A DNA stretch of 64,000 bases from an uncultured Flavobacteriaceae bacterium (lineage in GTDB: Bacteria; Bacteroidota; Bacteroidia; Flavobacteriales; Flavobacteriaceae), in the NCBI GenBank assembly GCA_947497245.1, contig CANMFO010000001.1, positions 1,364,001 to 1,428,000 of the forward strand, in the 5' to 3' direction. Position 1 is the first letter of the stretch. The number at the start of each line of letters is the position of its first letter. Of the stretch, positions 1 through 64,000 are shown one piece after another. A program made the position numbers and the translations under genes. A model generated the notes under the pieces. That model was not told the DNA's origin. It did not search any database and saw nothing but the letters and a program-made list of their open reading frames with translations.

Positions 1-1864
1 GGCTTTGTCTTATCTCCTTCACGTAATCCCGGGCCATCTCCTCAATGGTTCCATGCATTTCCTCGTTTTCGTACAATCCGGAGGGGCGAACCGCATATAT
101 TGGTCGTATCGCCTTCATATATCTGGCCAGTGGATTATAGAAAAAAACATGTCCTCCCCCAGCATGCAAACAAAATAGTGGTGCCCTCTGTCCCTTGGGT
201 TGGATCTTTACGAGGTTTTTGAAATTATCCGCTGTGCCGACCTGGGTTCCGGTACTTCCAATAGTAGCAGCAATGGCCTTGATGGTAGGGTGCTGAAGCA
301 AGGTAGTTGGCGGTAACTTGGTGTCCAACTCCTTATTAATAGTGGAAAACATCTTAACCGCCAAGAGTGATTTGCCCCCTATCGCAAAAAAATCGTCGTC
401 GATTCCAATGGCATCGATTCCAAAAAGGTTTTCCCAAATTTCCACCAAGCTCTGCTCTACGGTGTTGGTCGGAGCGTTATATGGGGCCTGGCCGGCTAAT
501 TTTGGAGGGCTTTTGGCAAGCGCATCATCGGTCCCTTCAAAAACGGGGACCAACGCTCTTAAGTCACTGAAGGTCTGTATCTTTTCAGATGCCAAAAGCT
601 GCAAGATTTCGATCAGTCGTTCCAAAATCCATGAAGCGGCCTTTTTGGAAATCGTTTCTGGCAGTACCGACAGTACAAATTCCATTTCCTGTCCGGGAAC
701 CACCGCAATGGTAATCGGAAATGTGGAAGTGAGCCCGCTTTCAAATCCGGAAACTTTTAGCACTCCGTCGGCGGTATCCGTTTTCGGGTAATTTTCGAAA
801 ATCAAAAGACTGTCAAAAAGTGGGCGGGCTGAGGGCCAGTCGATAAAGGAGGTGATTTGGTCCAAACTCATGTGCTCGTATCTTCGCGCCCTTTGTTGCC
901 GCTCTTGGATACCATTGAACCAATCGGAAAAAAGGAGTCCATCAACAGCCACATTTCTAATGGGCTGTATATTTGTGAACATCCCCGTCAACAGGTGCAT
1001 ATTCGGAAAATCCCCTGAACGCCCGGACACGGTCGCCCCATAGGTGATGTCTTCCCTGCCAAAATACCTGCTGAGAACAAGCGACCAAGCCCCCTGGACC
1101 ATGGTATTGACGGTTACTTGATAAGCCTTCGCCACTGCCGAGAGCAAATTCGTGTCCTCAGCGGACAGACCCATGCCCTTGATTGTGGGTTTGGAAACAT
1201 CGGTGATTCCCATGCCCCCTTCAAACAGGGCAACCCTCTCCAGACCTTTGAAGTAATCCGACCAAAAGCCACTGGCCTCCCCAAGTGGAATCTTATTGAT
1301 CCAATTTAAGTAGGCCCTGTGGGACGGCAGGGTATCGAGAACGGGGTTCTCATTTCGATAAAGTGCGTCGTAAAAAGTAAGTAGGTCCTTTAGAATTAGA
1401 CTTGAAGACCATCCATCGACCAGAAGATGGTGGCTTGGCCAGAGGAGGCGATATGTATTTTTTTTAAAGGTCACCAAGGTCATCCGGGACAGTGCACCCT
1501 CCCCAAACTGCGGACCCAAATCGCGGTACTTCACTTTCAAACGGTCCCAATTTTCTTCTTTTTTTTCATTTGAAAAATCGGTCCAATCCAGAAAATCGAT
1601 GTCCAATGTCTTTTCCTGATGGACAATTTGCAAGGGTTTCTCCAATTTGTCCCAAAGAACCGATGTCCGTAATATGGCATGCCTCTGGGCAAGAAATTGA
1701 CAGGACGCTTCAAAAATTGATGGATCCAAATCTCCGGTAAGGGTACATTCTACATTTAGAAAGCCCTGATCCCATGGACTTGATAGATGATGGAAGAGCA
1801 ACCCCTGTTGCATATAGCTCAGGGGAAATATGTCCTCTATCCTTGGCTTTTTGATCGTCTCCAT
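1..1864 (-). CDS. Nonribosomal peptide synthetase, C-T-TE, 3' end beyond window
   Basis: I translated this frame directly; it is open from the ATG at 1862-1864 to the window edge (about 621 codons). Residues 1-430 form a condensation domain with the catalytic motif HHLLVDG near residue 145. A carrier domain follows at once, with GGKSLLA and its phosphopantetheine serine near residue 498. From about residue 540 a type I thioesterase begins (LHAGGGH near 565-571) and is cut by the edge. No adenylation domain lies between the condensation and carrier domains, so this carrier must be loaded in trans or receive the chain from the upstream module. The ATG lies only 7 bases after the stop of the C-A-T-E gene, which implies cotranscription and probably coupled translation. 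The thioesterase makes this the likely terminal, product-releasing protein. Confidence 0.88.
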   Translation of the reverse strand, partial: METIKKPRIEDIFPLSYMQQGLLFHHLSSPWDQGFLNVECTLTGDLDPSIFEASCQFLAQRHAILRTSVLWDKLEKPLQIVHQEKTLDIDFLDWTDFSNEKKEENWDRLKVKYRDLGPQFGEGALSRMTLVTFKKNTYRLLWPSHHLLVDGWSSSLILKDLLTFYDALYRNENPVLDTLPSHRAYLNWINKIPLGEASGFWSDYFKGLERVALFEGGMGITDVSKPTIKGMGLSAEDTNLLSAVAKAYQVTVNTMVQGAWSLVLSRYFGREDITYGATVSGRSGDFPNMHLLTGMFTNIQPIRNVAVDGLLFSDWFNGIQERQQRARRYEHMSLDQITSFIDWPSARPLFDSLLIFENYPKTDTADGVLKVSGFESGLTSTFPITIAVVPGQEMEFVLSVLPETISKKAASWILERLIEILQLLASEKIQTFSDLRALVPVFEGTDDALAKSPPKLAGQAPYNAPTNTVEQSLVEIWENLFGIDAIGIDDDFFAIGGKSLLAVKMFSTINKELDTKLPPTTLLQHPTIKAIAATIGSTGTQVGTADNFKNLVKIQPKGQRAPLFCLHAGGGHVFFYNPLARYMKAIRPIYAVRPSGLYENEEMHGTIEEMARDYVKEIRQS

Positions 1865-1871
1865 ACCGGAA

Positions 1872-4800
1872 CTACAATAGGTTCATTAAATCGTCCAGTT
1901 CGTCCTGGCTCAGTCCAGCTTCCGGAAAATCTGAAGGCGTATAATTCCCTACGCCCTCGGAGGTGCAATGCGCAATAAGCTTTTCCAAGTTAACAAGGTA
2001 ATCTTCGACCAACGCCAATAGTTTCGATTCTTCATACGCTTCCGTGCTATAGCTCCAATCGACATGAAGCAGCCCATCGCCCACATACGCATTGATTTCC
2101 AATGCATATGTCCGTTCACTCAAAGCATCCCGATTACCATGGGACTGAAATTCATAGCTAAGTTCAGAATTTTCATACGATCCACCAACATTTCCCAGAT
2201 AGTTGAATACCATCTGTGGATCTTGCTTTAAAAAATCTGGCCTTGCATTTTGATCGGAAAGGTATTTAAGAATGCCGAAACCTATACCGTCATTGGGAAT
2301 GGCCCGTAAATGTTCCTTTACCATTTTTATGGCACCACCGATATCTGTAGTTTCCGGACTTCGGAGCTTGAGCGGAAAGAAAGATGTAAACCAGCCTATG
2401 GTATTGGAAACGTCGATCTCGGCATAGTTCATGGTCCGTCCGTGCCTTTCAAGTCCGATGCAACAGTGTTCCAGTCCTTCGCGCTCCCGGACCGTAATCA
2501 TCAATGCGGTTACCAACAAATCCTCAACTTTGGTGTTATAGGCTTCATTGGCACCGCTCAATAGCAGCTTGGACATCGCTCCCCCAAGCTTGCTTGAATG
2601 TGTTTTAATGTCCCGTTCTCTGTAGATTTGGGTATTTTTCCCAAAGTCCGTGGACAAGGCTGTATTGTTGTTCTGCGCCTCCCAGAAAGGCAGTTCCTCC
2701 CGAATTTTGTCCGATTGGGCAATTTCCAACAATTGTTCGCCCCAGGCCCTTATGGAAGTGGTCTTTGGCTTGAAATCTATTTTTTGGCCCGATTTCAACT
2801 GTTCCATCCCAAGGGAAAAGTCACTGAATATTGCATTCCATGATACCATATCCACCACCAGGTGGTGTGCGACAAAAAATACTTGGTTGGTTTGGGTTTG
2901 GCCGCAGTCAAAATAGACCATCCTGAACAAATTGTCTTTTCCAAGATCACATTGCCCTTGCAATGTGGCCATGGTCCCGTCTATTTTCCGGTTCTGTGCA
3001 GATCGGTCCGGAAGGTCTCCAACATCGAACCGATAAAAACACTTTAGAGCGTCCAAAGGCAAAACCCTTGCCTTCCATGTATTGTCGATCCTGACAAAGC
3101 TCAGGCGAAGGGCATCGTGGTAGGCCACAAGCTCGTTGGTAAGCCTCTCCAATACCGAAAAGTGTACGGATCCGCTATTGGAAATACGGACGATCTGATT
3201 CCAAAAATGTGGAGCTGCCTGATGGAGCTCAAAAAACCAATGCTGAATGGGGGTCAATGGGACTTCACCCACCACATTTTCAGTTTTCAGTTTGCTCACA
3301 TCCTCCGTTTTGGCAAAGAGCGCCAATTCTGCAATCGTTTGATTTTCAAATAATTGATTGGTCTTTAACTGTAATCCAGCTTTTCTGGCCTTCGCCATGA
3401 TCTGGATGCTGGAAATGGAGTCGCCCCCCAATTCAAAAAAGTTGTCCCGCGTGCCAATGGGAGAGATCTTCAGTACCTCTTCCCATATCGCGGCCAATTT
3501 TTTCTCAATTTCATTTTTGGGATGTTGAACCGCCCCCCGATCTTTGGTCATCAGGGACCTTTTTACGCTTCCCAAAGCCTTTTTATCCACTTTTCCATTC
3601 GGCAGTTTGGGAAACGATTCCAAGGGAATGAAATGGGCGGGGACCATGTAAGTGGGAAGATGGTCCACCAGGTACGATTTCAAGACCGCTTTGTCGAACG
3701 TACTTCTTGGAACAATATAGGCCACCAAATGTTCCGGTTTGGTGGAAACCGCATTCATTCCACCATCAGTTTGTACATGCTCCACCAACACCACCGTTTC
3801 ATCGCAAAGGCCGCTTTCCAGTATCGTCTTTTCAATCCCATCCAACTCAATGCGGAACCCACGGATTTTTACCTGCTGGTCCATACGCCCGAGGAATTCC
3901 AAGTCGCCCTGTTCATTGTAACGCCCTCTATCCCCGGTCTTATAAAGCCGATCGGTCTTCAGACCTTTAAAAGGGGTTTGGACATAGGCCTTTTTCGTAA
4001 GATCGGGTCGATTTAAATAATGTCCGGAGAGTCCTGGGCCTCCAATATAGATTTCCCCGACAGCGCCCAAGGGAACAGGTTCGAGCGAATCGTTGAGCAA
4101 CATAATGTTGGCCTTGGCGACCGGTTTCCCGATCGGTACGGAATCCCCTTTTTGGTTTCTGGATACCTCATGGGCGGTACACCAAACGGTTGCCTCTGTG
4201 GGGCCATATTCATTGTACAGGCCGGCTTTTGGCAATTTTCCGAAATGGAGGGGGCCCAAAGTGGCCGGACATGCTTCCCCTGCAACAATTGCAGTGGTCA
4301 GGCCCTGTAGTTTAGAAGATGTGCCATATTCCAACACTAGCTGGTACAGCGAAGGAAGCATCAGGGTATGTGTTACTCCATTGGAGAAAACAAGGTCGCA
4401 AAGCTTTTCAATATCCTGTTCGATTCTTTTTTCACTGACCACCAATTTTCCTCCCGTGCACAGGGTCCAGAAAATACCTGCCTTCGAACTGTCAAAAGCA
4501 ATGGAGGACAGTAATAAAAATGCCTGTGGGTCGCCATCATAAAATGTCAATCGACCTTCGGTGGAATTGATGATATTCCTGTGGGTGATGGGTACCCCTT
4601 TTGGGTTGCCCATGCTCCCAGAGGTGTAGATCACATACGCTAGATTTTCCCCATTGGAATCGGGGAAGCTCATCTCAGCGTTGCTTTGGTCTTCAAATGC
4701 ACCCTCGATGGAGATACGTTTCCCATCAAAATCCCCAAAATTTGAGGTGCTCGTTTTCTGCGTCAGGACGATGTTCACTTTGGAATCCTTCAACATAAAG

Positions 4801-6545
4801 TGAACGCGTTGGGCCGGATATTCCGGATCAATGGGCAAATAGGCGCAGCCTGCTCTCAATATGGCCAATAGGCCCACGATCATCTCCAAAGATCGATCTA
4901 CGTAAAGGCCCACAATTTCGTTTCTCCCTTTTGTCAGTCCGAGGATCGTTCCGGCAATCGCATCGGCACGTTCCAACAATTCGCTATAGGTGATTGTCTC
5001 ATCACCAAAGACCACGGCTGTGGCCGCAGGGTTCTTTTTACCGCTATCGACGATCAGGTCGTGGATTCCCTGATATTTCGCAAAAGGTCCTTCATTTTCA
5101 GGGGTATCGGAAAAAAAAAGGGCTTTCTCCCGAGGCGTTTGCATTTTTAGGTCCGAAATAAGCCGATTTGGATCTGCGACGACATTTTCAAGCAACAGCC
5201 TTAGGTGCTCTTGAAATTGGTCTATGGTGGAGCCCTTGAACAGATCCGTGGCGTATTCCAAGACAGATGACAGCTTTCCGTCCCTTTCGGTCAGGTAGAG
5301 CGTAAGATCAAATTTGGAGACCCCAGGGTCGTAAAGTGGGTCGTCGATCAGCTGCACATCTTTCCCAAAAGAAGGTACCTCAGAATCGGGATTGTACACA
5401 AACATCACCCGAAAAAAAGGATTGACGGCCAGCGATCTTTTTATTTTCAGTTCCTTGACCAACAGATTAAAGGGGACATCCTTGTGAAGGAATGCGTCCA
5501 AGGCAACGTTTTGTACTTTCCGGGCGAATTCCGCAAAAGATTCATCGGCATCCACCTCCGATTTCAGCACCATGGTATCTATAAAAAACCCAAAAACACC
5601 TTCCAAGCTCCCCTGGTCTCGGTTGGAAATGGGCGAGCCCACCAAAAGCGTCCTTTGACCGGTATATTTATAAAGAAACACATAGTACACCCCAAGCAAC
5701 AGAACAAATGGTGTGACCCCCAGTTCCCTGGCAAGTTCCTGAACCTTTTTTGAAAGATCTTCCGGATATTCCGCTATGTTGAGCCGGCCCCTATACGTTG
5801 GCACGGCGGGAGGCGCGTGATCGGTATGCATCCCCAGCACCGGGATTTCACCAGAGAGCTTCTCCCTCCAATAAGCCAACTGGGCACCAAAATCGCTTTG
5901 CCCCTGTTGCCAATAGCTGTAATCGGAAAAATCGATTTCGGAGGTTTTGGCTTCCATTTCCCTTCCTTCGCACAAGGCCCGGTAGTGCGCCCCGAGTTCA
6001 TCTTTTAAAATATCCATGGACCATTCATCGGCAATGATATGGTGCATCGTCAAAAAGAGCACGTGCTTGGAACTATTGAATTTCAGCAACGAAATCCTTA
6101 ATAAGGGCGGTTCCGCCAAATTAAAATGGGTAGCTGACTGTTCGGACATGACCGTCCTGGCCCTATCCTCTGCCACTTCTTCGGGCAACGGGCTTAAATC
6201 GATTTCGTCCACCTCCGCTTCCCTACCGTCCCAGATTTTCATAATGGGCCCATCTGCCTCCATGGGATAGCTCGACCTGAGCAATTCATGATCGGCGATA
6301 ATCTGCCGAAGGCCCCTCTTTATATGCTCCACCTCGAGCGTTCCCAAAAAAGTATAGTGGGCCGAAATGTTGTAAAAAGGATTCTTTGGATAAAGGCCCT
6401 GTAAAAACCATAGCCTTTGTTGCCCACTCGATAAAGGAATGACCGCCCCCTTCGGCGCCTTGGGAATAAGCGGGGAAGCAGCTTCTTTTTTCTCCCTATT
6501 TTTCCATTTACTTAAAAGGGAGGAGGAGGATTTTTCATTTTTCAT
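1872..6545 (-). CDS. Nonribosomal peptide synthetase, C-A-T-E module
   Basis: This is a complete chain-extending module that adds one residue and converts it to the D form. The condensation domain covers roughly residues 35-470, with HHIIADE near 168. The adenylation domain covers about 490-1010 and has the ATP-binding loop YTSGSMGNPKG, a FDSSKAG core segment and NEYGPTEATVW. The carrier domain has GGDSISS with its serine near 1041. The last 430 residues are an epimerization domain rather than a second condensation domain, because they carry TPIQHWFFE, HHLVVDMVSW (near 1227), GWFTSFFP and FNYLG motifs. I chose the ATG at 6545: the longer frame from 6593 would overlap the upstream gene's 3' end by 29 bases, whereas 6545 sits 19 bases past its stop. 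The substrate was not predicted. Confidence 0.92.
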   Translation of the reverse strand: MKNEKSSSSLLSKWKNREKKEAASPLIPKAPKGAVIPLSSGQQRLWFLQGLYPKNPFYNISAHYTFLGTLEVEHIKRGLRQIIADHELLRSSYPMEADGPIMKIWDGREAEVDEIDLSPLPEEVAEDRARTVMSEQSATHFNLAEPPLLRISLLKFNSSKHVLFLTMHHIIADEWSMDILKDELGAHYRALCEGREMEAKTSEIDFSDYSYWQQGQSDFGAQLAYWREKLSGEIPVLGMHTDHAPPAVPTYRGRLNIAEYPEDLSKKVQELARELGVTPFVLLLGVYYVFLYKYTGQRTLLVGSPISNRDQGSLEGVFGFFIDTMVLKSEVDADESFAEFARKVQNVALDAFLHKDVPFNLLVKELKIKRSLAVNPFFRVMFVYNPDSEVPSFGKDVQLIDDPLYDPGVSKFDLTLYLTERDGKLSSVLEYATDLFKGSTIDQFQEHLRLLLENVVADPNRLISDLKMQTPREKALFFSDTPENEGPFAKYQGIHDLIVDSGKKNPAATAVVFGDETITYSELLERADAIAGTILGLTKGRNEIVGLYVDRSLEMIVGLLAILRAGCAYLPIDPEYPAQRVHFMLKDSKVNIVLTQKTSTSNFGDFDGKRISIEGAFEDQSNAEMSFPDSNGENLAYVIYTSGSMGNPKGVPITHRNIINSTEGRLTFYDGDPQAFLLLSSIAFDSSKAGIFWTLCTGGKLVVSEKRIEQDIEKLCDLVFSNGVTHTLMLPSLYQLVLEYGTSSKLQGLTTAIVAGEACPATLGPLHFGKLPKAGLYNEYGPTEATVWCTAHEVSRNQKGDSVPIGKPVAKANIMLLNDSLEPVPLGAVGEIYIGGPGLSGHYLNRPDLTKKAYVQTPFKGLKTDRLYKTGDRGRYNEQGDLEFLGRMDQQVKIRGFRIELDGIEKTILESGLCDETVVLVEHVQTDGGMNAVSTKPEHLVAYIVPRSTFDKAVLKSYLVDHLPTYMVPAHFIPLESFPKLPNGKVDKKALGSVKRSLMTKDRGAVQHPKNEIEKKLAAIWEEVLKISPIGTRDNFFELGGDSISSIQIMAKARKAGLQLKTNQLFENQTIAELALFAKTEDVSKLKTENVVGEVPLTPIQHWFFELHQAAPHFWNQIVRISNSGSVHFSVLERLTNELVAYHDALRLSFVRIDNTWKARVLPLDALKCFYRFDVGDLPDRSAQNRKIDGTMATLQGQCDLGKDNLFRMVYFDCGQTQTNQVFFVAHHLVVDMVSWNAIFSDFSLGMEQLKSGQKIDFKPKTTSIRAWGEQLLEIAQSDKIREELPFWEAQNNNTALSTDFGKNTQIYRERDIKTHSSKLGGAMSKLLLSGANEAYNTKVEDLLVTALMITVREREGLEHCCIGLERHGRTMNYAEIDVSNTIGWFTSFFPLKLRSPETTDIGGAIKMVKEHLRAIPNDGIGFGILKYLSDQNARPDFLKQDPQMVFNYLGNVGGSYENSELSYEFQSHGNRDALSERTYALEINAYVGDGLLHVDWSYSTEAYEESKLLALVEDYLVNLEKLIAHCTSEGVGNYTPSDFPEAGLSQDELDDLMNLL

Positions 6546-6564
6546 AGCCTTTGGGGTAAGTCCT

Positions 6565-7836
6565 TTATTCCGGCAGGGGAGGTAGTATTCCAATTTTTCT
6601 CAAAATCTTCCCACCCATTGTACGGATATTTTCATCCAAGCGGATATCAATATCGAAAACACGCTCCACAAACCAATATAAAGAAACAATTATTAGTACC
6701 ACGGAGAGGTACAATAGGATTTTGGGATATAGCCGCGACTTGCGAATGAGATAGAGCACTGGAAAAATTAGGGCGATTATCACCACCTGACCAATTTCAA
6801 CCCCGATGTTAAATCCCAATAGCGACAGGGTAAGAAATTCACCCGTAACCCCCAGCTCTCCCAGTACCGTGGCAAACCCAAAACCGTGGAACAGTCCAAA
6901 TACAAAAGCGATCACCCAGTCTTTACCCTTAAATATCGGCCGAATATTGTGGTAGGCCGCAAGACCTATCGATAAAGCTATGATGGACTCCACCAATCGC
7001 GAGGGCAGGTTTATTATGTTCAACGACGCCAAGCTTAAGGTAATGGTATGTGCAATCGTAAAAAAGGTGACCACCTTAAGGATATAGATAAAGGCAGGTC
7101 TGAATTTGTCCACCGCCTGCCAAGCGGTCCCACTGGTCATAAGGCCTTGCTGTCCCTTCCGGGGCGTGCTGGGGTTGGTCCGTATTCTTCGTACCACCGA
7201 AGGGAGGATCAAGGCCAGCAAGAACAAAATGTGATCCAATCCGATCCATATGTGCCAAACACCCTGTTTGATCATCGCCTTAAAGCCTTTCCAAACGGAG
7301 GTATCGGTAAGTGATAGGGTCTTGGTCCAATCGTTTTCGGTAAAATCCAGAGCGATTATCGCCTCATTATTGATCATCCCGGCTTTCCAGTTGTATTCGA
7401 TACACAACAGGTTGACATGGGAAGGGTTTTCTTCCATGAAGGGTTTAAAAGTAACTTCTAGGTTATCCGGTACGGTCTCCGAATTTTCCAAATAAAAATG
7501 AAACACTATAAAAGCCCCAAAGAGCGTTTTCAGTTTTTCCGTATCGGTAAAGACAATCTTATAATTGCCATAAACAGATGAAAATTGGGTGTTCTCAAGA
7601 ATATAGGCCCTAATTCTGTCCTGATGCTTCAAAACACTTTCCAGGTCAGGATATTTGTCTAGATTGAGTCCAAACTCCTCGTTCAAATCATTGACATGGA
7701 TATCGAAATGGCCCTCAATTCCCTCCGTTTCATAGATTCTTAAATAAATGATGCTATTATCGCGCTGATGTGCCGATGCCAGTACCGGAATCAGGATTAG
7801 GAGAAACAAGGCGACTCTGGTGGCCAGTTTTTTCAT
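6565..7836 (-). CDS. HupE/UreJ-like membrane protein
   Basis: A 423-residue protein with an N-terminal signal peptide (ending near ASA, residue 22), an exported N-terminal domain of about 180 residues and a C-terminal membrane domain. The membrane domain carries the HupE/UreJ signatures: a GVWHIWIGLDHILF segment near residue 200 and FGLFHGFGFA further on. HupE and UreJ relatives are linked to nickel or cobalt supply for hydrogenase and urease; neither enzyme is in this window. The gene is the first of the minus-strand NRPS operon and diverges from the free-standing adenylation gene. With the TonB receptor it suggests that the peptide product serves metal uptake. That role is inference; the family assignment rests on the visible histidine motifs. 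Confidence 0.8.
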   Translation of the reverse strand: MKKLATRVALFLLILIPVLASAHQRDNSIIYLRIYETEGIEGHFDIHVNDLNEEFGLNLDKYPDLESVLKHQDRIRAYILENTQFSSVYGNYKIVFTDTEKLKTLFGAFIVFHFYLENSETVPDNLEVTFKPFMEENPSHVNLLCIEYNWKAGMINNEAIIALDFTENDWTKTLSLTDTSVWKGFKAMIKQGVWHIWIGLDHILFLLALILPSVVRRIRTNPSTPRKGQQGLMTSGTAWQAVDKFRPAFIYILKVVTFFTIAHTITLSLASLNIINLPSRLVESIIALSIGLAAYHNIRPIFKGKDWVIAFVFGLFHGFGFATVLGELGVTGEFLTLSLLGFNIGVEIGQVVIIALIFPVLYLIRKSRLYPKILLYLSVVLIIVSLYWFVERVFDIDIRLDENIRTMGGKILRKIGILPPLPE

Positions 7837-8178
7837 GATGTTCAGTTATTAGTTAGCAGATTTTGTTTAACGTTGGTCTTGGCCCAAAAAAACACTTTCC
7901 CATAGATTACAGGAACTTGTGCCCTTAACGCTATCGATTGCCTTGCACAAGAGGTTAAACAATTATGAATTAAATCTATAAATATGCCACTATTTTTAGG
8001 AATATTAATAAATTATCCTCGATTTTTCGATGATAGTTAAATATTTTGTGTTAAAGAACAATGGATGGGTTTGGCTAGCAAAATGAGATTGGGTTACCTT
8101 TACAAATTCATATTTCCCTGATTTTTGATAGCTGAAAATCCACGATAAAATGTCCCTTTTTATACCCAACAATACGCT
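7837..8178. promoter_or_regulatory. Divergent intergenic region of the NRPS cluster
   Basis: This gene-free 342-base, AT-rich stretch must hold the promoters of both divergent operons. It contains nested inverted repeats on the HupE-like side: a 9-base pair TTGTTTAAC (7863-7871) with GTTAAACAA (7954-7962), and inside it CTTGTGC (7916-7922) with GCACAAG (7945-7951). These could be repressor half-sites or an RNA fold in the minus-strand leader. I saw no perfect TAnnTTTG element close to either start codon. Confidence 0.5.
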
Positions 8179-9744
8179 ATGATCTACAATTTGGCACAAA
8201 TAATCGAGCAGGGCGCATCCGATTTTCCAGAAAGGGAAGCCTACCGCTGTATGGATGACTCCATCACCTTTGCGGAGCTCCACCAAAAATCCGATCAATT
8301 GGCAATGTATTTGATCCGTGCGGGAGTAAAAAAGGGGGATAGGGTCGCCGTTTATATGAACCGTTGCCTCGATGCTCCCGTGGCCGTTTTCGGTATTTTG
8401 AAAGCCGGGGCCGCCTATGTACCCATGGATACTTTTGCGCCCTTGTCCCGCAGTCTGTACATTTTGGAGGATTGCGATATAGAACATATGGTTACCTCCC
8501 CTTCCCAAAGGAAAAAAGTCGCTTCGCTCATAAAAGATGCCCCATTTTTGAAATCCGTTATAGGCATCTCGGAAGTGTCCGATGGGAAATCCGTGGCATG
8601 GGAACGGGTATTCTCAAACCCGGTGGAGGGGTTTGGCCCTCCCAGGGTACTGGAACAGGACTTGGCCTTTATACTCTACACCTCGGGTTCCACCGGAACC
8701 CCAAAGGCCATGATGCATACGCACAACAGCGCACTGAGTTTGGTAAAAGTGGTGGGGGATCTATTCGGGTTCCATCCAGAGGACCGGGTGGGGATTTTTG
8801 CCCCCTTACACTTCGATATGTGCATGTTCGGTTACTTCATTGCACCCTACGTCGGAGCCGTGGCCATCATTATACCGGATGCCCATTTTAAAATGCACGC
8901 CAGCCTGTCGGCCCTGGTGGAAAAGGAAAAAATTACAATTTGGTACTCTGTACCTTATGTGCTGACCCAAGTGTTGCTGAGGGGCGAGATCGAAAAACAT
9001 GATTTCAGTGCACTGCGCTGGGTACTGTTTGCCGGAGAACTTTTTATCCTAAAGCACCTTCGCGCATTGATGCTGCAATGGCCCCACGCGAAATTCGGCA
9101 ATCTATATGGGCCTGCGGAAACCATCGCATGTACCTATTATGTCGTTGAAGAGCCCCCAACTATCGGGGAACCCATTCCCATAGGTACGGTCTGGGGCAA
9201 TACGGAGTACAAAATATTGGATTCGGAAGACCGTGTGGTCGCGCCCGGTGATACTGGGGAACTGGTGGTTCGGTCCGCCTCTACCATGCTCGGGTATTGG
9301 AAAAATGAAGAACTGACCGAAAAAGCTTTTTACAAGCTCAACATATCCCCTGGGTATGATCATTTATACTACCGGACCGGGGACTTGATGCGGGAGAACG
9401 ATAAAGGGGAACTCATGTTCATGGGCCGGAACGACAGACAACTCCAGCTAAGGGGCCACAGGGTCGAACTGGACGGAATAGAACACACCCTGTTGAAAAA
9501 TGAAGATGTTGAAGAGGCCGCGGTCGTCGCGATAGAAAGGGACGAGGACCATACGGAACTTGTCGCAGTCGTAAAGCCGGCATCAGGTTCGAGGCTAAAC
9601 CCCAAAGATTTAAGCCTGTTTTGTAAGACTGCAATGCCATCTTATGCCGTACCACAGTCCATATTGGTCCGAAATGATTTTCCAAGGACCAGCTCCGGCA
9701 AAATAGATAGAAAAGAAATACAGAAGGAACTAACATCGCTATGA
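8179..9744 (+). CDS. Free-standing amino acid adenylation enzyme (DltA-like)
   Basis: A 521-residue single adenylation domain of the ANL superfamily with no fused carrier. It activates an amino or aryl acid as the acyl-AMP and should load the small carrier protein encoded directly downstream. Visible motifs are the P-loop TSGSTGTPKA (near residue 170), a PLHFDMC core segment, YGPAET, YRTGD and the C-terminal SSGKIDRKE with the catalytic lysine. Its stop overlaps the start of the carrier gene by four bases (ATGA), so the two are translationally coupled. Free-standing A plus carrier pairs usually prepare a starter or a specially modified building block. No dehydrogenase or hydroxylase that would modify the loaded residue is present here. 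Confidence 0.9.
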   Translation: MIYNLAQIIEQGASDFPEREAYRCMDDSITFAELHQKSDQLAMYLIRAGVKKGDRVAVYMNRCLDAPVAVFGILKAGAAYVPMDTFAPLSRSLYILEDCDIEHMVTSPSQRKKVASLIKDAPFLKSVIGISEVSDGKSVAWERVFSNPVEGFGPPRVLEQDLAFILYTSGSTGTPKAMMHTHNSALSLVKVVGDLFGFHPEDRVGIFAPLHFDMCMFGYFIAPYVGAVAIIIPDAHFKMHASLSALVEKEKITIWYSVPYVLTQVLLRGEIEKHDFSALRWVLFAGELFILKHLRALMLQWPHAKFGNLYGPAETIACTYYVVEEPPTIGEPIPIGTVWGNTEYKILDSEDRVVAPGDTGELVVRSASTMLGYWKNEELTEKAFYKLNISPGYDHLYYRTGDLMRENDKGELMFMGRNDRQLQLRGHRVELDGIEHTLLKNEDVEEAAVVAIERDEDHTELVAVVKPASGSRLNPKDLSLFCKTAMPSYAVPQSILVRNDFPRTSSGKIDRKEIQKELTSL

Positions 9745-9980
9745 AAGACAAAATTATTGCATTCTTAAAAAACGAGATTTCGGAGGACCCCAATGAAGAA
9801 ATAGATCCACGGGACGATCTGTTGAACTCGGGAATCGTGAATTCCATGGACATGATCCAACTGGTACTTTTTATTGAAAAGGAGTTTCAATTGGTGGTAA
9901 GTCCCGGTGATATGACCGTCGAGAACTTCACAAGTGTCGAGAGTATCATCGATTTCATATCGAAAAAACATCTGGAATAA
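9741..9980 (+). CDS. Acyl/peptidyl carrier protein
   Basis: A 79-residue acidic carrier protein of the DltC/ACP fold. The phosphopantetheine attachment serine is residue 35, in GIVNSMD, where many carriers have an aspartate directly before the serine. It is encoded in a four-base overlap with the free-standing adenylation enzyme and is its likely cognate partner. The loaded residue would then be passed to the condensation domain at the start of the next protein. No phosphopantetheinyl transferase gene lies in this window. Confidence 0.88.
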   Translation: MKDKIIAFLKNEISEDPNEEIDPRDDLLNSGIVNSMDMIQLVLFIEKEFQLVVSPGDMTVENFTSVESIIDFISKKHLE

Positions 9981-10021
9981 CCTTTCCAAACCGTAATTCC
10001 CCCAAAAAAAGCACGCAATAA

Positions 10022-13000
10022 ATGAAGATAGCACTCACAGCAAGCCAGTTGTCCCTGTGGACCGGACAGAAAATAAATCCGGAGTCCCCGTTGTACAATA
10101 CGGCCTATGCTTTCGACATTTCGGGAGACTTAAATGTGGCGCTGTTTCAAAAGGGCTTTCAGTCCGTGGTGGACACTACGGATGCCATGCGCCTAGTTTT
10201 TTTTGAGGAGGACGGCAGACCGTTTCAAGAAATTCGGCCCGCATGCGGGGGCGAATTGGAATTCATTGATTTTTCAAACGGTCCCGACCCACTAAATATA
10301 GACGATTGGTTGTTAAGTCGAACGCAACGAATGCTCAATATATCGGAAAAGGTTTTTGATGCGGCCCTGCTCAAAGTAGGTAAAAATCAATATACGTGGT
10401 TTCTCAACATGCACCATTTGGTGACCGATGCGGTTTCCTTCAAGGTCATCTTTCAAAAAATGGCAGATTTCTACCAGTCCCTGTTGACCGGTGGAACCGT
10501 GAAACTGGCAATGGACGGGCCCTCCTATGCCGATTTCGTTGAATTCAAATTAAAGGAAGAGCGAAATGGACCGGCGAAGGCTTCCGATACGGACAACTCC
10601 AACATACCTAAAAAAAAACCGGTATTCTATGGCCGTACCGCAGAGAAGAACAACACGGCATACACGCGCATGGCAGTTCCCTTGGGATCGGATAGGACAA
10701 AAAAAATCCGTGACTTGGCAAAAAACCCGGAAATAAGGAGCCTGACAGAGCACTTAACCCGTTTTAACATTATAGCCGGTCTGTTGTTCATCTACCTCTT
10801 CAGGGTGAGCGGACAGAACAAATTGGTAATTGGGGCGCCCACACCCAATAGGGTTTCCAAAAAATTCAGCAAGATCGTGGGGTACTGCATCGAAGTTTTC
10901 CCGCTGTTCAATCAAATAGTGGAAAAGGACTCTTTGCTCTCCGTCCTGGAACGGGGCAAACTGGAAATGAACGCCTACCTCAGATTCGCACAGGAAGGCC
11001 GGAACACCCCTGAAATAAGTCGTAACATCAACGTACTATTGAATTATCTGCCCGCTGGTTTTACCGATTTCAACGGATTGGGTACCGTTGCCAAATGGGT
11101 TCATCCGCATCATATGGACAGCAATCATCAGCTGCGCTGTCAGGTATTGGATTATAAAGAGGACGAAGAAATCACCATATATTTCGACCTGAACCATTCC
11201 ACGTTCGACGAGGAGCTTCGGCTAAGGGTTCCCGATCATTTTTTGAATTTGCTGGATGCGCTCCTTGACGATATCCACCAACCGATCGAAAGACCCAGCT
11301 TGCTCTCCGATGGGGAATTGCGGCAACTGACCGCTCCCCCTTCGCTCCCGAAATGGTCACTAAATGATATTGTGGGCCAATTTGAGGCCCTTGCGGGCAG
11401 TACCCCGAATGCTGTTTCCCTCCAGTGCGGTAGCGAAACCCTTACCTATTCGGGCCTGAACAAAAGAGCCAACCAATTGGCACATTACCTAAGGCAAAAT
11501 GGCATAGACAGGGAAAAAAGGGTCGCCCTTTTGTTTTCAAAAAGTACGGCGTACATCGTAGGGGTGCTGGCGGTAATGAAGGCAGGCGGTACCTTCATCC
11601 CCATAACTTCCGACAATCCGGCGGAAAGAATACGGTTCATCGTTTCCGATTCGGAATGTACCTTGCTGTTGACGGAAGAACGTCTGCTCGATAAAACCAA
11701 GCTCCTGTCCGTTCCCATAATTGCGGTGGAAGGGCAAAGGGAAATCATTTCGGAACAGTCTTCGGAAAACTTGGGAGGTTTTCAGGATCTGGACGGTATG
11801 GCCTACATACTCTATACCTCTGGATCTACCGGGAATCCCAAAGGGGTGCTTATTTCACAAAGGGCCTTGTCGAACTATTTGTCCTGGGCCGGCCAGTACT
11901 ATGGCCTGACCCCTGATTCGGTGTTTCCCCTGTTCACTTCCATAGGATTCGACCTTACCATCAGTGCTACTTTTTTGCCCTTGCTAAATGGCGGCAGACT
12001 GTTGATATATCCAGAACCGGCCAAGGGTCCGGATCTCACTTTGTTACAAGTTATTGAGGAGAACATGGCTACGATCATAAAACTTACCCCATCGCACTTG
12101 GCCCTGTTGAATGGTATGGATTTGACAGGTTCCCGTCTTAGCACGATGATCGTAGGTGGCGAGGATTTCAAAACCCCTTTGGCAAAGTCCATTCAAATGG
12201 CATTGGGTGATCAATTGTCCATTTTCAACGAATATGGGCCCACCGAGGCGACCGTGGGCTGTATTGCGGTAAAATTCGACTATAAGGCACATACCGGCGC
12301 CTCCGTTCCGATCGGGACGCCCATTGACAATATGACGGCCTATATTCTTGACCGTTTCCGAAATCCGGTTCCCAAAGGCGTTGTGGGGGAATTATATGTG
12401 GGCGGTGCCGGCTTGGCGCAGGGATATATTGGGCGACAAGGGCCGGGCGATCAAAAATTCGTTGAAGACCCTTTCATATCCGGGGCAAGGATGTATCGGA
12501 CGGGAGATTTGGGCAAGATCAATGCACAAGACCAATTCGAATTTCTTGGCCGAATGGATGAGCAGGTGAAATTAAGGGGCTATCGCATAGAATTGGCCGA
12601 TATTGAAAGTAATCTCACAGACCACCCATCGGTCCGGGACTGTGCCGTGGTCCTGCTTGAAGATCAGCCGCCCATTCCCGAGAGGGAGGTGGTACACTGT
12701 ATCGAGTGCGGCCTGCCCTCCAACTATCCCGATACCGATTTCGATGCCCATGGGATCTGTAATCTGTGCAGTGCGTTCAAGGATCATAAAAACCAGGTGG
12801 ACCGATACTTCAAAACAGAGGATGCCCTCAAGGAACTGCTCCTTTCCAAACGGGAGCTGAGTCCGCACTATGACTGTTTATCGCTCTTAAGTGGTGGCAA
12901 GGACAGCATGTATATCCTCGCCCAACTGATCGACATGGGGCTACGGGTCCTGGCCTTCACCTTGGACAACGGCTATATTTCGGAGCAGGCCAAAGGGAAC

Positions 13001-14146
13001 ATTGACCGAATCGTGAAAAAATTAGGAGTGGACCATATCTACGGTGGTACCGCCCATATGAACGAAATCTTTGTCGACAGTCTGAAAAGGCACCAGAATG
13101 TTTGCAACGGCTGCTTTAAGACCATTTATACATTAAGTGCACAGATTGCGCTGGAGAAGGAAATTCCCTTTATTGTAACGGGCCTTTCCCGCGGCCAGTT
13201 TTTTGAAACCCCGTTGACGGAAGAACTTTTCTCCGACGAAAATGTGGACATCGCGAAAATTGATACTACCATTTTAGAGGCTCGAAAACTCTATCACCAG
13301 GAAGAGGATGCCGTAAAGTCGATGTTGGACGTTTCCACATTCCAGGAAGTGGACACTTTCGACAAGGTCCAGTTCGTTAATTTCTACCGATACAGCGATG
13401 TAAGCCTGGAAAAAAAGTTGGCTTTTTTGAAGGAAAAGGTAGGATGGGCACCCCCTGCCGGCACAGGTCGGTCCACCAACTGTCTGATCAATCAGGTGGG
13501 CATCCATGTCCACAAAAAACAAAAAGGCTATAGCAACTATTCTTTTCCCAACAGTTGGGACGTACGCCTGGGCCATAAGACCCGAAACGAATCGCTGGAG
13601 GAGATCAATGAGGTAATCGACGAACCCGAAGTGCTCAGGATCATGGCGGAAATAGGGTACGATGAAGTAGATCCGACTTTTGATGCCGATGCAAAATTGG
13701 TTGGCTATTACACGGGAAACCAGACCCTTTCCGACAAAACTCTCCGCCGTTTCATGGCCGAGCGATTGCCCGCCTATATGGTCCCCTCACGGTTCAAGCA
13801 TCTGGAGGAAATGCCCCTTACAAAAAATGGAAAGGTCGATAAGACGGCTTTAAAGGGCTTGAACGAGGTCCAGCTTTCCATGGAGGTGCCGTTTACCGCT
13901 CCCCGGAATGAAATAGAGGAGCTCCTGGCGGAGATATGGGGGGACGTCCTAAAACTGAAAAAACTAGGGGTCCATGACGACTTTATAACATTGGGCGGAC
14001 ATTCATTGGCCGCCATCAGGGTAACCTCGCGGATAAACGAACAGTTGGACCTCGGCCTGCCCTTGAACAAAATTTTTGAACTGCCCACGATTGCGGGCTA
14101 TGCCAAATATATAGAGGATACACTGATCAAATTGATGGAGGAATAG
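10022..14146 (+). CDS. NRPS, C-A-T with a PP-loop domain inserted in the A domain
   Basis: A 1374-residue synthetase. Residues 1-430 are a condensation domain with HHLVTDA at 131-137, where alanine replaces the usual final glycine. The adenylation domain starts near 440 (TSGSTGNPKG near 600, NEYGPTEATVG, YRTGD) and reaches the A8 motif (GRMDEQVKLRGYRIELADIE) at about 843-862. It is then interrupted by about 330 residues: CIECG (Cys893, Cys896), GICNLC (Cys913, Cys916), the PP-loop SGGKDS at 957-962, and CNGC at 1028-1031. The A domain resumes with LPAYMVPSRF near 1249 and NGKVDKTAL near 1268. A carrier domain ends the protein, with GGHSL and Ser1328. The insert matches the alpha-ANH ATP-pyrophosphatase superfamily and most resembles N-acetyl-sugar amidotransferases (WbuX/WbpG type). 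The A8-A9 junction is the usual site of methyltransferase insertions. Confidence 0.93.
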   Translation: MKIALTASQLSLWTGQKINPESPLYNTAYAFDISGDLNVALFQKGFQSVVDTTDAMRLVFFEEDGRPFQEIRPACGGELEFIDFSNGPDPLNIDDWLLSRTQRMLNISEKVFDAALLKVGKNQYTWFLNMHHLVTDAVSFKVIFQKMADFYQSLLTGGTVKLAMDGPSYADFVEFKLKEERNGPAKASDTDNSNIPKKKPVFYGRTAEKNNTAYTRMAVPLGSDRTKKIRDLAKNPEIRSLTEHLTRFNIIAGLLFIYLFRVSGQNKLVIGAPTPNRVSKKFSKIVGYCIEVFPLFNQIVEKDSLLSVLERGKLEMNAYLRFAQEGRNTPEISRNINVLLNYLPAGFTDFNGLGTVAKWVHPHHMDSNHQLRCQVLDYKEDEEITIYFDLNHSTFDEELRLRVPDHFLNLLDALLDDIHQPIERPSLLSDGELRQLTAPPSLPKWSLNDIVGQFEALAGSTPNAVSLQCGSETLTYSGLNKRANQLAHYLRQNGIDREKRVALLFSKSTAYIVGVLAVMKAGGTFIPITSDNPAERIRFIVSDSECTLLLTEERLLDKTKLLSVPIIAVEGQREIISEQSSENLGGFQDLDGMAYILYTSGSTGNPKGVLISQRALSNYLSWAGQYYGLTPDSVFPLFTSIGFDLTISATFLPLLNGGRLLIYPEPAKGPDLTLLQVIEENMATIIKLTPSHLALLNGMDLTGSRLSTMIVGGEDFKTPLAKSIQMALGDQLSIFNEYGPTEATVGCIAVKFDYKAHTGASVPIGTPIDNMTAYILDRFRNPVPKGVVGELYVGGAGLAQGYIGRQGPGDQKFVEDPFISGARMYRTGDLGKINAQDQFEFLGRMDEQVKLRGYRIELADIESNLTDHPSVRDCAVVLLEDQPPIPEREVVHCIECGLPSNYPDTDFDAHGICNLCSAFKDHKNQVDRYFKTEDALKELLLSKRELSPHYDCLSLLSGGKDSMYILAQLIDMGLRVLAFTLDNGYISEQAKGNIDRIVKKLGVDHIYGGTAHMNEIFVDSLKRHQNVCNGCFKTIYTLSAQIALEKEIPFIVTGLSRGQFFETPLTEELFSDENVDIAKIDTTILEARKLYHQEEDAVKSMLDVSTFQEVDTFDKVQFVNFYRYSDVSLEKKLAFLKEKVGWAPPAGTGRSTNCLINQVGIHVHKKQKGYSNYSFPNSWDVRLGHKTRNESLEEINEVIDEPEVLRIMAEIGYDEVDPTFDADAKLVGYYTGNQTLSDKTLRRFMAERLPAYMVPSRFKHLEEMPLTKNGKVDKTALKGLNEVQLSMEVPFTAPRNEIEELLAEIWGDVLKLKKLGVHDDFITLGGHSLAAIRVTSRINEQLDLGLPLNKIFELPTIAGYAKYIEDTLIKLMEE

Positions 14147-14160
14147 CAAATCAAAACCCT

Positions 14161-14625
14161 ATGGAAAAAGGCCTTGTATTGAAATTTGGGACTTCGACCG
14201 CCAAACGGTTGGCTTTGCTGATGGGCATCTGCTATCTCATAAATCCATTGCAGCGTCCGCTGAATTTTATTTTGCACGAGGCCGTAACCATCTTCGAGTC
14301 TCCCAATGGGGTATTGGGGCACGAAGTCGCTTCCGCAGCGAAAGGCTCTATTGAAAGGCACGAACAGGGACACCGTACTATGGAGATTCGGCAAGCCCAT
14401 AATTTCGTGGATCTGGTCAGTTCGCTTTTTGAGGCTTCCGAAGAGAACGAACCCCCGGGCGATCCCTATCCGGAAACCCTAAAAATCGATAAACACCTGA
14501 CCACACTGGTGGTTTCGGTGGAAAACAACATCTCCCTTATCCGGTCATATGACCACAACGGGCATGAAAACAAAGTAAGGAACGGCCATCTTCAAAAATT
14601 GAAAAAACCTCCGCGCGGCACATAG
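14161..14625 (+). CDS. Small membrane-associated protein upstream of TonB receptor
   Basis: A 154-residue protein that I cannot assign to a named family. A hydrophobic segment at about residues 17-40 is followed by histidine-containing motifs (LHEAV, GHE, RHEQGH), an acidic stretch near 95 and a basic C-terminus with a DHNGHE motif near 135. It begins 14 bases after the NRPS stop and precedes the TonB receptor, so it belongs to the same transcript. Small histidine-bearing proteins of this layout sit before metal-related TonB receptors in other Bacteroidota (from memory, unverified), which would fit a metal-handling accessory. The frame stays open after its TAG for another 43 codons, so the C-terminus may be truncated. 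Confidence 0.55.
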   Translation: MEKGLVLKFGTSTAKRLALLMGICYLINPLQRPLNFILHEAVTIFESPNGVLGHEVASAAKGSIERHEQGHRTMEIRQAHNFVDLVSSLFEASEENEPPGDPYPETLKIDKHLTTLVVSVENNISLIRSYDHNGHENKVRNGHLQKLKKPPRGT

Positions 14626-14776
14626 CCACCACTTCGTCCGCGTACGCCCAGGAACCCAATCCTGGGAACCATCGACATGGACGCGCAAATTTCCAATTTA
14701 ATCTACGGTCCTTGTGGCCACGGTCCAAGTTTTGGGCGTGGTGCGCATTGGGCGTAATAAACCAAAAATCAATACG
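14626..14776 (+). other. Leader between the small protein and TonB receptor
   Basis: This 151-base stretch holds a 7-base-pair hairpin, CCCAGGA (14647-14653) with TCCTGGG (14660-14666), not followed by a T run. It also holds a 26-codon frame with ATG at 14677 and stop at 14755-14757. That frame is in phase with the preceding 154-residue gene and encodes a peptide rich in G, H and aromatic residues (YGPCGHGPSFGRGAHWA). It may be a separate microprotein, the lost C-terminus of the upstream gene, or chance. Confidence 0.3.
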
Positions 14777-17008
14777 ATGTTAAAATATATAATCCAAACC
14801 GTTTGCCTTGTCCTCTGTGGAAGCCTGAGTGCCCATGAATTGAGCGGCACCGTTTTTTCGGAAGACCATGTGCCCCTGGATGGGGTCGGTGTATACAACA
14901 AGACCACGGGCGGGTACACCTATTCCAACGTCTCGGGGTATTTTGAACTCGACGACATCTCGGTCGGCGACATCATACACTTTTACAGTCTCGGCTACAA
15001 GAACAAGGAAATCACCATTACGGAAGCGCAATTGGACGGTACCCTCAATATTGTGCTCGAAGAATCCGCGGTGTCGCTCGAACAAGTGGTCCTGGTCTCC
15101 AAGGTAAATGCCCTCAGCAATTTTGTAAATGTTGACGTAAAGGCGAATCCCGTAAAATCATCACAAGAAATCCTTCGAAAAATACCAGGTCTGATCATCG
15201 GCCAGCATGCGGGGGGTGGAAAGGCTGAGCAAATTTTTCTAAGGGGTTTTGATATCGACCACGGGACGGATATCTCGATCAATGTGGATGGTCTCCCTGT
15301 CAATATGGTATCACATGCCCATGGCCAGGGATATGCCGATATGCATTTCATCATCCCTGAAACCATAGACAATGTGGATTTTGGAAAAGGGCCCTACTAT
15401 GCGGACCGGGGCAATTTCAATACCGCAGGCTATGTGGACCTTCGCCTGAAAAAGATAATTGACAGGAACGTGGTGTCATTGGAAGCGGGCCAATTCAATT
15501 CGCTTAGGGGCCTGGCCATGTTAAAAGTAATGGAAAGCGACCTTAGCAACGCCTACGTGGCCACCGACTTTATGCTGACCGATGGCTTTTTTGAGTCCTC
15601 CCAGAATTTCAACCGATTCAACATACTGGGAAGATACCATCACAACAACCAAAAAGACCAAGATCTGAGTCTGTCCATTTCCCACTTTCAGAGCAAATGG
15701 GACGCATCGGGGCAAATACCGCAACGCACGGTGGACCAGGGTCTGATCGGTAGGTTTGGTGCCATTGATGACACGGAAGGGGGAAACACCAGCCGATCGA
15801 ACCTATGGATCAACCACGGTAAACAGCTCGATGAACATTCCAAACTGACTTCCACAGCCTATATTTCCAAATACGACTTTGAACTGTTTTCGAACTTTAC
15901 TTTTTTTCTCGAGGATCCCCTGAATGGAGATCAGATCCGGCAGAAGGAGAATCGCACCGTGATCGGTATGGATACCCAATACGAGCGGTCGCTCCATGTG
16001 GGCGGTCACGATTCGCAATTGAAGTACAAGGCGGGCATCGGTTTCCGTTATGACGACGTGAACGAGGTACAGCTCTCGAGAACCCTCAACCGAAAGACTC
16101 TGTTGGAGCGCCTGGCCTATGGCAATGTTGACGAGATGGATGTGTTTTCATTTTTCGATCTCACCTATAAGCACGACCATTGGACCTTTGTTCCCGGTGT
16201 TCGCCTGGACTATTTCCGTTTCGACTATGTGGATCTACTCACCGAGACCTATGACAATAAAAGCGAGGACAAGCTGTTCCTAGGCCCTAAATTCAACATA
16301 ATCTATTCTCCCTCCCAACAACTACAGCTCTTTCTTAAGAGCGGTATGGGCTTTCACTCAAACGACACCCGTGTAGTGACCGCCCAAGGTGGGGAGGACG
16401 TCCTTCCCGCGGCCTACAGCGTAGATTTGGGCCTGATCGCGAGGCCCTCGAACAAATTGGTCGTGAACGCGGCGCTTTGGAGTCTGTTCCTGGAGCAGGA
16501 ATTCGTTTATGTGGGTGATGCGGCCATTGTGGAGCCTAGCGGAAAAACACGGAGGTATGGTGTGGATGTGGGGCTTCGGTACCAAATGACCGATTGGTTC
16601 TATCTTAACGGGGACCTCAATTATACCCATGCCCGGAGTGTCGATGGACCGGATGGGCAGGATTATATTCCGCTTGCCCCGGACTTCACCTCTTCGGGAG
16701 GTATTTCGTTCCGGGACCTGAAGAATTTTTCCGGAGGGGTCAATTATCGCTTTGTCAAAGATCGGCCCGCCAACGAGGACAATTCCATCGTGGCCGAAGG
16801 CTACTTCGTAACCGACCTGAATCTCAACTATGCCCATAAAAATTGGACTTTGGGCCTAATCGTGGAAAATTTGTTCGACACGGAATGGAACGAGACCCAA
16901 TTCGCTACGGAAAGTCGCCTGCTGAACGAACCAAATGGTTTTGAGGAAATCCATTTTACACCGGGGACCCCTTTTTACGTCCGAGGGAAGCTAACGGTAA
17001 GTTTTTAG
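14777..17008 (+). CDS. TonB-dependent outer membrane receptor
   Basis: I chose the ATG at 14777 because it begins a signal peptide (MLKYIIQTVCLVLCGSLSA); an ATG at 14714 would add 21 non-hydrophobic residues. The mature protein of about 725 residues starts with a carboxypeptidase-regulatory-like beta domain, then a plug domain with the striking segment VNMVSHAHGQGYADMHF, then a beta-barrel that ends in aromatic-rich strands and a terminal phenylalanine (KLTVSF). It should import a ligand across the outer membrane using TonB-ExbBD energy. Its place at the end of the NRPS operon makes the peptide product, alone or with bound metal, the most likely ligand. The histidine-containing plug motif is in keeping with a metal-related substrate, but that is inference. 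Confidence 0.88.
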   Translation: MLKYIIQTVCLVLCGSLSAHELSGTVFSEDHVPLDGVGVYNKTTGGYTYSNVSGYFELDDISVGDIIHFYSLGYKNKEITITEAQLDGTLNIVLEESAVSLEQVVLVSKVNALSNFVNVDVKANPVKSSQEILRKIPGLIIGQHAGGGKAEQIFLRGFDIDHGTDISINVDGLPVNMVSHAHGQGYADMHFIIPETIDNVDFGKGPYYADRGNFNTAGYVDLRLKKIIDRNVVSLEAGQFNSLRGLAMLKVMESDLSNAYVATDFMLTDGFFESSQNFNRFNILGRYHHNNQKDQDLSLSISHFQSKWDASGQIPQRTVDQGLIGRFGAIDDTEGGNTSRSNLWINHGKQLDEHSKLTSTAYISKYDFELFSNFTFFLEDPLNGDQIRQKENRTVIGMDTQYERSLHVGGHDSQLKYKAGIGFRYDDVNEVQLSRTLNRKTLLERLAYGNVDEMDVFSFFDLTYKHDHWTFVPGVRLDYFRFDYVDLLTETYDNKSEDKLFLGPKFNIIYSPSQQLQLFLKSGMGFHSNDTRVVTAQGGEDVLPAAYSVDLGLIARPSNKLVVNAALWSLFLEQEFVYVGDAAIVEPSGKTRRYGVDVGLRYQMTDWFYLNGDLNYTHARSVDGPDGQDYIPLAPDFTSSGGISFRDLKNFSGGVNYRFVKDRPANEDNSIVAEGYFVTDLNLNYAHKNWTLGLIVENLFDTEWNETQFATESRLLNEPNGFEEIHFTPGTPFYVRGKLTVSF

Positions 17009-17131
17009 GACCGAACAGGTTTGATCCATGGTGTCCCATGGCTTTCCCGAATTGGGGGAGCCATGGGTAACATCAGTGGCGGCGGGGAACCAATACCTGC
17101 AAAATCCCTATTTTTGCAGCAAATCCATAGG

Positions 17132-18535
17132 ATGCTTCCAAACGAACCCATCATCGCCCTTGCCACGCCTTCCGGTGCCGGTGCCATTGCGGTCGTGCGC
17201 ATTTCGGGAAAGGACGCCATAGCGATGGCCGGTCCCTTTTTCAAATCGGTCCACGACAAGAACCTGGTCGAGCAAAAAAGCCATACGGTACACTTGGGAC
17301 ATATTGTTGATGGGAATCGGTACATCGATGAAGTTTTGGTGACCCTTTTTAAAGGGCCCCATTCCTATACTGGGGAAGATGTGGTGGAAATTTCCTGCCA
17401 CGGGTCCCCGTACATCCAACAGCAGATCCTCCAATTGTTTCTCAGGAACGGATGCCGTGCCGCGGATGCAGGGGAATTTACCCTACGGGCCTTTTTAAAT
17501 GGTAAATTGGACCTTAGCCAGGCAGAGGCCGTGGCCGACCTGATCGCCTCGGACAATGAGGCAGGCCACCAGGTGGCTTTGCAGCAAATGCGCGGTGGCT
17601 TCAGCAACGAAATCAAAAAATTACGGGAGGAACTCTTGAATTTTGCCTCCCTCATCGAACTGGAACTCGACTTTGCCGAAGAGGATGTGGAGTTCGCGGA
17701 CCGGGGACAGTTCAAGGAACTACTGATCAAGATCCAGAATGTGCTCAAGCGCCTGATCGATTCGTTCGCTGTGGGCAATGTGATCAAAAATGGCATTCCC
17801 GTGGCCATTGTGGGCGAACCGAACGTGGGCAAATCCACTCTTTTGAACGCCTTGTTGAACGAGGAACGTGCCCTAGTCTCGGAAATCGCGGGAACGACCC
17901 GGGATACGATCGAGGATGAAATCAGTATTGGAGGGGTCGGTTTTCGCTTTATGGATACCGCGGGAATCCGCAAAACGGATGATGTTGTGGAAGGTATGGG
18001 CATTCGGCGCACCTTCGAAAAAATCGATAAGGCACAGGTCGTCATTTTTTTACTGGATGCCACAACCTTCAAAACGGGAAGGTCCGGGCTCCGGTCTGAG
18101 ATCGAAAAAATCGGAAACCGGCATCCGCAAAAACCCATGATCGCAGTGGCCAACAAGATAGATGCGGTCGGCGGTCCGATCAAGACCGAACTGCAAGGGG
18201 TATTGGACGAGATCCCGAGAATCCAAGTGCAGTTGCTCTCCGCCAAGACAGGGGAAGGTGTGGAAGCGCTGAAGGACAAACTTTTGGAATTCATAAATAC
18301 GGGCGCACTTCGAAACAATGAGACCATTGTGACCAACACACGACACTACAGTGCCCTTACCAAAGCCCTGGAGGAGATACAAAAGGTAAAATTGGGGATG
18401 GATTCTGGTGTTTCCGGAGATTTGCTCGCGGTGGATATCCGGCAGGCACTATATCACTTTGGGGAAATCACGGGAGAAATCAGCTCGGAAGATCTTTTGG
18501 GGAACATTTTTGCCAACTTTTGTATCGGGAAATAA
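17132..18535 (+). CDS. mnmE: tRNA modification GTPase MnmE
   Basis: MnmE works with MnmG to install the carboxymethylaminomethyl group on the wobble uridine of certain tRNAs. From the ATG at 17132 (MLPNEPIIALATPSG) the protein has 467 residues, close to the usual 450-460; the ATG at 17021 would add 37 unrelated residues. Visible are the N-terminal tetrahydrofolate-binding domain, the GTPase P-loop GEPNVGKST near residue 227, the DTAGIR switch motif, the NKID specificity motif and the invariant C-terminal CIGK. It is a housekeeping gene not related to the NRPS cluster. Its last five codons form the core of the att repeat of the following island, and integration has kept the reading frame intact. 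Confidence 0.97.
   Translation: MLPNEPIIALATPSGAGAIAVVRISGKDAIAMAGPFFKSVHDKNLVEQKSHTVHLGHIVDGNRYIDEVLVTLFKGPHSYTGEDVVEISCHGSPYIQQQILQLFLRNGCRAADAGEFTLRAFLNGKLDLSQAEAVADLIASDNEAGHQVALQQMRGGFSNEIKKLREELLNFASLIELELDFAEEDVEFADRGQFKELLIKIQNVLKRLIDSFAVGNVIKNGIPVAIVGEPNVGKSTLLNALLNEERALVSEIAGTTRDTIEDEISIGGVGFRFMDTAGIRKTDDVVEGMGIRRTFEKIDKAQVVIFLLDATTFKTGRSGLRSEIEKIGNRHPQKPMIAVANKIDAVGGPIKTELQGVLDEIPRIQVQLLSAKTGEGVEALKDKLLEFINTGALRNNETIVTNTRHYSALTKALEEIQKVKLGMDSGVSGDLLAVDIRQALYHFGEITGEISSEDLLGNIFANFCIGK
18521..18535 (+). repeat. attL core, 15-base direct repeat
   Basis: TGTATCGGGAAATAA encodes the last four MnmE residues and its stop codon, and is repeated exactly at 32566-32580. The flanking bases differ on both sides, as expected for an att core. 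Just inside the element, short ATTTGG repeats at 18547-18552 and 18557-18562, spaced by ten bases, could be integrase arm sites. Confidence 0.85.
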
Positions 18536-18661
18536 TCGCCAATTTCATTTGGTGCTATTTGGCTTCATTTAACTGGAAATCAATAAGTTGTTAAAAAGTA
18601 TTTTTATTTTCTCTTAATCCCCTATTTTAATACATTTTTTACACCTCAATTAATTTTTTAA

Positions 18662-19541
18662 CTCAAAAGGTGGAAAAATCACACCTCAAAATCCTTTGTT
18701 ATAAAAATCAATCTAAAGCAGAAAAAGTTAAAAAACGGAAAATCTAGTTGGGATGCAGCACAAAAACATATCGAAAGATATTGTCCTCCACATAAACAAT
18801 TAAAGGATATTGATACTGATTTTGTCAAAGGGTTTAAGCGATATCTGAACAACAAAGCCAAAACCAAAAGTGGTACTCCCCTATCCCAGAATTCTAAATA
18901 CACTTATTTCAATAAACTCAAAGCCGCACTTCGGGAAGCCTATAATGAGAACTATATTGATACCAATGTAATCAAATCAGTCAAGGGATTTGAACAATCC
19001 GAATCACAAAGAGAATATTTGACCTATTCTGAATTACAAGCTTTAACGCAAACCGAATGTAAATATCCCATTTTGAAGAATGCGTTCATATTTAGCTGTC
19101 TTACTGGATTGCGGTGGAGCGATATCAATAAACTGACTTGGGCCGAAGTGCGAGATGAAGACGAAACTTCAAGAATTATTTTTAGGCAGAAAAAAAACCG
19201 ATGGCCTTGAATATCCCTATATTTCAGGACAAGCTAGAGATTTATTAGGGAAGAGAACTCATAAAAATGAAAGAGTTTTTAAAGGATTAAAATATGGTGC
19301 GGTTTACAATACTGAAATACTTAGATGGTGTATGAAAGCTGGAATCACCAAACACATTACTTTTCATAGTGCCAGACATACGAATGCCGTGTTACTACTT
19401 GAAAATGGAGCAGATATTTATACGGTTTCAAAATGTTTAGGACATCGGGAAAATCGAACGACAGAAATCTACACTAAAATCATTGATAGAAAAATGAAGG
19501 AAGTAGCTAATCTGATTCCCGAATTGGATTTAACTATTTAA
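18662..19541 (+). pseudogene. Tyrosine recombinase (integrase) relic
   Basis: A core-binding domain (about 18718-19010) and a catalytic domain are readable, with the catalytic set TGLRW, HSARH, LGHRE and the tyrosine in EIYTKI. Two defects show. First, no start codon or arm-binding domain precedes the core-binding domain; the frame opens after a TAA at 18659-18661. Second, a run of eight A at 19190-19197 puts the catalytic C-terminus out of frame; with seven A the frame would continue without a break. The enzyme would have integrated and excised the island at the mnmE att site. The homopolymer defect could be a sequencing error, but the missing N-terminus makes a true relic more likely. Its end overlaps the cusB-like gene's end by eight bases, tail to tail. 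Confidence 0.85.
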
Positions 19542-21309
19542 TAGAATCGATTATACTGCCGCAAGTCAACATATCATCCCCATAATATGGATTTTTAATT
19601 TCTTTTTCGGTGCTTAACCATATAGCACCTTTATTGCTATTGGCCATAGGACATTTTTGAACATACAATGTTTCTGAAGGCGATTTGATGTTCATTGCAA
19701 GTGCCACAATATTTTCATTTAAAACAACCAATTGAGCTCTTTGGTTTTTTAAATCTGAATTTGATGAGATGGCACCCAACATTTCAATACTTTTAGATAG
19801 ATGCGATTTTTCCATCTTACCCAAATCACTTACTTCCATGGCTTTCATTTTTGCCAATGTCGTTTTTGCTAAAGCAGATACTTGACTCGCATCACTAGCT
19901 ACAAAGGCATCTTCCATTTTAAAATACGGTTTTAATGCAGCTTGAAAAGCTGTTTGAAATGTCTTTGGTAATTTAATTTTCATAGTTGGAATGGCATTGG
20001 ATTTATTTTCTGAATCTCCTTGCATCCCCAAATGACCTTCGTGACCCGTCATTGTTTTCCCTCCAGACTTGTTCATCATTGACTTCTTACCCTGTAATTG
20101 CGCCGCTGCATCTACCGTAAATGTGCCATTGGTCACAATTTCCTCTCCATTTTCCAATCCTGAAGCAACCGTAAAATTATCTCCTTTACGAAGCCCAACA
20201 GTAACTTCTCGCATTTCAAAAACAGGCCTATTTGGATTTGGCTTTACATATACCAAAGAGCGTTCCCCTGTCCATAATACAGCACTTGCTGGAATGTTCA
20301 ATGATTCTCCCGCAGCTTGGGCCGTGCCATTTATCTTTCCAGAAACAAACATCCCAGGCTTGAATAAATTTTCGTTATTCTTTAAGGTTGTACGCACCGT
20401 CACAGTTCTTGTACTACTATTCAACACAGGGTCGATAAATGATATGACTGCATCAAATTCCTTTTTAGGATATGCGCTCGTGGTAACCTTTATTTTCTGT
20501 CCTTTTTTAAACTGTGAAATTTGATTTTCATAAACATCAAATTCTGCCCAAACTGAATTAAGGTTACTTACTTTTAGAATGGGTTGACCTTGTTTCAAAT
20601 AATCACCTTCTGCCGCCATTACCATCGCTACTGTTCCTGAAACCGTTGCGTATAATGGGAAGTTTTCACGCGCTTCTCCCGTTGACTCTATATTGTCGAT
20701 TTGACTTGTAGAAAGCTTCCATAGTTTCAACTTATTACGAACAGCTTTATATAAAGCCGGCTGAGATTCTTTTAAAGAAGTCGCTGTAATTAATTCCTGT
20801 TGAGCAGCTACAAGATTAGGTGAATAGATTGTTGCTAATAATTGCCCTCTTTTTACTTCTTGCCCTTTAAAACTTACATTTAATTTCTCCAGACGACCAT
20901 CAAAATAACTTGCTTGAATAGCATTGTTTTCTTCATTTGCAGCTATTTTACCAGATAGTGAAATTACCCCATCATTATTACCTTCCATAAGGTTTCCAAC
21001 AATGGTAGTTTCAATATTTGCCAATGCCATTGCATTTTCTGTCATCTGGATTTGGTTTGCCAATAGACCTTCAGAACTTGCTTCTGCAGGAATCAGTTCC
21101 ATACCACAAATTGGACAATCACCGGGTTCTGGTTGCTTTATCCGGGGATGCATTGAACACGTCCACATTTTATTCGTTGAATCCCCAGAATGGTCATGGA
21201 CATTCGTTACTTTTTGATTGGTTGAATCCGACCTATTACCGAATATTAAGTAACCCCCTAGCAATCCAATAATTACTGCAATACCGAGATATAAGATGTT
21301 CTTTTTCAT
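19534..21309 (-). CDS. CusB-like RND efflux periplasmic adaptor with DUF3347
   Basis: A 591-residue membrane-fusion protein that links an RND pump to an outer membrane channel for copper/silver-type efflux. After an N-terminal membrane anchor (residues 5-25) comes a small heavy-metal-binding module (CSMHPRIKQPEPGDCPICGM, about 50-70). The barrel-sandwich and beta-barrel adaptor domains follow to about 400. A methionine/histidine-containing linker leads to a C-terminal DUF3347 domain (about 450-591) with further cysteines (KCPMAN, LTCG). It is the last gene of the copper operon, starting two bases after the copA-like stop. DUF3347 fused to CusB is typical of Bacteroidota. Confidence 0.92.
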   Translation of the reverse strand: MKKNILYLGIAVIIGLLGGYLIFGNRSDSTNQKVTNVHDHSGDSTNKMWTCSMHPRIKQPEPGDCPICGMELIPAEASSEGLLANQIQMTENAMALANIETTIVGNLMEGNNDGVISLSGKIAANEENNAIQASYFDGRLEKLNVSFKGQEVKRGQLLATIYSPNLVAAQQELITATSLKESQPALYKAVRNKLKLWKLSTSQIDNIESTGEARENFPLYATVSGTVAMVMAAEGDYLKQGQPILKVSNLNSVWAEFDVYENQISQFKKGQKIKVTTSAYPKKEFDAVISFIDPVLNSSTRTVTVRTTLKNNENLFKPGMFVSGKINGTAQAAGESLNIPASAVLWTGERSLVYVKPNPNRPVFEMREVTVGLRKGDNFTVASGLENGEEIVTNGTFTVDAAAQLQGKKSMMNKSGGKTMTGHEGHLGMQGDSENKSNAIPTMKIKLPKTFQTAFQAALKPYFKMEDAFVASDASQVSALAKTTLAKMKAMEVSDLGKMEKSHLSKSIEMLGAISSNSDLKNQRAQLVVLNENIVALAMNIKSPSETLYVQKCPMANSNKGAIWLSTEKEIKNPYYGDDMLTCGSIIDSIK

Positions 21310-21311
21310 AA

Positions 21312-23813
21312 CTAAATAATTGATTTTGTTTTAAGTCTAAGGGCGTTTACGATTACCGAAACAGAACTAAAGCTCATTGCTAATGCAGCAATCATGGGTG
21401 ATAAGAGAATTCCAAAAACAGGAAATAAAACCCCTGCCGCTATGGGTATACCAAGTGTGTTATATATCAAAGCGAAAAATAGATTTTGTTTTATATTCCG
21501 CATTACCTTATCGCTTAAATTCCTTGCTTTTACAATCCCGTGCAAATCTCCTTTTACAAGGGTAATCATAGCACTCTCGATGGCAACATCCGTTCCGGTT
21601 CCCATTGCAATACCTACATCACTTTTTGCCAATGCAGGCGCATCATTGATTCCATCGCCTGCCGCGGCTACAACGTGTCCTTCTTCTTGTAACTTTTTGA
21701 CTTCTTCCAATTTATCTTCCGGTAACATTCCCGCTCTGAAGTTTGCAAGGTTGAGTTCATCTGCTACCGCTTGTGTCGTATCGTGATTATCGCCTGTGAG
21801 CATAATAACTTCAATACCTTTGTCTTGCAGCTCTTTGATTGCTTTGGCACTCGTTTCTTTTATCTTATCTCCTATAACAACATATCCTGAAACTTCGCCA
21901 TCGACCGCCAAGTAAGAAACGGTTTTTCCTTGTTTCTGAAAAGACTGTGCTTCATGTTTCATATCAGATGAAATAGTTGCCCTGGCATACTCCATCATCT
22001 TATCGTTGCCGAGATCAAGCTTTTTGCCATTGACAGTTCCCTCAACCCCTTTTCCCGTAATAGCACTAAATCCATCAACTTTATGAATTTCCGTGTTCTG
22101 TTCTTTTCCATATTTTATGGTAGCCTCGGCAAGTGGATGTTCGCTGGGACTATTTAAAGACGCTATGAATTGGGTGATATCGCTTTTGCGAAAGTGGTCC
22201 ACAAACGAGCCCATTTTCTCAACTGTAGGTTCTCCTTCGGTAATCGTTCCTGTCTTATCAACTATCAAGGTATCCACCTTGTCCATTTTCTCTAAGGCTT
22301 CGGCATTCTTGATCAGGACGCCATTTTGAGCACCTTTACCAACACCAACCAATACAGACATTGGCGTAGCTAATCCTAGAGCACAGGGACAAGCAATGAT
22401 CAATACAGCGATTGCATTAACTAGCGCATATACATAAGCTGGTTCTGGTCCCCAAATCGTCCAAACTGCAAAAGTGATTAGAGAAATGATAACCACCATA
22501 GGCACAAAATATCCTGAAACGGTATCTGCCAGTTTTTGAATAGGTGCACGACTTCTACTAGCATCATTTACCATATGGATAATTTGGGAAAGCAAGGTGT
22601 CGCTACCTACTTTTTCGGCTTTCATCAAGAAGGACCGGTTGCCGTTGATAGTTCCGCTGCTTACTTTATCACCCTCATCTTTGTTGACAGGAATAGGTTC
22701 GCCCGAAATCATTGATTCATCTATGGTGGTATGACCTTCTGTAATTAGGCCGTCCACAGGAATTTTATCACCTGGTTTAACCCGAAGGATATCTCCTTTT
22801 TGAATTTGGTCTATGGAAACTTCTTCTTCATTGCCATCAACCACGCGTATTGCTTTATTTGGTGCCAATTTCAATAGTTCTTTTACTGCCGAATTGGTTT
22901 TGCTATGTGCTCTAGCTTCTAAAACCTGACCCATTAATACTAGCGTAAGAATTACCGTTGCAGCTTCAAAATAGACGTGAACAGCACCAGACTCCGTTTT
23001 AAATTGTTCAGGAAAGAAATCAGGAAACAACATCCCAAAAACACTAAATAACCACGCCACACCTGCACCGATTCCTATGAGCGTAAACATATTGAGATTC
23101 CACGTTTTTATACTTTTATAGGCACGTTCAAAGAATATCCAAGTTGCATAGAAAACTACAGGAATAGATAACCCGAACTGAATCCAGTTCCACGATTCCT
23201 GTTCCATTATATCGTATAATGGCTTGTTAGGAATCATCTCGCTCATAGCGATTATGAAGATTGGCAGCGTAAAAGCTACAGCTATCCAAAATTTCTTGAG
23301 TAACTTTTTATAGGTCTTCTCTTCTGCAGAAAGGTCTGGCTGCATAGGCACTAAATCCATCCCGCAAATGGGACAAGCTCCCGCTTCGTCCTCAACAATT
23401 TCGGGATGCATTGGACACGTCCATTGTTCTGAAGTCGTTGCAGATAAATTCTGCTCTTCTACTAAGTCCATTCCACAGACAGGGCAATCGCCAGGTGTAT
23501 CATAGGTCTTATCGCCTTCGCAATGCATTGGGCAGTAGAAAGTACCTGTTCCCTTGCCTTTCGTCTTTTCCTCTTTGGTTTCTTTTGCTTTATGATGTTC
23601 TCCTAATTTATGTATGCTATAAGAACCTCCATCATTTTGCATTGCTTTTTGAAATGTCTCAATTGGAATATGAGATTCCATTTCGATAGTTGCTTCTGAT
23701 TTCTCCAAATCTACCCAAACATTAGTCACACCTTCCACTTTAGAAAGTGATTGCTCAACATGATTTCGGCAACCGTTGCAGGTCATTCCATGTATGTGAT
23801 AGGTATGTTTCAT
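21312..23813 (-). CDS. copA: Copper-translocating P1B-type ATPase
   Basis: This inner membrane pump exports Cu(I) from the cytoplasm. The chosen ATG at 23813 starts directly with an HMA domain (GMTCNGC, Cys12 and Cys15); the frame extends to 23876 but those 21 residues are not conserved-looking. Two heavy-metal-binding modules follow, at about residues 90-115 (CPMHCEG...CPVCGM) and 128-152 (CPMHPEI...CPICGM). Then come eight membrane segments with the ion-binding CPC motif (IACPCALGLATP), the phosphorylation site DKTGT and the GDGINDAPALA hinge. The protein has 833 residues. Its neighbours are the metal-responsive AraC-type regulator upstream and the cusB-like gene downstream. Confidence 0.94.
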   Translation of the reverse strand: MKHTYHIHGMTCNGCRNHVEQSLSKVEGVTNVWVDLEKSEATIEMESHIPIETFQKAMQNDGGSYSIHKLGEHHKAKETKEEKTKGKGTGTFYCPMHCEGDKTYDTPGDCPVCGMDLVEEQNLSATTSEQWTCPMHPEIVEDEAGACPICGMDLVPMQPDLSAEEKTYKKLLKKFWIAVAFTLPIFIIAMSEMIPNKPLYDIMEQESWNWIQFGLSIPVVFYATWIFFERAYKSIKTWNLNMFTLIGIGAGVAWLFSVFGMLFPDFFPEQFKTESGAVHVYFEAATVILTLVLMGQVLEARAHSKTNSAVKELLKLAPNKAIRVVDGNEEEVSIDQIQKGDILRVKPGDKIPVDGLITEGHTTIDESMISGEPIPVNKDEGDKVSSGTINGNRSFLMKAEKVGSDTLLSQIIHMVNDASRSRAPIQKLADTVSGYFVPMVVIISLITFAVWTIWGPEPAYVYALVNAIAVLIIACPCALGLATPMSVLVGVGKGAQNGVLIKNAEALEKMDKVDTLIVDKTGTITEGEPTVEKMGSFVDHFRKSDITQFIASLNSPSEHPLAEATIKYGKEQNTEIHKVDGFSAITGKGVEGTVNGKKLDLGNDKMMEYARATISSDMKHEAQSFQKQGKTVSYLAVDGEVSGYVVIGDKIKETSAKAIKELQDKGIEVIMLTGDNHDTTQAVADELNLANFRAGMLPEDKLEEVKKLQEEGHVVAAAGDGINDAPALAKSDVGIAMGTGTDVAIESAMITLVKGDLHGIVKARNLSDKVMRNIKQNLFFALIYNTLGIPIAAGVLFPVFGILLSPMIAALAMSFSSVSVIVNALRLKTKSII

Positions 23814-23889
23814 TTTATTGGATATTTGAATTAAACATTCAAAATTATTCTTAATTGAAATCATTCTTTGTTCCAATTAAGGATGATGT

Positions 23890-24447
23890 TTATACAATTT
23901 TGTCCAATGGCTTTCTATTCCAATTTTCAATTTTTCTGTAGTCAGTCATAGACATTCCAGTAATGGATTTGAATTGCTTTGCTAAATGACTACTATTTTT
24001 ATAATCGAGTTCGTACGCTATTTCCGAAAAGGTTCTATTCTTCATTTGAATGAGTTCTTTTACCTTTTCAACTTTTAATTTTATAAAGTATTTTTCAATC
24101 GTTACTTCTTGACTTCTACTGAAAGCCTTACTAATTATCGAATAGTCCTTGTTTAACTTTTCTGCTAAAAAATTGGAAAGTGTATCTCTCAATGCCCCAT
24201 ATTTTTGAATTTCTTGTTGCAGGTGCATTTTTACATCTGCTACCAACAATGCCTCTGGTTCATCAATCATCTCAAATCCATTTCTAGTCAATATTTCTTT
24301 TATGGCAACTATCCCCTTTTCAGCTCCCTTTGGAAATACTATCTCGCCCAAAGCAATTTTTTCTATGGAAATTGAAGCGTTTGAAAACTCACTCATCAAA
24401 ACTGTTTTGCAACGGTCACAGACCATGTTCTTAACCTTAACTATCAT
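23890..24447 (-). CDS. AraC-type regulator with N-terminal CxxC metal-binding segment
   Basis: A 185-residue protein. The first 80 residues resemble a small ferredoxin-like metal-binding domain beginning VKNMVCDRC (Cys10, Cys13). Residues about 95-180 form an AraC-family double helix-turn-helix, recognisable from FSEIAYELDYKNSSHLAKQFKSITGM-like spacing. This joins a probable metal sensor to a DNA-binding domain, in place of the MerR-type CueR regulator of proteobacterial copper systems. It lies inside the efflux operon, between the lipoprotein and the ATPase genes, and so may control its own operon. The sensed metal is inferred from context as copper or silver. Confidence 0.8.
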   Translation of the reverse strand: MIVKVKNMVCDRCKTVLMSEFSNASISIEKIALGEIVFPKGAEKGIVAIKEILTRNGFEMIDEPEALLVADVKMHLQQEIQKYGALRDTLSNFLAEKLNKDYSIISKAFSRSQEVTIEKYFIKLKVEKVKELIQMKNRTFSEIAYELDYKNSSHLAKQFKSITGMSMTDYRKIENWNRKPLDKIV

Positions 24448-24453
24448 ATTCAG

Positions 24454-24711
24454 TTAGTGAGTATGACCATTTGCCGTATGGTCTTCGTTTTTCACCAAAG
24501 TCATTCCGCAGGTAGCACATTTACCCTCTTTATCGCTACCACTATCTTCGCAATGCATAGGGCATACGTAAGCAGAAGTATATTCCTTTCCTTGGTTCTC
24601 AGCGTTTGTTTCCGTTTCCGTTAGTCCTTCTTTTTTATTGTCTTTACATGAGACCATTGCAATTGAGGCTATTACCAACATTGCTCCTAAAACCGTTCTG
24701 AATTTTTTCAT
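24454..24711 (-). CDS. Small lipoprotein with heavy-metal-binding domain
   Basis: An 85-residue secreted lipoprotein. The signal peptide ends in the lipobox MVSC (Cys22). The mature part carries one heavy-metal-binding module (CPMHCED then CATCGM) and a histidine-rich tail (DHTANGHTH). It probably binds copper or a similar ion in the periplasm and hands it to the efflux complex or buffers it. It lies 11 bases downstream of the tolC-like stop and 6 bases upstream of the regulator gene, in the operon. Confidence 0.85.
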   Translation of the reverse strand: MKKFRTVLGAMLVIASIAMVSCKDNKKEGLTETETNAENQGKEYTSAYVCPMHCEDSGSDKEGKCATCGMTLVKNEDHTANGHTH

Positions 24712-24722
24712 TGTTTTTGTAT

Positions 24723-25943
24723 TTATTGAGTTATTAAATAATTGACTACCGCACTTTGCGCATAGTATGTTGTTATTGCACTTATCTGATTGATTTGAAA
24801 CTTCAATTGTAGTTCTTGAATATCGAGTACATCATTAAAATCTATAGTACCGGTTTCATAATTTTTAATAAGGATTTCTTCCGCATCATTAGCTTGCTTC
24901 AAGTTTTTCTCTTGCGTGTTGTATTTAATCCTAGCCTGATTGCGTTGTGATATCGCTTGCGCAAAAGCAGACTCTAAAACATTTAGGCGACTTTCTTTTT
25001 GAGCTGTTATTTCAAGCTGTTTCAGTTCGTTCTGTTTTGAAGTAGATTTGTACTTATTATTAAAAAGAGGTACAGAAACAGAAACCATTGGCATGAAGAT
25101 ATCCTTCCCATTATCACTAAAACCCATATCAGGTCGCTCCGAAACTGGCACATAATCCAATCCAAAGCCAATCATAGGACTGCGTTCTGCTCGATTTAAT
25201 TCTTCTGATTGCACTACGGATTCATAAAGTTTGTCATATTTGAGCAATTCTGGATTAAGCATTAAAGCGTCCTCAGCGAACACGCCATCTTCATCTGGGA
25301 GCATTAATTTTCCAAGAACAGCTACTTCTGTACTCCCATCTCGATTAAGCAATTTATTAAGGGTTGTTTGCTCGCCTAAATACCCTTCATCCAATACTTC
25401 TTTTTGCTGCTGCAACTCATTTTGCCTTATCTGCAATTTCAACACGTCTACCGCGGATGCCTTTCCAACTTCTACAGAAGTAAGTGCCAGTTTTTCATAG
25501 GTTTTCAATAACTGAATATTCTCCCCAAGTACTTTTTGTTTTTCCTTTATACCATAGAGTCTATAATAGGATTGGGAAACTGAAAGTACCAGTTTACGTT
25601 TTGCAATCACGATTTCTACATATTCTGAATCTGCCATTGCGCTCGCGTAATTTTCTCTAGCCGTAATCGTACCGAACCAAGGTAACATTTGTCTCGCCGA
25701 AAACCGAGCACGTTGCGCGCCCGTTCTAGTTTCAGGTCCACTCACAAAATAGCCTGCGCTGAATTCTGTATTGGGAATCCAGTCGGCTTCGTTCACTTTT
25801 TCCTCAGCTATATTATGACGAAGATTGTACGCCTGAATCTCAGGACTATTACCTACTGCCTCGCTAATAAATGACTGTAATTGTTGCGCGCTCCCAAAAG
25901 CAGAAACAAACAAAAAACAGATTATGATATTTATAGTTCTCAT
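24723..25943 (-). CDS. TolC-family outer membrane efflux channel (CusC-like)
   Basis: This is the outer membrane factor of the tripartite efflux pump, about 406 residues with a signal peptide (MRTINIIICFLFVSAFGSAQ). Two long helical coiled-coil repeats typical of TolC are visible. The start at 25943 overlaps the final base of the cusA-like stop (TAATG), indicating translational coupling; a longer frame starting at 25979 would overlap cusA further and adds only a basic stretch. In the operon it sits directly after the RND permease. Confidence 0.88.
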   Translation of the reverse strand: MRTINIIICFLFVSAFGSAQQLQSFISEAVGNSPEIQAYNLRHNIAEEKVNEADWIPNTEFSAGYFVSGPETRTGAQRARFSARQMLPWFGTITARENYASAMADSEYVEIVIAKRKLVLSVSQSYYRLYGIKEKQKVLGENIQLLKTYEKLALTSVEVGKASAVDVLKLQIRQNELQQQKEVLDEGYLGEQTTLNKLLNRDGSTEVAVLGKLMLPDEDGVFAEDALMLNPELLKYDKLYESVVQSEELNRAERSPMIGFGLDYVPVSERPDMGFSDNGKDIFMPMVSVSVPLFNNKYKSTSKQNELKQLEITAQKESRLNVLESAFAQAISQRNQARIKYNTQEKNLKQANDAEEILIKNYETGTIDFNDVLDIQELQLKFQINQISAITTYYAQSAVVNYLITQ

Positions 25944-28900
25944 TAGTTTGCTCTTTTTAGTTTTAATTCTTCTCTCCAACTGTACAATACCGGTACAATG
26001 AAATAGGAGGTAATATCAATCACCATTCCCCCAAAAATTGGGATGGCCATTGGCATCATAATATCACTTCCCTTTCCTGTAGATGTCAATACCGGAAGTA
26101 AGGCAAGAATTGTAGTTACCGTAGTCATTAGACAAGGACGTATTCGTTTTTTCGCAGCTTCCAATGCTGAATGCCTGATACCCTTTTCATCTGTTGGTTT
26201 GTCACGGTCAAAGGTTTGTGTTAGGTAGGTTGCCATTACCACTCCGTCATCGGTAGCAATACCAAATAGTGCAATGAAACCGACCCATACTGCCACACTC
26301 AGATTGATGGTTTTCATATTGAATAGGTCACGCATGTTCTCTCCGAACAGATTGAAATTGAAGAACCAGTCTTGACCATACAACCAAATCATGATGAAAC
26401 CACCTGCAAAAGCCACCGTGATTCCTGTAAAGACCATAAGTGACGTGGAAACCGATTTGAACTGGAAATACAAAATCAAGAAAATGATTGCTAGTGCTAG
26501 CGGAACCACGACAGAAAGTGTTTTCTCTGCTCGCAACTGGTTTTCATAGGTTCCAGTAAATTGATACCTGATTCCTTTAGGAACCGTTAATTCCCCAGCA
26601 GCGATTTTTTCCTTGATCAAAGCCTGGGCATTTTCTACGACATCTACTTCAGCAAAACCATCAAGCTTATCGAATAGTACATATCCGATTAGAAAGGTAT
26701 CTTCACTTTTAATCACTTGTGGACCTTGCTCGTAACGTATGTCAACGAGTTCGCCCAATGGCACAGGACTTCCTTTTTCTACAGGAACATAAATCTTTTT
26801 AAGGTCTTCTTCATTGCCACGCAATTCTCTTGGGTAACGCACACGAACTCCATAACGCTCACGGCCTTCAACGGTCTGCGTCAAAGGCATTCCGCCAACA
26901 GCTACTTTTAGAACTTGCTGAACATCCATAATCGATATTCCATATCGCGCCAGTTGCTCTCGTTTAATATCAATTAATAAGTAAGGTTTACCCACAATAC
27001 GGTCTGCAAAAACTGCCTGCTCTTTGACACCTTCGGCTTGTTTCAGAATAGCTTCCAATTGTAAGCCAAAGGCCTCAATTTGCGTTAAATCTTGCCCTTG
27101 GACCTTGATTCCCATAGGTGCTCGCATTCCTGTTTGCAACATTACCAATCGGGTTTCAATGGGTTGTAATTTCGGTGCGGAAGTTACCCCTGGTAATTTG
27201 GCCACCTTAACGATTTCATTCCATATATCATCTGGGTTATTAATCTCTGGTCGCCAGTTACGGTAGAATTCGCCATCGTCATCTTCAACCAAATGCTTCG
27301 AATGAATAGCAAATGGGTCTCTTAATTTATATGCGTCGTAACTAGAATTTTCACTATCTATATCCGAATTCGGGTTGATAACAAGATTACCATCTTTCAG
27401 TACAAAAAGCCCTTCTTCATTTACTTTGTAGCGTTGCTTTTTACCCTTTGTATTATGCATGTATTCAGATTTATACTGAATCATGTTTTCATACATGGAT
27501 AGCGGTGCTGGGTCGAGTGCAGATTCTGTTCTTCCTGATTTTCCGACCACCGTCTCTATTTCGGGAATGGTAGCAACTGCCATATCCAGTTGTTGCAATA
27601 CCCTTTTGTTTTCTTCTACACCGGCATGCGGCAAAGAGGTGGGCATTAAAAGGAACGAGCCTTCGTTCAGGGATGGCATAAATTCCTTTCCGGTGTTGTT
27701 CATAATCCAGACTCCAGAAATAAGTACCGTTGCAGGAATGATTAGGAACAAGAGTTTATTCGCTAACGCCCATTCCAAAATCTGACCATAATACCTTCTC
27801 AGCACAGAAAATATCCCTAGAACTCCAAAGCAAATTAGCGCTACAAAAATCAAGTTGATAAACACACTTCTATCAAAGCCCAACGGTCTCCAATATTCTG
27901 CCAGCAGAAAAATGATAGCAGCTGAGGATATAATAATGTTAATCCGATTTACTTTCTTCTTGTCAAGATTACCCCTTAAATTTAAAAGTCCCGTTACACC
28001 AAAAGCAATCAAAACAATCCCTAACCAATAGCCCGTGATCATTGTGATTGTCCCCAACACTATGAGCGAAATTTGAAGCACATAGCCAAACGAAGATTTT
28101 AAGTTCTTCTTTCTAAATAAATATGCCGCCAATGGTGGGATTATGAATAAGGCGATAATCAATGAAGCCGAAAGCGCCATTGTTTTTGTAAAAGCAAGGG
28201 GACGGAATAGCTTTCCTTCCGCACCGATCATCGTAAATACAGGTACAAAACTTATAATCGTTGTTAATACTGCTGTTAAGATTGCTCCAGAAACTTCAGA
28301 CGTGGCATTATAGATAATTTCATTTGTAGTGTATTCCGTACCGCTTTCGCTAAAGCGCAATTTTTTATCATCCATATGCCGTATCATGTTTTCGGCTAGA
28401 ATAACACCAACATCGACCATGGTGCCAATAGCAATGGCTATACCTGAAAGCGCAACTATATTGGCATCTACATTAAAGATTTTCATGGTGACAAAAACCA
28501 TCAAAACTGCGACTGGTAGTAATCCAGAAATTAAGATGGATGCCCTTAAATTGAAGACCATTATGATAATTACCAAAATGGTAATTAGTATTTCTAATGT
28601 CAATGCTTCATTAAGCGTATCGAGTGTTTCTTCAATCAGCTCTGTACGGTCGTAAAAAGGAACTACGGTCAATTGAGAGGTACGTCCATCGGCCAGTACT
28701 TTTGAAGGTAGTCCATCTTTAAGTTCATCAATTTGGGCTTTTACATTCGTGATGACTTCCATTGGGTTTGCACCGTAGCGAGCAACAACGACGCCACCAA
28801 CGACTTCCGCTCCTTCCTTATCCAAAATACCACGTCTGGTTGCTGGCCCAAGACTTACGTTAGCTACATCCTTAATTCGAAGTGCTGTGAAATTTTCTGA

Positions 28901-29701
28901 AGAAACAACTGCATTCTCTAAATCTGCAATGGTCTTGACATAGCCCAAGCCGCGAACAAGGTATTCAGCTTGGTTTATTTCTAAAGTCTGCGCTCCTATA
29001 TCCTGATTGCTCTCCTTTACTGCCTTTACAATTTGGCTTAGACTTATTTTATATTGGCGCATTTTCTCAGGATTCACGTCAACTTGATATTCCTGTACAT
29101 AACCACCAATAGAAGCGACCTCTGATACTCCACTAGCACCTGAAAGTGCAAATTTCACATAGTAGTCTTGAATGCTGCGTAGTTCCTGTAAATCCCATCC
29201 ACCGGTTACATTTCCGTTTTCGTCGCGTCCTTCTAAAGTATACCAATAAATTTGACCTAATCCTGTTGCATCGGGACCCAGAGCTGGATTTAAACCTTCT
29301 GGCAATAGATTGGCCGGCAATGAATTTAGCTTTTCTAAAATCCGACTACGTGACCAATAGAACTCGATGTCCTCCTCAAAAATGATATAGATGCTCGAAA
29401 AACCGAACATAGAAGAACTACGGATAGTTTTTACCCCTGGTATACCAAGCAAAGAAGTAGTTAACGGATACGTAATTTGGTCCTCAATATCCTGTGGAGA
29501 ACGGCCTTCCCATTTCGTAAAAACAATTTGTTGGTTCTCTCCAATATCCGGAATAGCATCTACTGCTACGGGGTTTGAAGGCAGAAAGCTTGTATTCCAA
29601 CCAAACGGTGCATTTATGATACCCCAACCTACAAATAAGGCGAGCATTAATACTGCAACGAGTTTGTTCTCGATAAGGAATTTGATAGCTTTATTAAGCA
29701 T
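25943..29701 (-). CDS. CusA/CzcA-type heavy-metal RND efflux permease
   Basis: A 1252-residue inner membrane proton-driven pump of the HME-RND family that extrudes metal cations through the CusB and TolC partners. The N-terminal helix, the long periplasmic loop (WEGRSPQDIEDQITYPL), the central membrane block with VDVGVILAENMIRH and the C-terminal ATDDGVVMATYL segment are typical. The protein is longer than E. coli CusA (about 1050) because of extra hydrophobic segments around residues 530-680 and an added periplasmic segment near 800-860. It is the first gene of the cusA-tolC-lipoprotein-araC-copA-cusB operon. Family membership is clear; choosing copper/silver over zinc/cobalt rests on the copA and DUF3347 neighbours. 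Confidence 0.93.
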   Translation of the reverse strand: MLNKAIKFLIENKLVAVLMLALFVGWGIINAPFGWNTSFLPSNPVAVDAIPDIGENQQIVFTKWEGRSPQDIEDQITYPLTTSLLGIPGVKTIRSSSMFGFSSIYIIFEEDIEFYWSRSRILEKLNSLPANLLPEGLNPALGPDATGLGQIYWYTLEGRDENGNVTGGWDLQELRSIQDYYVKFALSGASGVSEVASIGGYVQEYQVDVNPEKMRQYKISLSQIVKAVKESNQDIGAQTLEINQAEYLVRGLGYVKTIADLENAVVSSENFTALRIKDVANVSLGPATRRGILDKEGAEVVGGVVVARYGANPMEVITNVKAQIDELKDGLPSKVLADGRTSQLTVVPFYDRTELIEETLDTLNEALTLEILITILVIIIMVFNLRASILISGLLPVAVLMVFVTMKIFNVDANIVALSGIAIAIGTMVDVGVILAENMIRHMDDKKLRFSESGTEYTTNEIIYNATSEVSGAILTAVLTTIISFVPVFTMIGAEGKLFRPLAFTKTMALSASLIIALFIIPPLAAYLFRKKNLKSSFGYVLQISLIVLGTITMITGYWLGIVLIAFGVTGLLNLRGNLDKKKVNRINIIISSAAIIFLLAEYWRPLGFDRSVFINLIFVALICFGVLGIFSVLRRYYGQILEWALANKLLFLIIPATVLISGVWIMNNTGKEFMPSLNEGSFLLMPTSLPHAGVEENKRVLQQLDMAVATIPEIETVVGKSGRTESALDPAPLSMYENMIQYKSEYMHNTKGKKQRYKVNEEGLFVLKDGNLVINPNSDIDSENSSYDAYKLRDPFAIHSKHLVEDDDGEFYRNWRPEINNPDDIWNEIVKVAKLPGVTSAPKLQPIETRLVMLQTGMRAPMGIKVQGQDLTQIEAFGLQLEAILKQAEGVKEQAVFADRIVGKPYLLIDIKREQLARYGISIMDVQQVLKVAVGGMPLTQTVEGRERYGVRVRYPRELRGNEEDLKKIYVPVEKGSPVPLGELVDIRYEQGPQVIKSEDTFLIGYVLFDKLDGFAEVDVVENAQALIKEKIAAGELTVPKGIRYQFTGTYENQLRAEKTLSVVVPLALAIIFLILYFQFKSVSTSLMVFTGITVAFAGGFIMIWLYGQDWFFNFNLFGENMRDLFNMKTINLSVAVWVGFIALFGIATDDGVVMATYLTQTFDRDKPTDEKGIRHSALEAAKKRIRPCLMTTVTTILALLPVLTSTGKGSDIMMPMAIPIFGGMVIDITSYFIVPVLYSWREELKLKRAN

Positions 29702-29773
29702 GTGATTTGATAATTAAACAGTTATGAAAGACTTGAAATTCTAAAAAACAGAAAAACAAACACAACAAATTGA

Positions 29774-29799
29774 GCCCTAAACGATAGCTATCGCAGGGC
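29774..29799 (-). terminator. Probable terminator between HYC_CC_PP gene and cusA
   Basis: GCCCT (29774-29778) pairs with AGGGC (29795-29799) and encloses a CGATAGCTATCG palindrome, giving a strong stem just after the HYC_CC_PP stop. On the minus strand it is followed by a T-rich but interrupted tract. It separates the HYC_CC_PP gene from the copper operon. Confidence 0.5.
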
Positions 29800-29820
29800 G
29801 TAATTAATACTGTCTAATAA

Positions 29821-30249
29821 TCAAATAAGGAAAGTCTGGTCTAAAATTTGAACATCCCGAAGTAAGGGAGGTGGCACATAATCTCTAAAAGGAACTATAT
29901 TTTCGTCTGCCTCTTTGTAAAGATTTATAAAGGAATACGTAAAAGAAAAAACAAATTGTTGCTGTTCAAAAGTTAGGTTGTCGAATGAGATTTTTAAATC
30001 GTCTTGACCCTCAAATGTAACTTCAATATCGGAACAACAGTTCGTCTCGGTCTCCATTTCCATGATTTCACAGGAACTTGAGTCTTTCGACTTTACTGCT
30101 TTCATCATGCAAGTGTCTACCTTATCGAACATACTGAAATCTACCAAATGGTCACCACAGTAATGCATATCCACAGAGAAGGACATGGTAGATAATAGCA
30201 CAATAAGTGCCATTGACATAGAGATGATTTTATGTAGCGCTTCTTTCAT
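29821..30249 (-). CDS. HYC_CC_PP family protein
   Basis: A 142-residue exported protein of a Bacteroidota family named for three conserved motifs, all present: MHYCGD near residue 28, NCCSD near 73 and YVPPPL near 130. A hydrophobic signal segment covers about residues 8-25. The molecular function is not established; the cysteine pairs and location beside metal-efflux genes suggest periplasmic metal binding. It is transcribed away from the arsR operon, so the two share the upstream region 30250-30446. Confidence 0.85.
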   Translation of the reverse strand: MKEALHKIISMSMALIVLLSTMSFSVDMHYCGDHLVDFSMFDKVDTCMMKAVKSKDSSSCEIMEMETETNCCSDIEVTFEGQDDLKISFDNLTFEQQQFVFSFTYSFINLYKEADENIVPFRDYVPPPLLRDVQILDQTFLI

Positions 30250-30407
30250 TTGAATTACAAAATTACAAAAATATTAAATGGTAGTCATTTGTTTAACAGA
30301 AGTTTAAAAAGTCTATCATAAAAGGAAGGTTCTTTGAGACTTTCCCTTTTTCATCAATCAGTTCTATTAACTGGCCGCTAAATAGCGGCTACTAATTTAA
30401 CGGATTA

Positions 30408-30435
30408 ATGTATTTAAGCAAATGCTAAAATACAT
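30408..30435. promoter_or_regulatory. Probable ArsR-type operator
   Basis: A 28-base, 12-4-12 palindrome with a single mismatch (ATGTATTTAAGC, AAAT, GCTAAAATACAT) lies 11 bases before the arsR start codon. Its right end abuts TATCTTTG (30435-30442), a perfect match to the Bacteroidota -7 element TAnnTTTG. This is the expected place for autorepression by an ArsR/SmtB repressor. A separate small hairpin GCCGCT/AGCGGC lies at 30374-30389. Confidence 0.7.
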
Positions 30436-30446
30436 ATCTTTGCCTT

Positions 30447-30815
30447 ATGGGAAAACAGATATGTATCCGATTGGAAGCGGACGCAAAACAGATAATGGAC
30501 TGTAGGTCTTCTATAGACGAGTTGGACAATTCACTAAGCTCCGTTTCAGAAGTTCTAAACTTGGCAGGAAACAAGGTTCGGCTCCAAATTCTCTTTTTGC
30601 TTGAACAAGAAGAAAGACTCTGTGTTTGTGATTTAAGTGATATACTCCAAATGAATGTATCTGCAATTTCACAACACCTTAGAAAGCTAAAGGATAGAGA
30701 TTTGGTCTACACTACAAAAGAAGCGCAGACGATTTTTTATGCTCTTAATAAGGATAGGTCAGCAATATTGAGTCCAATTCTCGATTTATTGACAAAGGAA
30801 AATTTAACGGTATGA
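30447..30815 (+). CDS. ArsR/SmtB-family metal-responsive repressor
   Basis: A 122-residue winged helix-turn-helix repressor that leaves DNA when it binds a metal ion. Visible are the alpha3-type metal motif LCVCDL (near residue 52) and the recognition helix NVSAISQHLRKLKD. The N-terminus has two additional cysteines (CIRLEADAKQIMDC, residues 6 and 19), which may join the metal site and support this start codon. Four bases overlap the merTP-like gene. A palindromic operator lies immediately upstream. The gene leads an operon with merTP, GDCCVxC and CDF genes, so it probably senses mercury or another soft or divalent metal. Confidence 0.9.
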   Translation: MGKQICIRLEADAKQIMDCRSSIDELDNSLSSVSEVLNLAGNKVRLQILFLLEQEERLCVCDLSDILQMNVSAISQHLRKLKDRDLVYTTKEAQTIFYALNKDRSAILSPILDLLTKENLTV

Positions 30816-31408
30816 TTGGAAATAAAAAAATAATCGGGACATCTATTCTAGCAGCTCTGACAGCATCTATCTGCTGTATCACACCCGTGCTTACAGTATT
30901 GGCAGGAAGTATGGGTTTAGCGTCAACCTTTTCTTGGATAGAACCTTTTAGACCTTATTTAATCGGTTTTACTGTATTGGTTCTAGCCTTTGCATGGTAC
31001 CAAAAATTCAAGCCCAAATCGGCCGCCGAAATTGATTGTGAATGTGATGATGAGAAGCCCAAGTTCATTAATTCCAAGGGATTTTTGTTTTTGATAACAT
31101 TATTTGTCGGTGTGATGTTGGCCTTTCCTTATTACTCCCATATTTTTTATTCTTCTCCTGAAACAAATAAGGAAATCGTGTATGTAGAGCAATCGAATGT
31201 AAAGGAAATCAGGGTAACTATTGAAGGAATGACCTGCACGGGTTGCGAAGCACATATCGAAAACGAGGTAAACAAACTCGACGGCATACTAAAAGTCGAT
31301 GCAGATTACGAAGCGGCGAATACAATCGTAAAATACGATAAAACCAAGGTCGACCTTCAAAAGGTAGAAACTGCCATATTAAGTACTGGATACAAAATAG
31401 TCAAATAA
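30812..31408 (+). CDS. MerTP-type mercuric transport protein with fused HMA domain
   Basis: A 198-residue membrane protein. The N-terminal half has MerT-like helices with the paired cysteines SICCITP in the first segment. The C-terminal 70 residues are an HMA domain with MTCTGC near residue 143, corresponding to MerP. MerTP fusions bring Hg(II) across the inner membrane, usually to feed mercuric reductase. No MerA reductase or MerB lyase gene occurs in this window, so either the partner lies elsewhere or the substrate differs. The start overlaps arsR by four bases and the stop shares a base with the next ATG. Confidence 0.88.
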   Translation: MIGNKKIIGTSILAALTASICCITPVLTVLAGSMGLASTFSWIEPFRPYLIGFTVLVLAFAWYQKFKPKSAAEIDCECDDEKPKFINSKGFLFLITLFVGVMLAFPYYSHIFYSSPETNKEIVYVEQSNVKEIRVTIEGMTCTGCEAHIENEVNKLDGILKVDADYEAANTIVKYDKTKVDLQKVETAILSTGYKIVK

Positions 31409-31614
31409 TGGAAGTACAGTTAGAATCTACGATTATATGCCCCGAATGTGGACATAAGGCGAAAGAGGAAATGCCCACAACGGCATGCCAGTTTTTCTAC
31501 GAATGCGCGAATTGCAAAACCCTGCTAAAGCCTAAAAAGGGTGATTGTTGTGTTTATTGTTCCTATGGAACTGTTGCTTGCCCACCAATTCAGGAAAATA
31601 AAAGTTGCTGTTAA
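31408..31614 (+). CDS. GDCCVxC-domain protein
   Basis: A 68-residue cysteine-rich protein with the signature GDCCVYCSYGTVACPP near its C-terminus and paired cysteines earlier (ICPECGH, ECANCKT), plus a terminal SCC. The layout looks like a small zinc-ribbon-like metal-binding protein. The family is recurrently found in ArsR/MerT-type operons of Bacteroidota and its role is unknown; cytoplasmic metal binding or delivery is plausible. No signal peptide is visible. Confidence 0.85.
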   Translation: MEVQLESTIICPECGHKAKEEMPTTACQFFYECANCKTLLKPKKGDCCVYCSYGTVACPPIQENKSCC

Positions 31615-31619
31615 TTGGC

Positions 31620-32414
31620 ATGAAGAAGACAATATTTATAATTCCTAAAATGGACTGTCCGTCAGAGGAAAACCTAATCCGAATGAAACTCGACGGAATT
31701 TCAAGCATTGCGAATTTGGACTTTGACATTGCTAACCGAAAATTAACTGTTTTTCATAGCGGAGAAATCGACCAAATCGAAAAGTCTGTTACTGAGCTGA
31801 ATTTAGGCGGAAAGAAAATCTCTACAGAGCAGACCGACCAAACGGAATTTAAAGAAAATACAAGCCAAAAAAAGCTACTTTGGTCTGTACTTATAATCAA
31901 TTTTGCTTTTTTCATCATCGAAATGACAACAGGTCTGGTTTCAAAATCTATGGGGCTTGTTGCCGATAGTTTGGATATGCTTGCAGACAGTTTCGTTTAT
32001 GGGATTAGTTTATTTGCGGTTGGCGGAACTCTGATTAAGAAAAAGCGGATTGCAAAACTTGCCGGTTATTTTCAAATCATACTTGCGATTATGGGGTTTG
32101 TAGAAGTTTTAAGGAGATTTTTCGGAGAAGAGAAACTTCCTGATTTCTCAACAATGATTATCGTTTCGATTTTTGCTCTTATCGCAAACGGAATTTGTCT
32201 TTATATTTTACAAAAATCAAAAAGCAAAGAAGAGGCGCATATGAAAGCAAGTATGATTTTTACTTCAAATGACGTTATTATCAATGTGGGAGTAATAATC
32301 GCTGGCCTTTTGGTAAATTGGTTGAGTTCGAACAAACCTGATTTGATAATAGGTACAATCGTTTTTGCTTTGGTAATACAAGGTGCGTTTCGAATACTGA
32401 AATTGAGTAAGTGA
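31620..32414 (+). CDS. Cation diffusion facilitator with N-terminal HMA-like domain
   Basis: A 265-residue protein. The first 70 residues form an HMA-like fold with a single cysteine (KMDCPSEE) instead of CxxC. The rest is a CDF transporter with membrane helices and the metal-site pattern GLVADSLDMLADSFVYG. CDF proteins exchange divalent cations for protons and export zinc, cadmium or related ions from the cytoplasm. It ends the arsR operon; the right att repeat of the island begins about 150 bases downstream. An ATG 15 bases further upstream (31605) would overlap the preceding gene and is less likely. Confidence 0.88.
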   Translation: MKKTIFIIPKMDCPSEENLIRMKLDGISSIANLDFDIANRKLTVFHSGEIDQIEKSVTELNLGGKKISTEQTDQTEFKENTSQKKLLWSVLIINFAFFIIEMTTGLVSKSMGLVADSLDMLADSFVYGISLFAVGGTLIKKKRIAKLAGYFQIILAIMGFVEVLRRFFGEEKLPDFSTMIIVSIFALIANGICLYILQKSKSKEEAHMKASMIFTSNDVIINVGVIIAGLLVNWLSSNKPDLIIGTIVFALVIQGAFRILKLSK

Positions 32415-32565
32415 GCGGAAAGCAATTAGCACAAAAAGCCGACAATCCTATTAAATCAATATTTTTAATATCCGACTGAAGCAGTAATAATACAATCTTC
32501 GATTTTATTCTACATGTCATCAATTATTTAGGACTACCCCAATGTTTATGGGGAAAGTGACATAC

Positions 32566-32580
32566 TGTATCGGGAAATAA
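32566..32580 (+). repeat. attR core, 15-base direct repeat
   Basis: TGTATCGGGAAATAA is identical to the final 15 bases of mnmE at 18521-18535, but here no mnmE coding sequence precedes it. The stretch between the CDF gene and the next gene (32415-32667) contains nothing else recognisable. The position marks the right end of the island and the return to chromosomal sequence. Confidence 0.85.
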
Positions 32581-32667
32581 ATTAATCTATTGATTTCATT
32601 TTTCAGTTATTTAAGTTTCAGGATGTGATTTTAGTTTATTATCTCCATAAAGTAAGATCAGAACAGC

Positions 32668-34068
32668 CTATCTTCCTAACTGCAATTGCAAACAGCCATT
32701 TGGTGCAATGGTTATGCTTCCAGACCAACTTAATCCGGAGCAAGAAGCGGTATACGTGTAATTACCAGGAGTCAAGTTGTCGAAATTTCCTCCGGAATTT
32801 GTATTGTCACAATCAGGAGCACTATTAAAGAAGCCTGTAATGACCGATGAGCCCCGTCCGGATAAATCGACGGTTATATTTCCACAACCAAAATCTTCCG
32901 CCACCCAGAATTTCACGCTGCCCGGAGCGTCATTTCCATCGGATCCGTTGGCCAATAGAACATTGGTACACGATCCATTGGAAATCCCAACCGTCCCTGA
33001 CCATTGTTGTCCGTTGCAACTTGCGGTATAATTATATGTCCCTTCTACTAAGTCATTGAAATTAGCTGTGCCATTGGTACCACAATTAGGAGCTTGACCA
33101 AAAAAACTTGTAATAGTCCCACTTCCTACACCAGTAAGAGTTACGTCTATCGGCCCACAACCGTAATCCCCGTTGGCCCAAAAAATAACATCTCCCTTTC
33201 CTCCTCCAGATGTATCGTTATCCTTTAATTCAATTCTAACACACTCCCCAAAATCAGCTGATAAGCTTCCGGTCCAAATTTTTCCACTGCATTCAGCCCT
33301 ATAAAAATAACTATTAAAGGGGGATAGGCTGCTAAATGTAGCCGCTCCAGTCGCTCCGCACTCAGGGGCTTGGTTAAAAAAACTAGTGATTGTTTTGGAT
33401 TGTCCTCCAATTGGGACGCCATCAATGGCACCTACCCCTACCCTTACATCAATTGGACCACACCCTAAATCTTCAGCTACCCAAAAAACTGCGCTTCCAA
33501 AGGTAGAGGGATTTTCGTCATCTGGGTCTTCCCCTCCAATGGGATCATCCACTAAAATGTCCAAAAAAACCGGAAAACATCCATCATCATCTATTGTAAA
33601 AGTGCCGGACACCTCATTGTTGTCACAAAAAGCGCTGTAATTATAGGTGCCTTCCCTAAGGTTTCGAAATGTTGCTCCCCCATCACCACAAAACGGTGTT
33701 GTCGGACTAAAATCCTGTTCTGTTATGGTCTGACTTGCAAAACCATCCACATTAACAGTAATAAACCCGCAGTTCGAGGGCTTTCTTACAAAAAAGATAA
33801 CATCTGCAAATTTATCTTCCTCCACAATGTCGTCAGGTTTACATGAAATAAAGCATACCGACATAATGAAAAGACAAACGAAAGGTTTTATCGTTTTTGC
33901 CAATACCGCTTTAAATCTTTTATGATTTACACTGGAAAATCCCGATTCAGATCTTATTGAAGTAGGTACTACTTGAAAACCGTGTAAATTTCTTTTTTGA
34001 TTTTCAAATAATTTTGATCGTTGTCGTCGCAGTTTTAACATGGATTGATTATTTACTTCTTGTTCCAA
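32668..34068 (-). CDS. Secreted lipoprotein with four cysteine-paired repeats
   Basis: No known family recognised. The 466-residue protein has a basic N-terminal extension, a hydrophobic segment at about residues 60-80 ending in a lipobox-like FISC, and then four repeats of about 80-95 residues. Each repeat follows the plan: FW(V/A) near the start, a first Cys (as in GCG), an ITSFF-type strand, a second Cys (as in APEC or APNC), GTYNYTASC with a third Cys, a W-G segment, and a fourth Cys near C-x-x-L at the end. The even cysteine spacing suggests two disulfides per repeat in a beta fold, outside the inner membrane. The start could be internal, because the first 55 residues do not look like a signal peptide. 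It lies alone next to the island's right end. Confidence 0.6.
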   Translation of the reverse strand: MEQEVNNQSMLKLRRQRSKLFENQKRNLHGFQVVPTSIRSESGFSSVNHKRFKAVLAKTIKPFVCLFIMSVCFISCKPDDIVEEDKFADVIFFVRKPSNCGFITVNVDGFASQTITEQDFSPTTPFCGDGGATFRNLREGTYNYSAFCDNNEVSGTFTIDDDGCFPVFLDILVDDPIGGEDPDDENPSTFGSAVFWVAEDLGCGPIDVRVGVGAIDGVPIGGQSKTITSFFNQAPECGATGAATFSSLSPFNSYFYRAECSGKIWTGSLSADFGECVRIELKDNDTSGGGKGDVIFWANGDYGCGPIDVTLTGVGSGTITSFFGQAPNCGTNGTANFNDLVEGTYNYTASCNGQQWSGTVGISNGSCTNVLLANGSDGNDAPGSVKFWVAEDFGCGNITVDLSGRGSSVITGFFNSAPDCDNTNSGGNFDNLTPGNYTYTASCSGLSWSGSITIAPNGCLQLQLGR

Positions 34069-34394
34069 CCAATATTAAACCTTTATGAAAAGCAATGAAA
34101 TACCCCCTAATGCGTATTTTTTTACAAAAGCATGCAATTCATCGGTAAAAGTTTGTCTTTTGTCGAGCTGTCAGAAAATCCCTTTGCGCTGACAAAATTC
34201 CGTTTTTGTTCGAACGGTTGTTTATCCGCAGCATGTTTTTAGGGTGAGTGGCGGTCTTTAATTTATTCTTTGGTTGGTAATATTTTATACTTTTGGGAGT
34301 TTTGAAGTCAAAAAGAAGGGCTCCCTAACAAAGAAACTGATATAAACTTGGCGCGGTTGATCGGTTATCTCTGGAGAAGCAGGAAAATCGATCC
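34069..34394. promoter_or_regulatory. Divergent intergenic region before the ECF sigma gene
   Basis: No gene was found in this 326-base stretch. TACTTTTG at 34288-34295 matches the Bacteroidota -7 element TAnnTTTG about 100 bases before the sigma factor ATG, with a TTTG 15 bases upstream of it, which is shorter than the usual spacing. The promoter call is therefore weak. Confidence 0.3.
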
Positions 34395-34901
34395 ATGAAG
34401 TCGACAAGAATTAAGAAGAAAAAATTCTCGGTACTTTTTGACAAGTACTACAAAGGGCTTTTTAACTATGCCTTTAAAGTCGTCCGGGAGAAGCATATTG
34501 CCGAGGAACTGGTGCAGGAAAGCTTTGTTAAGCTTTGGGAAAATTTTGAAAATATAAAAGAAGGGGAACGGACCATAGAATCTTACCTCATCAAAATCCT
34601 GAAAAACAAGGTCATCGACAACCACCGAAAAAGCCTGGTTCAAGAAAAACACCTAAACCTATATCAGTTCAATGCCGAATTCGTCACCGATCTGGATAAC
34701 CAATGGGAGCTGCAAAAGGAAATAGAGCGCATCTATACCTCCCTACCACCGAAAACGACGGAGATCTTTAAGCTCTCCCGCGATAAGGGATATACCTATC
34801 CGGAAATAGCCTCTTTGAAGAATATCTCTATCAAAACCGTCGAATCCCATATTTCCAAAGCACTGAATGCGTTCCGGAAAGGGCTCCAAGATTATCTGTG
34901 A
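34395..34901 (+). CDS. ECF-type RNA polymerase sigma factor (FecI-like)
   Basis: A 168-residue sigma-70 family factor with region 2 (AEELVQESFVKLWENF) and region 4 (YPEIASLKNISIKTVESHISKAL) only. Followed by a FecR anti-sigma gene, an STN-type TonB receptor and a DUF4249 gene, it is part of a cell-surface signalling cascade in which ligand binding by the receptor releases the sigma factor. Its target is probably the receptor operon itself. Confidence 0.92.
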   Translation: MKSTRIKKKKFSVLFDKYYKGLFNYAFKVVREKHIAEELVQESFVKLWENFENIKEGERTIESYLIKILKNKVIDNHRKSLVQEKHLNLYQFNAEFVTDLDNQWELQKEIERIYTSLPPKTTEIFKLSRDKGYTYPEIASLKNISIKTVESHISKALNAFRKGLQDYL

Positions 34902-34948
34902 AATAGGGTACTGCTATCCGACAAACGTCTTATAGTAAAGACCCGATT

Positions 34949-35923
34949 ATGAAAGACCGTAGAGTTAAGGAAGCAGACATTTGGGCTTATGTTGGCAAAA
35001 GTGCGGACGTGGCCACGCAAATGAAGGTTGAGCGTTGGAGGGAATCAACCGATTACAATGCAGATCTCTACAATTCCATTGTTGCCCTTTATGGGGCAAC
35101 CGGAGAAAATCCCTCCGCCAGTGCAATCGATATCGAGGCCCAGAAATCCAAATTCTTTGACTCCGTTGAGCCCCCACTTGGGAAAAGTGGAAACAAACAA
35201 AAGTATCTGAAGTACGCCGTCGCGGTGATATTGCTCATATCAGTGGCCAGTGTGGTCTACCAAAACCTATCCAAGGGCATTATTACCATTGAAACCACAT
35301 ATGCGGAGGAAAAACAGGTTGGGCTTTCCGATGGGTCCGTAGTCCGGTTGAATGCCGCCAGCAAAATTTCGTACCACAAAGATGCACCCAGAACAATCCA
35401 ATTGGAAGGGGAAGCCTTTTTTGAAGTCTCAAAAGACAAGGAACATCCCTTTACGGTGGAGACTCCCGATCATGTGATCATAAAGGCCTTGGGTACAAGT
35501 TTTAATGTCAAAGCCTATCCAAAAAGCGCTTTTTCGGAAACCACGCTCCTAACGGGGAAAGTAGAGGTAACCGCTAAAGACTATTTTGAAGGGAACATTA
35601 TCATGCTGCCAAATGACCATGTTAGAATTGTCAAGACGGATGGAATGCCCATTAAAACTACAGTTCACAACAAGCAAGATGTTTTGGCCTGGAGAGAGGG
35701 CAAAATTCGATTTGGGAATATGACCTTTGCAAATATCGCAAATGACCTGGGCAATCAATTCAATATAAGACTCGTATTTGAAAATGAGGCAATCGCCAAA
35801 TCCAGATTTACCGCCTCTTTCGACAGATCGACCCCCGTAGAAGAAATTTTGGAGGTTCTTAAGGCTTCCAAGAATTTTAAGTACAACCTAAACCAAGAAA
35901 CCAATGAGTGGATAATAAAATAA
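34949..35923 (+). CDS. FecR-type anti-sigma factor
   Basis: A 324-residue single-pass inner membrane protein. The cytoplasmic N-terminal part binds the sigma factor, the membrane helix lies near residues 90-110 (YAVAVILLISVASVVY), and the periplasmic FecR domain (LSDGSVVRLNAASKISY, then EGEAFFEV) is followed by a C-terminal STN-like segment that touches the TonB receptor. It is encoded 47 bases after the sigma factor and holds it inactive until the receptor signals. Confidence 0.92.
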   Translation: MKDRRVKEADIWAYVGKSADVATQMKVERWRESTDYNADLYNSIVALYGATGENPSASAIDIEAQKSKFFDSVEPPLGKSGNKQKYLKYAVAVILLISVASVVYQNLSKGIITIETTYAEEKQVGLSDGSVVRLNAASKISYHKDAPRTIQLEGEAFFEVSKDKEHPFTVETPDHVIIKALGTSFNVKAYPKSAFSETTLLTGKVEVTAKDYFEGNIIMLPNDHVRIVKTDGMPIKTTVHNKQDVLAWREGKIRFGNMTFANIANDLGNQFNIRLVFENEAIAKSRFTASFDRSTPVEEILEVLKASKNFKYNLNQETNEWIIK

Positions 35924-36013
35924 AAAAGTGGGAAAATTGGAGCTTTCCCACCTAAACAATGTCAATAGAGACCAATCGCCTAAGATTCGTACTAATTAAC
36001 ATCTTTCAAATTT

Positions 36014-38731
36014 ATGAAAATAAAGCAAATTATTGTTTCATTAAGGTTGAAACACATTTCCAAAAGAAATCTTTTTTTAATGAAACTGTCATGCACCCTT
36101 TATCTGGTTTGCTGTTTCCAGCTTCTAGCCTTAAAAAGCTTTTCCCAAAATAACGTCACTTTAAAACTTAAAAACACTTCCCTGCAAACGATCCTGAATG
36201 AAATAGAGGTGCAGACCTCCTACAACTTTGTTTTTAACAACGATGAAATCAACATTCATCAAAAATATAACATTGACGTTCTAGAAAATGACATTGAGCC
36301 AACACTAGGTTCGCTGTTCGGCGGAACAAGCATATTGTACCGGTTTCGGGGGAAACATATAATTCTGTCAAAACGGAAACCCGAGCAGGAGAGCCATACC
36401 CTGAGCGGCACCATAAGCGATGCCTCGTCCGGAGAAACCCTACTGGGAGCGAACGTCCAGGTTATCGGGGGCGACAAAGGAACGGTCTCCAATGAATATG
36501 GGTTTTACTCCCTTACCCTGCCCCAGGGAAGCTATACCATCCAAGTTTCCTATTTGGGGTATGCTACCCTAGAAAAGAAAATTGACTTGACCAGTGCCCT
36601 AAAAAGAAATTTTGAACTGCCCCATTCTTCAAATGCCTTGAACGAAGTGGTTGTCACTTCCAATTTGAAAAGCAAAAGTCAGGTTCGCAACGTTTGGTCC
36701 GGGGTAAACAATTTAAAGGCACAGGATATCAAACAGCTGCCCGCATTTTTCGGGGAACCGGATATTACCCGGGCCATCTTGACCCAGCCAGGTGTGACAT
36801 CGGTTGGAGAGGGTACCACAGGTTTTAACGTAAGGGGGGGGAATATTGATCAGAACCTTATTCTACTGGATGAGGCACCGCTATACGTATCATCACATCT
36901 GTGGGGACTTTTTTCGGTGGTGAATGCCGATGCCATAAAAGATATGACCCTTTACAAGGGAGGTATTCCGGCGCGCTACGGAGGAAGGGCTTCCGCTGTT
37001 TTGGATATTCGGCAAAAGGAGGGCAACGCCAAGGAATTTAAGGGAGAAGGAGGTCTCGGAACCTTGTTTTCAAGACTAACCCTGGAAGGGCCGGTAGTCA
37101 AGGACGAGTTGAATTTTTTGGTCTCCGGCCGGCGATCATATTTTGATCTCTTTTTTCCACTTTTGGGGAAAGATTTTGAAAACACCAAATTGTTTTTCTA
37201 TGATTTGAACACCAAATTATCATGGAGGCCCAATAAAAATAACAAGCTTTTCCTCTCAGGGTATTTTGGGGCAGATGTTCTGCAGCTTGATGATACGATC
37301 GGTGACAGTGATCCCGACGCACCGAATACCTCCATAGATTTTCGATGGAACAGCGCGACCACTACTATACGCTGGAACCACCTTTTCTCGGATAAACTGT
37401 TTATGAACCTTTCCGGAGTGTACAGCAGTTATAAATATGCCCTAGCCTCGGAAAACGATAGCGGGGGGTTTATCAGTGGTGCAGGAACTTTTAAGTGGAA
37501 TTCGGGAGTGGAGAACTGGATCGTAAAGCCCGATTTCACCTATTTTGCCAATCCCAATACCAAAATGAGGTTTGGAATCAACAGTACAATGTACAAATTT
37601 ACCCCGGCAAAATTATCCAGTGGGGAAGCCGGTTTAAACCCCAAAGACCTTGATGTGGACAATGGCCTCGAAATAGCTCCTTATTATGAACTCGAAAAAA
37701 CCTGGGGCGGTTTTGCGCTAAACCTTGGAATGCGTTATTCCTGGTTCGGGAATATTGGGCCCAATACCGTTTCCCTTTACGATCCGGACTTTCCCCGGAC
37801 CGTAAATACCATTACCGATACAAAGGTGTACAAAAAGCGTGATGTTGTCAAAAGCTATTCCGGTCTTGAGCCCCGCCTTTCCCTGAAGTACAACTTCGGT
37901 GACAGAAAGGCCCTTAAACTGGGGTACAACAGAACATTTCAGTACATCCACCTAATATCAAACACGGCCGCAGCATTGCCCTTTGACATTTGGAAACCTT
38001 CGGGAACCTATATAAAGCCCCTGGAAGTTAATCAGATATCGGGCGGGTACGCATACGATACCCCGGATAAAAATTACAATCTATCCGTTGAAGGGTATTA
38101 CAAAACTTTTAAAAACTTTGTGGAATATAAAAACGGAGCGGATTTGTTCATCAATGGGAACATAGAGACCCAACTGCTTCCGGCCGAAGGATATGCCTAT
38201 GGGCTGGAATTGGGGTTCCATAAAAATTCGGGCAGGTTAACAGGTAATCTTAACTATACCTATTCCGTTTCCAAGCGAAGGACCACCAGTGCGTTCAATA
38301 CGGAAAACATAAATAATGGAAACTACTACCCCTCCAACTACGATAGGCCCCATCTGTTAAACGCGTCCGCCAGTTATCATTTGGCAAAGAAATGGGACTT
38401 GGGTGTTTTCTTTACCTATCAAACAGGTCGACCCACTACCGTGCCGACCGGCAGGTTAATTTTTGATGAAAATCCTTATTTGACCTATTCCGATAGAAAT
38501 GCGTTTCGAATTCCGGACACCCACAGAATGGATATTTCCCTTACCTATAAGCCCGCCGGAAATCCAAATACCAAATGGCAGGGCAATTGGAACTTTGGAG
38601 TCTATAACCTCTACGGAAGTCCCAATGCTTTTTCCGTGTTTTCAACCTTCCAGAACAACGAATTAAAGACGTTTAAATTTTCGGTATTGGGGGCTCCAGT
38701 ACCTTTTATAGCGTATAATTTTAAATTTTAA
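36014..38731 (+). CDS. STN-containing TonB-dependent receptor
   Basis: A 905-residue outer membrane receptor. A signal segment (about residues 25-44) is followed by an STN (secretin and TonB N-terminus) domain that contacts FecR, a carboxypeptidase-regulatory-like domain (LSGTISDASSGETLLGANV, about residue 129) and a plug domain (FNVRGGNIDQNLILLDEAPLY). A 22-stranded barrel ends in an aromatic residue. The following DUF4249 lipoprotein is its usual companion, in place of SusD. The ligand is not known. An ATG inside the signal region (MKLSCTLYL, 36080) is an alternative start. Confidence 0.9.
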   Translation: MKIKQIIVSLRLKHISKRNLFLMKLSCTLYLVCCFQLLALKSFSQNNVTLKLKNTSLQTILNEIEVQTSYNFVFNNDEINIHQKYNIDVLENDIEPTLGSLFGGTSILYRFRGKHIILSKRKPEQESHTLSGTISDASSGETLLGANVQVIGGDKGTVSNEYGFYSLTLPQGSYTIQVSYLGYATLEKKIDLTSALKRNFELPHSSNALNEVVVTSNLKSKSQVRNVWSGVNNLKAQDIKQLPAFFGEPDITRAILTQPGVTSVGEGTTGFNVRGGNIDQNLILLDEAPLYVSSHLWGLFSVVNADAIKDMTLYKGGIPARYGGRASAVLDIRQKEGNAKEFKGEGGLGTLFSRLTLEGPVVKDELNFLVSGRRSYFDLFFPLLGKDFENTKLFFYDLNTKLSWRPNKNNKLFLSGYFGADVLQLDDTIGDSDPDAPNTSIDFRWNSATTTIRWNHLFSDKLFMNLSGVYSSYKYALASENDSGGFISGAGTFKWNSGVENWIVKPDFTYFANPNTKMRFGINSTMYKFTPAKLSSGEAGLNPKDLDVDNGLEIAPYYELEKTWGGFALNLGMRYSWFGNIGPNTVSLYDPDFPRTVNTITDTKVYKKRDVVKSYSGLEPRLSLKYNFGDRKALKLGYNRTFQYIHLISNTAAALPFDIWKPSGTYIKPLEVNQISGGYAYDTPDKNYNLSVEGYYKTFKNFVEYKNGADLFINGNIETQLLPAEGYAYGLELGFHKNSGRLTGNLNYTYSVSKRRTTSAFNTENINNGNYYPSNYDRPHLLNASASYHLAKKWDLGVFFTYQTGRPTTVPTGRLIFDENPYLTYSDRNAFRIPDTHRMDISLTYKPAGNPNTKWQGNWNFGVYNLYGSPNAFSVFSTFQNNELKTFKFSVLGAPVPFIAYNFKF

Positions 38732-38735
38732 ACTC

Positions 38736-39575
38736 ATGAGACCACTATATAAAATAGCAGCACACATCTCCTTTTTCCTTTTGCTCGCAAGCTGCGTAAG
38801 CGAGGTTCCCAATGCCTCCAATTTTGAACCCCAAGTATTCATTGCCGGGTTTCTTACGAATGGTACGGCCCATGTCACCATTAAAATACAGCGGACGGTC
38901 CCCACGGACAGCCAAAATTTGAATCCCATAAACGATGCCCAAATTTCATTGTTCACCAAAGAACCGGCGGGAGATAGCGAATTGATCACAGGTTCATTTG
39001 ATGTTACGAATGGTACGTACAGGAGTTCGGATATGGTAACTTCCATTGAGGGGAACATGTACTGGGTGGAAATAACATTGTCGGATGGAACCAAGTTTGT
39101 TTCAGATAGGGAGGCTCTAAAACCGGCCATAACCATTAACGATATTGAAATAACAACTGAATTGAACCGAGTCATTTTTACCGATCCTGCTGATGATACC
39201 AATTTTTATTTGATCAATTTTCTTTTTTATAGAAATGGCACTTTGGACCTTAAAGTAAATGAACTTACCAATGACGTTCTTTTCAATGGGAACAACAATG
39301 CCACTTTTGATTCAACAGAATTTCTTGTTGAGAACCCACAGGAGGTACGTGCAAGCATTTCAAATCTAAACTTTAACACATACCAGTTTTACCTCAATCA
39401 ATTTGCGCAGTTTGAGAATCAAATTGTCAACGCGGGCAGTGAGGAGGATCCCGGTCAATTATTTTTGCCCCCTCCCGCCAACTTGACCGGCAACATAACG
39501 AACACAACTGGCCATACCAGGGCCCTTGGCTTTTTTGGGGTTCAAAGTACCACCGAATTCGTTAAGCGGTTTTAG
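38736..39575 (+). CDS. DUF4249-family lipoprotein
   Basis: A 279-residue lipoprotein with lipobox LLASC near residue 19. The body is beta-rich, beginning FEPQVFIAGFLTNGTAHVTIKIQRT, which is the DUF4249 pattern. These proteins accompany STN-type TonB receptors in Bacteroidota and are thought to act at the outer membrane as receptor partners; no ligand is known. It starts four bases after the receptor stop. Confidence 0.82.
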   Translation: MRPLYKIAAHISFFLLLASCVSEVPNASNFEPQVFIAGFLTNGTAHVTIKIQRTVPTDSQNLNPINDAQISLFTKEPAGDSELITGSFDVTNGTYRSSDMVTSIEGNMYWVEITLSDGTKFVSDREALKPAITINDIEITTELNRVIFTDPADDTNFYLINFLFYRNGTLDLKVNELTNDVLFNGNNNATFDSTEFLVENPQEVRASISNLNFNTYQFYLNQFAQFENQIVNAGSEEDPGQLFLPPPANLTGNITNTTGHTRALGFFGVQSTTEFVKRF

Positions 39576-39604
39576 GCCTTTTTTGGTACCATTTCGTATT
39601 CCGG

Positions 39605-40969
39605 CTACCTACCCCAACTTACCGGGAACTTTATCAGATCGTTTATCCTGACCTGCTGCTGGGTCTCTATCGATCTTGCCGCGGCTATGCCAATAAGACT
39701 TGATAACAAGCCTGAACGGGAATCGGCGATTTGGTTCAATTCATCTGTTTGGTCCGGCAAAAACAGCTTTTCCCTCAATTTATGATCCGCACCGCCATGT
39801 ACGCCTTCTCCCGATTGGATTCCAAAAGTCCTCGTTTTTCCAAAATTCTTAGTTATCCGGACCTCAGCGGCATTTGGCACTTCCCAAGGTTGTCTGTGGT
39901 AACTCCGTATTTCCAATCGTCCCTTTTCACAGTTAAAGGCTATCAACTGTCCTTCGTAGGGCATATAGGAATTCAGGGAATAGCTTAGGAGCACATCATT
40001 AGCATACTTCACCTCCACCGTCATCGAGTCATAGGCATCTATTTCGTTATCCCATACACAACCATCCCTGAGGTACCCATCTTCCTTCTCCCCGGACAGG
40101 TAAAACCCCTTGTCCTCGTACTTATGGATATCCCAAAAGAAATCGCACTTTGATCGGAAGGAACAGCTTCGGCAGTTTTTTCCCCTAAAAGCATTGTTCT
40201 TTCCATAGAAGGCCAATTTTCCAAATGCATTTACCGTTTCGGGCTCTGAATCCAGCCACCAGTTCATCTTGTCAAAATGATGCGAGGCCTTATGCACCAA
40301 TAAACTGCCCGAGAATTTGTTTTTCCCGTGCCATCTTCGATAATAGGAGGCTCCATGGTCTATGTCCAAGTACTCCTGAAATTCCGCGGAAAGGACTTTG
40401 CCCAATTCCCCGGACAAGAGGATCTTCTTTATCCTTTCCGCCTCGTTACCAAATCTTGCATTGAAGGTAGTGGTGATCTTTTTACCTGTCCTGATCTCGG
40501 TATCCACAATATGCTGCCCTTGGACTTCATCGGTGACCAAAGGTTTTTCACATAGTACATCGCAACCCAATTCCATTGCCCGAACGATGTACTTCCCATG
40601 AAAACAATCCGTTGTTCCGATTACGATCGTATCCGGTTTCGTTTCCTTGACCATTTTATCAAAATCCGAGGAATGGTAGGTGGGTGCTTTTGTTCCGATA
40701 TGGCCTTTTGCATAGGACAAGCGTCCCTTGTTTATATCGCACAGGGCCACCAGTTCAATATATTCCCCATAGCGGTCTACAATAGGTTTCGCCCAAGCGT
40801 TGCTGCCCCGTGTACCGGTCCCGACCAAGGCATATCTTTTTTTGCTTGGGACCGATGGTGCACCGACTTCGGAAAAACCCACCATCGGTGTTACTATTGG
40901 AGCGGCAACCGCCGCCATTGTGGTCGTTTTGATAAATTTTCTTCTATCCACCTTTTCACTTGCGCCCAT
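39605..40969 (-). CDS. Tat-exported Gfo/Idh/MocA-family oxidoreductase
   Basis: A 454-residue NAD(P)-dependent protein. The N-terminus has a twin-arginine-type signal (DRRKFIKTTTMAAVAAP). The Rossmann nucleotide-binding segment is YALVGTGTRGSNAW near residue 46, and CEKPLVTDE is the usual substrate-site region. A four-cysteine stretch near residues 272-288 (CRSCSFRSKC) is unusual and may bind a metal. It is the last gene of the catabolic locus, 12 bases after the hydrolase gene. Known exported relatives include GH109 glycosidases and sugar dehydrogenases; which reaction applies is not evident. Confidence 0.85.
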   Translation of the reverse strand: MGASEKVDRRKFIKTTTMAAVAAPIVTPMVGFSEVGAPSVPSKKRYALVGTGTRGSNAWAKPIVDRYGEYIELVALCDINKGRLSYAKGHIGTKAPTYHSSDFDKMVKETKPDTIVIGTTDCFHGKYIVRAMELGCDVLCEKPLVTDEVQGQHIVDTEIRTGKKITTTFNARFGNEAERIKKILLSGELGKVLSAEFQEYLDIDHGASYYRRWHGKNKFSGSLLVHKASHHFDKMNWWLDSEPETVNAFGKLAFYGKNNAFRGKNCRSCSFRSKCDFFWDIHKYEDKGFYLSGEKEDGYLRDGCVWDNEIDAYDSMTVEVKYANDVLLSYSLNSYMPYEGQLIAFNCEKGRLEIRSYHRQPWEVPNAAEVRITKNFGKTRTFGIQSGEGVHGGADHKLREKLFLPDQTDELNQIADSRSGLLSSLIGIAAARSIETQQQVRINDLIKFPVSWGR

Positions 40970-40981
40970 ACTTTTTCTTTA

Positions 40982-42307
40982 TCATTTGGTTAACCATTTA
41001 TCAAACCAGTCGAACGCATCCGCCTGCATCTCTGAATCGAACTTATGCCCGCCATCGTAAAACCTGGTCTGGTATTTTTCACTGCTTCCCGCTTTTTTGT
41101 AGACCTCTGCCAAGATTTCGTCGGCTTTTTTCATTTCGGAAAGCGTATATAGATCGTCTTGATTATTGCTTTGAACCAAAGTTGGTAAGGGCACCCGCAG
41201 TCCCAATATTTCGGGGAAGTCCAAATATCTTGGCAAACTAGGCACAAAGGCCATCCAGGTATGCGTGTAGGATTTGTGCAATACAAAGTCCTTCCATGTA
41301 GACATGAACCCAACGCAGACCGCACATTTTATCCTAGCATCCATTCCACCTAAAAATACCGTTCGCAAACCACCCCCGGAAAGTCCGCCGCAACCTATTC
41401 GTTCTTGATCCACGTCGGGCCTTTTCGACAGCACATCCAAAGCTATCCTATCTTCTGACAATACCATTCCCGCTAAGGTGGTGCCCGCACAGAACAGTGA
41501 TTCTGCCATGACCTCTTCATGATTGCCCGCCCATTGGTTGTAGGCATGGACATTTTCTATTTTATCCGGATCATCATCATTCCTTTCACCTATTTTAAGA
41601 GATCCCCAGCTTATTCCCTTGACATCTTTATAATACACCCTTCTACTGCCAAAAGAAAAGGCATCGTGCACCAGGACCACGTACCCCCTCTTGGCAATTT
41701 CATTGGCCCAGGCCATTCCTTCATAATCATTTTTTTGATGCTCCGCTATCAATGGGTGTACCTCATCGGAAACTTTTGTTATTTTTCGCCTGCCGAAATA
41801 TTTTTTGCCCCCATGATCGTGCAGTGCCAAAATTCCTGGCAGGGGCCTTTTAGCACCCTCGGGCTTTAGTAGAATCGCCTTTGTTGCCCTGCCATAAGGC
41901 AGTTGCCATGACAGTTCCTCTATCTCCAGCCCATCGTAAAGATACTTTCGTTCTACAACGACTTTGCTGTTTTCCTTAATTTCTGGCGGTGCCATAAGTT
42001 CTTTGGCCTTGGCCACCGCTTGTTCCCTCCATTCTTCGATGACGGACCATTCCTTATTTCTATACGATAATTTGGGAGGATCTTTTAGCAATGAGGCCGC
42101 CCATTCCCCATATCCGCCAATAATGCTCCTTGGACCATCACCAAAAGAAGTGCCCGTATTTCCAGAAACCAATGGATTCAACGATGTCCCCATAACCGTT
42201 GGCATCAAGGGAATACCGGCTGACGCAATTGCCGTCTTACCCATAAAGGTCCTTCGGGAATTTGCCACGGGGCTGCTTTTACCATCGTTTTTTGTTTTCT
42301 TCCCCAT
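40982..42307 (-). CDS. Exported alpha/beta hydrolase
   Basis: A 441-residue hydrolase with a Tat-like signal (SRRTFMGKTAIASAG). The nucleophile elbow is GGLSGGG near residue 300, an acidic residue lies in the QSNNQDD segment, and the catalytic histidine in DGGHKFD near the C-terminus. The fold is closest to dienelactone hydrolase and acetyl xylan esterase-like proteins. In this locus it may remove acyl groups from an amino-sugar polymer. Substrate is inference. Confidence 0.82.
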   Translation of the reverse strand: MGKKTKNDGKSSPVANSRRTFMGKTAIASAGIPLMPTVMGTSLNPLVSGNTGTSFGDGPRSIIGGYGEWAASLLKDPPKLSYRNKEWSVIEEWREQAVAKAKELMAPPEIKENSKVVVERKYLYDGLEIEELSWQLPYGRATKAILLKPEGAKRPLPGILALHDHGGKKYFGRRKITKVSDEVHPLIAEHQKNDYEGMAWANEIAKRGYVVLVHDAFSFGSRRVYYKDVKGISWGSLKIGERNDDDPDKIENVHAYNQWAGNHEEVMAESLFCAGTTLAGMVLSEDRIALDVLSKRPDVDQERIGCGGLSGGGLRTVFLGGMDARIKCAVCVGFMSTWKDFVLHKSYTHTWMAFVPSLPRYLDFPEILGLRVPLPTLVQSNNQDDLYTLSEMKKADEILAEVYKKAGSSEKYQTRFYDGGHKFDSEMQADAFDWFDKWLTK

Positions 42308-42351
42308 ATTTTCAACTTTTTGTGCTATTGATTTGATATGGCCTTAGCCGT

Positions 42352-43584
42352 CTATTTTTTTTCATCCTCATATACCAGGGTACCCGCTACAATGGTCTTC
42401 CTTACTTTCATCTTGTTGTTCTCCATATTGAACAGCACTAAATCCGCCCTTTTTCCCGGTCTTATTTCTCCCCTGTCCACCAAACCGAGTAATCCCGCAG
42501 GGTTTCTACTGGCCATATGAATCGCATCTGCCAAAGAACACTGGGTAAAGGAAATCATATTCTCTATTCCCTTTGTTATTAAAAAAGAGGCCCCTGCAAG
42601 TACGTTTTGGGAGGGCATCATTACTTTGCCCTCAGGGGTTACGACCACCTCACTGCCAAAATCCCGATACGTTCCCGCTGGCATGCCGGCCAAGCGGATG
42701 ACATCTGAGACCAAAATGGTGTTTTCAGGGCCCTTGACCTTGTAGAAGGTCCTTACCTCTTCGGGGCGTAAATGAAACCCGTCCACAATGATGCTTGCCG
42801 CCAAACGATCGTCCGCCAATTGAGCCCAAAGGGGGTTATCATGCCTATGGATCATATTGGCGCAGCCATTGCCCAAATGCGTACTCACGGACGCGCCCGC
42901 ATCCACAGCTTCCTGTATGATCTCGGCCGAGCCATTGTGATGGCCCAAGGCCACAACAATACCCTTCTGCCTACATTTTTTGATAAAATCGATCGCACCT
43001 TCCAATTCTGGAGCGATCGTAATCTCCAAAATTTTACCGTTGGACGCTTCATACCACACTTCAAATTCCTTCCAGTCCGGTTTTCGAATCCATTTTGGGT
43101 TATGTGCCCCCCTAAATCCTTCTACCGGGGAGATGTAAGGGCCTTCCACATGAAACCCTGGGACAGAGAGTCCAATTTCCGGATCTTCCGTAGCTTCAGC
43201 CAGAACTGCAAAATTCCTGAGCATGCGATCCGAATCGTTCGTGGTAAGTGTGGGCAGGTAGGTCGTTATACCATGCTCCCAAAATTTTCGGGTTATTTTT
43301 CTTACCTGGGCCACCGTTAGATCCTCCCCTACAAAGGAATGGGAAATATATCCGTTTACCTGATGGTCTACAAAACCCGGAGCGATATAGGTTGCCGCAA
43401 GTGCAGGATCGCTAAGTTTCCCTTTTCTCGTGATTCCTGTAATGACCCCGCCTTTCATGTCAATTGAAATCGGTTGTCCATCGAGATAAAAAATTCCTTC
43501 AATTGTTTTTACAGTATCCGCTTCCTGTGCCCAAAGACCCGAAAAACATACAAAAACCATTAGCAATCCCGTAACATGTCCCAT
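42352..43584 (-). CDS. Exported NagA-like N-acetylglucosamine-6-phosphate deacetylase
   Basis: An amidohydrolase of 410 residues with the NagA pattern: PGFVDHQVNGY near residue 70, HVEGPYISP with the metal-binding glutamate near 147, GHHNGS, STHLGNG and VSDVIRLAG with the catalytic aspartate. Unlike cytoplasmic NagA it starts with a signal peptide (VTGLLMVFVCFSGLWAQ). It should therefore deacetylate an unphosphorylated amino sugar in the periplasm. The next genes downstream are the alpha/beta hydrolase and a Gfo/Idh/MocA protein. Confidence 0.85.
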   Translation of the reverse strand: MGHVTGLLMVFVCFSGLWAQEADTVKTIEGIFYLDGQPISIDMKGGVITGITRKGKLSDPALAATYIAPGFVDHQVNGYISHSFVGEDLTVAQVRKITRKFWEHGITTYLPTLTTNDSDRMLRNFAVLAEATEDPEIGLSVPGFHVEGPYISPVEGFRGAHNPKWIRKPDWKEFEVWYEASNGKILEITIAPELEGAIDFIKKCRQKGIVVALGHHNGSAEIIQEAVDAGASVSTHLGNGCANMIHRHDNPLWAQLADDRLAASIIVDGFHLRPEEVRTFYKVKGPENTILVSDVIRLAGMPAGTYRDFGSEVVVTPEGKVMMPSQNVLAGASFLITKGIENMISFTQCSLADAIHMASRNPAGLLGLVDRGEIRPGKRADLVLFNMENNKMKVRKTIVAGTLVYEDEKK

Positions 43585-43919
43585 AAACTATATTTTGCCC
43601 TTTGTAAAATTCACTTCTTCTTAAAGATAAGCTGTATGCCCTGTAATCCCTTATCTCCTAAGGAAAATTTTGTTCAAGTAAGGTGTTGCTTGGAGTCTAC
43701 GGTCATTTCCCAACCAAAAAAGACACAGCACATGACCGTGCTGTGCCTTTTAAAAACTAACAAACTAACACTAACTGTACCATTTATACTTTTTGATAGC
43801 GCCCGTATCGCAATCTTTATCCCATCTTAGATCCAAGTAGACCTTAAGGTCGTTCAAAGCCATTGACATTTCCTGGATACAAAGAACTTGGCTGAAGTCC
43901 TTTTTTACCTATTACTCCA
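43585..43919. other. Intergenic region between susD and the nagA-like gene
   Basis: Of these 335 bases, the part near 43716-43752 is a terminator (listed separately) and the rest, 43753-43919, shows no gene. The nagA-like promoter should lie between the terminator and 43584, but I could not mark it. Confidence 0.5.
43716..43752 (-). terminator. Intrinsic terminator after susD
   Basis: CACAGCAC (43724-43731) pairs perfectly with GTGCTGTG (43738-43745) around the loop ATGACC. On the minus strand the stem is followed by TCTTTTTTGG. It should end the susC-susD transcript and separate it from the nagA-like gene. Flanking A and T runs would let it also work on the plus strand. Confidence 0.8.
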
Positions 43920-45581
43920 TTAATTCTGAACCCAGGGCGTATCCCTGGTCGGCAATGGGTCACCGACAAACGGATAGGGCACGGTTGGATTGGCGTCCCA
44001 CCAAACTTTGGAAAGCTTGCTATCGCCCCCTTGAAGACCAGCGGCGGCGGCTTCATAATTGACCCCGTTGATCGTCTGTTCAATATTGGGCCAGGGCATC
44101 CTTCTCGGAACAACCCCCTTAAGGTCGTTTTCATCCGGACCGATCTGCAAGATCGGATAACCGGTTCTTCTCCATTCTGCCCAATTTTCATATTCAAGAG
44201 GATAAAGCGCTATGTTCTTTTGCACCATGATCTGTTCCAGTTGTTCTTCCATGGAGCCCGATAACACAGCAATGGGAGAGTTTAGGAAGGCATCGCTTTC
44301 GGTTGTGGTGATTTCTTTGTGGGACAGCAATAAATCAATATCATCACTCGACCAATCCGGGTAGATGATGCCTATTAAATCCGGCAATTGCGGTTTGGCG
44401 TTTTCATAAAAATCTTTTGCCCAATCCATCGATGCCTCTATACCCTTTTTATAGTACTCTTGGGCATTGCCATCTTTGAGGCCGACCAAGGCGGCTTCGG
44501 AGAGCGCAAAATAAACTTCGGAGGAGCGCAATACCGGAACCTCGATTTCCTGTACGTACCACAGGTCACTAATTTTGGAGGAGGTATCTTGGTCCCATGG
44601 CAATTTATATTCAATGGGCACCAGCCCCAGTACGGGATGGCCCCGGTACCCAAAATAATCCAGGTCCGGGTCATCTCCGGGAAAACTGGCTTTGGCGGTA
44701 TCTGCCATTATCTTAACGCGCGGGTCGTTGTATTCGTCCATTTTGTTTATGATCGCTCCCGCCGTCTTTTTTACAAGATTGGATCGGTCCTTTAGTACTT
44801 CGTTGTAGAAAATATTGAAATTGTCCTGTACATCGCTGGCAGTGTACAGGGAAGCGTCGTCTTCCCTTGCCAAGATCAGATCGGACTCTTGCAGATCGCC
44901 CATGTTTGTTTTTGCCATTTCGACATCAACATATCGTACCCGTAAAGCGAGGCGCAACCTGAGCGAATTGGCAAATTTTCTCCATTTAGCTACATCACCT
45001 TTATAAATCAAATCGGCCGACCCAAAACTTTCTTTGGAAATATCGAGAGAGGCGGTAGCTTCCTTTAGTTCCTTGAAGAAATCCTCATAAATGCTTTTTT
45101 GCGAGTCGTATTTTGGGGTCGACACCACCTCATCTGGGGGCAAGCTGGATTCAAAATAGGGTACATCGCCATAGGTATCGGTAAGTTTGGCGAAAGCCCA
45201 TACTTTCATGATTCTTGCGATAGCGGTCTTATTGACCAGATCGGCATCCTCTTTTGTAAGCCGGATGATTTCCGAAAGGTTATTCGTGAAATTTTGATAG
45301 GTATCGTTCCACAGTTCTGGAGCATCGCTCTCGTTAAACGGACTATTGGAACTCGAATAGGATATTCCACTATAGTTCCCTATGGTTCCCGTTCCATTAA
45401 GCGAACTCTCCTTTATGGCACGGACTTGGACAAGTGTCAACATAAGGTTTACATCGACCAAATCCTCGGTTACCAGGTCATTTGCTGTATTCAAGCTTTC
45501 AAAATCGTCCGTACACGAACAATTGGCGAGGAGTGTTATTGAAAAAACAAAAATATATTGTATGTGCTTATCTATTTTCAT
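43920..45581 (-). CDS. SusD/RagB-family substrate-binding lipoprotein
   Basis: A 553-residue surface lipoprotein with lipobox LLANC at residue 21. The helical TPR-like scaffold is visible in segments such as AIARIMKVWAFAKLTDTYGDVPYF, which is the hallmark of the SusD-like/RagB group. It lies on top of the SusC barrel and captures glycan before import. The start is 14 bases after the susC stop. The C-terminal segment is rich in W, N and P. Confidence 0.93.
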   Translation of the reverse strand: MKIDKHIQYIFVFSITLLANCSCTDDFESLNTANDLVTEDLVDVNLMLTLVQVRAIKESSLNGTGTIGNYSGISYSSSNSPFNESDAPELWNDTYQNFTNNLSEIIRLTKEDADLVNKTAIARIMKVWAFAKLTDTYGDVPYFESSLPPDEVVSTPKYDSQKSIYEDFFKELKEATASLDISKESFGSADLIYKGDVAKWRKFANSLRLRLALRVRYVDVEMAKTNMGDLQESDLILAREDDASLYTASDVQDNFNIFYNEVLKDRSNLVKKTAGAIINKMDEYNDPRVKIMADTAKASFPGDDPDLDYFGYRGHPVLGLVPIEYKLPWDQDTSSKISDLWYVQEIEVPVLRSSEVYFALSEAALVGLKDGNAQEYYKKGIEASMDWAKDFYENAKPQLPDLIGIIYPDWSSDDIDLLLSHKEITTTESDAFLNSPIAVLSGSMEEQLEQIMVQKNIALYPLEYENWAEWRRTGYPILQIGPDENDLKGVVPRRMPWPNIEQTINGVNYEAAAAGLQGGDSKLSKVWWDANPTVPYPFVGDPLPTRDTPWVQN

Positions 45582-45595
45582 GGTTCATTTTTTTG

Positions 45596-48500
45596 TTAAA
45601 AAGTAAGATTGACATTGAGTCCGAACGATCGTGTGGTCGGCATGGATAGGCCCTCTATTCCCCTGGCGCCGGGAGCGGTGCTCGGAGCAGATTCCGGTGA
45701 TATTCCCATGTTCTGCATGTGCTCTTCCAGATAAAACAGATTCCTTCCGACCAGGGTAAAGCGGAGACTATTGAACATCGAATTTTTTAGAATTTTGGAA
45801 GGAACATCATAGCCCAAGGTTACTTCCCGCAACATGATGTAACTGGCATCCAACACAAATTCCTCACCAATACCCGACCAGGCCCTATTGGCCCAATAGG
45901 TTTGGCCATCCACCGCTTTGGTGTTTTCCTCATAACCGGTAACATTACCGTTCGCGTCCAAAACCTCTACCACTCCATCCAGCACCCCTACATAGGGTAG
46001 TTGGGCACCGTTATCATCCGTATCTCGTGGCCGCCTACCCTCTTCTGTAAAAAGACCCGTACCCTTTGCGACCATCTGGAATTTTGTTCTTGAAGACATT
46101 TCACCGCCTTGGACAAAATCGACCAGAACGTTCATCGAAAAACCTTTGTACGAAAAGGAGTTATTTAAACCACCTATCCAGTCCGGGGTAATATTTCCGA
46201 GTATACTTTTTTCGGATTCCGCCTGATGGCCGCCGCCCGATCCAATTATTTTTCTTCCATCGGGGCTTCGCTTGTATTTATAGCCTATGATATTTCCAAA
46301 CGCTTCCCCAACCCTTGCCTCTATATCGTTGGGCACGTTGTCTATGAGCAGTAGGGTTTCAATATTGGGTGCCAGCTCGACCACTTTCGATTTGTTTTTT
46401 GAATAGTTAAAACCCAAATCCCAGTTAAAACCGCTATTTGAACGAAATATCCCCGCATTGAAGGTCAGTTCAACACCTGAGTTTTTTATTTCACCCGCGT
46501 TGATAACAGAGGTTTGGTACCCGCTGCTGTTGCTTATTTGAATGGGAAGGATTTGATCTTTTGTTTTACTGTCATAATAGGTCATATCCACTCCGATCCT
46601 ATTTTTGAACAATCGGAGATCAAAGCCAAGCTCGACCGATTCCGTAAGTTCGTTCTTAAGATTAAGGGCCGGTAGTTGTGAAGGGGCACTGGCATAGCCT
46701 TGACCATTGAACCCTGTGGTGAAGGAATTGTATCCCGCAAGCGTCAGGTAGGGGTCCGAATCGTTACCGACCTGTGCCCACGAGCCCCGGAGCTTACCAA
46801 AGGTGACCATGTCAGAATTAATTTTAAGGGCATCTGTAAATACCCAACTGAGGCCAATTGATGGATAGAAAAATGAGTAGTTGCCCTTGCCCAGTGTGGA
46901 AGACCAATCGTTTCTGCCCGTGATGTCGACGAACAGGTAATTTTTATAGGACAGTTGTCCCATAGCATAAAGTGATTGGATTTCCTTTTCACGAAGAGCG
47001 CTCGATGGGCGAATGTCAACGGCGTTGGATACATTATAGACTCCCGGGACTTTTAAATTACGGGCATCCAAATTTGTAGACGAATTGTATTGTGTCAATT
47101 GATTTCCCCCAACGGAAAATGACGCCGAAAAATTATCCGATAAACTTCCGTTTGCGGTCAAGAGGAAATCTGAGTTCAATTCTTTTGAACTTAGACTGGC
47201 TTGCGTGAACCTTCCGCTTACATTGGGGGCTTTGGCGCCAACCGGCCAAATATTCTTTCTCTCGTCCGTAAAATAATCAATCCCCGACCTAACCGATAAG
47301 CTAAGCCATTTTGCAAAGTCGTATCGCAGGGAAACAAACCCGATAAAACGATTTCTTTCGTCGTGGTTCTTTATTTCGTTTATGGTGTAGTACGGGTTTA
47401 ACCTAAGGCCCGGGAAGTTGCCATGCTCCTTGGTCAGCTCGTAATATTCTTTCATGAAATCCAAGGGGATATGCCTGCCCATTTCAACAAGCGTAGTAAC
47501 GATATTGTCGGATGAAAACCCTAAAGTCGGTCTGTTGTCAAAATCGGTATTGGTATAATTTATCTTTGTGTCAAAGGATAGCTTATCGGTAAGCTTACTG
47601 TTAACCCTGAGATTTATCGTATTCCTTTTTCCCGAATTGTTCGGTATGATGCCTTTGTTATAGGTATTGCCAATAGATAACCTTGCCTTTGTGTTTTCAG
47701 AACCGCCACTTAAAGAAATGGAATTGTTCGTAACGACCCCAACTTCGTAAAAATCCCTGATATTGTTCTTGTCCTGGGGCAATAGCGTAAGTGGTCGCGG
47801 GCTTTCACCGGGCAACAGAAAGGGATCCACCACTACCCGCCGACCGTCGAGGGGAGGGCCCCAGCTATCGCTTAGCCATGACGGAAAGTCTTCGTACAAG
47901 GTGCCATTTATATCGATCAGGCTTCCCTCCAGATTCGTACCTTCGTAGCCAAGGGCGTATTTGTTCTGGGTCTTGGGAATTTGATTAATGGTTTGGATCG
48001 ATGTTGTAGAATTGAACTCGACACCTATTCCGTTTTGTTCCTTACCTGATTTTGTTTTGATTACGATCACACCGTTTGCACCACGGGAGCCGTAAAGTGC
48101 CGATGCGTTCGGCCCTTTTAAAACGGTAATCGACTCTACATCATCCGGGTTGATATTGCCAATTCCATCGCCATAATCGTTACCCCCGAAAAGACCTGCA
48201 TCTTTTGCGCTGTTACTTTGGTTTATTATGGGCACGCCATCAACAACATATAAGGGTTGATTACTGCCTGTCAACGAGCTGTTTCCGCGAATGGTCACGT
48301 TGGTCGAACCTCCAATACCCGAAGCGGAATTGGATACTTGGACCCCTGCCACATTGCCCGTAAGATAGTTGGCCAAATTGACTTCCTTTGCAGATTTCAG
48401 AGCGTCGCCCTTCAATTCTTGTGCGGCGTATCCCAGGGCCTTCTTCTCCCTTTCAATTCCGAAAGCGGTTAAGATGACCTCTGAAAGACCCGTCGCCTCT

Positions 48501-49129
48501 GTTGTCATGGTTACATTCAAGATATCGGAGGCGCGCACTTCGAACTGCGCATTTTTCATACCTATATAGGAGAACACCAGTATATCCCCCGTATCGGCCC
48601 CAATGGAATATTTTCCATCAAAATCTGAAGAAACCCCCTTATTCGTATTCAAAATAAGTACGTTGACCCCGGGCAAGGGAACACCATCAACATCGGTTAC
48701 CGTACCGGATATGGTCCTTTGGATTTGGGAGTTCGGACGATGTCCAACAACCGTTTCCTTGGCACTGACCACTATGAGCTTACCCGTAACCCGATATTCG
48801 TAATCTTCGCCGAACACTTTTAGCACCACTTCATCAATATCCGCCTTGTGCAGTTTGATATCGAGTTTTCGGTGGATGTTCACATCGTTCTCATTGAAGA
48901 AAAACACATAATCGCATTGTTTTTCAATATCATCGATCACGCTTCTCAATTCGGTATCGGTCACTTTCAGATCTACATTGAGAATCTGCGACTTTACAGA
49001 AGCGGACACATGCAACATAAATATTAAAGTAAGTGCTAAATAGGCCTTCAAAATTTTGGTTTTACAATGGATACGGCCCACAGTGCCCTTCACCCATTTT
49101 CTTGGTTTTTTTTTCATAAATTTGTTCAT
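45596..49129 (-). CDS. SusC/RagA-family TonB-linked outer membrane transporter
   Basis: A 1177-residue protein. After the signal (about residues 28-45) an STN domain (about 50-120) contacts the FecR anti-sigma factor. A carboxypeptidase-regulatory-like domain (ISGTVTDVDGVPLPGVNV) and the SusC plug signature (VTIRGNSSLTGSNQPLYVVDGVP near residue 280) follow, then a large beta-barrel ending in a phenylalanine. With SusD it imports a carbohydrate or peptide; the amino-sugar genes nearby suggest a glycan with N-acetylated residues. The STN domain and adjacent sigma/FecR genes show ligand-induced transcription. Confidence 0.95.
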   Translation of the reverse strand: MNKFMKKKPRKWVKGTVGRIHCKTKILKAYLALTLIFMLHVSASVKSQILNVDLKVTDTELRSVIDDIEKQCDYVFFFNENDVNIHRKLDIKLHKADIDEVVLKVFGEDYEYRVTGKLIVVSAKETVVGHRPNSQIQRTISGTVTDVDGVPLPGVNVLILNTNKGVSSDFDGKYSIGADTGDILVFSYIGMKNAQFEVRASDILNVTMTTEATGLSEVILTAFGIEREKKALGYAAQELKGDALKSAKEVNLANYLTGNVAGVQVSNSASGIGGSTNVTIRGNSSLTGSNQPLYVVDGVPIINQSNSAKDAGLFGGNDYGDGIGNINPDDVESITVLKGPNASALYGSRGANGVIVIKTKSGKEQNGIGVEFNSTTSIQTINQIPKTQNKYALGYEGTNLEGSLIDINGTLYEDFPSWLSDSWGPPLDGRRVVVDPFLLPGESPRPLTLLPQDKNNIRDFYEVGVVTNNSISLSGGSENTKARLSIGNTYNKGIIPNNSGKRNTINLRVNSKLTDKLSFDTKINYTNTDFDNRPTLGFSSDNIVTTLVEMGRHIPLDFMKEYYELTKEHGNFPGLRLNPYYTINEIKNHDERNRFIGFVSLRYDFAKWLSLSVRSGIDYFTDERKNIWPVGAKAPNVSGRFTQASLSSKELNSDFLLTANGSLSDNFSASFSVGGNQLTQYNSSTNLDARNLKVPGVYNVSNAVDIRPSSALREKEIQSLYAMGQLSYKNYLFVDITGRNDWSSTLGKGNYSFFYPSIGLSWVFTDALKINSDMVTFGKLRGSWAQVGNDSDPYLTLAGYNSFTTGFNGQGYASAPSQLPALNLKNELTESVELGFDLRLFKNRIGVDMTYYDSKTKDQILPIQISNSSGYQTSVINAGEIKNSGVELTFNAGIFRSNSGFNWDLGFNYSKNKSKVVELAPNIETLLLIDNVPNDIEARVGEAFGNIIGYKYKRSPDGRKIIGSGGGHQAESEKSILGNITPDWIGGLNNSFSYKGFSMNVLVDFVQGGEMSSRTKFQMVAKGTGLFTEEGRRPRDTDDNGAQLPYVGVLDGVVEVLDANGNVTGYEENTKAVDGQTYWANRAWSGIGEEFVLDASYIMLREVTLGYDVPSKILKNSMFNSLRFTLVGRNLFYLEEHMQNMGISPESAPSTAPGARGIEGLSMPTTRSFGLNVNLTF

Positions 49130-49172
49130 TATTTATATTTAACAAATCAACCTATGTCAGTAGGTTGTACTT

Positions 49173-49200
49173 TAAGGAGATTGTTCCCGCAATCTCCTTA
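49173..49200. terminator. Perfect 11-base-pair hairpin between fecR and susC
   Basis: TAAGGAGATTG (49173-49183) and CAATCTCCTTA (49190-49200) form a perfect stem around TTCCCG. On the minus strand, the direction of both neighbouring genes, no T run follows. It may therefore be an RNA-processing or attenuation element that separates susC expression from fecR, rather than a full terminator. Confidence 0.5.
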
Positions 49201-49212
49201 TCTTTTTGTTCC

Positions 49213-50388
49213 TTAGAACGATACCTCTACGGTTTTACCATCTAGTTTTATATTTACCTTTGACGTTTCCTCTATAATATCGGCTACCTCCCGAAACTCC
49301 ATTTTTCTGCTAATGAACCCTCGGAACAGATACCCCTCCAGTTCCTTATCCTTGAAATCAACATCAAAATCATACCATCTTCCAAGTTGTTTCATTATTT
49401 CCTTGAGTTCTAACGATTTGAAATAAAACTCCCCATTTACCCAGGCAATGACCTCGGCAACATTCACCTTCTTCATTTCCATGGAACTGTGCGACTCGGA
49501 AAATACAATTTGATGGTTCGGGGACAAGGGTTGACTTTGATCTCCGTAGCTGAACTTGACGGCACCCGATTCCAATGTCGTTACCATTTGATCCTCATCT
49601 TCATAAGCTTTTATGTTAAAAGATGTTCCCAGCACTTCCACTGTTTTCCCGTCCACCATTACCGAAAAAGGCTTTCGCTTATTTTCCACAACCTTAAAGT
49701 AGGCCTCCCCTTGCAGCCACACTTGCCTGTGTACTTCACCAAAGCGAATGGGGAACCTTATTTCACTCTCAGAATTCAGCCAGACCTGCGTGCCGTCGGC
49801 CAAAACCAATTTATACTCCCCTCCGCGCGGGACCATAATCGTGTTATATACCAGCTTCTTGGCATTTTCAGCAGTTTTTGAATCGGTATACGACACCGTT
49901 TGCCCATTGTTCACGATAGATGAACCTGAAGAATTGATTTGAAATTTCTCGGCAGAGAGCCGTATACTTCCTTCCTCGGTAATTAAAATGGCGTCCTTGC
50001 CGCCCGGGGAAATCGGCTCTTGTCGTTCTGTTGCAACAGTTTGGGTACCCTCCTCGTTGTTCCCGGAATAAAAAAGTAAATACCCGCCGCTTGCAAACAG
50101 CATCAGAAAAGAAGCCGCTATCGCAGAATACTTAAGCAGTCTTTTTCTTCTGTATTTCGTAATGGCATGGGCGATATTGCCCCACCTTGCCTGTTGGTCA
50201 AATGCCTGATAGACCTGCAATTTGGCTTTGTACGATTCTTTGGATAAAAGGTGTTGGAAAAATAATTTGTTCTCTTCAGATTCATTGACCCATGCGAGCA
50301 ATATTTCTTTTTGCCTATTGGAAATATCTCCTGATATCTGCAGAAAAACAAGTTCAGAAATTAGGTATTTGTCGGCTAAACGTTTCAT
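49213..50388 (-). CDS. FecR-type anti-sigma factor
   Basis: A 391-residue protein with a cytoplasmic N-terminal domain, one membrane helix near residues 87-105 (YSAIAASFLMLFASGGYLLF) and a periplasmic FecR domain (LADGTQVWLNSESEIRF, then LQGEAYFKV). The C-terminal segment (LEGYLFRGFISRKM) corresponds to the part that meets the STN domain of the transporter. It follows the sigma factor gene and should control its release in response to the SusC ligand. Confidence 0.93.
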   Translation of the reverse strand: MKRLADKYLISELVFLQISGDISNRQKEILLAWVNESEENKLFFQHLLSKESYKAKLQVYQAFDQQARWGNIAHAITKYRRKRLLKYSAIAASFLMLFASGGYLLFYSGNNEEGTQTVATERQEPISPGGKDAILITEEGSIRLSAEKFQINSSGSSIVNNGQTVSYTDSKTAENAKKLVYNTIMVPRGGEYKLVLADGTQVWLNSESEIRFPIRFGEVHRQVWLQGEAYFKVVENKRKPFSVMVDGKTVEVLGTSFNIKAYEDEDQMVTTLESGAVKFSYGDQSQPLSPNHQIVFSESHSSMEMKKVNVAEVIAWVNGEFYFKSLELKEIMKQLGRWYDFDVDFKDKELEGYLFRGFISRKMEFREVADIIEETSKVNIKLDGKTVEVSF

Positions 50389-50455
50389 TCTTATTCTAGC
50401 TTTGGTATTGTACCAACACCATAAAACATAAAACGTACTACTCCGATTTCATTTT

Positions 50456-50986
50456 TTATATAAAAAGAAGATAAAATTTGTCTTTCAGCTGGGTTTTTAG
50501 AATTCTCCTTGCCTGGGCCCTTTGGTTTCTGACGGTGTTTTTTGATATTCCAAGGCATTCGGAAATCTCCGAAATACTCAAGTCCATTAAGGTAAGGTCA
50601 AAAACTTTCTTGCAGGCCTTGGGCAGTTTGTCCACCTCTTTTCTGATCATTAAATGGACCTCCTCCTCGATAATGAGATGGTCATCATCGAGCCGTTCCT
50701 GCAACTTTTCGGCATCCAGGGAAATTGTTTTTCCGTTATCTCTTAGATAGTTTAAACTCGCATTTCTTACGGCCAGGTACATGAATGATCGAAGTGCATA
50801 AATAGTGGTAAAGTCCTTTCTCTTCTTCCATACTTTAATGAATACTTCCTGTACGATATCGCCTGCAATTTCAGTGCTTTTTACGTACTTATTTGAATAG
50901 GAACACAGCGGGGCGAAGAGGTTGTTGTATAGTTCTTTCAGGGAAATTTTGTTCCCATTGTTAAATAAAACCGTGGTACTGTTCAT
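50456..50986 (-). CDS. ECF-type RNA polymerase sigma factor
   Basis: A 176-residue sigma factor with region 2 (AGDIVQEVFIKVWKKRKDF) and region 4 (LSISEISECLGISKNTVRNQRAQARRIL). It is the first gene of the sigma-FecR-SusC-SusD signalling unit and likely directs transcription of susCD and perhaps of the catabolic genes on both sides. Confidence 0.92.
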   Translation of the reverse strand: MNSTTVLFNNGNKISLKELYNNLFAPLCSYSNKYVKSTEIAGDIVQEVFIKVWKKRKDFTTIYALRSFMYLAVRNASLNYLRDNGKTISLDAEKLQERLDDDHLIIEEEVHLMIRKEVDKLPKACKKVFDLTLMDLSISEISECLGISKNTVRNQRAQARRILKTQLKDKFYLLFI

Positions 50987-51279
50987 TTGGCCTATGTCAT
51001 TCTAGGTCGGTATGACGACCTGATCCGTTTTAGCTTTCCTATCCTAGTTGGTTTTGGTTTTTTAAACTGTTCATTTACTAAAGATATAAATTACTCCCAT
51101 ACTGATTTTTCATCCGCCCGACAGAACCCGCGACGGGTCGTTTTGCAAAAAAGGCAAACCCCAGTGAAATGCTTTGACCACCTTCTCGCTCAAATTATCG
51201 CTGCTCCGCACTGCCCAGGTCCATTTTGCATTCCCGAAACAAAAACCGTAATGGGACCTGCACTTCCCGGCCGGTAACT
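50987..51279. other. Intergenic region before the sigma gene
   Basis: These 293 bases between the transporter stop and the sigma factor start show no gene. TAAAGATA at about 51080 is one base off the reverse complement of the Bacteroidota -7 element and is too weak to call. I saw no clear terminator. Confidence 0.4.
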
Positions 51280-52518
51280 TCAAAGCATGTCGACCACGGC
51301 CAAATACGTCGTGACCAGACCAAAAACAAGCACGATCACAAGGGCCGTGTTTGTTTTATTTCCCGCTTTATATTTTCCCATTAACCCTTCATTGTTCAGT
51401 AACAGCAGCACGGGTAGGGTCACCGCCGGTAGGATACATGCCTGGAAGGCTTGGGATATTACCATCATCGCCGGAGGGCGTTGGTCTATAAACTGGAGTC
51501 CGAAACCAAAAAGAAGCCCTATTAATCCCAAGATCCTGAACAATGGCGAACGCATATTCCGTGGCTTCCCCCGATAGTCGCAGATCAGCCATGGAGCGAT
51601 CAATATAATCGGAAAAATGGTGGACAGGGCGGCACTGGCAACCCCTATGATCAAAATGAACGCCGCAATTTTACCTCCCATAGGTCGAAACAATTGGATC
51701 AGTTCAACGGTATTCGTCAATTTAAGTCCCATTACGTGCAAGGTCCCCGCGGATACTGCCATTATGACCCCACTGAGCAACAACATCATAAAAGCGGAAA
51801 CGAAGGCATCTCGGCGTTCTACTTTTAAATGCCCCATGCCCCACCCCTTTTCAGAAACAACAATGCTCCTTATTATGAACACGGAAGCCGAGCAAGTTGT
51901 ACCAACCATCGCCGCTATTATGGCGAAGGCACCGGGTCTGCTCGGTATTTTGGGAACCAGCCCATTGGCAATTTGGACGATATCGGGCCCTACCATAAAA
52001 AACACGACGATAAAACTCAATGCCATGATAAGCACGCATGTGGTCAGGACTTTTTCAAAAAGTTTGTACCGGCCATACCACAGTAGAAGAAATATTCCCA
52101 TTTCCAGAACTATGGTTATCGCCAGCGTACTTACGCTAAGCCCGGTACCGACCAGCCGGATGGCCTCTTGTAACAAATCGGCCACGATCCCCATTATCCC
52201 CATCAGTGCCAATACCTCGCCTATTATAAGGGCCGTCATAATATAAAGTGCCCATATTCTTCCATATGGTATACGGCTTTTTATGTTAAACAGAGCGGTG
52301 TTGCCGCTCACCAGGGTCAATTTACCGTAGGCCACCATTAAAATATAGGTGAAGACACAAGAAACCACCAAGGCCCAAAAAAGGGACATTCCGTATTCCG
52401 CACCCGCAATGGCCATAGTGGTTATGCTTCCCGTACCAATGTTGTACCCTATTAAAAATAAACCTGGGCCTATGGCCGATAAGAGCAGAAGTAACTTTTG
52501 TCCGAATTTGCTTTTCAT
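51280..52518 (-). CDS. Nramp-fold transporter lacking canonical metal motifs
   Basis: A 412-residue inner membrane protein with about 11 hydrophobic segments and the Nramp-type start GPGLFLIGYNIGTGS. In metal-transporting Nramps helix 1 carries DPGN and helix 6 MPH; here the corresponding positions read IGTGS and CSA (VGTTCSASVFIIRS), so the known metal ligands are absent. It ends the operon that includes the NagB-like and M20 genes (five bases after nagB). Substrate is unknown; uptake of an organic compound made by the locus is a possibility, since no other sugar permease is near. A divergent metal specificity remains the alternative. Confidence 0.8.
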   Translation of the reverse strand: MKSKFGQKLLLLLSAIGPGLFLIGYNIGTGSITTMAIAGAEYGMSLFWALVVSCVFTYILMVAYGKLTLVSGNTALFNIKSRIPYGRIWALYIMTALIIGEVLALMGIMGIVADLLQEAIRLVGTGLSVSTLAITIVLEMGIFLLLWYGRYKLFEKVLTTCVLIMALSFIVVFFMVGPDIVQIANGLVPKIPSRPGAFAIIAAMVGTTCSASVFIIRSIVVSEKGWGMGHLKVERRDAFVSAFMMLLLSGVIMAVSAGTLHVMGLKLTNTVELIQLFRPMGGKIAAFILIIGVASAALSTIFPIILIAPWLICDYRGKPRNMRSPLFRILGLIGLLFGFGLQFIDQRPPAMMVISQAFQACILPAVTLPVLLLLNNEGLMGKYKAGNKTNTALVIVLVFGLVTTYLAVVDML

Positions 52519-52523
52519 GCGAT

Positions 52524-53264
52524 CTAGGATGGGGTTTTATGGAGTAAGGACGCGGAGGCATTGTCCAAAAAAAGGCGGGTATGCGGGTGGTCTTGCATTA
52601 TGGATGCGGGTACAAGATTTGTCACGACCCCTTCTACCACCTTTTGAACGGCACCGGCCTTTCGCTGGTCGGGAACGCTGCAGATTATATAGGTCGATTT
52701 CATTATCTGTTTGATCGACATACTGATTGCCCTAGTGGGAACTTCCCCAAAGCTTTTGAACCAACCTTCGTTATATTGCTGCATACGACAATCGTCATCT
52801 AAAAAAACTTCCAAATAGGCGTTCCCAACTTCAAAATTGGCAGGGGGGTCATTGAATGCCAAATGCGCATTTTCGCCTATGCCGACAAACGCCACATCTA
52901 TTGGCGATTCGGCGATAAGCCTCCCCAACCTATCGCACTCTTCCGGAACGTTGGCCTCGCCGTTCACATAGTGGAATTTTAGAGGGTTTACAATATCCAC
53001 AAATCGCTCTTTTAGATATTTTCTAAAAGAGGCAGGGTGTGTTTCCGGCAACCCCACATATTCGTCCAAATGAAAGCAGGTAACGACGGACCAATCGACA
53101 TCGCTTTTTACCAGCGCCTCCAACATCTCAAATTGCGAGGCACCGGTCGCTACGATAATATTGGCCTTTCCTTTTTCCTGGATTGCCCTGGAAATCAATT
53201 TCGCTCCTTGCGCAGCCGCCTTGGCCCCAAGTTCTTTTTTCGTATCAGAAATAATTACTTTCAT
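52524..53264 (-). CDS. nagB: Glucosamine-6-phosphate deaminase-like protein (NagB family)
   Basis: A 246-residue sugar-phosphate isomerase/deaminase family protein. It has the FHLDEYVGL segment with the general-base aspartate and a GIGENAHLAFNDP segment. Compared with E. coli NagB (GNDGHIAFNEP) the histidine is kept but the final glutamate is aspartate. NagB converts glucosamine-6-phosphate to fructose-6-phosphate and ammonia. No amino-sugar kinase is encoded in the window, so the phosphorylated substrate must come from elsewhere or the true substrate is different. The gene lies between the M20 amidohydrolase and the Nramp-fold transporter. Confidence 0.8.
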   Translation of the reverse strand: MKVIISDTKKELGAKAAAQGAKLISRAIQEKGKANIIVATGASQFEMLEALVKSDVDWSVVTCFHLDEYVGLPETHPASFRKYLKERFVDIVNPLKFHYVNGEANVPEECDRLGRLIAESPIDVAFVGIGENAHLAFNDPPANFEVGNAYLEVFLDDDCRMQQYNEGWFKSFGEVPTRAISMSIKQIMKSTYIICSVPDQRKAGAVQKVVEGVVTNLVPASIMQDHPHTRLFLDNASASLLHKTPS

Positions 53265-53325
53265 TGTTTATCTATGGTTAATTAATGTCAATTTGTTTTC
53301 TTTCAAGGACGGTAATAGCGGCGTT

Positions 53326-54522
53326 CTAGCCCATCGATCGGTCGAGTATTTCAATAGCCGACCATGCCATCAGGCCACCCCCTATTTCAATGGCCGATTC
53401 GTCCACGTCAAAGGTTGGGGTATGCAGGCCGGAATCTATGCCCTGCCCTTTATTTGCAACCCCTAGTACATAAAAGCACGAGGGATGTAACCGCGAGTAA
53501 TAGGCAAAATCCTCGGCGGCCATCCAAACGTCCAAATCCATTACATTTTCCTTGCCCAAATACGCGATCGCCGCAGCTTTTGTTTGCTCGGTAAGGGCTT
53601 CGTCATTGACCAAATGCGGGTAGCCATGGTTAATACGGACCGTACATTCAGCCCCCATACCTTCCGTTATGGACTTTACCAGCTTGGTAAGTTTTTCCAA
53701 TGCCATTTTCCTCCACTCACCATCAAATGTTCTAAAAGTCCCCTCAATGAGCACTTCATTTGGAATTATGTTCGTGGCCCCCATCCCCATTACCTTCCCA
53801 AAAGACAGTACGGTGGGGGTCTTGGGGGAAGACATGCGACTTACGACCTGTTGTGCCGCCACGATAACATGCGAGGCGATGAGTATGGGGTCTACCGTAT
53901 CCTCCGGCATGGCGCCATGGCCACCTTTGCCCATTATCTGTATTGAAATCCCATCCATACTGGCCATAAAAGCCCCAGATTTAAAACCTACCTTGCCCAC
54001 TGGAAGGTCGGGCATTACATGCTGCCCTATATGGGGTGTATTTTTAAGTTTTTCATAGGCTTTCTCCTTCACGATCAGGGAAGCGCCACCCGGGTATACT
54101 TCTTCACCGGGTTGAAAGAGTAGTTTTATGGTCCCCTTTATACCTTTTCGAATCGAATACAGCACCTTGGCACTCAACAACAGGGACGACATATGTACGT
54201 CATGGCCACAGGCGTGCATAATACCTTCATTTTTAGAGGCATAGGGCGTTTTGTTTTCTTCTTGTATGGGAAGTGCGTCCATATCGGCCCTCAAAAGAAG
54301 CGTTCCCCCTATCAGCCCGCCCTTTATAGTGGCCAAAAGTCCTGTGTTGGCCACAGTTTGTATGTCGGATATACCTATGGCCAGCAGCTGCTCCCTGATG
54401 TAATCATGGGTGTCGTGCTCTTTAAAAGAAAGTTCAGGGTTCTGATGAAGATATCGGCGCACGGCCCTGTAGGTATCACCATACTCCTTTGCCAGGCGTT
54501 TTACTTCTTTTTTCAATTCCAT
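53326..54522 (-). CDS. M20-family amidohydrolase
   Basis: A 398-residue zinc-type amidohydrolase of the M20D group, cytoplasmic (no signal peptide). Metal-binding residues are visible in ADMDALP, HACGHDVHMSS and PGEEVYPGG. The family removes acyl groups from amino acids and similar compounds (hippurate, indole-3-acetyl amino acids, N-acetyl-diaminopimelate). Here it may deacylate an N-acyl amino sugar or a peptide-linked residue. It is transcribed 61 bases ahead of nagB. Confidence 0.88.
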   Translation of the reverse strand: MELKKEVKRLAKEYGDTYRAVRRYLHQNPELSFKEHDTHDYIREQLLAIGISDIQTVANTGLLATIKGGLIGGTLLLRADMDALPIQEENKTPYASKNEGIMHACGHDVHMSSLLLSAKVLYSIRKGIKGTIKLLFQPGEEVYPGGASLIVKEKAYEKLKNTPHIGQHVMPDLPVGKVGFKSGAFMASMDGISIQIMGKGGHGAMPEDTVDPILIASHVIVAAQQVVSRMSSPKTPTVLSFGKVMGMGATNIIPNEVLIEGTFRTFDGEWRKMALEKLTKLVKSITEGMGAECTVRINHGYPHLVNDEALTEQTKAAAIAYLGKENVMDLDVWMAAEDFAYYSRLHPSCFYVLGVANKGQGIDSGLHTPTFDVDESAIEIGGGLMAWSAIEILDRSMG

Positions 54523-54601
54523 CCCAAGTAATTAAATAAATATGTGCTGTACCGTTTTATTGTTCGCCTTCTTCACCGGCCCTATTAGCTGTGGCCTTTC
54601 G

Positions 54602-55849
54602 CTATTCCGATCTGTTCACCTCGATCAGAAGCGGGTATCGCAATCTTTCCTCAAAATATGATATCTCCTTTTCTGGATCAGAGGTCCGTGCCGTAAATAC
54701 CAGATAGGCATTTTTTTCCCTATACACATCTCCCTTAAGTGCCTTCTTGTTCTTTTTTTGAATCAATATCCTATTCCAGTATCTTCCACCATCACTTCCC
54801 GCGCTAATTTTGGTATAGGGTCGGTCGACCGTTGAAAGTGTGCCCCTTTCATTGGCATTGTCATATTGCAATCGAATACAGCCAAATGCATATTCTTTTT
54901 CTTTATGGTAAAAGGAGAGCCACGGGGCATTATCGGCGATGGGGTTCTTTTCCAAAGCGTCCAGTTCGTCGGAATACAGATCAACATGCCGTATCCGGGC
55001 TTCTGCGTTTTGCTTGTACATTAGGTGCGTAAAAAGGCTGTCCATGGTCATTTCGTCGTTTCTCAACAAACCCAGTTCAACGTCTTTCTCTATACTTATG
55101 GTGGAGGAAAAAATAAAATACGGCAGACCTTTATAGAATTCATAGGTTCCCGCTACCCTGATTTCCTGAAAATTTCGAATATTCCCTTCCCGTTTGGTGG
55201 AAACGTAATATTCTCCCTTTTCAATGTGATTTTCCGAAAATGGCCCCAAGCTCTCAATACTCGAATAATCTTGCATGTCGGGCCTTGAAAAATTGGGTGC
55301 GAAATGCATGGAAAGGTGTCCTCTTTTCAATACCTGACCTTGATTTTTCTTTAAAATCAACTCTTCTATCTGACCTCCGGGCCCCTCTTCACTATTACTG
55401 AGCCGCACACTGTAAAACGAATTTTGGACAATACCTTCCTCCTCCTGGTATTCCAGATAATACGCTTTGTCCAACGGAAAGGGGGCATTGACTTCTTTTT
55501 TGGGTGCTATATATGCCTCAAACGCCTTGTGTTGTCCCGCATCGATGGCCACGGGAAAAATAACCCTGGCATACAATACGCCCTGGTCTTCATCATAATC
55601 CCGGATCTGTGCCGGAATCAGGTTTCTACTGTTTTTCTCTACCAAAAACAATTGTTCCGAACCATCTAACTGTTTCGCTACGGGAAGTCGGACCTTGACA
55701 TATTCCAATGCCCTATCCAGCCCTTGCCGTTCGCTGACCAAAATCTCGGCCAATACTATTTTTTGGTCGCAAGCGGACAACATCGCCAAGATCAGGAGAT
55801 ATATTGCGGAAATGGCTGTTCGGGGGCGCGAGACTATTTGATACGTCAT
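54602..55849 (-). CDS. Secreted lipoprotein of unknown function
   Basis: No family recognised with certainty. The 415-residue protein has a hydrophobic signal with lipobox LSAC near residue 27. The body is beta-rich, with aromatic and charged strands (YYVSTKREGNIRNFQEIRV). Such long beta-sandwich lipoproteins in polysaccharide loci are often lyase-like or glycan-binding domains; DUF4861 would be one candidate to check. It lies 11 bases upstream of the stop of YceI, in the same direction. Confidence 0.6.
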   Translation of the reverse strand: MTYQIVSRPRTAISAIYLLILAMLSACDQKIVLAEILVSERQGLDRALEYVKVRLPVAKQLDGSEQLFLVEKNSRNLIPAQIRDYDEDQGVLYARVIFPVAIDAGQHKAFEAYIAPKKEVNAPFPLDKAYYLEYQEEEGIVQNSFYSVRLSNSEEGPGGQIEELILKKNQGQVLKRGHLSMHFAPNFSRPDMQDYSSIESLGPFSENHIEKGEYYVSTKREGNIRNFQEIRVAGTYEFYKGLPYFIFSSTISIEKDVELGLLRNDEMTMDSLFTHLMYKQNAEARIRHVDLYSDELDALEKNPIADNAPWLSFYHKEKEYAFGCIRLQYDNANERGTLSTVDRPYTKISAGSDGGRYWNRILIQKKNKKALKGDVYREKNAYLVFTARTSDPEKEISYFEERLRYPLLIEVNRSE

Positions 55850-55860
55850 TTAGGGGTCGG

Positions 55861-56490
55861 TTATTTTTGCTTTTTGGAAAATACCAAATCGAAGGCGACC
55901 TCTATATCGTCTCCGGTCACTATTTGTCCGAACATGGCCGACGGAGGTTCCATCTTGAAGTCGGTCAGCTTAAGGTCTTTTTTTCCTGTCATGTGGATAG
56001 CATCATCGGTATGGGCCATCCCGGATGTAATTCTTACTTTTCTTGCAGCGCCCGCGATGGTCAATATCCCGGTAACCACATACTCCTTGCCCTCTTGTTT
56101 TGATCGGGTCAATTCCTCAAATTTGAAATGTATCCGGGGATGCCGCTCTTTTTTCAATGCCTTGTACATTTTATCGTCCATGGTTTTGCCCCGCTCGCTC
56201 TTAATGGCGTCTACCTTGATATCCAATGCAATGTCCACGATCTTTCCCGTAAGATCTTCGGAAGGGTCTTTCTGGGTAAATTCCAACATCCCGTCGAAAT
56301 TTTTGGCCTCAACGCTCCAATCATGGAAAGATGATGTACCTTCTATCACAAATGTACTTTTGGGCACAACGCGGTAAATCTCTTGGGCAATACCAAGGTG
56401 GAGCGTACACATACCCAATAAAATGGGTACCCATGCCTTCATTTCCATTCCCTTACATAAAATTTCCCTTTTACTGTTCATGGTCCCCAA
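55861..56490 (-). CDS. YceI-family periplasmic protein
   Basis: A 209-residue exported protein whose mature part fits the YceI lipocalin-like fold: STFVIEGTSSFHDWSVEAKNFDG at the start of the domain and GILTIAGAARKV in the middle. YceI proteins bind polyisoprenoids or amide-like lipids in the periplasm. The signal peptide fits best from the internal ATG at 56442 (MKAWVPILLGMCTLHLGIAQ); the longer start at 56490 adds 16 residues. It follows the Gfo/Idh/MocA gene by eight bases. Confidence 0.85.
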   Translation of the reverse strand: MGTMNSKREILCKGMEMKAWVPILLGMCTLHLGIAQEIYRVVPKSTFVIEGTSSFHDWSVEAKNFDGMLEFTQKDPSEDLTGKIVDIALDIKVDAIKSERGKTMDDKMYKALKKERHPRIHFKFEELTRSKQEGKEYVVTGILTIAGAARKVRITSGMAHTDDAIHMTGKKDLKLTDFKMEPPSAMFGQIVTGDDIEVAFDLVFSKKQK

Positions 56491-56498
56491 CTCGGATA

Positions 56499-57824
56499 TT
56501 ACAGTACTTTGGTGCTTCCCGGTCTAGGAATCGCATAGTTACCTTCAGGGTCAGGGGCGTTGTGCATTTTCATGTCCCAAGAAAAGGTGTCCGGGACAAT
56601 GCTCAAATCCGATGCCCGTGCCTTATCCAGCTCGATCAATTGGCCGGAATGAATTGCCATACGACCCATAATTGCCGTCAATGAGCTTTCGGCGCCATAC
56701 TTTGTATTGTTCACATACCCATGCTCTCCCAAGATTGCCCCAATGAAGACGTCCTGTTCAACTTGTGAGGCGGAAGGGTCATCTTTGTCCCGATAATGCC
56801 AAATGGTATTCCCTTTTGAATCGATAAATTGAAACCTTTCATCCGCCCTGGCTTTTGTCCCCTGCACATTGAAACCCATTCTATTCAGACAGTTGTCCAT
56901 CTGCCTACTTTGGACATGTAGTTTTGTACCATCCGCATATTCGTACTCCACATAGTGGTGATCAAAGATCTCGCCGTGGTCCGGCCCTTCCAAAAGGGTC
57001 CTTCCTCCCATTCCGCTCGCTTTGATCGGGTAATCATTTTTGATCCAGTTGATAACATCCATTTGATGGATCGTCTGCCCCGAAAGTTGGCCTCCCCATA
57101 ACCAATTGAAATAGTGCCAATTGCGAAGCTGGTATTCCATTTCGGTCTGGCCTTCCCGCCTTGGATGTACTTCGGCTTTTCCCACGTTGTAGTACACATC
57201 CATTGAAAGTACCTCACCTATTTCCCCCGATTGAATTCTTCGGACCATTTCCCTGAATGCCCTTGTGTATCGAAATTGTAGTCCTACCACAACGTTCAGT
57301 TTCTTTTGCTCTGCGAGCGCTCCGGCTTCAATAATCCTTCTATATCCCGGGGAATCGACGGCCAAAGGTTTTTCCATAAAAACGTGCTTTCCCGCTTGTA
57401 TGGCCGCTTCAAAGTGGACTGGCCTAAATCCGGGAGGGGTAGCCAAAATAACGGCATCACAAGATTCCAATACCCGCTTATAGGCATCGAAGCCAACAAA
57501 TTGGTGCTGCTCCGGGACCTCCACCTGCTCCGCGGAAAACTTTCTTGAAATTTGAAGAAAACTTTTGTCGATTTGATCTTTAAAAACATCGCCCATTGCC
57601 ACCAGCCGTACCGATTCAGAGGCTTGTAAAGCCTGAAATACGGCACCTGTGCCCCTACCACCGCAGCCGACCAGGCCCAATCTTATCTTCTTCCCACCCT
57701 TTGGGATAGTGGCATTGGTTGCCAAGGGAAGGGTTCCAAAGACCATTCCCGCCATTGCGGTCCGGGTACTTTTTTTTACAAAGTCCCTCCTGTTTAAAAT
57801 ACGCTCCTTTTTATTCGTGTCCAT
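56499..57824 (-). CDS. Tat-exported Gfo/Idh/MocA-family oxidoreductase
   Basis: A 441-residue protein with a twin-arginine-type signal (LNRRDFVKKSTRTAMAGMVFG). The nucleotide-binding segment is LGLVGCGGRGTGAV near residue 47, and EKPLAVDSPGY follows near 155. The C-terminal beta sheet shows YYNVGKAEVHPRREGQTE, the substrate side. GH109 alpha-N-acetylgalactosaminidases and exported sugar dehydrogenases have this architecture. It is unlike the paralogue at 39605-40969, which carries a cysteine cluster. It lies between the YceI and DapA-like genes. Confidence 0.87.
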   Translation of the reverse strand: MDTNKKERILNRRDFVKKSTRTAMAGMVFGTLPLATNATIPKGGKKIRLGLVGCGGRGTGAVFQALQASESVRLVAMGDVFKDQIDKSFLQISRKFSAEQVEVPEQHQFVGFDAYKRVLESCDAVILATPPGFRPVHFEAAIQAGKHVFMEKPLAVDSPGYRRIIEAGALAEQKKLNVVVGLQFRYTRAFREMVRRIQSGEIGEVLSMDVYYNVGKAEVHPRREGQTEMEYQLRNWHYFNWLWGGQLSGQTIHQMDVINWIKNDYPIKASGMGGRTLLEGPDHGEIFDHHYVEYEYADGTKLHVQSRQMDNCLNRMGFNVQGTKARADERFQFIDSKGNTIWHYRDKDDPSASQVEQDVFIGAILGEHGYVNNTKYGAESSLTAIMGRMAIHSGQLIELDKARASDLSIVPDTFSWDMKMHNAPDPEGNYAIPRPGSTKVL

Positions 57825-57849
57825 AATCTGAATTTATACTATTTGCGAC

Positions 57850-58917
57850 TCACTTCATCAAAAGCCATTTGTCCATATTGTCCGCTACAAATTGGTCATC
57901 GTTCAATTCCGGGTAATCGCGATACACTCTGTCTATCTCCTCCTTTTGGGTCGGGGAAAGGGTTTCCCTAGGATCCAGGCACCAAATGCCCTTAACCATA
58001 TTCTGTCTCCTGAGCACTTCATGAATTCCAGGAATGCACCCATGAAAATCATTCGCTGCATCAAAAAAGGCGGCATTGGCATCCGTTATGGCCATACCGA
58101 GGGTCAATAGCTCCTTTGGAACCGACGTGCCTGATCTTTTGACCTTTTTGATCTCCTCGAAAATTTGGACTGCCTTATATGTCCAAACGGCCCAATGCCC
58201 CAACAACCCTCCAACAACATCCTTCTCGACCACCTTATTGTTCACTTTTACCTTATAAGTTGTTAAAAGGTCCGCCATTATATTGTCATCATTTCCCGTG
58301 TACAGGGCGATATCATTACAGCGACTTGAGCCACAAACCGCTCGTACCACCTCTAAAGTCTGATATCTATTGAAAGGAGCCATTTTTATGGCCTGCACAT
58401 TTTTAATCTCCGCAAACTGCTTCCAAAAATCATGGGACAATACCTTCCCTCCTACCGCGGGCTGTAAATAAAACCCAAAGACGGGCATAATTTTGGCCAC
58501 TTCCCTTGTGCGGTCCAACAATGCTTTTTCCGACCAATCACCCAAACCATTGTTACTGACCAGAACAAGGTCGTACCCCAGTCCGGCCGCTATTCCTGCT
58601 TCGTTAACGGCTTGCTCCACATCTCCACTGATCCCTGCCACTTTGATGAACGGACGTTCCAAATTTCCTTTGGACACCTCTTCCGAAGCCAACTGCAATA
58701 CCTTGTGGTACAGGTCGATTTTGGGGTCCCTAATTTGGAATTGGGTAGTATGTACCCCAACAGCTATACCACCAGCGCCCGAGGCCATATAGTACCTTGT
58801 CAGTAACCGTTGATGCTCCCGGTCCAAACTTCGATCCCCGTTCAGTGCCAAAGGATGGGCGGGAATAACGGTTCCTTGAAAAAGTAATTCTTTAATTTCT
58901 GGATGCAACATTGCCAT
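57850..58917 (-). CDS. DapA/NanA-like class I aldolase
   Basis: A 355-residue (beta/alpha)8 lyase of the dihydrodipicolinate synthase family. The Schiff-base lysine lies in AIKMAPFN near residue 180, and the partner tyrosine in GFYLQPAVGG near 150. Canonical DapA is about 290 residues; the additional 60 residues are mostly in the C-terminal half. The locus makes an aldol cleavage or condensation of a keto acid sugar likely (as in sialate or 2-keto-3-deoxy sugars) rather than lysine synthesis. A second ATG two residues on is an alternative start. Confidence 0.82.
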   Translation of the reverse strand: MAMLHPEIKELLFQGTVIPAHPLALNGDRSLDREHQRLLTRYYMASGAGGIAVGVHTTQFQIRDPKIDLYHKVLQLASEEVSKGNLERPFIKVAGISGDVEQAVNEAGIAAGLGYDLVLVSNNGLGDWSEKALLDRTREVAKIMPVFGFYLQPAVGGKVLSHDFWKQFAEIKNVQAIKMAPFNRYQTLEVVRAVCGSSRCNDIALYTGNDDNIMADLLTTYKVKVNNKVVEKDVVGGLLGHWAVWTYKAVQIFEEIKKVKRSGTSVPKELLTLGMAITDANAAFFDAANDFHGCIPGIHEVLRRQNMVKGIWCLDPRETLSPTQKEEIDRVYRDYPELNDDQFVADNMDKWLLMK

Positions 58918-58929
58918 TTGGACGATTCG

Positions 58930-59946
58930 TTAGTAAGTTCCCTTTCTTTCTTGAAAATGCGTGGGTTTGGATAGTTCTTCCCCGCCTATCTTGACCCATT
59001 CTACGGTCATATCGATCATTTGGGCAAGGGAAACCGATGGTTTTCCAAACAAAGTATGGGATTCCGAAGCATCGTTGAGCAATGCGGTGTCCTGTGCTTT
59101 GTTCTCAAAAATGGGGGTTCTTTTGAACCGCTTTCCGAACACTTCGGCCAGCCATTGCACCGATATTATCTCGGGACCGGTAACGTTCAACTTTTTGGCC
59201 GGGGATTCACAATGGTTCAAACACCGTATGGCATATTCATTGGCATCCCCTTGCCAAATGACGTTGGCATACCCCATGCTAAGATCCAATGGCCGTTGTT
59301 CCCAAACCGCTTTTGCCACTTCCAACAGCACCCCATATCTCAGGTCCAAAGCATAATTAAGCCTGTACAAAAGCATTTTTGTATTGTTTTTGATGGAAAA
59401 ATGTTCGAAAACACGCTCTCTTCCCAAGCAAGATTGGGCATATTCCCCTATGGGAGAGGGCCTGCAATCTTCCCTGGCACCGGTACCATCCACAGCGGTA
59501 AAGGGATAAATGTTTCCCGTAGAAAAAACAACAATACGTGATTTTTTATATCTTTCCGAAACCCTACCCGGCAGATAGGCATTCATGGCCCAGGTAAAGT
59601 GCTCATTGCCGAACGTTCCGAATTTGTTTCCGGCCATATAAATGATGTTCTCCGCATCGGGCAGCTTCATTAGGGCGCTGTCATCCAATAAATCCACCCT
59701 GATACATTCTATGCCCGATCGGGTCAACTCCTTTACCAGTTCCTTATTGGAAAACCTGGATGCCCCCATCACCTTTTTGTCGAGTCCGGCCCGATCAACT
59801 GCCCTTTTGGCCAGTTTGGCCAAGCTCGGCCCCATCTTGCCTCCCATTCCCAAAATCAGAATATCTCCTTTTATGTTCGCAATATCCTTAATCAACGCTT
59901 CCGAGGGTATGGATAAAAATGCTTCAAGTTCTTCTACAGTTTTCAT
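58930..59946 (-). CDS. NAD-dependent epimerase/dehydratase-like protein
   Basis: A 338-residue Rossmann-fold protein of the extended short-chain dehydrogenase group. The nucleotide loop reads LGMGGKMGPSLA near residue 33, and the cofactor region has VVFSTGNIYPF near 138. The active-site segment reads GEYAQSCLGRE: Tyr169 is present but the lysine expected four residues later is Cys173. That suggests a different mechanism or a non-epimerase role. It directly follows the transporter gene and precedes the aldolase gene by 12 bases. Confidence 0.8.
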   Translation of the reverse strand: MKTVEELEAFLSIPSEALIKDIANIKGDILILGMGGKMGPSLAKLAKRAVDRAGLDKKVMGASRFSNKELVKELTRSGIECIRVDLLDDSALMKLPDAENIIYMAGNKFGTFGNEHFTWAMNAYLPGRVSERYKKSRIVVFSTGNIYPFTAVDGTGAREDCRPSPIGEYAQSCLGRERVFEHFSIKNNTKMLLYRLNYALDLRYGVLLEVAKAVWEQRPLDLSMGYANVIWQGDANEYAIRCLNHCESPAKKLNVTGPEIISVQWLAEVFGKRFKRTPIFENKAQDTALLNDASESHTLFGKPSVSLAQMIDMTVEWVKIGGEELSKPTHFQERKGTY

Positions 59947-59975
59947 GATATCATCTATATGCTATCTTAGGTATT

Positions 59976-61199
59976 TTACTTTATAAATATTGAATAGGTA
60001 TTCGCTAGGGCCATGGCAAGTAACAATACCAGCCCCAATAGTGTTATTATCTTCAATAGCGTTCCAAACTCCAATTCTTTTCTTTTTGCCTTGTCCCGGG
60101 CGATCAAATAGATCATTACCCCAATAACAGGAACAATAAGTATGGTTATTCCTTGCGCCAGCACGATCAATTGTAAAGGGAGTCCCCTAAAAACGATCGC
60201 GACAATTGCACCGATCGCTATGACGGCCATTATCGTCAAGCGCACTTTTTTCGATTTTAATTTTTGTCCCATGCCCAGGGCATCGGATAGCATAGACCCG
60301 CCCAAGGTGGCATTCCCTATCAATGACGAAAACGAGGCCGCAAAAAGACCCAACATAAAAATTGCGGCAGCGTAATTTCCAAAAAGGGGTTCCAATGCCT
60401 TTCCCATTTCCGTGGCAGAGTTTACCTGAATGCCTTGTGGGTACAGTACCGATCCCGCCACAAGCATCACCATTGAAGTGATGATCCCCAATATGATGAT
60501 GCCCGAAATCCCCTCTTTTTCACACAATCTTTTCTGTTCCCCTTCATAGTTTTTCTCCTGAACCAGATACGATTGGTAAAAAGCTCCGGCTATGGAAAAG
60601 CTGGAAGCCACCAATGCCAGAGAGAGAAATTCCGATCCTTTTGGTATTTTAAAGTCAAATTGCCGTATCAATAGTACCCAATCTGGTTTTGAGATTATCA
60701 GCGTAACGGCAAAAGACAAAAGCATCAGGACCACCATACTTATCATAATCTTTTCAAGGATCTTAAAAAAAGTTTTAAAAAAAAGCAATATGCCGGCTAA
60801 CGCGGAAAAAGCAATAACCCAAGGAACGGATGACATTCCGAACATTTCACTAAAAACGATTCCCGCACCTATGGCATTTCCCGCCTGAAAAGACGCTGCG
60901 ACCAAAAAGAGACCTACGCCTATTGCTATGCCCGTAATTTTACCATACTTCTCGCGAATCAGTCCTATCAATGAAACATCGGAGTTTACGCCTATGCGGG
61001 TAGTTATAAGGGTAAAGACGGACATAAACAAAATACATATGGGAACCAACCAAAGCAAACGGTATTGAAAATTGGCCCCTATTTTGGAGGTAACGGTCAA
61101 ACTGCCCGGACCCAATACCAAGGCCGCAGTTATAAATCCCGGGCCTAACAGCCCCAATACGTTTTTCCTCCTTTTACCGGTCATACCATCTACCCCCAC
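59976..61199 (-). CDS. Nramp-fold transporter lacking canonical metal motifs
   Basis: A 407-residue inner membrane protein with about 11 hydrophobic segments and an Nramp start (GLLGPGFITAALVLGPGS). The metal-binding DPGN of helix 1 is replaced by GPGS, and the MPH of helix 6 by IAG (SSFSIAGAFYQSY). It is the first gene of the operon with the epimerase-like and aldolase genes. A non-metal substrate is plausible; a different ion cannot be excluded. An ATG five codons on (61184, MTGKRRKN) is an alternative start. Confidence 0.8.
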   Translation of the reverse strand: MGVDGMTGKRRKNVLGLLGPGFITAALVLGPGSLTVTSKIGANFQYRLLWLVPICILFMSVFTLITTRIGVNSDVSLIGLIREKYGKITGIAIGVGLFLVAASFQAGNAIGAGIVFSEMFGMSSVPWVIAFSALAGILLFFKTFFKILEKIMISMVVLMLLSFAVTLIISKPDWVLLIRQFDFKIPKGSEFLSLALVASSFSIAGAFYQSYLVQEKNYEGEQKRLCEKEGISGIIILGIITSMVMLVAGSVLYPQGIQVNSATEMGKALEPLFGNYAAAIFMLGLFAASFSSLIGNATLGGSMLSDALGMGQKLKSKKVRLTIMAVIAIGAIVAIVFRGLPLQLIVLAQGITILIVPVIGVMIYLIARDKAKRKELEFGTLLKIITLLGLVLLLAMALANTYSIFIK

Positions 61200-62183
61200 T
61201 TACTTAACAACCAAAACCGCTGTACAATTATCCAAAAATTCATGTAAACTAGGAATTTAAGTGGACCATAACATCTGTATAACACCAAAAATCGAAAAGC
61301 GTACCATTCCTCTATTATATTTTATGCAATATCCGTTCCCGGGGTTCTTACCAAGTGGAAACCAAAGGCCGGAATGGGTCAAGCCATATTTTGATCCTCG
61401 GCACCGGTATTTACAAACCCATGGGTAACCCTTGGTTCTTATGTGACCGAAATCCATCGTTCAGGTATTTTCATTGTTAGTGCCGTACAATTCCATGGCC
61501 TTTCCGTAAAACCCAAGAAACTGGATTTATCTGGATATTGAAATTTTGAACGGTGTTTTGCAAACCAACCCAACCTGGAATCCCGGTTGCGTATGGTCTT
61601 TTAAAAATAGGGTATTTTTCTGATGGAAAGAAAAATCAATACCACTAGGGAATATCTAGAGCGAATCTTCGCCCATAAGCACTTTACAACGAGGTAGGTT
61701 GATAGTGATAAAGGGATATGGTCCCAAGAAATATATGTTTTGTTTGGTCATGGGGCCAGTTGCCCTACCGGAAAGTCCAGAGTTCAAAATTAATACGGAT
61801 CACCATTGTCCAACCAAGTTCTCAACAGTGCGGCCCTATCCCGGCCAACGGTTATCGTTTTGGATAGTCCCATTTCATCCCTTGATTGATCGTGATGTCA
61901 ATTTTGCCATAACTGGCACTGCTATAGGAGTCAATGATAGCCTTTGAAAGAATGAACTTTCCATTTGCCTGAAAAAACTTTTGTCCAAGTGCCCCTCTGT
62001 CTCCTTAAGGGTCCGTGAGCCTATCAACAAAATAATAGTGAAAATGCTGAATGTCGATGCTCTGAAAGCTATAGGTGATCAAGAAGTTGAGGGAGGCAGT
62101 CGACAGGGCAACCATCCATATCTGGGGCCGCTTAAACAATAAGTCCTGGTTTACTTTTATTACCTCCCCCGAACGTTTGGTCG
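61200..62183. other. Long gap with possible decayed coding remnants
   Basis: No intact gene was found in these 984 bases. On the minus strand, broken frames continue after the serine hydrolase: a readable segment near 61990-61880 (SKAIIDSYSSASYGKIDITI) runs into a second frame near 61855-61790 (TVGRDRAALLRTWLDNGDPY, then stop). A further segment near 61350 reads FGFHLVRTPGTDIA, similar to a formylglycine-generating-enzyme-type C-terminus. Stops and frame changes interrupt all of these. They may be gene relics, or chance. The transporter promoter must be at the low-coordinate end. Confidence 0.3.
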
Positions 62184-63947
62184 TCATTTGCCCGTCCGCT
62201 TAAATTTATATCCGGATAGCATTAAAACGGGTTCCCCGCTTTTTTCCTTTTGCAATTTCACCGTTTCGCCTCCGAAGAAGTCAAAATTGTACCCAGGAAT
62301 AACGGCGAGCCCATCGGATATTGGCGATAAACCCAACTGTATCCCCATTTCTCTCGGATATTTGGCACTTCCCCTTATTTCCAGAACATTGTCCGAATTG
62401 ACCAGTAGTTGCAGATTATCAATGGTTCGGTAATCATTCTCACCATAATTGTCAACCTTGTATGTTCCTACGGCATTCCTCCAGGAATCCGGTATCTTTT
62501 TAGTATTGATTTTCGAGCCCACCACATGCCTGGTACCATTTTCGAACTGCTCCCCAATGATGAGCTCCCCGTTCGATTCTTTCCAAAAAACGTCCATACT
62601 GTGCATTTTTATGCCCAAAATCTTGCCATATAGTTTTATCAGACCGTTTGAGTATGGAATACCCACTCCTTTTTTGCCCTCCGCTTTAAGATCGACATCA
62701 AACCTATTGCCATTTCTTTTGAAGTTTAAAATTCCAATGGATGTACTGTATGAACCCTCAATTTTTTTGAATTCCGCATTGGTCAATGTGGTTTTCTTGT
62801 AAGCAATCTTTTCCTCGGCGGAATTCTGGTATTTGGAAGCCTTGTACTTTTTACCCATGAAAGCATATAACTTGCCCCAACTGTCCCAATGGATCGCACT
62901 GCTGGAATTCGAGTTGCTGCAGATAATGATCGAGGTGTCAAGTTCGGGTATAAAAAAGATGTAGGAATAAAAAGGTTCGTGCACCCCCGCCTTTTTGACC
63001 CGGGTATGTCCACTCTTTAGCCGCATTACCTCCCACATGAGCCCGATACCAGTGTCAAACGCCAAGGGCGCACCGGTAAACTGGTTTTGAAGGGCATCCT
63101 CGACAACCGCATCGCTCAGGAACCCCTTATTGGTCCTTCTACCATTCTTGGTATACAAACGAGCTATTTTGAGCATGTCGGACGCACTGGATGTGACCCC
63201 GTCCGAACCAGGGTAGCTATACGTATAGGTCTTGGTCTCAACTCCCTTGTTATACCCCTTTGTATGTTGGGCCGGACCAAAATACGAATGGTTCATTTTC
63301 AGAGGCTTGAATATATTGTTTTCGACGTATTCCTCATAAGAAACCCCGGACACCCGGGCTACCAGCAAGGACAAAAGATCAACCCCCCAATCCGAATATT
63401 GATATACCCTTCCGGGCGGGGAAATGAGGTATTCCTCCTTGGAGTTCAGCAAAAGATTCTCCAGGGGCTCCGGTCCTTTCTTCATAAATCCTTTTGCAAG
63501 CAGTCTGGGAAGGCCCGCATAGTGGGAAAGCAAATGTCGTACGGTAAACCCGTTTTCACCCTTAAAATGTGACCTCATGGAGAAGTCCTGAACATAGTGG
63601 GTGTAGGGTTTGTCTATATCGATCCGTCCATCCGTGTACAATTTTAAAATGGCCGTGGAAGTAATGATCTTTGATACGGAACCGATGGGATACTCCGTAT
63701 CTTTGGTCGCTTTGATGTTTTTGGATTTATCCGAGAACCCGAACCCTTCCGCAAGGACCAGTTGGTCCTCAATTTCCATAGCAATGCTCAAGCCAGTAAC
63801 ATGGTGTTTTTTCATTTTCTTCAATACATGCTCTTTGAAGTCTTGTTTAAAACGTTCCAATTCGGCAGGTGAAAAATATTTTTGGGCACTGATTTCGCAT
63901 GCGAACAGCAATCCCAGTACAAGAAAGGTTTTGTGATGTAGTTTCAT
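62184..63947 (-). CDS. Exported serine hydrolase, class C beta-lactamase family
   Basis: A 587-residue protein with a signal peptide (KTFLVLGLLFACEISA). The beta-lactamase/esterase/DD-peptidase domain has the SxxK nucleophile motif in IGSVSKII near residue 93 and YSD (for YSN) in VYQYSDWG near 182. The C-terminal 200 residues are a beta-rich domain of the DUF3471 type. Such proteins act on D-amino acid peptides or esters outside the inner membrane. It is separated from the amino-sugar locus by about 1 kb and may belong to a different unit to the right. Confidence 0.85.
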   Translation of the reverse strand: MKLHHKTFLVLGLLFACEISAQKYFSPAELERFKQDFKEHVLKKMKKHHVTGLSIAMEIEDQLVLAEGFGFSDKSKNIKATKDTEYPIGSVSKIITSTAILKLYTDGRIDIDKPYTHYVQDFSMRSHFKGENGFTVRHLLSHYAGLPRLLAKGFMKKGPEPLENLLLNSKEEYLISPPGRVYQYSDWGVDLLSLLVARVSGVSYEEYVENNIFKPLKMNHSYFGPAQHTKGYNKGVETKTYTYSYPGSDGVTSSASDMLKIARLYTKNGRRTNKGFLSDAVVEDALQNQFTGAPLAFDTGIGLMWEVMRLKSGHTRVKKAGVHEPFYSYIFFIPELDTSIIICSNSNSSSAIHWDSWGKLYAFMGKKYKASKYQNSAEEKIAYKKTTLTNAEFKKIEGSYSTSIGILNFKRNGNRFDVDLKAEGKKGVGIPYSNGLIKLYGKILGIKMHSMDVFWKESNGELIIGEQFENGTRHVVGSKINTKKIPDSWRNAVGTYKVDNYGENDYRTIDNLQLLVNSDNVLEIRGSAKYPREMGIQLGLSPISDGLAVIPGYNFDFFGGETVKLQKEKSGEPVLMLSGYKFKRTGK

Positions 63948-64000
63948 GATTCCAATTCGTTTATGATTGTTATTCCGACAAAAGTAGTTGCGGTAAAAGA

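What the first reader, a model, noticed from the sequence alone, without database searches (positions are those of the whole stretch)
12690..13690. PP-loop ATP-pyrophosphatase domain inside an NRPS adenylation domain
The sequence shows about 330 residues placed between A8 (residues 843-862) and A9 (near 1249), with four cysteines in a CxxC...CxxC arrangement at the front, SGGKDS at 957-962 and CNGC at 1028-1031. A8-A9 is a known insertion site, but the usual guests are methyltransferases. PP-loop enzymes adenylate a carbonyl and then deliver sulfur or nitrogen (TtcA, ThiI and Ncs6 thiolases; WbuX/WbpG amidotransferases; alpha-ANH enzymes of thioamide pathways). Inference: this synthetase converts the activated or carrier-bound residue into a thioamide, amidine or similar group during assembly. 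I know of no described enzyme with this architecture, though I cannot search.
Basis: partly seen in the sequence, partly recalled or inferred. Interest (0 to 1): 0.88.

Follow-up and report, generated by a model that had tools for sequence, protein, structure and literature searches.

The report
Asparagine-dehydrating domain inside peptide synthetase
A flavobacterium's peptide-making enzyme carries, inside its asparagine-activating part, an extra ATP-using domain of a kind already known from the antibiotics cystobactamid and albicidin, where it turns asparagine into a nitrile or an isomer; the likely new point is that this domain seems to hold an iron-sulfur cluster.

Summary
Window 10022-14146 (+) encodes a C-A-T synthetase of 1374 aa with a PP-loop domain of about 330 residues between A8 and A9. 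The claim of novelty is wrong: the architecture is published as the AMDH (aminomutase / amide dehydratase) domain of CysH and the alpha-ANH-like extension of Alb04. On CysH it converts carrier-bound L-Asn to beta-cyano-L-alanine or iso-Asn (PMC7966384, PMC8949500). The window insert is 51% identical to that of an X. albilineans A[PP-loop]-T protein, taken here as Alb04. All 79 insert-bearing A domains examined carry an Asn-type code, against 0 of 83 insert-free ones in the same stretches. Dehydration (or isomerisation) of the Asn amide is therefore favoured over thioamide or amidine formation. One point I found in no listing: all 81 inserts examined keep CxGC plus GRSTNC, a triad like the [4Fe-4S]-binding CxxC-C of TtcA/NcsA/LarE/CtaC, while CysH was reported dark brown with no CxxCxxxC motif. 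New member of a known kind; the Fe-S hypothesis is the part worth testing.

The parts
10022..14146 (+). NRPS, C-A[PP-loop]-T, 1374 aa
12674..13690 (+). AMDH-type PP-loop insert between A8 and A9 (about residues 885-1222)
   Evidence: boundaries approximate, from the conserved block of alignment A1
12698..12769 (+). N-terminal CxxC...CxxC (probable zinc ribbon), residues 893-916
   Evidence: complete in 80 of 81 proteins
12890..12907 (+). PP-loop SGGKDS, residues 957-962
   Evidence: 81 of 81
13103..13114 (+). CNGC, residues 1028-1031, first two cysteines of the putative [4Fe-4S] triad
   Evidence: CxGC in 81 of 81; aligned with C..C of MmLarE 8cnz
13466..13483 (+). GRSTNC, residues 1149-1154, third cysteine of the putative triad
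   Evidence: GRSTNC in 81 of 81
11816..12592 (+). A3 to A8 of the adenylation domain, specificity residues DLSKIGEVG (Asn-type)
13766..13843 (+). A9-A10 of the same adenylation domain
8179..9744 (+). stand-alone adenylation enzyme, just upstream on the same strand
9741..9980 (+). stand-alone carrier protein, 79 aa, overlapping the stop of the A gene
14161..14625 (+). small protein with no Pfam or NCBIfam match; similar frames beside several flavobacterial relatives
14714..17008 (+). TonB-dependent receptor
6565..7836 (-). HupE/UreJ-type membrane protein, divergent
   Evidence: similar protein in 35 of 44 relatives' stretches of 20 kb or more
1872..6593 (-). NRPS C-A-T-C (last domain probably epimerising, HHLVVDMVSW, by eye)
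   Evidence: sequence

Best explanation
The insert is an AMDH-type domain, as in CysH (cystobactamid) and Alb04/AlbIV (albicidin). The A domain adenylates L-Asn and loads it on the downstream T domain. The insert then binds ATP at SGGKDS, activates the side-chain amide oxygen as an AMP (or phospho) ester, and eliminates it to leave carrier-bound beta-cyano-L-alanine, with isomerisation to iso-Asn as the alternative outcome. Shown here: architecture, Asn-type code, homology to the X. albilineans protein, conserved motifs. Shown by others for CysH: dehydration and isomerisation depend on the domain. Inferred: that this protein does the same; that dehydration dominates, since no TauD-type hydroxylase was found in the genome (that CysJ belongs to that family is recalled from its likeness to SyrP); and that the CxGC...GRSTNC triad binds a three-cysteine [4Fe-4S] cluster with an open iron, acting as Lewis acid or base beside the PP-loop.
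For: 51% identity over 359 alignment positions to the X. albilineans A[PP-loop]-T protein, with A, PP-loop, A C-terminal part and carrier domain in the same order. Asn-type code in 79 of 79 insert-bearing A domains against 0 of 83 others in the same stretches (many rows are close relatives, so not independent). CysH with L-Asn loses 18 Da, CysH without the domain does not; deletion of the domain abolishes cyano-Ala and iso-Asn products. Gross et al. [quoted passage not shown] Fold neighbours of the AF2 model (mean pLDDT 86.4) include the WbuX-type protein 8wex (best), [4Fe-4S] TtuA and MmLarE, YcfA, QueC and nitrile synthetase ArtA. Triad in 81 of 81, its CxGC aligned with the C..C of [4Fe-4S] MmLarE, absent from 3 of 3 WbuX-type proteins aligned. 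CysH is dark brown.
Against: No product is known for this cluster. The CysH sequence itself was not available to me; the comparison is with the X. albilineans protein, whose name Alb04 is my assignment. The specificity residue at position 239 is Ser in the window (Thr in most). The third cysteine lies 124-130 residues after the first of CxGC (126 in the window), against 91 in MmNcsA (C142, C145, C233), and was not aligned with any solved structure. The retrieval patterns contained CNGC and SGGKDS, so the conservation of those two motifs is partly built in; GRSTNC is not. The closest family and fold match is an amidotransferase, not a dehydratase.
Confidence: 0.78

Rival explanations
1. NRP thioamide synthetase: the insert transfers sulfur through a [4Fe-4S] cluster to a carrier-bound amide, as stand-alone CtaC does in closthioamide biosynthesis.
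For: CtaC is an Fe-S alpha-ANH enzyme acting on carrier-bound peptides (PMC6772006). The insert has a CxxC...C triad of that type, and TtuA, YcfA and LarE are fold neighbours. A thioamide would suit a metal-binding product beside a TonB receptor and a HupE-type protein (inference).
Against: The characterised homologue with this architecture dehydrates or isomerises Asn. The link to Asn-coded A domains points to the side-chain amide of Asn, not to backbone amides. No sulfur-donor gene was recognised among the cluster genes that I annotated.
Confidence: 0.08
2. Mainly an Asn isomerase (aminomutase) making iso-Asn in this cluster.
For: CysH's domain makes iso-Asn, in larger share when CysJ hydroxylates first, but some also without CysJ.
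Against: No TauD-type hydroxylase in the genome at E 0.001; no iso-Asn albicidin is known according to Gross et al..
Confidence: 0.12
3. Amidotransferase like WbuX: Asn amide to amidine with ammonia.
For: Best NCBIfam match of the insert is WbuX and the best fold match is 8wex.
Against: Score well under the WbuX cut-off (127 of 203 bits), as is the X. albilineans insert (148 bits), whereas two complete WbuX-type proteins score over it (214 and 359 bits) and lack the triad. No HisH/HisF-type ammonia supplier was recognised among the cluster genes that I annotated, whereas the WbuX gene on the Roseovarius plasmid has them next door.
Confidence: 0.03

Closest known systems
AMDH domain of CysH (cystobactamid NRPS), PMC7966384
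   Same: SGGKD domain inserted in an Asn A domain of a module with a T domain
   Different: CysH is a stand-alone module with CysJ and CysQ partners; here a C domain precedes the A[insert]-T and no such partners were recognised. CysH sequence not compared directly.
Alb04/AlbIV alpha-ANH-like domain (albicidin), PMC8949500
   Same: X. albilineans protein of L093, taken as Alb04: 51% identity over 359 positions, A[insert]-T, Asn-type code, same cysteines
   Different: No C domain in the same protein; different cluster and product
CtaC, Fe-S NRP thioamide synthetase (closthioamide), PMC6772006
   Same: alpha-ANH enzyme on carrier-bound amides; TtcA-type Fe-S motif as stated in the paper
   Different: Separate protein, not in an A domain; makes thioamides; sequence not compared here
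TtcA/TtuA/NcsA and [4Fe-4S] LarE
   Same: PP-loop plus CxxC...C; N-terminal zinc finger in TtuA/NcsA
   Different: Sulfur transfer to tRNA or a cofactor; cysteine spacing differs
WbuX/WbpG N-acetyl sugar amidotransferase (TIGR03573, 8wex)
   Same: Best NCBIfam match of the insert and best fold match
   Different: Insert below the cut-off; the three WbuX-type proteins aligned lack the CxxC...C triad
QueC/ToyM and ArtA ATP-dependent nitrile synthetases
   Same: Weak profile or fold matches; ArtA catalyses amide to nitrile only
   Different: Separate proteins; no A-domain insertion in what I read

Membership tests
AMDH domain (CysH/AlbIV) | Inserted in an A domain (here between A8 and A9) | tested here: met
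AMDH domain (CysH/AlbIV) | Host A domain specific for L-Asn | tested here: met
   Code DLSKIGEVG, one residue from the majority DLTKIGEVG (71 of 79); by code only, not by assay; the Asn reading of the code is recalled
AMDH domain (CysH/AlbIV) | SGGKD ATP-binding motif | tested here: met
AMDH domain (CysH/AlbIV) | Sequence homology over the full domain | tested here: met
   51% over 359 positions to the X. albilineans protein; CysH itself not tested
AMDH domain (CysH/AlbIV) | Dehydrates or isomerises carrier-bound Asn | not testable with these tools
   needs intact-protein mass spectrometry
Fe-S alpha-ANH enzymes (TtcA/TtuA/NcsA/CtaC/LarE) | PP-loop followed by CxxC and a distant third Cys | tested here: met
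   SGGKDS, CxGC, GRSTNC in 81 of 81; CxGC aligned to 8cnz; third Cys spacing longer than in NcsA
Fe-S alpha-ANH enzymes (TtcA/TtuA/NcsA/CtaC/LarE) | The three cysteines meet at the ATP site and bind [4Fe-4S] | not testable with these tools
   model coordinates not given; no metal analysis possible
WbuX TIGR03573 | Score over the curated cut-off of 203.2 bits | tested here: not met
   123-127 bits
NRP thioamide synthetase | Replaces amide O by S on a carrier-bound substrate | not testable with these tools
   needs mass spectrometry of the loaded protein or of the product

The most novel reading that the evidence does not exclude
AMDH domains, including this one, are [4Fe-4S] alpha-ANH enzymes: a TtcA/CtaC-type three-cysteine cluster in a WbuX-like fold. 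The cluster has been turned from sulfur transfer to ATP-dependent amide dehydration and isomerisation inside an NRPS A domain, either as a Lewis acid at an open iron or through a transient thioamide that collapses to the nitrile. This would explain the brown colour of CysH and give the unknown mechanism a testable form.
Probability: 0.6. Interest if true: 0.55.

Novelty: new member of a known kind. Interest (0 to 1): 0.35.

Why it matters
The finding itself is a further case of a described domain, so it predicts a modified Asn (probably beta-cyanoalanine) in an unknown flavobacterial peptide. What could matter is the cofactor. Gross et al. left the AMDH mechanism open: they saw a brown protein, found no CxxCxxxC motif, took a radical mode as unlikely and left the metal unidentified. 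If the conserved CxGC...GRSTNC triad holds a TtcA-type cluster, the enzyme may be oxygen-sensitive (inference from LarE and CtaC), and the domain links sulfur-transferring with nitrile-forming PP-loop enzymes. Such synthetases are widespread (the 80 loci span many phyla), and Gross et al. could link none of their homologues to a known metabolite.

Tried and rejected
Considered and set aside: WbuX membership (below cut-off, no triad in the WbuX-type proteins aligned); thioamide or amidine as first choice (see rivals). The Streptomyces NBC_01216 relative (L013) is a PP-loop-Condensation protein, not an insert, and its upstream A-T has another code, so it is not in the Asn count. Of the 80 loci (L060, L097, L104) lack the A3 motif in the frame held and are missing from the code counts; the window and L011 were added, which gives 79. 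A link to pyrrole formation (stand-alone A, carrier protein and acyl-CoA dehydrogenase, as in the Roseovarius cluster) was checked: the window genome has no close copy of that dehydrogenase (best 35%), so none is claimed. Two first paper searches (PP-loop with NRPS; sugar amidotransferase with NRPS) found nothing to the point, because the domain is published under other names.

Structure: AF2 gave a good model but no coordinates, so whether CNGC faces the PP-loop could not be measured; the second aligner was not available.

Corrections made on rereading: the third-cysteine motif was recounted (GRSTNC 81 of 81), the WbuX-type proteins used as contrast were scored (of L010 only the matching 115 residues, 143 bits, under the cut-off), and a hydroxylase search was added.
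Full report
Observation. The open frame 10022-14146 on the + strand encodes 1374 residues with Condensation, AMP-binding, AMP-binding_C and carrier domains, and a PP-loop stretch that Pfam calls QueC-like (20.9 bits, cut-off 22; 23.5 for the insert alone) and NCBIfam calls WbuX-like below cut-off (123 bits for the whole protein, 127 for the insert alone, cut-off 203.2). The insert lies between A8 (848-857) and A9 (1249-1255), with SGGKDS at 957-962 and CNGC at 1028-1031; a third conserved cysteine is C1154 in GRSTNC.

Relatives. In 99 genomes chosen by kinship, the window's own included, 8 had a match at E 1e-10: the window, 5 of 50 of the same family with 65-72% identity and frames of 1380-1417 aa, 2 weak matches (24% and 36%) among 39 of the same order, and 0 of 9 congeners, some of them incomplete. 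That the family is Flavobacteriaceae is inferred: two of the unnamed family genomes have contigs of the same length as those of Wocania and Gelidibacter. A tblastn of plasmids gave 12 records; the best three were a Pseudohalocynthiibacter and a Roseovarius plasmid (48%) and a Streptomyces plasmid (39%). In 77 of the 80 an A3 motif lies upstream in the same frame; in L060, L097 and L104 it does not in the frame held.

Known precedent. The X. albilineans locus L093 holds an A[PP-loop]-T protein that I take to be Alb04/AlbIV; the name is my assignment from the review's description (A-T with a 342-residue alpha-ANH-like extension with SGGKD, Asn preferred; PMC8949500, passages). The window insert is 51% identical to it over 359 positions. 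Gross et al. 2021 (PMC7966384; passages, outline and the second part of section 7) named the equivalent domain of CysH 'AMDH', saw loss of 18 Da from loaded L-Asn only when the domain is present, and found that its deletion abolishes the cystobactamids with beta-cyano-Ala or iso-Asn. They state that the homologues they found are all inserted in A domains with Asn specificity. An author correction (PMC8429670, listing only) mends labels of their figure 5. The original albicidin paper (Cociancich 2015) I have not seen. The architecture is therefore described.

Own test of the Asn link. I took nine specificity positions from 162 A domains, found by motif in 82 stretches (80 loci, the first 19 kb of the window, L011). 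All 79 with the insert read DL[TS]K[ILV]GE[VI]G; 0 of 83 without it do. Many rows are close relatives, so this is a strong contrast but not 162 independent cases. That the code means Asn is recalled (tyrocidine) and agrees with Gross et al. The window reads DLSKIGEVG.

Cofactor. In 81 of 81 proteins (80 loci plus the window) CxGC stands 71 residues after the PP-loop start and GRSTNC follows, its cysteine 124-130 residues after the first of CxGC; the N-terminal CxxC...CxxC is complete in 80 of 81. The retrieval patterns included SGGKDS and CNGC, so those two counts are partly circular; GRSTNC was not in them. A profile of 55 inserts aligns its CNGC with the C..C of 8cnz, which the fold search names MmLarE-[4Fe-4S]; the third cysteine lies outside that alignment. 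Three WbuX-type proteins lack the triad: L009 and the annotated one of L011 score over the WbuX cut-off, L010 was scored only in part. In NcsA (and, as cited there, TtcA and TtuA) and in LarE of T. maritima a CxxC plus a distant Cys binds a [4Fe-4S] cluster by three cysteines (PMC10067955 and PMC9283937, passages); CtaC is said to have the same motif (PMC6772006, first of three parts). Gross et al. found CysH dark brown, took this as a sign of a metal, found no CxxCxxxC motif and so thought a radical mode unlikely. I found no paper that assigns a cluster to AMDH in the listings; most subscription journals are not held.

Structure. AF2 on alignment A2: mean pLDDT 86.4, pTM 0.83. Foldseek's best PDB match is the WbuX-type protein 8wex (E 6e-11, TMq 0.57); then, with TMq of about 0.26-0.35, TtuA, YcfA, MmLarE, QueC and the nitrile synthetase ArtA among others. 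The low TM-scores say common PP-loop core, not close kinship. Distances between cysteines could not be measured.

Mechanism. Most likely, Asn is adenylated and loaded by the A domain; the insert activates the side-chain amide with ATP and eliminates to the nitrile. [quoted passage not shown] phosphorylation was proposed for albicidin. Which holds here is open. In CysH prior beta-hydroxylation by CysJ favours isomerisation; the window genome has no TauD-family match at E 0.001, so dehydration is the more likely default. That CysJ would be found by that family is recalled. The role of the putative cluster is inference.

Surroundings. On the + strand lie a stand-alone A (8179-9744), a carrier protein (9741-9980), the NRPS, a small protein and a TonB-dependent receptor. 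Divergently lie a HupE/UreJ-type protein and a second NRPS. Among the 44 of 80 loci with 20 kb or more, 35 hold a HupE-like protein, 28 the TonB receptor, 20 an acyl-CoA dehydrogenase like that of Roseovarius; these are tblastn matches covering 70% or more. The window genome has three HupE-type genes in all and no close copy of that dehydrogenase. The part of the window beyond 25979 was not annotated. The product is unknown; a metal-related role is only a guess from the receptor and HupE.

Verdict. Real, correctly seen, but a known kind; the thioamide idea is not excluded but is second to dehydration. The Fe-S triad is the part a specialist may not have seen.

Noticed in passing
L013:19944-22124 (Streptomyces sp. 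NBC_01216 plasmid): Relative of the insert (39%) fused in front of a Condensation domain instead of inside an A domain; the A-T protein before it has a non-Asn code and an asparagine synthase gene stands upstream.
   Followed up: partly
L014:7704-8852 (Streptomyces sp. NBC_00470 plasmid): Free-standing hypothetical protein with SGGKDS, CWPC and STNC near an acyl carrier protein and a ketosynthase: a possible Fe-S PP-loop enzyme of another pathway.
   Followed up: partly
6565-7836 and relatives: HupE/UreJ-type membrane protein beside AMDH-type NRPS genes in 35 of 44 stretches of 20 kb or more, in several phyla; role unknown.
   Followed up: partly
8179-9980: Stand-alone A plus carrier protein; 20 of 44 relatives' stretches add an acyl-CoA dehydrogenase, as in pyrrole formation from proline (recalled), but the window genome has no close copy of it.
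   Followed up: partly
19155-19541: Fragment of a phage-type integrase after mnmE (17021-18535); the insert has no match in 9 of 9 congeners searched, some incomplete.
   Followed up: no
19534-25979: Metal efflux genes (CusB-like, heavy-metal P-type ATPase, TolC-like) follow the cluster.
   Followed up: no
L093:1-4750: In this X. albilineans record the NRPS frame upstream of the A[PP-loop]-T gene ends and a further piece of a Condensation domain is read in another frame, so that gene looks interrupted here; pieces looked at apart only.
   Followed up: no
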